Below, piece after piece: positions 1 to 35,279 of a stretch of 35,279 nt of DNA; the stretch's first letter is position 1, and each line of letters starts with the position of its first letter. The notes under the pieces were generated by a model. It was not told the DNA's origin. It ran no database searches and worked only from the letters and a program-made list of their open reading frames with translations. The translations under genes were made by a program, and so were the position numbers. The stretch spans positions 1-35,279 of IMG/VR virus record IMGVR_UViG_3300027969_000246; one strand, given 5' to 3'. The DNA comes from a virus.

Positions 1-516
1 CCCAGTTCCATACCGGGATTCGGTGCCAGGGGCACCGTGGATGCTATTATAGATCCCTACAAGTATAATCCGCTAGAAGTGTATGGCTCACACGCAGCCA
101 TACCGTTGGGGTTGAGATTTTTAATGCTAGATGATGTTAATAACAGTGTAAATCGTGGTGGTTACATCAATCTTCCTTCTCAACCTGCAGACAGTACCAG
201 TGTGCCTTATCGCGGACCGCAGGCCTGGAGAGAACCCAGCAACAATGATTCATCTTGGGAAAATCAAGATGGCACAGACCCAGTTATCAAAGCCAATTCT
301 ATTATAGAGTGGACTGGGCGTACATGGACCACAATATGGGATCCAGAAGAAAATACCTTAGAGGCAGCAGACATACTAGGTGAGGAATTTAGTCCGACCT
401 ATATACAAAATATACGCACAGGTATCAAATACCAATGGGAAGGCACCCAATGGATCAAAGCCTTTGAAGGTGAGTATAAGTCAGGAGAATGGAGCTTCAG
501 AACTTCAGATGGATAA
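1..516 (+). CDS. C-terminal part of an unidentified W-rich, probably virion, protein (partial at window start)
   Basis: The reading frame is open from the first base of the window (Pro-Ser-Ser-Ile-Pro-Gly...). The first start-like codon, GTG at 37, is therefore probably internal, and this is the 3' part of a longer gene ending with TAA at 514-516. The visible 171 residues include NPLEVYGSHAAIPLGLRF near the start. Further on are two Trp-rich segments, WTGRTWTTIWDPEE and YKSGEWSF near the C-terminus. W-rich 'W-x-G-x-x-W' segments of this kind recur in virion proteins of marine T4-like phages, which is the only basis for calling it structural. The next gene follows within a few bases. I cannot assign it to a named T4 protein. 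Confidence 0.6.
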   Translation, partial: PSSIPGFGARGTVDAIIDPYKYNPLEVYGSHAAIPLGLRFLMLDDVNNSVNRGGYINLPSQPADSTSVPYRGPQAWREPSNNDSSWENQDGTDPVIKANSIIEWTGRTWTTIWDPEENTLEAADILGEEFSPTYIQNIRTGIKYQWEGTQWIKAFEGEYKSGEWSFRTSDG

Positions 517-524
517 GTACTGGC

Positions 525-914
525 ATGCAACAGCGTGCCGGATTATTATTCTTAGCTAAAACCACAGGTCGTATACTGCTGATCTTAGATGATGAGCGAT
601 GGACCGTGCCCACATTCCAGCGTAATAACAGCCTCTTAGAAGATGCAGATGAATTGTTAACTCAATATGCACAGGGCCGTATAGTTCCCATTGAACTATA
701 TTTGTCCGAAGATCGAGGTTTTGAATATGGCACATATGTGTGTGTGGTCGATCAAGAGTTTTTGACTCTAGCATCAAAGACTGTATGCTGGGCAGATTTA
801 GATTGTTTGCCAAAACAACTGCACTCAGGGTTACGCACCACATTAAATAATCAGGTAATACGTGTAAAAATAGAAACTGTCATGGAGTTAATAAAAAATG
901 CTACAACGAGCTGA
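525..914 (+). CDS. Nudix-fold-like protein without a Nudix box
   Basis: The pattern resembles the Nudix-related small proteins of T4-like marine phages. It has an N-terminal strand block (RAGLLFLAKTTGRILLILDD), then the W-x-V-P position where Nudix enzymes carry W-x-x-P-G-G. A YGTYVCVVDQEF strand and a late 'W-A-D-L-x-x-L-P' segment typical of Nudix C-termini follow. The Nudix box itself (G-x5-E-x7-R-E-U-x-E-E-x-G-U) is not recognisable. The expected region reads TFQRNNSLLEDADELLTQYA, without the P-G-G and R-E-x-x-E-E residues, so pyrophosphohydrolase activity is doubtful. I prefer the ATG at 525 because it starts directly at the fold. An in-frame ATG at 489 would add 12 residues and overlap the previous gene. 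The 3' end overlaps the next gene by 17 nt. Confidence 0.5.
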   Translation: MQQRAGLLFLAKTTGRILLILDDERWTVPTFQRNNSLLEDADELLTQYAQGRIVPIELYLSEDRGFEYGTYVCVVDQEFLTLASKTVCWADLDCLPKQLHSGLRTTLNNQVIRVKIETVMELIKNATTS

Positions 915-1152
915 AAGATTTCAAACCGATATAAAACATTATCGAGAAGCCATAGATAAGATTACAAATCCAGGAGCTAAACTTGAAGCTGAAAAACTTC
1001 TAAATAATTTAATTTTTGAAGTTAAAGGACTGGATATTACATTTACAGACATGGTCTATCAAAAACAATTGCCTTCCCAAGGTACCGAAATGCGTGAACG
1101 CATATCCGAAATAAGAAAAAAATTAGATTCTCAAATTAGACTCAACGGATGA
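898..1152 (+). CDS. Small helical protein, unidentified
   Basis: This 84-residue, charged, almost wholly helix-compatible protein is rich in E, K, R, L and I with few prolines (for example KLEAEKLLNNLIFEVKGLD). It has no signal peptide or membrane segment. It overlaps the Nudix-like gene by 17 nt and the next gene by 4 nt (ATGA at 1149-1152), so it belongs to a translationally coupled set. In size and helical pattern it resembles the 90-residue helical protein at 34851-35120, but I cannot show homology. Probably a small accessory or assembly protein; function unknown. Confidence 0.5.
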   Translation: MLQRAERFQTDIKHYREAIDKITNPGAKLEAEKLLNNLIFEVKGLDITFTDMVYQKQLPSQGTEMRERISEIRKKLDSQIRLNG

Positions 1153-1412
1153 GCGATTTTAAATATTCGTTTTCAATAGTCAACGATTCCGGTATCTCGC
1201 CAGCATTTATCAAAGCTAATTCTTATTTGATTAAAAATTCTTCTATCCTGGCTAGTGAAAAAGAAGCATTGAAAGGTCAAGCGATATTAGAGGAAATATG
1301 GCTTGCTGAATTTCGTGGAAAGTTATTCTACGATCAAGATGTAAAGGCGTGGACTAGAGTAGACTTCGATAGTGAACAAGATCTGACAATGTTTTTAATT
1401 AAATGGGGTTGA
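1149..1412 (+). CDS. Small protein of unknown function
   Basis: This 87-residue protein starts in an ATGA overlap with the preceding gene. It is mixed alpha/beta with a central helix (KEALKGQAILEEIWLAEF) and an aromatic C-terminal segment (AWTRVDFDSEQDLTMFLIKWG). I do not recognise the family. It is the last plus-strand gene of the left block, and its end overlaps the end of the convergent minus-strand gene by 18 nt. No terminator separates the two convergent units. Confidence 0.5.
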   Translation: MSDFKYSFSIVNDSGISPAFIKANSYLIKNSSILASEKEALKGQAILEEIWLAEFRGKLFYDQDVKAWTRVDFDSEQDLTMFLIKWG

Positions 1413-1760
1413 TTCTACCCAAATATTTTTTGACTGCAAGTCAATTCCAAATACTGCTGCCTGTCTAGATACTTGTTCGGCAGCATCCGGACCATAAAAT
1501 GTCTGTATCCCTTGATCTAAATGGCTGAACAGATTGTACACGATCATATAAAACTCAGCGTAGGGACTCCACGACACATATATTCCCAAACTTCCCGGTG
1601 CGTAATAAATCTGTTCCCAAAAAGCTACGTCGGGAACAGTAATTTCTCTATCTTGACCCCACCCAGGCGGAACTATGGTGTTCGTTGGTCGAATGTAACT
1701 AGAAAAATCTAATTTCCAAGGATGATTTAAAATATCGTGAGTGGATCGAATAATCAACAT
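1395..1760 (-). CDS. Small protein, paralogue of the gene at 13006-13479
   Basis: A 121-residue protein, clearly related to the 157-residue protein at 13006-13479. Shared elements in the same order are an N-terminal R-S/T-T-x-(D/N)-I-L segment, a V-P-P / L-P-P segment before a W, D-x-x-(F/Y)-W-E-x-(I/L)-Y, then (G)-(I)-(Y/F)-x-(S/A)-W-x-P-Y-A-E-(F/Y)-Y, then T-F-Y-G-P-(D/N)-A-E, and a C-terminal W-V-(E/D). The start codon follows the stop of the upstream gene directly (TAAATG), with no convincing ribosome site, so translation is probably coupled. The function is unknown. Its position among fibre-associated genes suggests a virion or fibre-accessory role. It lacks the roughly 25-residue insertion after the P-Y-A-E-Y-Y motif seen in its paralogue. 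Confidence 0.6.
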   Translation of the reverse strand: MLIIRSTHDILNHPWKLDFSSYIRPTNTIVPPGWGQDREITVPDVAFWEQIYYAPGSLGIYVSWSPYAEFYMIVYNLFSHLDQGIQTFYGPDAAEQVSRQAAVFGIDLQSKNIWVESTPFN

Positions 1761-2315
1761 TTAGTTGTTGAGCTTGCCGCCATCTTGGGGGATAACTTCT
1801 TCAGGTAATCCTTCGATCCATGCCTGTCGTTTTTCACTCCATTGATACAACTTACGCGGTATAGGGTCATCAACACCTGCCGATGGATCAGGATTAGGAG
1901 TTGGAGCTTTCCATACATGGTTAGCATCGTCGAATGTCCAGGAAGGAAATGGTTGCGGCCCTTTTGATGTCGTAACGGTTTTGCTGATACTTGCTATTTC
2001 TTTAGAGTCGCTGATAGTACCTACGTATGCTTCAACATTGTAAGAAAAATTTGCACCTAATAGTTCATGCGATTTTCCGATCAGTGTTGTTTTCATTAAT
2101 TCGTATTTGATTGGTGCAACTGGATATCGGGCTGAATATATTTCGTTGCCGTCTTTTGTTAATTTTAATTTAAATTCGATATCAGACACATCTCTGTCGA
2201 TGTCGTCTTTAGAAAAAACATTAAATTGTACTTCGGTATACTCATGTCCAATCTTGGAATCATCTATACTCAGTGTGCGCTCTAAAATATCGTAAGTAAT
2301 TTTTAAAATATCCAT
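1761..2315 (-). CDS. Probable virion/tail-associated protein with a P-x-P-S-W-T-F segment
   Basis: This 184-residue protein has two parts. Residues 1 to about 115 are beta-rich and hydrophilic, like a small immunoglobulin-like or fibre-associated domain. The C-terminal third contains GPQPFPSWTFDDANHVWKAP followed by YQWSEKRQAWIE. The pairing of 'P-[FY]-P-S-W-x-x-[DN]' with 'Y-x-W-x-[ED]-x-x-x-x-W' is one I recall from small structural proteins of cyanophages. It starts with ATG preceded by AAGGAAAC and lies just downstream of a near-consensus promoter and a late-type element (2342-2371). It is followed with no gap by the 1395-1760 gene. Exact function unknown. Confidence 0.55.
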   Translation of the reverse strand: MDILKITYDILERTLSIDDSKIGHEYTEVQFNVFSKDDIDRDVSDIEFKLKLTKDGNEIYSARYPVAPIKYELMKTTLIGKSHELLGANFSYNVEAYVGTISDSKEIASISKTVTTSKGPQPFPSWTFDDANHVWKAPTPNPDPSAGVDDPIPRKLYQWSEKRQAWIEGLPEEVIPQDGGKLNN

Positions 2316-2341
2316 GATCTGTTTCCTTGGTAATTTAGCAT

Positions 2342-2371
2342 CTTATATTTAGTTAATAATTTTCCTGTCAA
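2342..2371 (-). promoter_or_regulatory. Promoter for the minus pair 2315-1395: sigma70-like plus late CTAAATA element
   Basis: On the minus strand, TTGACA (complement of 2366-2371) is followed after 18 nt by TATAAG (complement of 2342-2347), a near-consensus sigma70 promoter. Overlapping it, the minus strand reads CTAAATA (complement of 2346-2352), matching the T4-like late promoter element. The start codon lies about 30 nt downstream, with an AAGGAA ribosome site between. Having both types would allow early and late expression. Confidence 0.5.
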
Positions 2372-2382
2372 ATATTTACCCA

Positions 2383-2389
2383 CTAAATA
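2383..2389 (+). promoter_or_regulatory. Late-promoter-like CTAAATA before the oxygenase/halogenase cassette
   Basis: CTAAATA lies 7 nt upstream of the first ATG of the cassette (2397), in the divergent intergenic region 2316-2396. If it works as a T4-type late element, the first transcript would be leaderless or nearly so, since no ribosome site precedes that ATG. No good sigma70 -35/-10 pair was found on the plus strand here, so this is the only visible candidate promoter for the 10.6-kb operon. Confidence 0.35.
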
Positions 2390-2396
2390 CTCAGCT

Positions 2397-2969
2397 ATGC
2401 TAATCACTAACATTTTTTCAAGTTTTATTGCCTACGAACAACTAACTTTGGATCTAGAAAGGCTTAAAAATTATTGTTACTCTCTTAAGAATTTATCAAA
2501 TGGACGAATATTGAGTAACTACGGCGGATGGCAAAGTGACGATCTACCGTTGGAATCTAAAGACACTGAAGAGTTACGTGCAGTCATTAATAACAAAATT
2601 GTAGAAATATTAAAAAATCTAGGGTTGACTAACGAGTTTACAATCAGTAACTATTGGTTAAATGTAAACGGTAAAGGTGATTTCAACAGACCGCATCGCC
2701 ACGGTTTTTCTACATTATCGGGTGTAATATATATTAGTGCTCCTCCTAATTCTGGAAAATTAGTGTTAAGGAATCCTAATCATGCCCATGGTTTTTGTAT
2801 TGATGAAAAAATAGTAACTGATTGGAATCAGTTTAATTCGTTTACTTGGGAAATCGAGCCTGAGCCAAACAAGATGTTGGTGTGGCCAGCATGGATAGAT
2901 CATTACACATTACCTAATAACTCAAACGAAGATCGCATTTCGCTTGCATTTAATATTTTAGTCACATGA
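2397..2969 (+). CDS. 2OG-Fe(II) oxygenase-like protein, H-x-H subfamily (gene 1 of cassette)
   Basis: A 190-residue protein resembling the 'putative 2OG-Fe(II) oxygenase' family often annotated as TIGR02466. Visible signatures are N-R-P-H-R-H-G-F-S-T-L-S-G-V-I-Y-I at about 97-113, with H100 and H102 as probable metal ligands. The distal histidine is H169 in W-I-D-H, followed by N-S-N-E-D-R180-I-S-L-A-F-N, where the Arg would bind the 2OG carboxylate. In this family the usual H-x-D is H-x-H. It lacks a ribosome site and lies 7 nt downstream of CTAAATA. Its end overlaps the next gene (ATGA). The last cassette gene (12386-13009) is of the same subfamily. Substrate unknown. Confidence 0.75.
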   Translation: MLITNIFSSFIAYEQLTLDLERLKNYCYSLKNLSNGRILSNYGGWQSDDLPLESKDTEELRAVINNKIVEILKNLGLTNEFTISNYWLNVNGKGDFNRPHRHGFSTLSGVIYISAPPNSGKLVLRNPNHAHGFCIDEKIVTDWNQFNSFTWEIEPEPNKMLVWPAWIDHYTLPNNSNEDRISLAFNILVT

Positions 2970-3508
2970 TGCTACAAGTATACGACAACATATTTGACGA
3001 CAAATATATTTTTGAACTCAACGAATTATGTGACAAACTACCTAACATTCCACATAACGTTGCTAACAGCCAAACGTGGCCCTATGGTAGAGTCGGCACA
3101 CACAATATCATGGGGGCGACTTTGTTTAGGAAATTATCCGACTATGTCTACGAGTCAGGATGCCCTTTGCAATTGATGTGGGCATTTGATCACTTTGCAA
3201 ATAAGATATTAAAAGAGCCTGTTGAATTAAAAGAAATATATTCTAATTTACAAGTTATGGGCATGGACGGGTCGTCCCACACCGACACCGGTGGTGGTTC
3301 TAAAACTGCTATATTGTTTACTACCTACAACTGGAAGAAAGAATGGGGTGGTGAATTTCAAACTCTTGATCAGCAAGGAAATGTCACTAATACTATTGAC
3401 TATGTTCCTGGAAGAATTCTATATTTTGATGCAGACATTCCGCATCGTGGGCTAGGGCCAACTGTTCCTGGCGTGTATAGGCACAGTATTGCTTATAGGA
3501 TAAAATAA
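2966..3508 (+). CDS. 2OG-Fe(II) oxygenase (gene 2 of cassette)
   Basis: A 180-residue double-stranded beta-helix dioxygenase. The iron triad is visible as H105-T-D107 (SSHTDTGGG) and H160 (DADIPHRGLGP), with R172 in V-Y-R-H-S-I-A-Y-R as the probable 2-oxoglutarate ligand. W-G-G-E-F lies between the two halves, as in prolyl-4-hydroxylase-like enzymes. It would couple 2OG decarboxylation to hydroxylation of an unknown substrate in the infected cell. It overlaps the upstream gene by 4 nt, and the next gene starts on its last stop-codon base (TAATG). Confidence 0.8.
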   Translation: MMLQVYDNIFDDKYIFELNELCDKLPNIPHNVANSQTWPYGRVGTHNIMGATLFRKLSDYVYESGCPLQLMWAFDHFANKILKEPVELKEIYSNLQVMGMDGSSHTDTGGGSKTAILFTTYNWKKEWGGEFQTLDQQGNVTNTIDYVPGRILYFDADIPHRGLGPTVPGVYRHSIAYRIK

Positions 3509-4149
3509 TGAAAATCGCATTTTATACCGTGTGCGAATTACCTGTTGCAGTTATCGACGAATACTATGACAACCGTGCCTGTGATCGCATCTGGCAAGAA
3601 TTATGCTTTTTAAATAACGATCAAGGAAAACTTCTAAACCCATCAGCAACCGGAAGTGCATTAGATCTAACGACCGGGGTTCCTCTAAAAAGAAACCATG
3701 GTATAGATCTGGAGAGCGTGTATGCAGACCATGCAATTTCAAATATTTTAAGAGAAAACAAAAAACTATTTAGAGATGAACTCACTGATCAATTAATGGG
3801 GCACCATGCTTTTTTTAGATATCTCAGAGGAGATCCAGAAAACAGCACATTGGTACAATATTATGAGAACGGAGATCATTATAAAAAACACACCGACGGT
3901 GCAGTTATAACTGCCATTACATTTTTCTATCAAGGACCTAAGTCGTTTTCCGGTGGAAATTTGATTTTTGAAGATAAATTACAAATAGACTGCGGGTATA
4001 ATCGAACGGTAATTTTTCCATCTATATTGTTCCATGCTGTTGAGTCAGTTAGCATTAGCAGCTCGTTGGTAGGTCAAAATTTTGGCAGATATTCTATAAC
4101 CCAATTTGTAGGTAATCCTATCGGGGATCAATTAATACAACAGAGGTAA
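3508..4149 (+). CDS. Prolyl-4-hydroxylase-like 2OG-Fe(II) oxygenase (gene 3 of cassette)
   Basis: A 213-residue protein with a textbook P4H-like core. It has L-V-Q-Y-Y-E-N-G-D-H-Y-K-K-H128-T-D130-G, then F-S-G-G-N-L-I-F-E-D, then V-I-F-P-S-I-L-F-H176-A-V-E, and finally F-G-R194-Y-S-I-T-Q-F, where Arg is the expected 2OG-binding residue. All three iron ligands and the Arg are present, so the enzyme is probably active. The N-terminal 90 residues form a family-variable cap. Gene order and 1-nt overlap place it in the same operon; AGAGG near its 3' end serves the next gene. Confidence 0.85.
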   Translation: MKIAFYTVCELPVAVIDEYYDNRACDRIWQELCFLNNDQGKLLNPSATGSALDLTTGVPLKRNHGIDLESVYADHAISNILRENKKLFRDELTDQLMGHHAFFRYLRGDPENSTLVQYYENGDHYKKHTDGAVITAITFFYQGPKSFSGGNLIFEDKLQIDCGYNRTVIFPSILFHAVESVSISSSLVGQNFGRYSITQFVGNPIGDQLIQQR

Positions 4150-4153
4150 TACC

Positions 4154-4786
4154 ATGGCATTATTAGTAAACAATCTTTTTCCTGGCCATATAGAGCCAGA
4201 CACCGTTGTAGGTGGCTGCATTGATATTTTTGAAAACGCTTGGCCTAACTGGGCTGAAACAATTCAGGCAGTTGAGCAACAGGTCAAGAACACTGATTCA
4301 GGTGTGTATTGGGAACGTGCAGAAACTATGAATCTTGGTCCTTTTCAAAATCACAGAACCAATCAAGTCATGGAAATCAGTCACCTGGCCAATGTCGCTG
4401 AGAATAAACTATTGCAGAATGTTCATAATCAAATGAATTTGTTGTTGCTGGCCGCTACAAACTCCTATTCAAAACGCTACGGTATCAATGAAGGGTTCTG
4501 GCATGAGGGATATAACTTATTGAAATATAGCCAAGGTCAACAATATCAAGCACACTACGACGGCGGTACTGGAGTAGGCAGAGTGGTATCTGCAATAATC
4601 TACTTAAATTCAGACTATGATGGCGGTCATCTCGAGTTTCCAAATTTTAAAATAAAAATCAAGCCGGAACCTGGAATGTTAATTTTGTTTCCGTCAAACT
4701 ATGCTTACAAACACGTTGCACACCCAGTAACTGGTGGTACAAAATATGCATTGGTAACATGGATTAAAGATAGACAGATGTCATGA
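4154..4786 (+). CDS. Prolyl-4-hydroxylase-like 2OG-Fe(II) oxygenase (gene 4 of cassette)
   Basis: A 210-residue P4H-like protein. The core reads L-L-K-Y-S-Q-G-Q-Q-Y-Q-A-H134-Y-D136-G-G, then S-A-I-I-Y-L-N, D-G-G-H-L-E-F-P, and I-L-F-P-S-N-Y-A-Y-K-H187. It closes with P-V-T-G-G-T-K197-Y-A-L-V-T-W. Most bacterial and phage relatives have Arg where K197 stands; animal collagen prolyl-4-hydroxylases use Lys there, so 2OG binding is still plausible. The start is preceded by AGAGG at a suitable distance, 4 nt after the previous stop. The end overlaps the next start by 4 nt. Confidence 0.85.
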   Translation: MALLVNNLFPGHIEPDTVVGGCIDIFENAWPNWAETIQAVEQQVKNTDSGVYWERAETMNLGPFQNHRTNQVMEISHLANVAENKLLQNVHNQMNLLLLAATNSYSKRYGINEGFWHEGYNLLKYSQGQQYQAHYDGGTGVGRVVSAIIYLNSDYDGGHLEFPNFKIKIKPEPGMLILFPSNYAYKHVAHPVTGGTKYALVTWIKDRQMS

Positions 4787-5301
4787 AATATAAAATTATT
4801 GATAATTTTTTAGAGGAACAAGAATTTAAAAATATCCAACAGACAATGTTAGGTAATGCGTTTCCTTGGTATTTCAATGAAGGTGTGACCTATCAAGATC
4901 TGTCCAAAGATTATCTTCATAATTTTCAATTCACACACATGTTCTGGAATGTAACCGGTAGACTTGCTCAAAGTGAGTGGAGCTCGTTGTTGGATCCTGT
5001 GATTGCGAAAATTGATCCAGCAGCCATGCTTAGGATGAAAGCCAATCTCATGCCCGTGACTGCTGAAAGGATTGTTCATCAATTACACATTGATCTCGAT
5101 CATATAAAATGCACAACTGCGGTGTTATATCTAAACACCAACAATGGGGCTACGATATTTGAAGACGGGTCAGAAGTGCAGAGCGTTGCAAATAGATTAG
5201 TATATTTTGATTCAACTGTTCGACATACTAGTTCATCTTGCACTGATAAAAAAGCAAGATGTGTTATCAACTTTAATTACATAGGTAAAGATTTACAATG
5301 A
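4783..5301 (+). CDS. 2OG-Fe(II) oxygenase of a type I recall from cyanophages (gene 5 of cassette)
   Basis: A 172-residue protein. The probable iron ligands are H102-I-D104 (HQLHIDLDH) and H148 (DSTVRHTSSS), with R159 in K-K-A-R-C-V-I-N-F-N as the 2OG-binding residue. Between them lies T-A-V-L-Y-L-N-T-N-N-G-A-T-I-F-E-D-G and S-V-A-N-R-L-V-Y-F. That combination is one I recall from cyanophage and marine bacterial 2OG oxygenases. It is coupled by 4-nt overlaps to the genes on both sides. Substrate unknown. Confidence 0.8.
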   Translation: MKYKIIDNFLEEQEFKNIQQTMLGNAFPWYFNEGVTYQDLSKDYLHNFQFTHMFWNVTGRLAQSEWSSLLDPVIAKIDPAAMLRMKANLMPVTAERIVHQLHIDLDHIKCTTAVLYLNTNNGATIFEDGSEVQSVANRLVYFDSTVRHTSSSCTDKKARCVINFNYIGKDLQ

Positions 5302-6002
5302 ATATAGAATTTTTACCGTCATCTGAAGATGTTCAAAATTTTATTGAACCACCTCAACCTGGAAAATCAACAATCCCGCAGTGGTTCAAAGATATGCCAG
5401 GATTTAATCCCACTCGAGATCCGTTGATGTTTGACAATGAAGGCACGTTGGTAAACAAACATTTAAAAATGTGCATGCCGTTTATTGATGCCATAACTGG
5501 CGGGTTTGTTCAAAAGACTTGGTGTGACATTTATATTAAACCAGGTGGTAACGGAACTGCTACTTATAATTGGGCGCATAATCCTGCACCGTTGGGCGAT
5601 CGAGGAAAATGCAATGTTCCAATCAGTGACAAATATTATCCGCTAGAATTCCATTGGATTGTTCCCTGGATACCTAAACTTCCAGACGGATACAGTTTAT
5701 TAATCACGCATCCGCATAACAGATTAGATCTTCCGTTCACTACACTATCCGGAATTATAGATGCAGATAAATTTCATCACGTGGGATTTGGTCAATATCC
5801 TTTTTATATCGATCATAATTTTGAAGGTATTATTCCACTCGGAACTCCTATGTTTCAAATGATTCCTTTTAAACGTGATGACTGGAAATCAACAATAAAA
5901 GAATTTAATATCACAGAGCAAAAGAAAAAATCTTATCTATCACTAAGAGAATACTGGAGCGTCTATAAAAATCATTTTTGGCAAAAGAAAAAATATGACT
6001 AA
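5298..6002 (+). CDS. Uncharacterised 'THPHNR' family protein, copy 1 (gene 6 of cassette)
   Basis: A 234-residue protein closely related to the 231-residue protein at 6618-7313. Conserved blocks are M-x-I-E-F-(L/I)-P-S-S at the start, (I/L)-P-Q-W-(F/Y)-K-D, and C-x-P-F-I-D-A-(I/L)-T-x-G-(F/Y)-(V/I)-Q-K-T-W-C-D-I. Next come P-W-I-P-K-L-P-x-G-Y-S and T-H-P-H-N-R-L-D-L-P-F-T at 137-148. The last block is G-T-P-M-F-Q-M-x-P-F-K-R. The His-rich motif and the final strand pattern would suit a cupin-like beta-barrel, but that is inference. I do not know a characterised homologue. It overlaps the next gene by 8 nt. The clustering with oxygenases and halogenases suggests a partner or a new tailoring enzyme. 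Confidence 0.6.
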   Translation: MNIEFLPSSEDVQNFIEPPQPGKSTIPQWFKDMPGFNPTRDPLMFDNEGTLVNKHLKMCMPFIDAITGGFVQKTWCDIYIKPGGNGTATYNWAHNPAPLGDRGKCNVPISDKYYPLEFHWIVPWIPKLPDGYSLLITHPHNRLDLPFTTLSGIIDADKFHHVGFGQYPFYIDHNFEGIIPLGTPMFQMIPFKRDDWKSTIKEFNITEQKKKSYLSLREYWSVYKNHFWQKKKYD

Positions 6003-6621
6003 TTTGAATCCCGAAAAATTTAAAGAAAACGGATATTGCATCATAAGATCAGCAATATCCAACGAGCTGCGAGACATCATCACGCAGTATGCGTTGTTTG
6101 ATGAAATGCAAGACTATTCAGCTGATAAAAATCAGGTCATCGGAGCTCATTCAAAATATGCTGATCCAGCAATGGAGGCGATATTGTTGCATTTGCACAG
6201 TATCATGGAAGCCAACACCGGTCTTACCCTACATCCCACATATTCTTTCTATAGAGTTTATCGCAGCGGTGATGAGTTAAAGGCGCATCGAGACCGACCG
6301 TCGTGCGAAATTTCAGCAACTCTGTGTTTTAATTACAGTTATAATGATGCAACATATCAATGGCCTATGTACATCAACGATCAGAATACCGCTGCTGATC
6401 TTAGACCAGGCGATATGTTAATTTATAGAGGATATGATCTTACCCATTGGCGAGAAAAATTTAATCCTCCCGAGGACAGTTGGCATGTGCAAGGATTTTT
6501 TCATTATGTAGATGTCAATGGTCCTTACGCCGACTACAAAAATGACGGACGTGACACTATTGGTGAATCTAGAACTAAAAAAGCAACACCAGACAAATCG
6601 TATATAACATTTACACAATGA
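5995..6621 (+). CDS. 2OG-Fe(II) oxygenase, PhyH/P4H-like (gene 7 of cassette)
   Basis: A 208-residue protein. The N-terminus (F-K-E-N-G-Y-C-I-I-R-S-A-I) is typical of phytanoyl-CoA-hydroxylase-like oxygenases. The iron site reads Y-R-V-Y-R-S-G-D-E-L-K-A-H98-R-D100-R-P-S-C-E-I-S, with H151 in L-T-H-W-R-E-K-F as the likely distal ligand. Next are W-H-V-Q-G-F-F-H-Y-V-D and N-G-P-Y-A. The H-x-D-R-P-S-C-E-I-S and H-W-R-E blocks are strongly family-like. It is sandwiched between the two THPHNR paralogues and overlaps them by 8 and 4 nt, which suggests a functional trio. Confidence 0.8.
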   Translation: MTNLNPEKFKENGYCIIRSAISNELRDIITQYALFDEMQDYSADKNQVIGAHSKYADPAMEAILLHLHSIMEANTGLTLHPTYSFYRVYRSGDELKAHRDRPSCEISATLCFNYSYNDATYQWPMYINDQNTAADLRPGDMLIYRGYDLTHWREKFNPPEDSWHVQGFFHYVDVNGPYADYKNDGRDTIGESRTKKATPDKSYITFTQ

Positions 6622-7313
6622 TAATTGAATTTATTCCTTCTAGTAAGGCAGTGTTTGATAATGTTCCTATTCCAGAACGTGCAACATCTAACTTACCTCA
6701 ATGGTACAAAGATGCGCCTGCGGCAAGCACTGCCAAACACATGGAAGTCGATCAAGAAGGAAAAATAGTCAAAGGATTGAAATCCTGCACTCCATTTATT
6801 GATGCGTTGACTTCAGGATACATTCAAAAAACTTGGTGTGACATACATATCGAATTTAATAATGGTGAATTTAATTATCGTTGTGGTCAAGATCCTATAA
6901 TAATGGAGCACCGAGACAAAGTCAACACCGAGATCACTGAGCAATACTATCCTATTGAATTCGCATGGTTGATGCCGTGGATTCCCAAACTACCCAAAGG
7001 CTATAGTATACTATGCACTCATCCTCACAATCGATTAGATCTTCCGTTTACAGCACTCACCGGGATCATCGACTCCGATGAGTTTTATCACGTTGGGTTT
7101 GGTAAATTTCCTTTTTATATTGAAAAAGGATTCACCGGTACCATACCTGCGGGTACTCCGATGTTTCAAATGACTCCATTTAAACGCGACTCGTGGGAAT
7201 CTAAAAAAATTAAATACGAAGAAGAAGCACAAACTAAAAGAGAATACACATATCTTAGAGAATTTTATAATGTGTATAAAAATAAATTTTGGAAGAAAAA
7301 ATCTTATAGGTGA
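6618..7313 (+). CDS. Uncharacterised 'THPHNR' family protein, copy 2 (gene 8 of cassette)
   Basis: A 231-residue paralogue of the protein at 5298-6002. It keeps P-Q-W-Y-K-D, C-T-P-F-I-D-A-L-T-S-G-Y-I-Q-K-T-W-C-D-I, P-W-I-P-K-L-P-K-G-Y-S, T-H-P-H-N-R-L-D-L-P-F-T (134-145) and P-M-F-Q-M-T-P-F-K-R. The main differences are a shorter segment around residues 35-55 and a more charged C-terminus (K-x-Y-E-E-E-A-Q-T-K-R-E). Both copies look intact, so both are probably used. It starts in an ATGA overlap, and the first halogenase follows 3 nt after its stop; AGGTGA at its 3' end is that gene's ribosome site. Function unknown. Confidence 0.6.
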   Translation: MIIEFIPSSKAVFDNVPIPERATSNLPQWYKDAPAASTAKHMEVDQEGKIVKGLKSCTPFIDALTSGYIQKTWCDIHIEFNNGEFNYRCGQDPIIMEHRDKVNTEITEQYYPIEFAWLMPWIPKLPKGYSILCTHPHNRLDLPFTALTGIIDSDEFYHVGFGKFPFYIEKGFTGTIPAGTPMFQMTPFKRDSWESKKIKYEEEAQTKREYTYLREFYNVYKNKFWKKKSYR

Positions 7314-7378
7314 TTTATGAAAATAGTAATTGTAGGTGGCGGCACTGCTGGATGGTTAGCTGCATATTGCTTGTGTAA
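7313..7378 (+). repeat. 5' near-identical segment of the tandem halogenases (pairs with about 8795-8860)
   Basis: The bases around and after the two start codons match except for two silent differences (GTA/GTG and GGC/GGT) across about 62 nt. This is much closer than in the following segment of the same genes. Confidence 0.7.
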
Positions 7379-8795
7379 AGCACAACCAGGACAGCATGAT
7401 ATCACAGTGGTAGAGTCATCATCCATTGGCATCATCGGAGTTGGAGAAGCTACCACAGGACTAACCAAAGATCTGCTAAACGGCGTATTATTTCCAGCGG
7501 CAGTTGACATAAAAGATTTTATTAATAAAACTGATGCAACTAATAAAATGGGGATTTATCACAAGGGTTGGGCCAAGAATAAGGAGTCGTATTTTGCTCC
7601 GTTAGATGCCTCAAGTACATTTCAACTGAACAACGATTTTGTTTTTAAATATGCATTTCAAAAATTTGGTTACGATAAATTTCATATGGCGTCGAGGGCA
7701 GGAGTAAATTGGGAGAATCAAAATTTTGACGAATTCCATGCTTATCAATTTGACACACATAAAGTAGGCCAATTTTTTAAAGAAATATGTTTGAAAGAAA
7801 ATATTAAAATTATCGATTCTGTGGTAACACAGGTAAATCTCAATGAGTCGGGTGGCATAGACTCTGTAATTTTAGAACAAGGTTATTCTGTTAGTGGTGA
7901 TTTTTTCTTTGATTGCACCGGATTTAAACGAGTGCTGATGGAAGCAGTTGGTTCTAAATGGATCTCGTATAAAAAATATCTTCCTGTTGATACTGCAATG
8001 CCGTTTCGATTAACTTATCAATCCAACGAAAGACCATTACCAATGACCACAGCTCATGCAATGTCATCTGGATGGATGTGGGATATTCCATTACAATCAA
8101 GACGTGGTTGCGGTTATGTGTTTGATAGCAATTTTATTTCCAAAGAAAATGCACAGAAAGAAATAGAAAGCTATCTAGGGATGGAAATTGAGCCTATCAA
8201 GTTCATTGATCTATCTAGTGGAAAGAGTGATACGTTTTGGAAAAACAATGTGCTGTCATTGGGCCTATCATCTTCTTTTGTGGAGCCGTTAGAGTCAACA
8301 TCTATACACAACACCATTGTACAGATCATGGTTTTTATTGATGAATTTCTGTCTCCTGTTGCTGAAAAAACCGTTACAAAAGAAAACGAAAAACTATACA
8401 ATAAAAATATTGATACATTATTTGAATATGTATTTGATTTTTTATCTCTTCACTATCAAGGTGGTAGGGATGACAGTGAGTTTTGGAGAAACATTAAAAA
8501 CAATAAGATCGTGACTGACTACACCCAGATGTTAATCAACAAGTCAAAAGATAAAATTATCGGCGCCACCACATTTGATAATGCTAATCCTAATGCCCCA
8601 GGTGCTGCATTGTGGAATTGGGTCATGGCTGGTCTGCATATTATAACTCCAGAACAGGCTAGGCAAGAATTAATTGAAACAGGAATGATGTCAATCGCTG
8701 AACATCACTGGGATGATTTCCATACTAATTTACTGCACCAAAAGAATAGATCACACGCATGGTCTACCAAGCCATATGTTGAGTACACAAAATAA
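7317..8795 (+). CDS. Flavin-dependent tryptophan-halogenase-like protein 1 (gene 9 of cassette)
   Basis: A 492-residue member of the tryptophan halogenase family (PF04820 type). It has the N-terminal FAD-binding G-G-G-T-A-G-W (7-13) and G-V-G-E-A-T (41-46). K77 in D-A-T-N-K-M-G-I matches the catalytic Lys of PrnA. W253-M-W-D-I-P258 is the W-x-W-x-I-P signature that separates halogenases from monooxygenases. F-V-E-P-L-E-S-T-S-I (321-330) is the active-site Glu region. Such enzymes use FADH2, O2 and halide to make HOX and chlorinate or brominate electron-rich groups. No flavin reductase is visible in the window, so FADH2 would have to come from the host or from elsewhere in the phage. The substrate need not be free tryptophan. 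The next gene is a close paralogue. Confidence 0.9.
   Translation: MKIVIVGGGTAGWLAAYCLCKAQPGQHDITVVESSSIGIIGVGEATTGLTKDLLNGVLFPAAVDIKDFINKTDATNKMGIYHKGWAKNKESYFAPLDASSTFQLNNDFVFKYAFQKFGYDKFHMASRAGVNWENQNFDEFHAYQFDTHKVGQFFKEICLKENIKIIDSVVTQVNLNESGGIDSVILEQGYSVSGDFFFDCTGFKRVLMEAVGSKWISYKKYLPVDTAMPFRLTYQSNERPLPMTTAHAMSSGWMWDIPLQSRRGCGYVFDSNFISKENAQKEIESYLGMEIEPIKFIDLSSGKSDTFWKNNVLSLGLSSSFVEPLESTSIHNTIVQIMVFIDEFLSPVAEKTVTKENEKLYNKNIDTLFEYVFDFLSLHYQGGRDDSEFWRNIKNNKIVTDYTQMLINKSKDKIIGATTFDNANPNAPGAALWNWVMAGLHIITPEQARQELIETGMMSIAEHHWDDFHTNLLHQKNRSHAWSTKPYVEYTK
7895..8002 (+). repeat. Internal near-identical segment of the tandem halogenases (pairs with 9377-9484)
   Basis: By direct comparison these 108 nt differ at only three positions (7922, 7935 and 7982). 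They encode the G-D-F-F-F-D-C-T-G-F-K-R block through V-D-T-A-M-P. The sequence immediately after is divergent. The spacing (1482 nt) is the same as for the 5' segment, so there is no net indel between them. Confidence 0.7.
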
Positions 8796-8798
8796 TTT

Positions 8799-10223
8799 AT
8801 GAAAATAGTAATTGTGGGTGGTGGCACTGCTGGATGGTTAGCTGCATATTGCTTGTGTAAGTCTCAGCCGGGACAACACACTATCACAATTATTGAATCG
8901 TTGGCAATTGGCATTATTGGTGCGGGCGAAGGTACTGTAGGATCCATGCATGACCTAATACACGGCGATTTATTTCCTGTTAAAATTGATGAGCAAGACT
9001 TTATTAACAAAACTGATGCAACTAATAAAATGGGGATCTATCATAGATTTTGGGGTAAAGGAAAGCATGAATATTTTGCTCCTTTAGCAGGGGGGCCTAC
9101 AGCAAAATCAAACTGTGATTTTGTTTTTAAATATGCATTTCAGAAATATGGATACAATAAATTTCATCTTGCTGCGCAAGAAGGTTTACATCTAGAAGAA
9201 AAACAATACGACGAATTTCGTGCATATCATTTTGATGGACACAAAGTAGGACAATATTTTAAAGAACTATGTTTAAAAGACAATGTTGAAGTAATCGATT
9301 CAATAGTAAAAAAAGTAAATCTCAACGAACACGGCCATATTGCATCGTTGACACTTGAAGAAGGATATACAGTAGTTGGTGATTTTTTCTTTGATTGCAC
9401 CGGTTTTAAACGAGTGTTGATGGAAGCAGTTGGTTCTAAATGGATCTCGTATAAAAAATATCTGCCTGTTGATACTGCAATGCCATTTATAATAAAACAT
9501 AAAGAAGGAGATTCTCCTCTACCAATGACCACTGCCACTGCACTATCGTCCGGCTGGATGTGGGATATACCGTTGCAGACTAGGCGAGGTTGCGGTTATG
9601 TATTTGATAGCAATTTTATTTCCAAAGAAAATGCACACCGAGAAATTGAAGAGTTTTTAAAAGTAGAAATAGAACCCATTAAGTTCATTGACTTTACCAG
9701 CGGTAGGGGCAGTGATTTTTGGAAAAACAATGTAATATCGTTGGGACTATCGTCGTGTTTTGTAGAACCTTTAGAGGCTACATCAATACATAGCACAATA
9801 GCTCAAACTATGATTTTTATTGATCAATTTTTGTCATCAAATTTAAAAAATACGATTACAAAAGAAAATGAAATATTATATAACAAGCATGTTTCTTCTA
9901 TCTACGAATCAATTTTTAATTTTATATCATTGCATTATCAAGGCGGTCGAGACGACAGCGAATTTTGGCGTTACATTACACACGATAACGTGATAACTGA
10001 TCGTACAAGACTGTTACTAGACAAATCTAAGAATAAAATTTTAAGTGCATGGATGTTTGACAACGGTAGCCGATATGCTCCGGATGCATCATTATGGAAT
10101 TGGATACTTGCTGGGCTTCGGTTTATTTCACCCGAACAGGCTAGGCAAGAACTAATTGAAGCTGGTCAGTTTGAGCAAGCTGAACGCTACTGGACTCAAT
10201 ATATTAAATCAGTGCTTGGCTAG
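8799..10223 (+). CDS. Flavin-dependent tryptophan-halogenase-like protein 2 (gene 10 of cassette)
   Basis: A 474-residue tandem paralogue of the preceding halogenase. It shares G-G-G-T-A-G-W (7-13), K77 in D-A-T-N-K-M-G-I, G-W-M-W-D-I-P and F-V-E-P-L-E-A-T-S-I. The FAD-loop motif differs: G-A-G-E-G-T replaces G-V-G-E-A-T. The region that follows (about 46-65) and the segment around 95-135, which lie near the substrate site in known family members, are clearly diverged, so a different substrate or regiochemistry is plausible. Stretches of nearly identical DNA with the upstream copy indicate recent duplication or gene conversion. It starts 3 nt after the previous stop without a clear ribosome site. 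Confidence 0.9.
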   Translation: MKIVIVGGGTAGWLAAYCLCKSQPGQHTITIIESLAIGIIGAGEGTVGSMHDLIHGDLFPVKIDEQDFINKTDATNKMGIYHRFWGKGKHEYFAPLAGGPTAKSNCDFVFKYAFQKYGYNKFHLAAQEGLHLEEKQYDEFRAYHFDGHKVGQYFKELCLKDNVEVIDSIVKKVNLNEHGHIASLTLEEGYTVVGDFFFDCTGFKRVLMEAVGSKWISYKKYLPVDTAMPFIIKHKEGDSPLPMTTATALSSGWMWDIPLQTRRGCGYVFDSNFISKENAHREIEEFLKVEIEPIKFIDFTSGRGSDFWKNNVISLGLSSCFVEPLEATSIHSTIAQTMIFIDQFLSSNLKNTITKENEILYNKHVSSIYESIFNFISLHYQGGRDDSEFWRYITHDNVITDRTRLLLDKSKNKILSAWMFDNGSRYAPDASLWNWILAGLRFISPEQARQELIEAGQFEQAERYWTQYIKSVLG

Positions 10224-10249
10224 ATGATACATATAGTAAAGGAACAGCG

Positions 10250-10942
10250 ATGGCTATAAATGTGTATTGGGCGTGTGTTGAAGATCAGTGGATGCTTGCC
10301 GAAGAGCCGCAGACTGTGTCTTCAGTGTTCTACAGTAAAAATTTAATAGACGATAATCGAGGATCTAAACTCAACTATTGTCCATCATTTAATAAAAATT
10401 TAAAAAACTTGTATGCTTTGAAATCTATATACGAATATGCATTTAAAGTAACTGATCAAGGGCTGGCTACCAACATGTACGATCAGAAATTCTTTGAAGA
10501 TCATGTGGTTGTTAGGTCAATGGATAAAAAATTCTTTTCATATCAAACCAAATACATATTTTTTACAGATGCCCCTAGTCTTAATGTGACATTTTACGAG
10601 TATCCGTTTTTAGAAAACAACAATATTACTACTAGATGCATCCCTGTTGCTGGACAATTTGACATAGGAAAATGGTTTAGAAACACTGAGTTTGCATTTT
10701 ATCTGAAACCTGAATACGATGAATTTAAAATTGAGAGGGAAGAAATTTATTCTTATATGAGATTTCATACTGAAGAAAAAATTAATTTCGTTCAATTTAG
10801 ATACAACGACAAACTAAACAGCTATGTTGGTGACGGATTTGCACTGACCTTTGGTCACTTCTTAAAAAATCTAGAAGATTTTTATAAGCTATTCAAGAAT
10901 AAAAAAGCCATACTAAAAGAAATAAGGAACAATCTCGTATGA
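10250..10942 (+). CDS. Uncharacterised protein, possible distant member of the THPHNR family (gene 11 of cassette)
   Basis: A 230-residue protein with a good ribosome site (AAAGGAA), following a 26-nt gap that is the largest in the cassette. Two segments align by eye with the 5298/6618 pair. C-P-S-F-N-K-N-L-K-N-L-Y-A-L-K-S-I-Y-E-Y compares with C-x-P-F-I-D-A-x-T-x-G-x-x-Q-K-T-W-C-D-I. F-A-F-Y-L-K-P-E-Y-D-E-F-K-I followed by Y-S-Y-M-R-F compares with P-F-Y-I-x-x-x-F-x-x-x-I-P and P-M-F-Q-M-x-P-F. The T-H-P-H-N-R motif is absent; G-Q-F-D-I-G-K-W-F-R occupies that area. I recall similar proteins near halogenases in cyanophages but cannot name a function. Confidence 0.5.
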   Translation: MAINVYWACVEDQWMLAEEPQTVSSVFYSKNLIDDNRGSKLNYCPSFNKNLKNLYALKSIYEYAFKVTDQGLATNMYDQKFFEDHVVVRSMDKKFFSYQTKYIFFTDAPSLNVTFYEYPFLENNNITTRCIPVAGQFDIGKWFRNTEFAFYLKPEYDEFKIEREEIYSYMRFHTEEKINFVQFRYNDKLNSYVGDGFALTFGHFLKNLEDFYKLFKNKKAILKEIRNNLV

Positions 10943-12393
10943 GAAATGTAAAAAAACTACTGGTAGTAGGTGGCGGTACTGCAGGGCTTGTATCGGCCAT
11001 CATTCTTAAAAGAAAATTAGACATTGAAATTGATGTTGTGTATTCTAAAAATATTGGCATTGTTGGTGTCGGAGAGGGCTCTACTGAGCACTGGAAAGAG
11101 TTCATGGATGTTGCTGGTATTGATCAATACACACTAATAAAAGAATGTGATGCTACTTTTAAATCGGGTATCATGTTTGAAAACTGGGGCGATAAGACTT
11201 ATTTTCATAATGTTATTGAACCGTTTTCTAAAACCAGCGGGCAATATCAATGCGTCTACGGCAAACAGATATCTGAAAACGGACCTGTTAATGCTCGGGG
11301 TGTATGGAATAGTGAAATCAGTGATTGGTTTGTTAACAAGCCAGACGAATATCATGCGTTTCAGTTCCATTTTAATACCAACAAATTAAATGACTTTCTG
11401 TTGAGACTGGCAGAATCGTTTGGCATTAATCTAATTGAAGATGACATATCAGACGTTGTGTTAGATGACGATGGATATATTAAAAATTTAATTGGCACAA
11501 AGCAACAGTATGCTTATGATTTTTATATTGATAGCACTGGTTTTAAAAGATTATTAATGAATAAACTTGGTGCTAAATGGCAATCCTACGGCGAGTATTT
11601 GAAAATGAAATCAGCAATAACATTTCAAACAGGAGACGAGGACAATTACAACTACTGGACTCTAGCTCGAGCAATGGACTACGGCTGGTTATTTAAAATT
11701 CCAGTATGGGGTCGACATGGCAATGGTTACATATTTGACAGCGATTACATCACTGCTGAACAGGCTCAAGCAGAAGTCGAGCAGCTACTTGGAAAAAAGA
11801 TTGAGGTTGGCAGACAGTTTAAGTTTGATCCCGGAGCATTGGATCGGCCGTGGATTAAGAATTGCTGTGCTATCGGGCTAAGTGGCAGTTTTGTTGAGCC
11901 GCTTGAAGCGACTTCCATAGGAACTTCAATCCAACAAAGCTTCTTGTTAGTACATAGATTAGTTAATTACACTGATAAGTCAGTTGAACAATATAATAAA
12001 TCAGTCAACGATATTATGGAAAACATTAGAGACTTTATTATACTGCATTATATCACAAATAAAACCAACACTCAGTTCTGGAAGGATGTGGCAAATACAG
12101 AATTACCCGAGAGTCTTTATACAAAATTAATGCAATGGAAACACAGACTGCCTATTCGTGAAGATTTCAGTGGACTTTCTGATTATATTTTATTTAAGGC
12201 CAGTAACTTTATTGTTGTAATGGAAGGGCTTGATCTATTTGATCGAGAATCGATTAGAAAAGAATTTGAGTCGCACCATCAATTAGCTAGAGTGTATGCA
12301 GACCAAGCTATTGAAAAATATCATGAATATGAAAACTCCGTGGTCTCGATCAAGCACAAAAAATTTATACAGATAATTAGAGATTATGTCTGA
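10939..12393 (+). CDS. Flavin-dependent tryptophan-halogenase-like protein 3, divergent (gene 12 of cassette)
   Basis: A 484-residue family member, clearly more distant from the two tandem copies. It keeps G-G-G-T-A-G (11-16), G-V-G-E-G-S-T (43-49), the catalytic-type K75 in D-A-T-F-K-S-G-I and F-V-E-P-L-E-A-T-S-I. The W-x-W-x-I-P signature reads W250-L-F252-K-I-P255, so the second Trp is Phe. The following G-N-G-Y-I-F-D-S matches the other two copies. The protein may be an active halogenase with a changed substrate pocket, or a non-halogenating flavoprotein. It starts in a 4-nt overlap and overlaps the next gene by 8 nt. Confidence 0.85.
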   Translation: MRNVKKLLVVGGGTAGLVSAIILKRKLDIEIDVVYSKNIGIVGVGEGSTEHWKEFMDVAGIDQYTLIKECDATFKSGIMFENWGDKTYFHNVIEPFSKTSGQYQCVYGKQISENGPVNARGVWNSEISDWFVNKPDEYHAFQFHFNTNKLNDFLLRLAESFGINLIEDDISDVVLDDDGYIKNLIGTKQQYAYDFYIDSTGFKRLLMNKLGAKWQSYGEYLKMKSAITFQTGDEDNYNYWTLARAMDYGWLFKIPVWGRHGNGYIFDSDYITAEQAQAEVEQLLGKKIEVGRQFKFDPGALDRPWIKNCCAIGLSGSFVEPLEATSIGTSIQQSFLLVHRLVNYTDKSVEQYNKSVNDIMENIRDFIILHYITNKTNTQFWKDVANTELPESLYTKLMQWKHRLPIREDFSGLSDYILFKASNFIVVMEGLDLFDRESIRKEFESHHQLARVYADQAIEKYHEYENSVVSIKHKKFIQIIRDYV

Positions 12394-13009
12394 TCCGGTT
12401 ACTCAAAAAAACATTTATCCGCTGTTTGCTACTGGAGTGTATAAGAACAAATTAAATATCACACTAACCAACAACGAATTAGCTGATATCTATGATCTAA
12501 ATTCCTCTAAACAGATCCTAGGCACGAAACTGTCCAATGATAAATTTATATTAGAACGGCCAGAATTACAACGATTAAAAAATATTCTATTAGACGAAGT
12601 CAAAGAATATTTCAATACTGTCATGGGCTATGAATTTGAAATTTATATCACAAATTCGTGGTGTAATATTGCTGGACACGCTGAGGGGCAGACTTTACAC
12701 AATCATGCCAACAGCGTGGTATCGGGAGTTTTCTATTTAGATGTTGATCAAAGCCAACCTTCAATAACCTTTGTTAATCCCACGCCTCCGTTCTTGCTGA
12801 ACATGCGATCACAGCAGTACAATATGTTTAATTCTTTGGAGTTTGATATTCCGCTTGAAGATAACACAGTAATATTATTTCCATCACAGTGCTTTCACTA
12901 TGTGAAATCTAATCCCACAACTAACAATAGAGTTAGTATTGCGTTTAACACTTTTGTAAAAGGTAATATTGGTGTTGAAACTGCTGGTGGTGATTTGGAT
13001 CTACACTAG
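12386..13009 (+). CDS. 2OG-Fe(II) oxygenase-like protein, H-x-H subfamily (gene 13 of cassette)
   Basis: A 207-residue protein of the same TIGR02466-like subfamily as gene 1. It begins with I-Y-P-L-F-A-T-G-V-Y, a typical start for the family. The metal motif is L-H105-N-H107-A-N-S-V-V-S-G-V-F-Y-L, the distal site is F-P-S-Q-C-F-H171-Y-V, and N-N-R182-V-S-I-A-F-N carries the probable 2OG-binding Arg. It ends the cassette, and its TAG stop (13007-13009) overlaps the stop codon of the convergent minus-strand gene. No terminator is seen at this junction, so convergent transcripts would overlap. Confidence 0.8.
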   Translation: MSDPVTQKNIYPLFATGVYKNKLNITLTNNELADIYDLNSSKQILGTKLSNDKFILERPELQRLKNILLDEVKEYFNTVMGYEFEIYITNSWCNIAGHAEGQTLHNHANSVVSGVFYLDVDQSQPSITFVNPTPPFLLNMRSQQYNMFNSLEFDIPLEDNTVILFPSQCFHYVKSNPTTNNRVSIAFNTFVKGNIGVETAGGDLDLH

Positions 13010-13479
13010 ACAATAATAATAGATTTTTCTTCTGCAGGCAGTGGTTGATGCAGCCACATTTCACTGTCGTCGACCCATACCAGTGACGGGTTTAATAAAA
13101 TTCCAAAATCTTTGGCTCGTTTAACAGCATGCATCTCTGCATTTGGGCCGTAAAATGTTTCAAAGGTTTTGTCCCAGTAGGGTATATGTGCTGTTTTTAG
13201 ATTTCTATCTCTAAACATAGGACCATTCGTTGCATCAAGACCTGTGGTTATTAAATAGTATTCTGCGTAAGGTAACCATGCAGCATAGAATCCTATGCCC
13301 CCGCTGCTTTCATACAGCACTTCCCAGTAGTCAATGTCTTCAACATGCAGATCTCGACTGTAGTCCCAGTTGACTTTAGGGGGGAGAACGAGAGTATCTG
13401 AATCCATCCAATTGGGATTAAATGCTTCGTTCTCGTCCGATGTTTTTAATATGTTGTAAGTGGTTCTAAATTGTGGCAT
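13006..13479 (-). CDS. Small protein, paralogue of the gene at 1395-1760
   Basis: A 157-residue protein sharing, in order, F-R-T-T-Y-N-I-L, L-P-P-K-V-N-W, D-I-D-Y-W-E-V-L-Y, G-F-Y-A-A-W-L-P-Y-A-E-Y-Y, F-E-T-F-Y-G-P-N-A-E and W-V-D with the protein at 1395-1760. It carries an extra 25-30-residue insertion after P-Y-A-E-Y-Y and a longer C-terminus. It follows the glycine-rich adhesin-like gene by 4 nt and has no clear ribosome site, so coupling is likely. It is the last gene of the long minus-strand structural run. Probably fibre-accessory or assembly; function unknown. Confidence 0.6.
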   Translation of the reverse strand: MPQFRTTYNILKTSDENEAFNPNWMDSDTLVLPPKVNWDYSRDLHVEDIDYWEVLYESSGGIGFYAAWLPYAEYYLITTGLDATNGPMFRDRNLKTAHIPYWDKTFETFYGPNAEMHAVKRAKDFGILLNPSLVWVDDSEMWLHQPLPAEEKSIIIV

Positions 13480-13483
13480 TGTA

Positions 13484-14446
13484 TTATACTAGGTATCTCA
13501 CAATAACAATTCCTGGGCCGCCTGTTCCCGAAACGCCAGAATTGTCTGAGCCACCACCACCACCGCCTGTGTTTGTACCAGCATTTGAACCGCCACGCTG
13601 TTGTCCACCGCCTTGTCCACCGCCGCCAGGACCACCAGATCCTTGACCAAAGTAGTTGTGGCAGCCCCCGCCCCCACCACCTGCATAAGTGTTCCATGAA
13701 CCGTTAATGGTTGTGTTAATACCGCGACCACCTGATCCTGCACGTTGAGTTGGGCCCCAGTCACTGGTACCACGCCCGCCAGGATATCCTTCAGGTCCTG
13801 CTGGCATTAGAATACCGTGGCTACCATAACCGTAACCTTCCCCTGGTACATCATATGCAACACCCGGTCTGTTGTGATGGTTTGAGTTGGCTGCTGAGTC
13901 GCCGCCCCAACCGCTGGCCCCACCTCCACCACCGCCTTGGTGATAACCATAACCACCGCCACTAGATCCTTCACGACCATTTCTTGCTCGGCTTGGATGT
14001 CCGCTGCCACCACCACCACCTAGACGTCCTTGGATGCCGTTGAAACTGGATGCCGTTCCATCTGCACCATCTGCACCTGTAGGCGCTCCGGGGCCACCAG
14101 TGCCAATACCTATAGGGTATGTGCCTGCTGCAACGGAAGTTTCACCTTGTTTGAAGCCGCCTGCACCACCACCACCACTGCCGTGTGTTGAATGGCCGCT
14201 GCCACCACCACCTACAATCATATACTCTACAGCTAGGTTAGTTGGTTGTAGATGTATAACTTCTTTGGGTGCATTATTTTTCAAAGCTACTTTTAATTGG
14301 CTTTCGCCTGTTTTGGTGAACATGTGGATTCTGTATCCGCCTGCTGTATAAACTATATCACCGCCCGTGATGTCAAATTTATCCAAAGTTTTTTCACTTT
14401 GTTTTAGTTTATCAACATTTCCTCTTACGCTACTAATAAATGGCAT
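13484..14446 (-). CDS. Glycine-rich adhesin-like tail fibre protein
   Basis: A 320-residue protein. Residues 1-75 form a non-glycine-rich N-terminal part containing G-G-Y-R-I-H-M-F-T-K-T-G. After V-E-Y-M-I-V-G-G-G-G-S-G (73-84) a glycine-rich region runs to about 312, with repeated G4-G6 runs separated by short polar or aromatic stretches. It closes with G-P-G-I-V-I-V-R-Y. The 'hydrophobic strand - Gly-rich - I-V-I-V-R-Y' plan is typical of the glycine-rich domain in many phage fibre proteins. By analogy with gp38-type adhesins it could form polyglycine-II-like sheets with receptor-binding loops. AGGAG precedes the start. It probably sits at the distal end of a fibre and determines host recognition. 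Confidence 0.75.
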   Translation of the reverse strand: MPFISSVRGNVDKLKQSEKTLDKFDITGGDIVYTAGGYRIHMFTKTGESQLKVALKNNAPKEVIHLQPTNLAVEYMIVGGGGSGHSTHGSGGGGAGGFKQGETSVAAGTYPIGIGTGGPGAPTGADGADGTASSFNGIQGRLGGGGGSGHPSRARNGREGSSGGGYGYHQGGGGGGASGWGGDSAANSNHHNRPGVAYDVPGEGYGYGSHGILMPAGPEGYPGGRGTSDWGPTQRAGSGGRGINTTINGSWNTYAGGGGGGCHNYFGQGSGGPGGGGQGGGQQRGGSNAGTNTGGGGGGSDNSGVSGTGGPGIVIVRYLV

Positions 14447-14464
14447 TTCATTCTCCTGAATATT

Positions 14465-15568
14465 TTAAACAATAAAGTCGGCATTGCCGGTGTATGTATG
14501 TACGTTGAATCCTGCAGCAACTGCCGGGGTGTTGGATGTTGCAAGCAGCAATGTGCGACTGTCTATTACCAACCAGCTGTTGCTGGCTCGTTTACGTATG
14601 GTTATTTGTTCGTTGGATGCGAATGTTCCAGTTTTACTGAGTGTGACGCCTGCACCTGCGGCCAATGTCAGCTTGCCTGCGCCAGTTCTAAGTATGTGAA
14701 CTATCGATCCTGTTGGAAAAGCTGTAGAATCGGGAGGAACTGTGACTGTGGCAGCTGAAGTGTTGGTGAACACCACACATTGATCTCTGTCAGTTAATGC
14801 TAGTGTATAGTCGCTGGTTCGCGCCGCAGTATCAGTTATTAGAGCATTCACAGTGCCTTCAATTACTGCACTGCCACCTGATATTCTTCCACTTACACCT
14901 ATACCACCAGTGACTACCAGTGTACCAGTGATGGTGCTAGAGGATGCCACGTTATCAGTTAGCAGCACACTAGCGCCAGCTTTGGTACCTGCACTGGTAC
15001 CTCTAATTGTAATGGTTCCGCTATTGGATGTGCTGCCGTATACGTTGGCAAAGCTGCCCACTGTGGCTGTTAATTCACCGGTGCTGGGCACAAATGCCAA
15101 GTTTGTTCTGGCATTGGGTACCAATGTAGTTGGTACTGCACCAGACGCAGTTCCAAAAAATGGATAATGTACAGTGGCTGAAGCTCCAGGATCGGTAACT
15201 GGAATATTTCCGCCAGCACTTGACCAACTTAAATTGCCGCTGGTATCTGAACTTAACACAAATCCACTAGTAGCTGCTACTGCTGCTGGCCAAGTAATGG
15301 TATAATTAGCAGCCATATTAGCTGCGGCCTGCTGGGCAATATAATTAGTGCCGTTTCCGACCGCTTCTCTAAGTCGTAGATCGCCTTGATTGGCTATCGT
15401 AAGATCGCCTGTGACTGAAACATCCGCGGCGACAGCGACTATACCAGTTCCACTTGGATCTAGTGTAAGATCTTGGTTTGCTTGTGATGTTGATAAGGTA
15501 CCGGCGCTGCCCTGTACGTTACCAATACTTTGTAATCCAGTTGTTTGTCCGCTCGTTCTTCGTCCCAT
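14465..15568 (-). CDS. Tail fibre protein
   Basis: A 367-residue, Thr/Ser/Ala/Gly-rich, beta-strand-rich protein. Near residues 31-50 is L-D-P-S-G-T-G-I-V-A-V followed by V-T-G-D-L, a shaft motif shared with the fibres at 29874 and 31064. The C-terminal domain (about 245-325) carries Y-T-L-A-L-T-D-R-D-Q-C-V-V-F and V-T-V-P-P, then G-S-I-V-H-I-L-R-T-G-A-G. That is a strand-rich domain frequent in phage fibre and baseplate proteins. The gene lies between a small beta-rich protein and the glycine-rich adhesin, consistent with one distal-fibre assembly. Confidence 0.7.
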   Translation of the reverse strand: MGRRTSGQTTGLQSIGNVQGSAGTLSTSQANQDLTLDPSGTGIVAVAADVSVTGDLTIANQGDLRLREAVGNGTNYIAQQAAANMAANYTITWPAAVAATSGFVLSSDTSGNLSWSSAGGNIPVTDPGASATVHYPFFGTASGAVPTTLVPNARTNLAFVPSTGELTATVGSFANVYGSTSNSGTITIRGTSAGTKAGASVLLTDNVASSSTITGTLVVTGGIGVSGRISGGSAVIEGTVNALITDTAARTSDYTLALTDRDQCVVFTNTSAATVTVPPDSTAFPTGSIVHILRTGAGKLTLAAGAGVTLSKTGTFASNEQITIRKRASNSWLVIDSRTLLLATSNTPAVAAGFNVHTYTGNADFIV

Positions 15569-15581
15569 GTTTTTACCCGCC

Positions 15582-15917
15582 TTATGCTGTTGATGTTTCT
15601 ATGCCATACACTACTACACTTAATGAAGGTGTTGCGGTTGGTGTCTGTACCACCAAATATTTTCCCGCATCCATTACAATACCAGTACGTTCTAAAACGC
15701 CGTTGGCCACTAATGCAGAATCATACTCGATGTATTCTGAACCGTCTCCAGCTGGTGTAGCTAATGTTGATACTGCTATACGTATGTTGGCTGATGCACT
15801 GGAACTACGATTACATACATTTACAGAAACCACAGCAAATGTGGTTACTGGACAAGTGTACACCGTGGTGTTTGCTGTAGTTGTTATTGCAAAAGCGCCT
15901 AATCTTCCTGTTGCCAT
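15582..15917 (-). CDS. Small beta-rich virion protein
   Basis: A 111-residue protein made almost entirely of short strands. A-N-T-T-V-Y-T-C-P leads to V-V-S-V-N-V-C-N-R-S, then I-R-I-A-V-S-T and a tail of L-V-V-Q-T-P and V-V-V-Y-G-I-E. The layout matches the small proteins at 29538-29870 and 32886-33287: strand, N-x-S/T loop, strand, 'ip-x-x-x' turn, strand, and a final V-x-V-x-x-x-E/S strand. These small proteins sit between fibre genes and may be decoration or joint proteins. A good GGAG site precedes the start, just downstream of the giant fibre gene. Confidence 0.55.
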   Translation of the reverse strand: MATGRLGAFAITTTANTTVYTCPVTTFAVVSVNVCNRSSSASANIRIAVSTLATPAGDGSEYIEYDSALVANGVLERTGIVMDAGKYLVVQTPTATPSLSVVVYGIETSTA

Positions 15918-15928
15918 TTTGTTCTCCG

Positions 15929-18900
15929 TTAATTATTTAAAAAGTAATTCCATGCCACCGGGTAACCTCTAACACCTGCCTGGAAATTAAAGTTAGCTTT
16001 CATAGCTATGGTACCGCCTGTGGTAGTTGTAATCTGTTGACCTGATACACTGATAAATCCAGCCACTAAGCTATTTACGTTCAATGCTGCTCCACCGCCA
16101 CCAATTTGTGCAGAAATATACGCTCTAATTGCTCGTTGTGTAGGCACAACGTTGTCTGAATTAGCAGTTAAGAATGGATCTGTGCTGAATTCTGTAATTG
16201 TTGCTGAATTTCCACCTAGTGTAATGTTACCCAATGATAGTTCTGCTAGACCTGCAATGTTAAATGCATCAGCATTCAATGTTGCAACACCTGTTGATTG
16301 CTCAATGGTAAACAATTCGCCAACTCGGAAGTTACCGTCTTGGTCAGTGGAGGTGTAGAACACTCGACCACCATTGCTGTCCACAGTTTCGTTGGCCTGT
16401 ACTGGCACTTGGCTAGGCAATCCTGGATAATTGGTTTCAACAAAATTTCCTGTGCCAATGTCCAAGAAATCGTGACCTGTGAGTCTAACCTGACTGTAAC
16501 GAATACGTGTGGTTATGCCTGTGCTGTTTGGAGGTGAATTAAATATTTTCATCTCTGGCGAAATTTGGAAGAATGATGCTCTTGCGCCGTCGACTGTGCC
16601 TGTTTCAGATAACACCTGTACCAATTTGTATACAGTGTCTGGCTGTGTGGCAAATACCACGTTGGCACCTGCTCTAGGCAAGCCTGTCATTCTCTTAACA
16701 CCAATAAATCTACCACTTTGGAAATTATCTGCGTAACCGTCACCTAAGTCTTTTTCTACAATAGCTGCGTCATACCCTGTTCCGCGATTTTTAAAGCTGG
16801 CGTTTGCACAAACACCGTTGCCTGTTCTCACTACTGTAGGCGCTTCGTAAAGATTGTTAGGGTCAGTGATTGTGATTGTTGGAGCTGCTGCATATGCTGA
16901 ACCTGGATCTGTGACTCTGATTGCAAAGATCTTCGAGTCTGAAACAAATGCACGAGCTTTAGCAGTAGCACCTAATATAGCACTTGATGCTGCTGTGGTT
17001 GAAGCGGAAGGAATAACAGCCCATATACCTGTTTGATTAGGATTGCCATGTACCGCTTCTAGCGCACCTGTGCCAGACGCACGAGTGATTGCTCTTGTGG
17101 TCCATACAATTCCGTCTTCTGAGCTGCTCATGTTATTGCTGCTGCTTTGTGTGATTAAGAAAATACCTTGTCCGTAGGTCACACGAGTCGATGTGCCGGA
17201 TCCAATGTAACCGCTTGACCCAGTTGAGCTCCATGTTACTCCTTTGTTCACACTCCATGCTGGATTCACAGCACCATCACTGCTGATGGCCACAAATTTG
17301 TTAGCACCATAGGCCACGCTGACCCATGTTGAACTGGCTGGCAACGCACCTCCGGCAGTCCATGTAACACCACCGTCTGTGGTGTAGCTGGTAGCTGTGC
17401 CACCGGTGCTAACTGCAATCCACGCTCCCTGACCGTAAGTAATACTAGTCCAAGTTCCTGCTGCGGTACTACCGCCTGCAACCCATGATGTTCCGCCATT
17501 GGTTGAATAGCAAGTAGTTCCGTTAGAACCCAAAACCACCCAACGTGCAGTACCACTGACATTGCCGTAAGCAATACCCACTGCTATTCCACTCATACCA
17601 CCTGGTAGAGCGCCACCCGAAGTCCATGTTACACCACCGTTGCTGCTGTAAGCATTGACTGTGGTGCTAGAACTTACTGCTATCAGGTGGTGGGCGATCG
17701 GTGTAGCTGTGCCCGTACCTGATCCTACACCTGTGGCTACAAAGTATTGACCAACTAAATTAGAAGCTGCGCCTATAAATGTGAATACCGTATTACCTAA
17801 TGTGGTGATAACATATGATCTACCTACCACAAATGCTCCTGCAGTTTCTATCACAGTTAATTTACCAGGAGCTATACTTACCCAGTTCGATGTTGACGGC
17901 AATGCAGTAGCATTGGCTGTCCATGTTGTTCCGTTTGCGGAAGTATTAACATTGCGTGAACCGCTAGCCACTGCTACAAAGTTTCCGCCTGCTCCAACAC
18001 CTTCGTGTTCGATGGCTGTGATTGCACCAGTTGTTGCATTTACTGCTGTTATTGTCACTGTGATATCATTGGTAGTAGTTGCTCCGCCTACTGCTGTGCC
18101 TAATATTGTAATGGTATCTAATCTAGCATATCCCGTACCTGCTGATGTCACCACCACAGCTGTATATCGCACACCTTTGCGAACTACAGTAAACACAGCA
18201 CCTGTGCCTGTACCGGAAGTTGATGCTGCTGCTACGGTCTGATAAACTGCTCTAGATGGAGCATAAATCGCATCTGAATATGTCTGTGCTGTAGCTAATG
18301 TTCTTGCAGTAGAACTGTAAGTTGGTGAAGTAAGTTGTACTCTAGGTTCAACAATATAAGTTGATGAAGCATCTGGTGCTACTATAGCAGTTCCAGTTAC
18401 TATGTGATCCCAGCCTGAGCCGCCTGTGCTTTCCTTAGTCACCGTGGCAATCTTGGTACCTGCTGTAAATGAATCTATAATACCAACTTGACCTGCACCT
18501 GCACCCGAAGTTACAATTACCTTCATACCTACATAAGCGCCGGTAATTTCATCGTCGGTAGCAGCCAGTGTTATCTGTGTGGTTGTACCAGCCTGTGCTG
18601 TGTTTGCATTAGATAGATAGCCTGTGCCTCCAAAGTTTCCATCAACTTCAGGAGCTGTAGTACTGTCGTCTACGTTGTCTATAAGTCTAACTTGGAATAC
18701 CGCACCGTCACGGAAATCATCTTGTTCAACACTGATTCCAGCGCCGCCGCCTGATACAGTCCACGTGATTTCTGTATAATCCTGACCTGCGTTATCGTAT
18801 TCATATTGAAGCAGCTTGTCGATACCGTCTGTGAGCACGGATCCAACGTCTGCAACATATGATTTATTATCTACTACACATAATATCGGGGTTTCAGTAA

Positions 18901-21900
18901 TATCAAACCCTTCTGCTACTGAACCAAAATCACCGTAGGAGTTATTGCCGTTAGTGGCTCTAATACGGCCGCCTGCTTCAGCTAGGTAAGCAACGTGTGC
19001 GTAGTATGAGAATACAGAAACAAGTTCTGCACGACCGTTGTTGGTGATCCATGCACCAATACCGTCCGATATTACCTGCGTAAAGTCATTAGATACGATA
19101 GAGTCATTACCGCCTGCATGCAAATCGCCATCAATCTTTTGGCCGATAGCAGCGGTTCCAAATGTAGTAACGTTCTGTACATATGGTGAACGTTTAACAA
19201 TCCATGTGCGGAAGTCATCTGGACCCCATCCTGGATCTAGTGAACAAAACGCACCAGCACTTACTCTAGAAGTACCGTATTCGTTTGGAGCAAGAAGATC
19301 ACCTGTGAGTCCTTGCAGTGTTTGATTACGAACACCTGTGCCGTTACGCAGATAGTACATGTCTTCTTCAAGACTTCCAGTAACTGCATTAGAATAGTAT
19401 CTTGCTGCTAGTCTAGATTTGTAGTTTCCAGGATACTGTAGATCAAATTTCAATGCGTCAATATAACGACCCACATCTCGCAAGCAAGCTGCACTGTCAT
19501 AGTACAAACTCACAGTCATTGACCCGCTGGCGATAGATAGGTCAACAGCGGTGTTTGAATTCCTAGTTGCGGAAATTTTAAATGACGTGGCACTTACCAC
19601 GTTTTGAATGTAATAAGTTGTTGCTGTGCTCACCCCGCCAAATACTGTGCCAGTAAATCTAACTGCTGCATTTCTCTGCATCCATGCTGTGGATGTGCAG
19701 GCAAATAAATCTGTGGCTGCTGTAGATGCTGTGACTGTTGTGGTATAAGTTGAAGAAATATAGGCACTGATTTCTGCTGTGATATAAGATCTATTTCTTT
19801 CTAGTTGTAGTCTTGCCCAGTCTGCAGCTCGTATACCAGTTTGACATACACTGCCTTCGTTGGTAGCACCGTAGACAATGTCATCTAACAGTGTCATCAA
19901 TGTTTCAATGCGAGCTTGTGCTGTGGCATTGCCGCCTACGTTGGCGCTGGCCAATCCTTTAACATAGGTAAATGCAGCTCTAGTGGCAGTTTTCTGATTC
20001 AATGTGAATACATCAGCAGCCGTGGCTCTCAAATATGAATACGCAGCTTCTCTAGTTTTAAAATTGCTGTTAAACATAAAGTCGAACATCACTGCTTCTA
20101 AGATCAATCTTACATCACGCTCACACTTGGCACTGTTGTAGACCAATGCTGGAAAGTTAGTAGTAATGTAAGTTGTACTAGCTGTAACTATGGTTTCTTG
20201 TGCAGCATCTAGAGTCACTGCGGCTGCTATCAATGCAGTGGTTGATGACACAGCATTAGTTGCTGTTGGGTAATCAATAACTTCAAGATCAATGTCAAGA
20301 CTAGTGCCGTTGGTAAATGAAGTCAATACTGCACCACCGTATGTAGCCGCCAGTTGGAATGTGTTGGCAGTAACAGTACCCACTACCCAATATTTGGTGC
20401 CGTTAACTAACCCGTTGGCAGTGATTCTTGGAATAACTGCATCGCCTACTGCTAATCCGTGTGCAGTAGAGGTCAATGTGTTCAATGTAGCTACAGTGGT
20501 CACATTGATTTGGGGTGTGTTTCCTTCTGTGCTGTCGCCTTGGATAATGTTGGTAATAATATCTACCAATGCACCTACAGTAGCGTTGGCAGCAGACCCG
20601 CTTGTTAGATTTGTGCTGTCTGTCCATTGTGTAGCAGTGTTAGCAGCAGATTTAGTCACTGTGGTGTTGGCAATGATCTGCTGTACCACTGCTTTTAATC
20701 TACCGTAAGCGGCTACAGTGGCAGCAATTTCTGTGCTGTCGATCTGTAGACTGGTACTGTTATCGCCGTCAAAGTATGCTGTTCCAGCGTTAAGAGTGGC
20801 CCAAGTTCCGCCATAGGTTAAATCATAGACCATAGCATCAATGATAAAGCCTACATCTCGCTTGCATTTAGTCTTGCTGTATTTTACTGAACTGAAATTT
20901 GCAGTCAGCCAAGCAGTAATTTCTTCCTTGATAAATTCTTTATTTTCTTTTAGAAGTGTTCGTGCATCACCGAATCCTGATAGGAATGTAGTATTATATC
21001 CTGTAGGATTTGCAGAACTCTCCATGTGAGTAGTTCCAATCTTAAAGTCGATTTGGTGTTGCATTGTTCTGACTAATCTCTGGATGTCAGTTACTTCTAC
21101 AGAACTAGCATAAGGAAACTCAGCACTTTGAATAGCTGTATTACCTGTGCTTTCAGTTACATTTGTACCTAGTATAACCTGTCCAACCACAGTTTCTAAT
21201 CTGGTCAACGCACCCATGCTGTATTTGGCATCATCTCGACTGGTTATGCTGCCTGCTGGCCCAGCATTGGTCGAACGAACTTCATCACCTAACACCACAG
21301 TTTCTGCTGGAACAATGATAGGCAGTATTTCACGATATTGACCAGTTTTGATATTAATATTATTATTTGGTACAATACGTTCTGGAAGATTGGTTGTGAC
21401 TTGCTCTGTTAATGCTGTGATAACAATATCAATAAGACTATCTATAGTAGTAGTAATACCAGTTTCAGCTACATAGTCAGTGTCGATATACTGTGTGACT
21501 ATGGCAGTAGAATCTAAGGCCAGTGTTTGATACACTGTGGTTGGTACTTCGTTGGCCAACACATCCACCAACAACAATTTTAATTGTTCGTAGGCTGCAA
21601 CACCTTCGTCTGCTTCTGCAGCCAATGTTACATACGGAACACTTTCTTCTGGGGCGGAAAGTTCCCCAGTTTCTCCGAATGCTCCTAGTAAACTAAAAGC
21701 AGCGGCACGCATTTTTAAGTTACCGCCATGCCCAATATCCCAAATTAATCTATCAATGATAAATCCAACATCTCGCTCACACTTGTATTCGTCATAATCA
21801 AATGCTGAAGTAAATGGTGCAATATTGTTAGTAACTTGATAATCAATCCAGCTGGTTATTTCTTTTTGTATAAATGCACGATTCAATTCTAATAGATATT

Positions 21901-23605
21901 GTGCATTTGGATTCATTGGTCCGTTGTCTACCTGTTCACAGGCATAACGAATTGTTTTCCAAGGTTTATCTAAAGTTGCACCGCAATCGGGCCAAGGTCT
22001 ATCTTCGCCGTCTGTTGATACAAAATAAACATGGTTAGTGCTGCCCCAAGTGGTCCATTCTGGAATCCCAGTTGAACTTACACGCAGAACTTGTCCTTCT
22101 GTACCTACTGGTAATCTTGTAGGGCCTGCTCCACCGTAATATACCAAATCGCCTGTGGTGGTTAATACGCTGGTTTCAGTTCCAGCAGCTACCAAGTTCC
22201 AATATGTTCCTGTGGCATCAAGGTCTGGCCGGCTTAATGCTTGGCCGCCGCCTTCAGTGCCCAGCGTAGATCCGTCATCGCTGTCTGATCTGTGCTGCAA
22301 TACGCATATGTAAGAACTAGATAAATGTCTTACAGTATCACCAGCATTGTATTCTGTATCATCTGCCCAGGTTCCTCTCCAGTTCATGCCTGTAGAGATC
22401 ACTGCCCAGTATGCTGTGTTTGGTGGCTCGCCGCTGATAGTAGCAGTCATTGACCCTGCAGCATCTGCAGTTACATTGTATGTTGTGCCACTAGATGTTG
22501 TGCTGATAGTAATGTATCCAGCTGCTACTGTTCTGACGTAGTATCTGCCTGAAGTAAAAATTCCTCCAAAGGTACTACCAGTGAATCTCACTGTCATTCC
22601 TGCTACAATCCCTGTGGTTGACGCTATTGTAAATCGGTCATTAGAGGCTGTAACATTGGTTACGGTATAAGTCGCGCTTGGACTATCAGCGATTGCGATA
22701 TAATTATTACCGCCGTGTGTGACCACTTCACCTATTTTATATGAAGTTCCTCCTGCCCAACTCTGTTGGAAACTTAGTCCTTCTGCAAACAGATCCCAAT
22801 TAGTGGTACCTGTTAGAGGATTTGAATTTGTATGCTGTGTTTTAGCAACATAATTATTACCACCGTACTTGACCACATCACCTGGTTGGTATGCAGTAGC
22901 ACCACTCCAATTACTTTCGTATTCGAGACCTTCAACGTATTGTGCCCAATTTGCAGCGTCTGTTGCAAACGCTGCGGAAGCTGAGTGTTGTGTGGTACAG
23001 ATCCATAGACCCGCTCCGTATTTTACAACGTCATTTAATTTATAACGAGTTGCTGTGACCCAAGTTCCTAGATATTCTTGTCCTTGTGTATACACCTGCC
23101 AATTTGCAGATGCATCTTCTAAACCCAATGCAGCAGTGGCAGCACTTGTGTGACCTGTGATACAGATATAATTAATACCACCGTATCTTACAATGTCATT
23201 GAGTTTGTATCTTGTTGAAACAGTCCATACATCTTTCCAGTCGGTGCCTTCAACAAATTGATTCCATGCAGCAGAGTTGTTTTCTAGTCCTAGTGTAGCT
23301 GTGGCAGCAGACGTGTGCCCGTCTATGCAAACATATATGGTACCACCATATTTTACTAGATCGCCTTCTTCGTAGGTAGTGCTGGTTGCCCACACATCTC
23401 TCCAACGCTGGCCGTCGGCCATTAGATTCCATTTAGTCGGAACTATGTCTAAATCAACATTAAAATTGCCGTTGGCAGTGTGTCCAATTTGGCATAGATA
23501 TACTTTTCCGCCAAAACGAACCACGTCATCTTTGTAATAGACAGTGCTTGCAGCCCAAGCACCTTTCCAAACAAATCTAATTCTACCTAATTTAAATTCT
23601 GCCAT
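15929..23605 (-). CDS. Giant modular tail fibre/adhesion protein (2558 aa)
   Basis: Domains in order. Seven Trp/Tyr modules (about 12-60, 68-115, 123-170, 178-222, 230-272, 280-310, 408-470) have the pattern W-x3-T-x-Y-x2-G/N-D-x-V-x-Y-G-G-x-x-Y-x-C-x3-H, like small carbohydrate-binding modules. A start of a beta-helix follows (about 525-560). Next come four copies of a helical unit with E-x-N-R-x-F-I-x-x-E-I and C-x-R-D-V-x-x-I-I-D-A (about 565-640, 880-945, 1140-1200, 1262-1400). A conserved block D-P-G-W-G-P-D-D falls around 1455-1525. A propeller-like region with repeated S-x-(D/N)-G-x-x-W lies at about 1868-2215. The C-terminus (about 2370-2510) has G-H-D-F-L-D-I-G and F-Y-T-S-T-D-Q-D-G-N-F. 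It is a paralogue of the downstream-numbered 1838-aa protein. GGAG precedes the ATG. Likely a virion host-adhesion fibre. Confidence 0.8.
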   Translation of the reverse strand: MAEFKLGRIRFVWKGAWAASTVYYKDDVVRFGGKVYLCQIGHTANGNFNVDLDIVPTKWNLMADGQRWRDVWATSTTYEEGDLVKYGGTIYVCIDGHTSAATATLGLENNSAAWNQFVEGTDWKDVWTVSTRYKLNDIVRYGGINYICITGHTSAATAALGLEDASANWQVYTQGQEYLGTWVTATRYKLNDVVKYGAGLWICTTQHSASAAFATDAANWAQYVEGLEYESNWSGATAYQPGDVVKYGGNNYVAKTQHTNSNPLTGTTNWDLFAEGLSFQQSWAGGTSYKIGEVVTHGGNNYIAIADSPSATYTVTNVTASNDRFTIASTTGIVAGMTVRFTGSTFGGIFTSGRYYVRTVAAGYITISTTSSGTTYNVTADAAGSMTATISGEPPNTAYWAVISTGMNWRGTWADDTEYNAGDTVRHLSSSYICVLQHRSDSDDGSTLGTEGGGQALSRPDLDATGTYWNLVAAGTETSVLTTTGDLVYYGGAGPTRLPVGTEGQVLRVSSTGIPEWTTWGSTNHVYFVSTDGEDRPWPDCGATLDKPWKTIRYACEQVDNGPMNPNAQYLLELNRAFIQKEITSWIDYQVTNNIAPFTSAFDYDEYKCERDVGFIIDRLIWDIGHGGNLKMRAAAFSLLGAFGETGELSAPEESVPYVTLAAEADEGVAAYEQLKLLLVDVLANEVPTTVYQTLALDSTAIVTQYIDTDYVAETGITTTIDSLIDIVITALTEQVTTNLPERIVPNNNINIKTGQYREILPIIVPAETVVLGDEVRSTNAGPAGSITSRDDAKYSMGALTRLETVVGQVILGTNVTESTGNTAIQSAEFPYASSVEVTDIQRLVRTMQHQIDFKIGTTHMESSANPTGYNTTFLSGFGDARTLLKENKEFIKEEITAWLTANFSSVKYSKTKCKRDVGFIIDAMVYDLTYGGTWATLNAGTAYFDGDNSTSLQIDSTEIAATVAAYGRLKAVVQQIIANTTVTKSAANTATQWTDSTNLTSGSAANATVGALVDIITNIIQGDSTEGNTPQINVTTVATLNTLTSTAHGLAVGDAVIPRITANGLVNGTKYWVVGTVTANTFQLAATYGGAVLTSFTNGTSLDIDLEVIDYPTATNAVSSTTALIAAAVTLDAAQETIVTASTTYITTNFPALVYNSAKCERDVRLILEAVMFDFMFNSNFKTREAAYSYLRATAADVFTLNQKTATRAAFTYVKGLASANVGGNATAQARIETLMTLLDDIVYGATNEGSVCQTGIRAADWARLQLERNRSYITAEISAYISSTYTTTVTASTAATDLFACTSTAWMQRNAAVRFTGTVFGGVSTATTYYIQNVVSATSFKISATRNSNTAVDLSIASGSMTVSLYYDSAACLRDVGRYIDALKFDLQYPGNYKSRLAARYYSNAVTGSLEEDMYYLRNGTGVRNQTLQGLTGDLLAPNEYGTSRVSAGAFCSLDPGWGPDDFRTWIVKRSPYVQNVTTFGTAAIGQKIDGDLHAGGNDSIVSNDFTQVISDGIGAWITNNGRAELVSVFSYYAHVAYLAEAGGRIRATNGNNSYGDFGSVAEGFDITETPILCVVDNKSYVADVGSVLTDGIDKLLQYEYDNAGQDYTEITWTVSGGGAGISVEQDDFRDGAVFQVRLIDNVDDSTTAPEVDGNFGGTGYLSNANTAQAGTTTQITLAATDDEITGAYVGMKVIVTSGAGAGQVGIIDSFTAGTKIATVTKESTGGSGWDHIVTGTAIVAPDASSTYIVEPRVQLTSPTYSSTARTLATAQTYSDAIYAPSRAVYQTVAAASTSGTGTGAVFTVVRKGVRYTAVVVTSAGTGYARLDTITILGTAVGGATTTNDITVTITAVNATTGAITAIEHEGVGAGGNFVAVASGSRNVNTSANGTTWTANATALPSTSNWVSIAPGKLTVIETAGAFVVGRSYVITTLGNTVFTFIGAASNLVGQYFVATGVGSGTGTATPIAHHLIAVSSSTTVNAYSSNGGVTWTSGGALPGGMSGIAVGIAYGNVSGTARWVVLGSNGTTCYSTNGGTSWVAGGSTAAGTWTSITYGQGAWIAVSTGGTATSYTTDGGVTWTAGGALPASSTWVSVAYGANKFVAISSDGAVNPAWSVNKGVTWSSTGSSGYIGSGTSTRVTYGQGIFLITQSSSNNMSSSEDGIVWTTRAITRASGTGALEAVHGNPNQTGIWAVIPSASTTAASSAILGATAKARAFVSDSKIFAIRVTDPGSAYAAAPTITITDPNNLYEAPTVVRTGNGVCANASFKNRGTGYDAAIVEKDLGDGYADNFQSGRFIGVKRMTGLPRAGANVVFATQPDTVYKLVQVLSETGTVDGARASFFQISPEMKIFNSPPNSTGITTRIRYSQVRLTGHDFLDIGTGNFVETNYPGLPSQVPVQANETVDSNGGRVFYTSTDQDGNFRVGELFTIEQSTGVATLNADAFNIAGLAELSLGNITLGGNSATITEFSTDPFLTANSDNVVPTQRAIRAYISAQIGGGGAALNVNSLVAGFISVSGQQITTTTGGTIAMKANFNFQAGVRGYPVAWNYFLNN
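19041..19096 (-). repeat. 56-nt segment identical to 26670-26725 in the paralogous giant fibre
   Basis: The two giant fibre genes share 56 consecutive identical bases here, encoding S-N-D-F-T-Q-V-I-S-D-G-I-G-A-W-I-T-N. Flanking DNA differs at many third positions, so this exceeds what protein conservation alone would demand and suggests recombination between the paralogues. Confidence 0.7.
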
Positions 23606-23623
23606 CGTACACTCCAGTATCTA

Positions 23624-23630
23624 TATTTAT
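23624..23630 (-). promoter_or_regulatory. T4-type late promoter element before the 2558-aa fibre gene
   Basis: The minus strand reads ATAAATA (complement of 23624-23630), 18 nt upstream of the ATG at 23605 in the 27-nt gap between the giant fibre genes. The leader would be very short, with GGAG as ribosome site. Confidence 0.5.
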
Positions 23631-23632
23631 GT

Positions 23633-26600
23633 TTATTTCATACTACGGTAAAACATGGTCTGTGCTACATAACCTTCACCTACTCCAGATGCATTGCCTG
23701 AAAAATCTGCTACAACATCTACATTTATGGTCAACCCTGCAGTATTTTCTATAGCAGTTGGTCCAATTTTAACTGTACCAGCAGTAACACTAGGTGTTAA
23801 CAGATCTTCGCCGCCAACGTTTAATCTGCTATTTAGATATGATCTAATTGCTCGTTGTGTGGGAATAATGTTATTTGAGTTTTGTAAAAATAACGAATCT
23901 TTACTGAACTCTCTAATTACTGCTGTGGATCCTACGTTAATTCCCGCCAATCGTAATTCTGTTAAGCCTGTTAAATCAAAAAATTCTGCGCTAATAGTAA
24001 TAATACCGGTGGCCTGTTCTACAGCAAACTGTTCACCTGCACGGAAGTTGCCGTCTTGATCAGTTGATGTATAAAACACTCGACCACCATTGAGACTCTG
24101 CACTTCCTGAGCTGGTTCAGTGGTAAAATCGTAGTTGATATATAGGTCTGGATAATTGGTTTCTTCAAAATTCCCAGACCCCACATCTAAGAAATCGTGT
24201 CCAGTGATACGTACCTGACTGTATCTTTCACGGATTATTACTTCCATGCCGTTTTCAATACCTTGAATCAGTGTCGAACTAGGACTGATCTGGAAAGTTG
24301 CCCTGATAGTCCCGTCAGCCATTTCTTCTTGATTAATTCCAACGATCACCGCTATCCTGTAGGCACTATTTCCAGCGATATAAAACTGCGCTCCGGGTCC
24401 AGGTATCACTGTGAGGCCGTCTAGTGTGATAAACTTACCGTTGGGTGTTTTATCAGCAAAGCCATCGCCAGTGACTGTGATAGTTGTTGTACTGGTCTTG
24501 TAGGCACTGCCTTTGCTGATAAAGGTAGGCTGGGCCAATGACGCATCTGCCAGTCTTGTTCTAAAAGTTGGGTTTTCTAATTTATTAGGATCAAAGACAG
24601 ATACAGTAGGTTCGGATGCATATCCGCTACCTGGTTCCCAAATTTTCATACTGCTAACAGTGACACCACCTAACACAACTCTACCTAATGCTCTAGCACC
24701 TGTGTAAATTTTGTTTAAAACAAAGCTGGTAGATATCGGAGCTGCTATCCAAGTTGGTCGATTATTTGATAATGTACTGTCACCTAATGTTATATCGGGA
24801 TTTCCAAAAGCAATAACTCCCCATTTCTGTTCAGATGCTAATGTTCTTGCAGTCCAAACTATGCCATCATATGATGTAGCAGCATAAGAACTTTCTTCTA
24901 GCAAGGTAGGATCTGCACCTATATCCCTAAATCCTGTATCGCCTACGGCAAAGAATACTCCTTGCCCGTATCTAATCTGCTTCCAATTGTGTGATGTAGA
25001 CCCGTCCTGTGATATCACAGTGGCTGGCAACCACACAAATCCATCAAAGCTGTAGGCAACATCACCGGTGCTGCTTATTGCTACAAATCTTCTATTACCA
25101 TATGCTATGCTGACCCAGTCTTTGGCACTAGAATCTGCAACAGCATCCATGATAGTACCTTGCCAAGTAAGAGTTGTGCCATTCCATGTTCCCACAGCTG
25201 CTATGTTTCCGGAATTCGCCAACGCTACAAATTTATCGTAACCGAATGCAACATCAACCCATTCGTTTAATGTAGAGTCGCCGAATACTGGTAATGACGA
25301 CGATGCCCAAGTAGTGCCATTTGTAGAATAAGCAGCTGAATTAAGATTGCTGGCCACAGCTACAAACACTCCTTGAGACACAGTAGATAGTTTTCCGTAC
25401 ACCACCCCTGACCAATTTCTGCTGCTAGGCATAGATCGTATAGTCCAATCAACGCCATTGATGCTTGATGCAGCATCTGCACTGCCCGAAGAAATAGCTA
25501 CAAATTTATTGTCGCCAGTTGCTAGGCATTTCCAATTTCCGTCTGTAGGTAAATCAAAAGAATCCCATGTATCGCCGTCGGATGAGTATCTGCCAAAATG
25601 GCCGCTTGACGGAGTAAGAATAAATTTTCCACTGGCCGCAATTAGAGTATCATCAGCTACGATATATGATATTAATGAATTTGTGCTGTCATCTGATACA
25701 TCAGTAACCGTGAGTAGAATATCGTGTTCACCTGTTATTCCGCCTACATCATCTCCGACAATAGTCACAGTATCGCCGACTGTGTATCCTGCTCCGCCGT
25801 CGGTTACCAAGGTTGAATAAGTTCTTCCTGTTTTTATAACGGTGAATCTAGCCTGAGCTGGCAGTATTTCCACAGTTGTGCCTGTGCCGTTGGTACCAGT
25901 AACATTGGTAAATGTTTGACTGGTTTCGCCATAGGCAGCAGCAGCCCAAGCTTCAGCTGTAGGCAAGTTGATAGTAGTAGCAGTAAACCCAGGTTCACTA
26001 AAAATAGGTCTAGGTTCTATACGATATCGTGTTCCTGTGGTCAGCAGTGCAGCCGACGGAGTTCCGGGCAGCACATGATCCCAACCTGGTAGATCGTCAC
26101 TTTCTCGATAAACACTAATAACTTTTGTAGAGTCGTTATACGCCTGTATGTAACCGTACTGGCCTGTACCTTCTCCAGATATGATTAGTATTCTCATGCC
26201 AATGATCTGCGCTTGAACAGCATTTTCTGCAGTGGCCAATGTTATTGTTAGCGGGCCTCCGGTCTGTGCCTGGTTACCGCGTTGCGTAAATCCAGTGCCG
26301 CCAGTGAGCACCTGACATTCAAACATTGAGTTATCACGGAATTCTTCTTGAACAGCAATAGCACCTGCACCAGAACTTGTTATATCATAGGTTGCAGTGG
26401 TATAATTTTGTCCGCAGTTTGAAAACTCCAAGCCTAAAATATAATCTAAAATTTCTCCAGCGTAGGCCGCTGCTACCACTGCTTGTTCTGTTTGAGTATT
26501 AACATTGCCGTATCTCACAGTTTCGTTGGGATCAATGCCGTCTGCTACTGCTCCAAAGTCACCATACGAACTGTTGCCGTTGGTAGCACGAATAGTTCCG

Positions 26601-29149
26601 CCGTCCTCAGCAAACATACCTATATGGCAATAGTACGTAAACACTGAAACCAATTCAGCACGACCGCCATTGGTGATCCATGCACCAATACCGTCCGATA
26701 TTACCTGCGTAAAGTCATTAGATACAATGGATTTATTTCCGCCGTTGTGTAGTGCTCCATCAACTTTTTGGCCGACAGCAGCCGTTCCAAATGTGGTAAC
26801 GTTTTGAATATAGTGACTTCGATTAATAATCCATGTTCGTGTATCGTTAGGTCCCCATCCAGGATCAAGACTCACAAATGCTCCTGCTGTAGGTATACTA
26901 TATACCGTGCCTGCTACAGGAGATGGTAGCACCCCGCTAAGGCCTTTCAGCGTCATATTTCTAATGCTTGTGGTATCTCTTACATAGAACATGTCTTCGA
27001 GTGCGCTGCCGCTCACAGCGTTGGCATACAATCGACCGTGTAGAACCGATTTATAATTTCCGGGATATCGTAAATCATATATCATTGCGTTGATAAATCT
27101 ATCAATGTCGTTGGCCCAGCGGGCAGCGTCATACACATAAGAAATATATGTGTTGGCCATGTAAGCATCAACTTCTGCCTTGATACATTCTCTATTAGCT
27201 TCTAAAATAGTACGTGCATCTATTCTATCAATGTCGGTTGTAACTGTGTTATTTCCTGTTACTGTTGGGTTTGTGCCAGTGCCTGTGAGCTTGTACTGGA
27301 TTATTGAGATTATACTGCTCCATAATGCATTAACAAACGCTGCGCCTGTGGCAGAGGCTGGGTTGGTAAAATCCTGCGGAACAGTATTGCCTGTTAATAA
27401 ATTAGCAGGTATTCCTCGAATGATGTTTCCTAATTTTGTTCCTATATAGATTATACTTTCTAAAAATTTAACGTGATCTGTGACATACACAGCTATCGGT
27501 TCGTTGGCACGGATAGTCACTGATCTCAGTTCTTCACCAAGTACGGCCGTTCCAACAGGAATAATCAATGGTAATACTTCTTGATATTCACCAGTGGATA
27601 CTTTTATGATAGTTGTGCCTGAATACCCATCATCAACTGTTTCCAACGCATATCTAACTGTACGATACGGCTTGAAGTAGTTTATGCCTCGTTGTGGGTC
27701 ATCGTCATCCACTCCATCAGTTCTAACATAGTAGATTCGATTTAAAGAACCCCACGTGGTATAGTCTAGGTCGCCTTGATTATTTTCAACATATAACAGT
27801 TGATCTTGGGTACCGATAGCTACACTTATGTTACCGAATGTACTACCATCATCTAAAGTATATATTGTACTACCATCTTCAAAAATACTTCTTCTAAGAC
27901 CAAATGACAATATGTCGCCTTGAATAGTAAGAGCATTATTTTCATCCCCTACTACTAGTGTGGTCCAGTATGTGATGCCTTCGCCATTGTCGCCTGGAAA
28001 ATTTGCAAAATCACTGAAATGAGGGGTAGTGGCAATGTATGCTATACCTCTAAAATATGCCACGTCGTAGAGATTATAGCTTTCGTTGAATCGCCAAGGG
28101 CCTCTGACATTTTGTGCAGCAACTACCACTTGCCAATTAGAAGTATCCAACGGCCTCAAAGAGCTGTCGTCTTCAAATTGATTTATTAAACTAACCCACA
28201 ATGCGCCACCGCGTCTTATTATGTCGCCTTCTCGATATTGATAGTTGCCTTGAGAATCATATTCTCCAATGAATCGTATGCCTTTGGTTATCACAGTCCA
28301 GTCTGGATTATTTGACCCCGATGCGTCAACACCTGGTTGACTGTTGTAACTGTTTAGGGCCGATACATAAACCACACCGCCGTATCTTACTACATCACCT
28401 ATGGCATAATAGGTTTGAAATCTCCATTCGGAGTCAAATTCAAAGCCGGATAGATATGTTTGAAAATTTGCATTAACAATGTTTGTAGATGATGTATGTT
28501 CTGTGATACATTTTAATATACTACCGCCATATTTTACTAAATCGTTTTGTCTATATCTGGTAGAAGTTTGATAAGAACCAACATAGGTATAATTTTCTAC
28601 TAACACCGACCATGTTTCGGCAGTGCTGTCTTCTATGGTATCGTTGTTACCTACTGCTATTCCTTCAGATAATGTTCCAGCAACGTGTTCTAGAGTACAC
28701 TGATAAGTGTATCCATTGTATCTTACAGCATCACCTACTTTATATCTAGTACCATCGGCCCACGTATTTCTAAAATTAGATCCTGTGGCAAAAATTTCAA
28801 ATTTATCTGCGTTTGTGTTAAAATTAGTAGACGATTGATGTGATACTATGCATAGGTAAAGATTGCCGCCGTCAACAACCAGCACACCTGGGTCGTATCT
28901 AGTACTAGCAGTCCACGGACCTAGAAATTTCCTACCTTCAGTGGTTTTAACCCATGCTGGTGATGGGTCGGTATTGCCTGCTGGAAGATACGTCTGCGCA
29001 TCATCAAATACCGAAGATTCATGTTGTCTTATACAGGCCCAAGATGCACCTTGATAGAATATAACATCATCTTTATAATAGGTCACTGAACTAGCTGACC
29101 AGTTGCCTCTCCATGTGTATCTAAATCTTGTTATTCTAAACTCTGCCAT
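23633..29149 (-). CDS. Giant modular tail fibre/adhesion protein (1838 aa)
   Basis: A paralogue of the 2558-residue protein with the same plan but fewer inserts. Seven N-terminal Trp/Tyr modules (about residues 10-400; for example T-R-Y-K-V-G-D-A-V-R-Y-N-G-Y-T-Y-Q-C) come first. Then comes a beta-helix-like start with Y-Y-V-R-T-D-G-V and E-V-L-P-L-I-I-P-V-G-T (about 465-560). Only one helical unit is present (about 640-705), here with A-R-W-A-N-D-I-D replacing the usual C-x-R-D-V-G. The D-P-G-W-G-P-N-D block is around 760-830. A propeller-like region with S-x-D-G-x-x-W repeats is at about 1170-1475, and the C-terminus has G-H-D-F-L-D-V-G, F-Y-T-S-T-D-Q-D-G-N-F and P-T-Q-R-A-I-R. Its start has an AGGA site. 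Probably a virion fibre or baseplate-attached adhesion protein. Confidence 0.8.
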   Translation of the reverse strand: MAEFRITRFRYTWRGNWSASSVTYYKDDVIFYQGASWACIRQHESSVFDDAQTYLPAGNTDPSPAWVKTTEGRKFLGPWTASTRYDPGVLVVDGGNLYLCIVSHQSSTNFNTNADKFEIFATGSNFRNTWADGTRYKVGDAVRYNGYTYQCTLEHVAGTLSEGIAVGNNDTIEDSTAETWSVLVENYTYVGSYQTSTRYRQNDLVKYGGSILKCITEHTSSTNIVNANFQTYLSGFEFDSEWRFQTYYAIGDVVRYGGVVYVSALNSYNSQPGVDASGSNNPDWTVITKGIRFIGEYDSQGNYQYREGDIIRRGGALWVSLINQFEDDSSLRPLDTSNWQVVVAAQNVRGPWRFNESYNLYDVAYFRGIAYIATTPHFSDFANFPGDNGEGITYWTTLVVGDENNALTIQGDILSFGLRRSIFEDGSTIYTLDDGSTFGNISVAIGTQDQLLYVENNQGDLDYTTWGSLNRIYYVRTDGVDDDDPQRGINYFKPYRTVRYALETVDDGYSGTTIIKVSTGEYQEVLPLIIPVGTAVLGEELRSVTIRANEPIAVYVTDHVKFLESIIYIGTKLGNIIRGIPANLLTGNTVPQDFTNPASATGAAFVNALWSSIISIIQYKLTGTGTNPTVTGNNTVTTDIDRIDARTILEANRECIKAEVDAYMANTYISYVYDAARWANDIDRFINAMIYDLRYPGNYKSVLHGRLYANAVSGSALEDMFYVRDTTSIRNMTLKGLSGVLPSPVAGTVYSIPTAGAFVSLDPGWGPNDTRTWIINRSHYIQNVTTFGTAAVGQKVDGALHNGGNKSIVSNDFTQVISDGIGAWITNGGRAELVSVFTYYCHIGMFAEDGGTIRATNGNSSYGDFGAVADGIDPNETVRYGNVNTQTEQAVVAAAYAGEILDYILGLEFSNCGQNYTTATYDITSSGAGAIAVQEEFRDNSMFECQVLTGGTGFTQRGNQAQTGGPLTITLATAENAVQAQIIGMRILIISGEGTGQYGYIQAYNDSTKVISVYRESDDLPGWDHVLPGTPSAALLTTGTRYRIEPRPIFSEPGFTATTINLPTAEAWAAAAYGETSQTFTNVTGTNGTGTTVEILPAQARFTVIKTGRTYSTLVTDGGAGYTVGDTVTIVGDDVGGITGEHDILLTVTDVSDDSTNSLISYIVADDTLIAASGKFILTPSSGHFGRYSSDGDTWDSFDLPTDGNWKCLATGDNKFVAISSGSADAASSINGVDWTIRSMPSSRNWSGVVYGKLSTVSQGVFVAVASNLNSAAYSTNGTTWASSSLPVFGDSTLNEWVDVAFGYDKFVALANSGNIAAVGTWNGTTLTWQGTIMDAVADSSAKDWVSIAYGNRRFVAISSTGDVAYSFDGFVWLPATVISQDGSTSHNWKQIRYGQGVFFAVGDTGFRDIGADPTLLEESSYAATSYDGIVWTARTLASEQKWGVIAFGNPDITLGDSTLSNNRPTWIAAPISTSFVLNKIYTGARALGRVVLGGVTVSSMKIWEPGSGYASEPTVSVFDPNKLENPTFRTRLADASLAQPTFISKGSAYKTSTTTITVTGDGFADKTPNGKFITLDGLTVIPGPGAQFYIAGNSAYRIAVIVGINQEEMADGTIRATFQISPSSTLIQGIENGMEVIIRERYSQVRITGHDFLDVGSGNFEETNYPDLYINYDFTTEPAQEVQSLNGGRVFYTSTDQDGNFRAGEQFAVEQATGIITISAEFFDLTGLTELRLAGINVGSTAVIREFSKDSLFLQNSNNIIPTQRAIRSYLNSRLNVGGEDLLTPSVTAGTVKIGPTAIENTAGLTINVDVVADFSGNASGVGEGYVAQTMFYRSMK

Positions 29150-29162
29150 TGTCTGGTCCTAA

Positions 29163-29528
29163 TTAAGTCGAAATACCAGTTGGATATGAATATCCTCTGT
29201 TTATTCTAATAGTAAACATGCCTTCACCATCTACGTAGTAAAACAATGCTCGATTGTCCCATTTATACTGAGGGTATTTCATATTTTCATTTATTAATTC
29301 ATGCTCTTCATCTAGCCCATCAAAGTAATCTACACCGGCTTCAAAATTGTCATAGTCTTCTTCTGGAGGGCCTGGTATGTTTAATTCGTAGGCTCCTAGA
29401 TCTGATAGTTGATCACTTCGCACCAAAAATAATTCACCGTCTTCATTCCTGCGTAGCCCGTACCAATATCTAGGACTATCTCCTAACGATTCAATGGGTG
29501 TTGTACCTAAATAATATGGACTGGTCAT
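29163..29528 (-). CDS. Small acidic protein, possibly virion-associated
   Basis: A 121-residue, strongly acidic protein rich in Y, with Y-W-Y-G-L-R-R-N-E-D-G-E-L-F-L-V-R near the N-terminus and Y-V-D-G-E-G-M-F-T-I-R-I-N-R-G near the C-terminus. The central part (P-G-P-P-E-E-D-Y-D-N-F-E-A-G-V-D-Y-F-D) is low-complexity acidic. I recall similar small proteins next to fibre genes in T4-like cyanophages but know no function. AAGGAA precedes the start. It lies between a small beta-rich gene and the 1838-aa fibre. Confidence 0.6.
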   Translation of the reverse strand: MTSPYYLGTTPIESLGDSPRYWYGLRRNEDGELFLVRSDQLSDLGAYELNIPGPPEEDYDNFEAGVDYFDGLDEEHELINENMKYPQYKWDNRALFYYVDGEGMFTIRINRGYSYPTGIST

Positions 29529-29537
29529 AATTATTCC

Positions 29538-29870
29538 TTAAGAAATTTCTACATAGCTCACTGTGGCATCTACACTATCGGCAGTATCAACTGTAAGTCT
29601 TAATTCGGTGTTAGAAGGCATAATTAGTTTTTCTCCGCCAGTAACTACTTTTATCGAAGTGTTTGGGGGTATCGCTATGCCTTTTACCAAATAACTAACT
29701 GTGGTGTCTTCTCCAACAACTTGTATATCTGCGATCACTGTGTCATATTCTGTGACATTGGCTAAATTGCATCCTATTACTGTGGCTCTAACACCTGCAC
29801 CCACTGCTAATATATCTGTAGGAGTAGTACCTACGCTAGTAACTAGACTGTGTTTAAATATCGTTGGCAT
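29538..29870 (-). CDS. Small beta-rich virion protein
   Basis: A 110-residue strand-rich protein. T-D-I-L-A-V-G-A-G-V-R-A-T-V-I-G-C-N-L-A-N leads to V-I-A-D-I-Q-V, then Y-L-V-K-G-I-A-I-P-P-N-T-S and V-S-Y-V-E-I-S at the end. The architecture matches the proteins at 15582 and 32886 and resembles small phage beta-sandwich proteins that mediate joints or decoration. It has an AGGAT ribosome site and is 3 nt from the preceding fibre gene's stop. Confidence 0.55.
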   Translation of the reverse strand: MPTIFKHSLVTSVGTTPTDILAVGAGVRATVIGCNLANVTEYDTVIADIQVVGEDTTVSYLVKGIAIPPNTSIKVVTGGEKLIMPSNTELRLTVDTADSVDATVSYVEIS

Positions 29871-29873
29871 GTT

Positions 29874-30926
29874 TTATCCTAATGTAAGAGCATAGACTAC
29901 TGCTGTGGCTTCTGCTTCAGCAAGACTTACTGCACCAGATGATCCAGCAGGACTAGCCCATGTTGACCCGTTCCAAATTTCTAATGCGTTAGAGTCATTG
30001 TTAAATCTAGTCATGCCTAACACAGCATATGCTGTAGGTCTTTGTGCGTTTGATCCTACTGGGGGCACAAATCCGTTAGTGCCTGCTAATTTAAAATAAC
30101 CTGTTCCGTTTTGCACAATCTGAGAAACAACGTTAGACACTTGGTTAGTGATTACATTGTCAACTATACGGAAATTACCTAGTCTAACACCGCCCGCGCC
30201 GTTGCCGTCAATGTATAGATCTTGTCCTGTTGTTGTGGTAATTTCATTATCACGGAACATCAGGTTTCCAATGTCCATCGAAGGAACTATCAGTGATGAA
30301 GTGTACAGAGTTCCGGTGTACACAGCTCGCCATCTGTATGTGGCGGATCCTAAATCGTAGGTGTTGTCAGTTTGAGGAACTAGGTCACTGCGAATGCTGG
30401 CGTTGATTACGATGTTGTCTGTGAGCGCATCACCAATTTGTATGTTTCCGCCGATGACCACATTACCTGTGGCATTGATATTGCCGGTGACTACAAGATC
30501 GCCTGTGATGTTGGTGTTAGCTACGATGTTAACAGTACCAGAGCCGTTGGGATCTAGTTCTATGCTACTGTTACTAACTGTGGTTGATATGGTACTGCCT
30601 TGCAGTTGCAGATCATCTATCTGTAGTCTTGAATGGTATACTGTGGCTTCGCCTGCTGCCGCAGTAAAAGTTATAGTGTTTGAATCGCTGGTTATTGTGT
30701 TGCCTGTGAAATGCAGGCTACCGATATTCAGTTGATTATCTACGGTGATGTTTGTAGAGCGGAGGTGTCCGTTGACGTCTAGGTCAGTGGTAGGTGATGA
30801 TGTCTTTATCCCGATACGAGAGTTAACAACATCCAAATAGAGTAAGTCGGTCTCGAATGCCAAATTTTCGCCTGCGCGAAGAAGATTTGACTTCAAGAGC
30901 TGACCGGAAATACGACCAATCGCCAT
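29874..30926 (-). CDS. Tail fibre protein (paralogue of 31064-32158)
   Basis: A 350-residue protein from the ATG at 30926, which has GGAGAG five bases upstream. An in-frame GTG at 30947 is less likely. The N-terminal block I-G-R-I-S-G-Q-L-L-K-S-N-L-L-R-A-G-E-N-L followed by L-L-Y-L-D-V-V-N-S-R-I-G-I is shared with the protein at 31064-32158 and is probably the virion attachment region. A shaft follows with L-D-P-N-G-S-G-T-V and N-I-T-G-D-L-V-V-T-G-N-I-N. Near the C-terminus is R-F-N-N-D-S-N-A-L-E-I-W-N-G-S-T-W, a 'W-N-G-x-x-W' domain common in marine phage fibres. It ends in Y-A-L-T-L-G, nearly the same ending as its paralogue (Y-A-L-I-L-G). Confidence 0.75.
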   Translation of the reverse strand: MAIGRISGQLLKSNLLRAGENLAFETDLLYLDVVNSRIGIKTSSPTTDLDVNGHLRSTNITVDNQLNIGSLHFTGNTITSDSNTITFTAAAGEATVYHSRLQIDDLQLQGSTISTTVSNSSIELDPNGSGTVNIVANTNITGDLVVTGNINATGNVVIGGNIQIGDALTDNIVINASIRSDLVPQTDNTYDLGSATYRWRAVYTGTLYTSSLIVPSMDIGNLMFRDNEITTTTGQDLYIDGNGAGGVRLGNFRIVDNVITNQVSNVVSQIVQNGTGYFKLAGTNGFVPPVGSNAQRPTAYAVLGMTRFNNDSNALEIWNGSTWASPAGSSGAVSLAEAEATAVVYALTLG

Positions 30927-31043
30927 TAGCTCTCCACATAAAGACACCGGGTTTCACGGATTACCAGATTTTCAGCTTGCGCTCTTTGTCGGTATACCAC
31001 AGTCGGATTTTACAAGGATTTGGCCAACCCTAGCAATTACAAG

Positions 31044-31050
31044 TATTTAT
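31044..31050 (-). promoter_or_regulatory. T4-type late promoter element with a long leader to the 30926 fibre
   Basis: The minus strand reads ATAAATA (complement of 31044-31050) just downstream of the previous fibre gene's stop. The leader to the ATG at 30926 is about 110 nt, the longest non-coding stretch in the window. It contains the palindrome GGTATACC (30991-30998), a direct repeat of CCGAC, and three copies of AATCC on the transcribed-sense strand. Confidence 0.5.
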
Positions 31051-31063
31051 GCAGATTGAAAAT

Positions 31064-32158
31064 TTAGCCGAGTATGAGAGCGTAAACGTTACTTAACTCA
31101 TTCATGATTTCTGTAGTAACTTCAATGCCGCCGCCGGTGGAAACTGCCCATACCGTTCCGTCAAAACATTCTAAATATTCTCGTTCGGTATTCCACCGTG
31201 TTTCTCCTTCGTCTGGAGAGGCTCTACGATCTAGATCAGAACCCGACGGTATAACCATAGCATTTGTACCACTGATGCTATAATATCCGGTACCCGATGA
31301 GGATAAGGTCAACGGGGTGTTTAATAAGTTTGTGATATCGTTGCCCTGCCATTTAGTACTTTCTATAAATGTTATTCCAGTATAAGGATTTAATATAATA
31401 TCATCGTTGCTCTGCTGAGCTGAAATTTTATTAATAACTCCATTGATAATTGTTTGATCGCTGATGGTAACAGACTGTGGCTGAACTCCGCTGCCCGGCC
31501 ATGCTCCGTCTGTAAAATATTGCCATTCTGGAGTATGCAGCTCTGCCCAACGTCGTTGGCTAGAGTCTGCGGCATCTGCACCTAACGCATAAGTCAAATC
31601 GTCGCCCGGAATAATACTTTGAGTAAAATCTGTGTTAACAGTCACGGTGTCTAGAGTCTGATCACCAAAAGTCAGTGTACCTAGACCTGTAAGATTCCCA
31701 CTCATAGAAATATTGCCGCTGACTGCAAGATCGCCTGTGATGTTGGTATCGGATAACAACTGCACTGTGCCCGATCCGTTGGGGTCTAACACTATGTTGC
31801 TGTTAGAAATACTGGATATAAGATTACCGTCTAAGATAAGATTAGCTGTGGTAAGTCTATCGTGAAAAATTTCACCACCACCGTTGATGTAAACATCAAT
31901 TCCACCTACACTGGTTGTGATGGTGTTTGGAGCATTGAATCGTAGATTACCTGGAGCAAGTTGTGTGACAGCAGTGAGCTCGTTGGCATATATGTTATTG
32001 TTTACATCTAGCGTATAAACAGGTGTTGCATCTCGTATACCAATCTGTTGATTGGTTACATCAAGATAAAGTAGACTGGTTTCAAACGCAAGATCAACCC
32101 CGGCACGTAGCAGATTATCTGTGAGTACCTGTCCACCTATGCGCCCTAATTGACTCAT
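31064..32158 (-). CDS. Tail fibre protein (paralogue of 29874-30926)
   Basis: A 364-residue protein with the shared N-terminal attachment-like block L-G-R-I-G-G-Q-V-L-T-D-N-L-L-R-A-G and L-L-Y-L-D-V-T-N-Q-Q-I-G-I. The shaft contains V-L-D-P-N-G-S-G-T-V and N-I-T-G-D-L-A-V-S-G-N-I-S. A C-terminal R-W-N-T-E-R-E-Y-L-E-C-F-D-G-T-V-W domain corresponds to the 'R-F-N-x-x-x-x-x-L-E-x-W-N-G-S-T-W' of its paralogue. No clear ribosome site precedes the ATG, which lies 2 nt after the upstream gene's stop, so translation is probably coupled. Confidence 0.75.
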   Translation of the reverse strand: MSQLGRIGGQVLTDNLLRAGVDLAFETSLLYLDVTNQQIGIRDATPVYTLDVNNNIYANELTAVTQLAPGNLRFNAPNTITTSVGGIDVYINGGGEIFHDRLTTANLILDGNLISSISNSNIVLDPNGSGTVQLLSDTNITGDLAVSGNISMSGNLTGLGTLTFGDQTLDTVTVNTDFTQSIIPGDDLTYALGADAADSSQRRWAELHTPEWQYFTDGAWPGSGVQPQSVTISDQTIINGVINKISAQQSNDDIILNPYTGITFIESTKWQGNDITNLLNTPLTLSSSGTGYYSISGTNAMVIPSGSDLDRRASPDEGETRWNTEREYLECFDGTVWAVSTGGGIEVTTEIMNELSNVYALILG

Positions 32159-32160
32159 GG

Positions 32161-32889
32161 TTAGTTGGCGTATCCGTAGTATACAGTTACGTAAACTGGA
32201 TTACCGCCTCCTCCGCTTGCTGGTACTGCTGATCCAAATGTAAGATAATATCCAGCTACACGCACCTTACCTGTGCCTGTGGGTGTTCCGCCGCTCTTGG
32301 TAAACACTGTGCCTACTGTGTTAGCAGCTGCTCCAAACGATGTAAATGTTGTAGAGCCTACTGAGGTAATTACATAACTGGTACCGTTGTTAGCACTGCT
32401 TAATGAAGTAGCATTGATTTCAGCACCTGTTCCTGTGCTTGTGGGATTTTGATTTATTGTAAAGTTAGTGGTAGAAATCTGCATGACGTTTTCTACCAAC
32501 ACAATAATATTGTCTGCACTGGCAGCATATGCTGGAGCATAGGTAGTATTTAATGGACCAAAAATAGTGGATGTGCCGTCGCCTGCCGGAGTTAATTGTT
32601 CTTTGACAATAGCAGAAGCTAACGGACTGGCTACTGTAACCCATGCTCCACCAACATAGGCTTCTAATGCAGGAATAGTTGTGTTGTATCTGATTGTGCC
32701 GTTGGCATCTGTGGGTTGTCTTACTCCGGTTAACTGCGGGCGTTGCGCAGTTGTGCCTTTAGGCAGCATCATACCGCCGTTGGCATTAACCACCACTCTA
32801 TTACCAGGCCCGTTACCTGCAGGATAATATATCAATGCGCGATCATTGATACTAAATTTAGATATGTTTTTGGTCTTTAAGAATTTCAT
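32161..32889 (-). CDS. Tail fibre-associated protein with an exchangeable beta module
   Basis: A 242-residue protein. The N-terminal third has L-I-Y-Y-P-A-G-N-G-P-G-N-R and a fibre-type segment G-T-I-R-Y-N-T-T-I-P-A-L-E-A-Y-V-G-G-A-W. The C-terminal half holds S-Y-V-I-T-S-V-G-S-T-T-F-T-S-F-G-A followed by N-T-V-G-T-V-F-T-K-S-G, a short module also present inside the 2558-aa fibre. The end (V-Y-V-T-V-Y-Y-G-Y) is strand-like. It overlaps the upstream gene by 4 nt (ATGA). Confidence 0.65.
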   Translation of the reverse strand: MKFLKTKNISKFSINDRALIYYPAGNGPGNRVVVNANGGMMLPKGTTAQRPQLTGVRQPTDANGTIRYNTTIPALEAYVGGAWVTVASPLASAIVKEQLTPAGDGTSTIFGPLNTTYAPAYAASADNIIVLVENVMQISTTNFTINQNPTSTGTGAEINATSLSSANNGTSYVITSVGSTTFTSFGAAANTVGTVFTKSGGTPTGTGKVRVAGYYLTFGSAVPASGGGGNPVYVTVYYGYAN

Positions 32890-33287
32890 ACTGCTAGAGC
32901 ACTCACAGTAACAGCCAACTTAGCAGCCGATGATGTTCCAACCCATATAGCGTCGCCACTGGCCAACACCATACGTTCTTCTGAGAAGAACACAGTTTCA
33001 CCTGCTGGTATTACAAGTTCACTTACTATGCGATTTCCTGGACCATAGCTTAGACCGTTGCGTACCACATAGATGCTGACTGTAACTGCATCAGCAGTTT
33101 CATCTGCGGTAGATGGAGTTATAGTGTTACACAATGCTATAGTAGTTACTGCATTTTCTCTGCCAACTACGCCGCCTGCAATAGGAGCACCTGTAGTCGA
33201 ACTGGTAAAAACTAGTACAGGTATCGTGACATTGGTGGAGTCAATTAACGATAGTGTGCCTAGGGGGTTTTCATAATTTCTTATCAT
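32886..33287 (-). CDS. Small beta-rich virion protein
   Basis: A 133-residue protein with V-T-I-P-V-L-V-F-T-S-S, then T-I-A-L-C-N-T and V-T-V-S-I-Y-V-V-R-N-G. S-E-L-V-I-P-A-G-E-T-V-F-F and L-A-S-G-D-A-I-W-V follow, with a final V-T-V-S-A-L-A-V. This plan (strand, 'C-N' turn, strand, 'I-P-A-G-E-T' turn, 'G-D' turn, strand) is widespread in small phage virion proteins and matches those at 15582 and 29538. It overlaps the next gene in ATGA. Confidence 0.6.
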   Translation of the reverse strand: MIRNYENPLGTLSLIDSTNVTIPVLVFTSSTTGAPIAGGVVGRENAVTTIALCNTITPSTADETADAVTVSIYVVRNGLSYGPGNRIVSELVIPAGETVFFSEERMVLASGDAIWVGTSSAAKLAVTVSALAV

Positions 33288-33296
33288 AGTTGTCTC

Positions 33297-34349
33297 TTAA
33301 AATAGCATACTGAATACCAGTGCTTTGTTTTTACTTATCAGCTCGCCGTTCTGTTTAGCTACTTCTGCGCTGTCATTGACAAAATATAATCCTGTGGTTC
33401 CTATACTAGGTGAGGCTGCATACAGTAACACACTGTTTGACACATAGCTAGGAATTACTCCAATGTTTTCTACTTGAATTGCATAGTTGGTCTGTAATTT
33501 ACCAGTTCCTTGTGTTCGTACATAGACGTTTTCGTTGGTGATACCTGCTCTAGAAGTTATTTCATTGCGATCAGGACCGCCGCCCATTTCTAAATCGCCA
33601 ATCTCAAATCTATTTGCATAAAATTGTCCAACTAGAGCATTGTCTACAATAATAGATACTGCACTTTCACCGTAGGTGCTGTGAGTAGTTGTGGCTGTGA
33701 AATAAGCCAACGAACCAGCTGTGCCGGAAGTGTTAGGAGTTATTTCTTTATCTGCAATAACAACTTTGGTATCTTGAGATTGCGGAGCTACAATCTGAAA
33801 AGTGGGATTGTTTTGAATAGCGTCATTGACATATTTTCTATTAGGAATATCATCGTCGTGAGTTACTTGATCTTCATAGTTAATAGTTCCGAAGACTTTT
33901 ACCACTCCTGTGCCTGTGCCTATTAGAGTTAGGTCTCCCGAATCGGTGGTGCTATTAGTTAGTATCTGTTTAAGTTTTAGGCTGCTAGCATCAAAGTTAA
34001 ACGGTCCTGGTGCTGACCCGTGTGCTAGAATCCATGCATCAGAGCTTTCATCATAAAGAAAGCTGGCATTGTTCTGCGGTGTTACTGCAGATGTGTTTCC
34101 ACGTTCTATTTCAATACCTGAATATACCAGCGATACGCCTGGACCAACTTCTCCAGTGTTTAATGAGATGATGTTATCTTCGATGGTTAAGTTAGTGGTA
34201 CTGATGTTAAAAGTATCACCTTCTACCACAAGATTACCAGTGATTCTAACAGACCCACCACTCGCAGCAGGACCAGTGTCAAGTGTTATCTTGGCACCAT
34301 CGCCTGCTCGAATGTTATAGTCACCGTTGACTCTGAGAAACTGTCCCAT
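33297..34349 (-). CDS. Tail fibre protein
   Basis: A 350-residue protein. Near the N-terminus is V-R-I-T-G-N-L-V-V-E-G-D-T and N-L-T-I-E-D-N-I-I-S-L-N-T-G-E. The 'L-x-V-E-G-x-T ... I-E-D-N-I-I-x-L-N' block is one I recall from fibre-type proteins of T4-like marine phages. Downstream it has I-E-I-E-R-G, L-Y-D-E-S-S-D-A-W-I-L and N-R-K-Y-V-N-D-A-I, and a long strand-rich middle. The C-terminus (G-L-Y-F-V-N ... L-V-F-S-M-L-F) is hydrophobic and strand-like. AGGA precedes the start. Confidence 0.7.
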   Translation of the reverse strand: MGQFLRVNGDYNIRAGDGAKITLDTGPAASGGSVRITGNLVVEGDTFNISTTNLTIEDNIISLNTGEVGPGVSLVYSGIEIERGNTSAVTPQNNASFLYDESSDAWILAHGSAPGPFNFDASSLKLKQILTNSTTDSGDLTLIGTGTGVVKVFGTINYEDQVTHDDDIPNRKYVNDAIQNNPTFQIVAPQSQDTKVVIADKEITPNTSGTAGSLAYFTATTTHSTYGESAVSIIVDNALVGQFYANRFEIGDLEMGGGPDRNEITSRAGITNENVYVRTQGTGKLQTNYAIQVENIGVIPSYVSNSVLLYAASPSIGTTGLYFVNDSAEVAKQNGELISKNKALVFSMLF

Positions 34350-34362
34350 TAGTGAATCCTAA

Positions 34363-34779
34363 TTACATTGATTCTAAAACAAGCACTGATGTTGTAGAAT
34401 CATCACTCAATGACCATTTGTAACGAACACTGTCAAAATCAATAGCTACTCTGTTGGTCATTTCACGAATAATTTTTGCAGTGCCGCCGGTGGTATAACC
34501 AACAATGGTCATTTCACCTAGATCTAATACAACAGCCGACGATGCGTCACCTGCTTTATTAACCAACTTACAAACGCCTTGCGCTGGATCATCTTTGCTG
34601 GCAACAACGAAACGACGAGCGCCTTTTTGTTTTACAATGTATAAAGAATCGCCGCCACCTCCGGCGCCTTGATCTCCAAACAATTCTGTTCCTGTAATGT
34701 TTGCAGAATAAACTGGAATTTTTGGTGTTGCATTTGTTCCTGTATCACCGAAATATTTTTTACTTAATGGACGTCCCAT
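34363..34779 (-). CDS. Small structural-type protein, unidentified
   Basis: A 138-residue protein beginning M-G-R-P-L-S-K-K-Y-F-G, followed by a glycine-rich segment (G-D-Q-G-A-G-G-G-G-D-S) and a strand-rich remainder ending in S-V-L-V-L-E-S-M. I recall proteins starting M-G-R-P-L-x-K-K-Y-F-G from cyanophage late regions, but no function is known to me. An excellent AAAGGAG ribosome site and a late promoter element about 70 nt upstream suggest abundant late expression, as for a virion protein. Confidence 0.6.
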   Translation of the reverse strand: MGRPLSKKYFGDTGTNATPKIPVYSANITGTELFGDQGAGGGGDSLYIVKQKGARRFVVASKDDPAQGVCKLVNKAGDASSAVVLDLGEMTIVGYTTGGTAKIIREMTNRVAIDFDSVRYKWSLSDDSTTSVLVLESM

Positions 34780-34847
34780 TTGATTTCTCCTTTATTTGAC
34801 GTTCTAGGTCTACGCGGCGGGTACCGCATAATAAATTCTAGATACTT

Positions 34848-34854
34848 TATTTAT
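34848..34854 (-). promoter_or_regulatory. T4-type late promoter element before the 34779-start gene
   Basis: The minus strand reads ATAAATA (complement of 34848-34854), overlapping the stop codon of the upstream gene, about 70 nt from the next start. It probably drives the small structural gene and the fibre genes that follow. Confidence 0.5.
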
Positions 34855-35120
34855 CCGCGGCTCAGCAGACTCATCAGTTCCATTTTTTCTACAGTGGCTA
34901 ATACTGTGTTAATGGTGTTGATTTCTTGTTGTGCTTTTTCTAGATAGCTGCGATTTTTGGTCTGTCTGTACATGACCATTATTTTACTGTGCGCAGTAAT
35001 GTGTTGATTTATTATTTTTTCAATGCGTTGAACATCATGAACAAACATCGGAAAGCGATGTCGCCACGCCGTAAACTGTTCACGAAGTTGTTTAAAATCT
35101 TGGTCTGATTCTACTTTCAT
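34851..35120 (-). CDS. Small helical protein, unidentified
   Basis: From the ATG at 35120 this is a 89-residue, mostly helical, basic protein: F-K-Q-L-R-E-Q-F-T-A-W-R-H-R-F-P-M-F, then Q-R-I-E-K-I-I-N-Q-H-I-T-A-H-S, then Y-L-E-K-A-Q-Q-E-I-N-T-I-N, ending L-M-S-L-L-S-R-G. A TTG at 35141 would add seven residues but lies at the edge of the terminator hairpin and has no ribosome site. A late-like TTAAATA (complement of 35126-35132) sits 5 nt before the ATG. I recall similar small helical proteins beside head and tail genes in T4-like cyanophages; role unknown. Confidence 0.55.
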   Translation of the reverse strand: MKVESDQDFKQLREQFTAWRHRFPMFVHDVQRIEKIINQHITAHSKIMVMYRQTKNRSYLEKAQQEINTINTVLATVEKMELMSLLSRG

Positions 35121-35139
35121 CCTGATATTTAAGTCAAAC

Positions 35140-35163
35140 AAAAAGCACCCGAAGGTGCTTTTT
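35140..35163. terminator. Bidirectional rho-independent terminator
   Basis: AAAAAGCACC at 35140-35149, loop CGAA, GGTGCTTTTT at 35154-35163: a perfect 10-bp stem whose A/T ends give a T-run on either strand. It ends transcription of the gene whose stop codon is at 35188-35190, separating it from the fibre operon. Confidence 0.85.
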
Positions 35164-35187
35164 GAACTTGCGTTTACGTGTTACGGA

Positions 35188-35279
35188 TTAAGCAAAACGT
35201 AGGTTAGCGGATGTTACAGCAACAGTCGCTAGGTAGTCAGCTGCGTTACCTAGAGAAGAAGCTGTGTTTGTCAACTCAA
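35188..35279 (-). CDS. C-terminal end of an unidentified protein (partial)
   Basis: On the minus strand the frame is open from the window edge to a TAA at 35188-35190. It gives 29 residues that include S-S-L-G-N-A-A-D-Y-L-A-T-V-A-V and end S-A-N-L-R-F-A. The other two frames of this strand contain an early stop. A strong terminator 25 nt downstream suggests a highly expressed late gene, for example a head or tail protein, but the fragment is too short to identify. Confidence 0.5.
   Translation of the reverse strand, partial: ELTNTASSLGNAADYLATVAVTSANLRFA

Follow-up and report, generated by a model that had tools for sequence, protein, structure and literature searches.

A modular oxidative-tailoring gene cassette in the gp15/tail-fibre slot of aquatic phages that may modify newly made phage proteins

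Phage genes for 2OG-Fe(II) oxygenases are explained mainly through nitrogen status or DNA repair, and we know of no physiological substrate for the phage halogenases. Pelagiphages of the Mosig EXVC030M, HTVC008M and HTVC023P type carry clusters of several non-orthologous 2OG genes, in which a partner gene has been interpreted as a ferrochelatase (Wittmers 2022, PMC9599517); in Mosig and HTVC008M the cluster adjoins neck/sheath genes and tail fibres. Tryptophan halogenases of cyanophages (prnA; VirX1) are mostly encoded by single genes distant from 2OG islands, and VirX1 can use a diverse range of small aromatics in vitro, as reviewed in PMC8407142. The gp15 region is an insertion hotspot that is filled in cyanophages with ordinary metabolic genes (PMC2984593).

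The window analysed here, the whole 35,279-nt stretch of virus record IMGVR_UViG_3300027969_000246, contains at positions 2397-13009 an island of 13 consecutive, intact plus-strand ORFs, each starting with ATG and tightly packed with overlaps of 1-8 nt or gaps of 3-26 nt, which bears out the original prediction of 13 such genes spaced by no more than 26 nt. Pfam and PHROG profile matches assign seven of them to the 2OG-Fe(II)-type oxygenases and three to the flavin-dependent halogenases; the other three code for uncharacterised proteins (Table 1). Like the pelagiphage clusters, the island combines non-orthologous 2OG genes with a gene of the g07 'ferrochelatase' type and lies between neck/sheath genes and tail fibres, so the predicted density of such genes is real here yet not unique. 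It differs in that the pelagiphage clusters, in the regions of them that were read, have no halogenase or one and yielded no phrog_7084 or g11, whereas the window's island has three halogenases, two phrog_7084 genes and g11.

Table 1. Features of the window (positions in nucleotides)
Feature	Position	Strand	Assignment
gp15-like tail-sheath stabiliser, 3' end	1..516	+	phrog_11196, phrog_227; full-length in L006
m_e	1395..1760	-	small Trp/Tyr-rich protein bracketing island; m14 paralogue
Divergent intergenic region	2316..2396	.	CTAAATA, late-promoter-like: + at 2383-2389, - at 2346-2352
g01	2397..2969	+	2OG oxygenase, PF13759/phrog_81/TIGR02466 (9e-22), HxH...H
g02	2966..3508	+	2OG oxygenase, phrog_274 type, HxD...H
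g03	3508..4149	+	2OG oxygenase, PF13640/phrog_61, HxD...H
g04	4154..4786	+	core 2OG oxygenase, PF13640/phrog_61, prolyl-4-hydroxylase-related, HxD...H
g05	4783..5301	+	2OG oxygenase, phrog_274 type, HxD...H...R
g06	5298..6002	+	phrog_7084/DUF6065-like; dUTPase-like fold via homology; g08 paralogue (54%)
g07	5995..6621	+	core 2OG-type oxygenase, phrog_2954 (PHROGs name 'ferrochelatase'), HxD...H
g08	6618..7313	+	phrog_7084/DUF6065-like; predicted dUTPase-like fold
g09	7317..8795	+	flavin-dependent halogenase, orthogroup 2, PF04820 Trp_halogenase (1e-95)
g10	8799..10223	+	flavin-dependent halogenase, PF04820 (2e-94); tandem duplicate of g09 (67%)
g11	10250..10942	+	phrog_17480; predicted dUTPase-like fold; core gene, frequent halogenase neighbour
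g12	10939..12393	+	core flavin-dependent halogenase, WxFxIP orthogroup, PF04820 (4e-90)
g13	12386..13009	+	2OG oxygenase, PF13759/phrog_81 (2e-18), HxH...H
m14	13006..13479	-	small Trp/Tyr-rich protein bracketing island
Tail-fibre module	13484..34779	-	Gly-rich protein, 2558-aa and 1838-aa fibre proteins, smaller genes

The island is not a chance assembly, because dozens of contigs carry one of the same kind and eight of the nine 2OG and halogenase genes of a 185.8-kb relative lie within 10.5 kb. A second contig, IMGVR_UViG_3300009183_000333, encodes island proteins 100% identical to the window's. Recent horizontal import was rejected: the GC3 range of the island genes, 0.28-0.38, matches that of their neighbours on either side (mostly 0.25-0.39), and the island's lower GC is therefore accounted for by protein composition.

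PF13759 or PF13640 matched g01, g02, g03, g04 and g13 above cut-off and g05 below it (5e-4), and g07 joins the 2OG superfamily through profile comparison with g04 (1.1e-5). Iron ligands had been predicted in all seven oxygenases; the HxD...H triad is indeed present in five, but g01 and g13 show HxH...H instead, a form kept in 29/29 and about 22/23 members of their respective families. In g07, whose family has HxD...H in 25/25 members, no ferrochelatase Pfam match was obtained at E<=1; contrary to the published pelagiphage reading, we therefore reject ferrochelatase as its identity and assign it to the 2OG oxygenases whose profiles it matches. The sequence of g04 matches a bacterial prolyl-4-hydroxylase (P4H) in the PDB (3e-8) and human PHD2 (about 1e-4), and its syntenic orthologues in relatives are 57-64% identical. 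It differs from P4H/EGLN oxygenases in that the usual 2OG-binding Arg, found in 78 of 101 relatives, is Lys in the window's g04.

All three halogenases contain GxGxxG (FAD), the catalytic Lys and the active-site Glu in FVEPLE, signatures kept in 45-47 of 47 and 21-22 of 22 relatives. The predicted halogenase signatures are thus present throughout, except that WxWxIP, found in g09 and g10, is replaced in g12 by GWLFKIP (WxFxIP), with a Phe common to the g12 orthogroup. The window's halogenases resemble the PrnA family (pyrrolnitrin tryptophan halogenase), and VirX1 of Syn10 (PDB 6qgm) was matched at 7e-49 by g09 and 6e-40 by g12. They share the PF04820 fold and motifs with the cyanophage tryptophan halogenases but at most about 43% identity, and the WxFxIP of g12 sets it apart from them.

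The remaining island proteins, g06, g08 and g11, form a single superfamily with a predicted dUTPase/dCTP-deaminase-like fold. The phrog_7084 family and g11 are homologous, and the structure models of both match this fold: for g08 and g11, all of the best 50 PDB matches listed are dUTPases or dCTP deaminases, with probabilities mostly of 0.9-1.0 and E-values of 2e-3 to 1e-1. GxIDxD and GTPxxQ stretches, spotted by eye, resemble dUTPase motifs III and IV; the other three of the five dUTPase motifs were not recognised in this superfamily, which also has extra N- and C-terminal segments relative to dUTPases and dCTP deaminases. Of 27 family members, two drew a match from the Pfam dUTPase profile, at 0.02 in the better case.

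Relatives of this family are encoded in at least 579 viral stretches. In a wider survey, phrog_7084 genes neighbour those for tail collar/fibre proteins, a collagen-repeat protein, glycosyltransferases (including PF11397), carbamoyltransferases and methyltransferases, neighbourhoods that point to decoration enzymes beside fibres. Collagen-like fibres were rejected as a general substrate, the association being too weak (10/118 phrog_7084 loci versus 0/45 loci) and the window having none. The neighbours of bacterial DUF6065-like genes are varied (among them genes for an RTX/DUF4214 protein, a PATR autotransporter, a porin and an S8 protease) and include no halogenase or 2OG gene of the island families, so these loci give no clear function.

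On one side of the slot that the island occupies lies the gp15-like sheath-stabiliser gene, on the other lie the tail fibres. Minus-strand virion genes had been predicted on both sides, which holds on the right, clearly tail fibre; on the left, m_e and m_f have no assignment that would prove them to be virion genes. As a universal substrate m14 and m_e were rejected: only some island carriers have them, and a scan made with this protein yielded nothing beyond the sister contig. The setting recalls the hyperplastic g15-g18 region of cyanomyoviruses (PMC2984593), which is likewise a variable insertion region from gp15 onward; here, however, the slot holds oxidative tailoring genes and abuts tail fibres, and psbA is absent in nine related contigs. 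The phage is probably a lake-type, T4-superfamily myovirus of aquatic, probably non-cyanobacterial bacteria. Its placement follows from gp15-like, sheath and terminase genes and from a T4-type portal in G006, G012, G013 and G015; among close relatives this portal is absent from the 147-kb G001 and several fragments. A cyanobacterial host was rejected on the absence of psbA from the related contigs tested (11 and nine, some shared between sets).

Related contigs of aquatic origin, at least 15 in all (L028-L033, L054, L056-L057, L182-L188), carry reshuffled islands in the same slot, from gp15-like p_a/p_b to fibre genes m15-m18. These islands contain 1-5 halogenases and 3 to about 12 oxygenases in differing combinations, orders and strands. 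Within this variation a minimal core is syntenic between the same flanking genes: g04, a phrog_7084 dUTPase-fold protein, g07, g11 and g12, with 56-64% identity except for the more divergent phrog_7084 member. Around g07, an OXc-type 2OG gene adjoins on the same strand in 23 of 29 distinct genes; a halogenase adjoins g11 in 10 of 21. T4-type late-promoter-like motifs precede the island in the window and in relatives, where L030-L032 and L056 have TATAAATA/CATAAATA upstream of it. The 81-nt gap before the window's island holds two of its eight CTAAATA sites, a heptamer whose overall frequency across the window is that expected by chance, and the late-motif matches are short.

Core synteny, the g04-g07 and g11-halogenase adjacencies, the shared slot and the late-promoter-like sites together suggest that the island genes probably form a joint late cassette, in agreement with the prediction that they belong together. 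That prediction had also named inactivation of most active sites as an outcome that would weaken it; the catalytic residues are intact and conserved across relatives. Gene order in related phages supports it for the core and its slot, but not for the island as a whole, whose order, composition and strand vary. For the same reason a fixed 13-step pathway acting in series on one scaffold is unsupported, and the proposed likeness to a biosynthetic cluster does not extend to one for a single small molecule, since no scaffold-forming enzyme was found in the window's island with Pfam or PHROG profiles. The variation looks like that of a modular toolkit, and some island genes may be unrelated passengers.

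Our preferred reading, held tentatively at a probability of roughly 0.45, is that this late-expressed cassette modifies newly made phage proteins. The 2OG enzymes would hydroxylate their side chains and the flavin halogenases would halogenate them, the WxF type possibly hydroxylating instead; reduced flavin would come from a host reductase, as no gene for a flavin reductase turned up in the window's island. Our best guess for the target is a virion or tail-fibre protein, the likeliest candidates being tail-fibre or the adjacent small Trp/Tyr-rich proteins, and modification may alter receptor binding, stability or protease resistance. The proteins g06, g08 and g11 could be partner proteins, repurposed or without catalytic activity, that for instance scaffold substrates or complexes for the halogenases. 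In favour of this reading stand the syntenic core and its slot, the clustering in the 185.8-kb relative, the late-promoter-like motifs, the prolyl-4-hydroxylase match of g04, the conserved catalytic residues and the decoration enzymes found near phrog_7084 genes; against it speak the metabolic genes that fill the gp15 hotspot of cyanophages and the metabolite enzymes haem oxygenase and PcyA in the Mosig cluster.

It is possible, if rather doubtful, that the enzymes are classic auxiliary metabolic genes that tailor host metabolites or surface molecules (glycan, lipid, pigment) so as to exclude superinfection or steer metabolism. A metabolic role is the usual interpretation of phage 2OG and prnA genes (PMC3037559, PMC10452541), VirX1 uses small aromatics, the Mosig cluster includes haem oxygenase and PcyA, and glycosyltransferases and carbamoyltransferases occur near phrog_7084 genes; the persistent proximity to tail-fibre genes, the late-promoter-like motifs and the missing scaffold-forming enzyme argue the other way. 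We consider it unlikely that unrelated auxiliary genes simply gather in a hypervariable slot, each acting alone, with the 2OG genes mainly tuning 2-oxoglutarate/nitrogen status (PMC3037559). The cyanomyovirus g15-g18 precedent (PMC2984593), the variable composition and strand, and the isolated halogenases of other phages (L007-L020) would fit such accretion, but core order is kept at ~60% identity with its adjacencies, the families are confined to oxidative tailoring rather than random auxiliary genes, and the gene overlaps suggest translational coupling.

Hypermodification of pyrimidines in nucleotides or DNA by dUTPase-fold proteins, oxygenases and halogenases together is very improbable: the predicted fold of g08 and g11 and a phrog_7084 gene beside thymidylate synthase in halovirus HRTV-7 favour it, but the island has no Pfam match to TET/JBP-type 2OG domains and no kinase, transferase or thymidylate-synthase homologues, sits in a structural module and keeps the dUTPase motifs only partly. 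We give the least credence to the idea that infected cells make a halogenated antimicrobial or signal, a speculative suggestion made for cyanophages (PMC2984593) that the PrnA resemblance recalls; other pathway enzymes are absent and the islands vary freely.

Clusters of 2OG genes, like phage halogenases occurring singly, were already known; what is new is their modular combination. Being fixed beside tail fibres, a modular late cassette leads to a specific proposal, modified virion proteins; g07 corrects a recurring 'ferrochelatase' annotation, and a widespread dUTPase-fold family is defined as a putative co-player. A stronger version of our preferred reading, modification of phage proteins, is itself doubtful: a dedicated viral system would hydroxylate and halogenate side chains of the tail fibres, its halogenases partnered by dUTPase-fold proteins, and module swapping beside receptor-binding genes would diversify adhesin chemistry as well as sequence. 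If virion proteins are indeed the substrates, viral halogenation would have, to our knowledge, its first known natural targets.

The thirteen plus-strand ORFs of the island form a tightly packed run in which neighbours overlap by 1-8 nt or lie 3-26 nt apart, as the original prediction held, and all 13 proteins recur at 100% identity in a second contig, IMGVR_UViG_3300009183_000333. The island is real, and exceeds what was first described. Gene families were assigned by hmmscan against Pfam and PHROGs (table); identity inside the island is 67% for g09/g10, 54% for g06/g08 and 27% for g01/g13.

Island genes and other features, by record and position
Feature	Record	Positions	Assignment or observation
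Whole record	window	1-35,279	linear virus record
Island, g01-g13	window	2397-13009	13 plus-strand genes
g01, g13	window		PF13759/phrog_81
g02, g05	window		phrog_274
g03, g04	window		PF13640/phrog_61
g06, g08	window		phrog_7084
g07	window		phrog_2954
g09, g10, g12	window		Trp_halogenase PF04820
g11	window		phrog_17480
Left-flank ORF	window	1-516	truncated; complete in L006
Small Trp/Tyr-rich paralogues	window	1395-1760; 13006-13479	either side of island; 32% identical (BLAST)
Giant tail-fibre paralogues	window	15929-29149	2558 and 1838 aa; 37% over 1253 residues
Further paralogous pair	window	29874-30947; 31064-32158	37%
phrog_7084 gene	Halorubrum tailed virus 7 (HRTV-7), L081	5896-6786	adjoins thymidylate synthase
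Ntn-hydrolase/proteasome-like gene (by eye)	L149	1490-2011	near 7084 genes; cluster in 7 viral loci
Phage GroEL gene	L058	912-2576	near oxygenase/halogenase island
NodU/Nol-like carbamoyltransferases	L054; L055; L056	3909-5612; 4205-5899; 16441-18126	within islands
5-aminolevulinate synthase	G001, L177	9762-10964	TIGR01821, 564 bits

Iron ligands had been claimed for all seven oxygenases: HxD...H is present in g02-g05 and g07, and g01 and g13 have HxH...H instead, kept in 29 of 29 and about 22 of 23 relatives, respectively. The g07-type HxD...H is kept in 25 of 25 relatives, the g07 profile matches that of g04 at 1.1e-5, and no ferrochelatase Pfam match was found for g07; among proteins of known structure, g04 matches prolyl-4-hydroxylases (3e-8). 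Two PHROG names are misfits here, 'ferrochelatase' (2954) and 'DNA endonuclease V' (274): the members have iron ligands of the 2OG type, and genes of the phrog_274 type overlap PF13640. Such names ('DNA endonuclease (V)' or 'ferrochelatase'; PHROGs 274, 2297, 2954 and 3531) sit on 2OG-Fe(II)-type oxygenases and are spreading into phage annotations.

Halogenase signatures, likewise claimed for all three flavoproteins, are retained as GxGxxG, the catalytic Lys and FVEPLE, which are essentially invariant among 47 g12-type and 22 g09-type proteins; g12 deviates in carrying WxFxIP. The Trp residues of WxWxIP are thought to favour halogenase over monooxygenase activity in such enzymes, so g12 activity should not be taken for granted. 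In the halogenase tree, the g12 orthogroup is mostly one per phage, its members having Phe at this position, and a second orthogroup contains g09 and g10 as a tandem duplicate; a third, present in L058, L066 and L078, is absent from the window's island.

The phrog_7084 profile (27 sequences) matches the g11 profile (12 sequences) at E=1.7e-6 (1.5e-6 on repeat), and neither matches 2OG profiles (0.11 or worse). AlphaFold2 models of g08 and g11 (pLDDT 82; pTM 0.79 and 0.80) retrieve dUTPases or dCTP deaminases as 50 of the 50 PDB matches listed for each, with best E of 2.3e-3 and 6.4e-3 and probabilities mostly 0.9-1.0. DUF6065 is weakly matched by 13 of the 27 phrog_7084 members and Pfam dUTPase by 2. 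GxIDxD and GTPxxQ stretches resemble dUTPase motifs III and IV; none of the remaining dUTPase motifs is recognisable in these proteins. We read g06, g08 and g11 as a single superfamily with a predicted dUTPase fold, probably repurposed. Elsewhere, dozens of records of haloarchaeal tailed viruses contain phrog_7084, and in bacterial contigs L084 and L088 DUF6065/7084-like genes lie beside a PATR/PA14 autotransporter and near an 1837-aa RTX/DUF4214 protein.

The left-flank ORF matches tail-sheath stabiliser/gp15-like families, with a head-tail adaptor (phrog_211) directly beyond the gp15-like gene in L032; to the right lie genes for a Gly-rich protein and for two giant tail fibres. The small bracketing family has four invariant Trp columns and is a candidate substrate or fibre-associated protein. 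Loci L028-L033 share the order g04-7084-g07-g11-g12 between the same minus-strand neighbours (m_e/m_f and m14), with a core at 56-64% identity, a more divergent 7084 member and, on the other strand, two genes resembling g01/g13. Different gene combinations adjoin the same gp15-like genes (p_a/p_b) in L054, L056-L057, L067 and L182-L188, and also m15-type fibre-module genes where the contig extends far enough. L058, L066 and L078 carry 4-5 halogenases and 9-12 oxygenases (Pfam matches come from five genes on the L066 contig). In G012 (185.8 kb), 8 of 9 2OG/halogenase genes fall within 10.5 kb, about 1e-8 assuming uniform placement and allowing for 17 windows. The equivalent position is occupied by 2OG clusters in pelagiphages Mosig EXVC030M and HTVC008M, and co-location of 2OG and 'ferrochelatase' genes was reported by Wittmers et al. 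(PMC9599517).

Fetching related loci with island genes as queries inflates co-occurrence counts; this bias does not account for the conserved order and slot. By contrast, most loci fetched with g09 (L007-L026) have halogenases on their own, with neither 7084 nor g11. An OXc-type 2OG neighbour (same strand, within 100 nt) accompanies 23 of 29 distinct g07-type genes, and a halogenase neighbour 10 of 21 distinct g11 genes.

The 81-nt divergent intergenic region 5' of g01 holds CTAAATA on both strands, two of eight occurrences in the window; TTAAATA/ATAAATA stands at fibre-module genes m17 and m18, and CATAAATA precedes the first island gene in L056. Since the motif there in L030-L032, TATAAATA, is that of T4 late promoters, predicted late expression of the island is likely.

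T4-type portals (G006, G012, G013, G015) and sheath and terminase genes (G001) occur in relatives. Tests of related contigs for psbA, a core gene of cyanomyoviruses (PMC3037559), found none. The 147-kb G001 encodes 5-aminolevulinate synthase, unusual for a phage and possibly a host clue. Among bacteria this enzyme is typical of Alphaproteobacteria; our guess is a heterotrophic, perhaps alphaproteobacterial, host.

In the wider survey, the neighbours of 7084 genes include fibre proteins (tail collar, S74, Gly-rich), a protein with collagen repeats, glycosyltransferases (one PF11397), carbamoyltransferases and methyltransferases. PF11397 presumably includes the glycosyltransferase for Skp1 hydroxyproline, a lead only, as are weak matches, far below cut-off, of g12 and g09 to QhpG and LodB, flavoenzymes with protein Trp residues as substrate. 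Together these neighbours and leads favour protein decoration. Tailoring directed at the host is doubtful, and that the genes are hotspot passengers is somewhat more so; nucleotide modification is improbable, and an antimicrobial role even less credible.

Individual parts of the island are already known; as far as we searched the literature, we found no description of their combination, recurrence in one slot or dUTPase-fold partners. The proposed joint system is supported as a modular, probably late cassette, not as a linear pathway acting on one scaffold; with a probability of about 0.45, it may decorate late, surface-exposed phage proteins rather than a metabolite.
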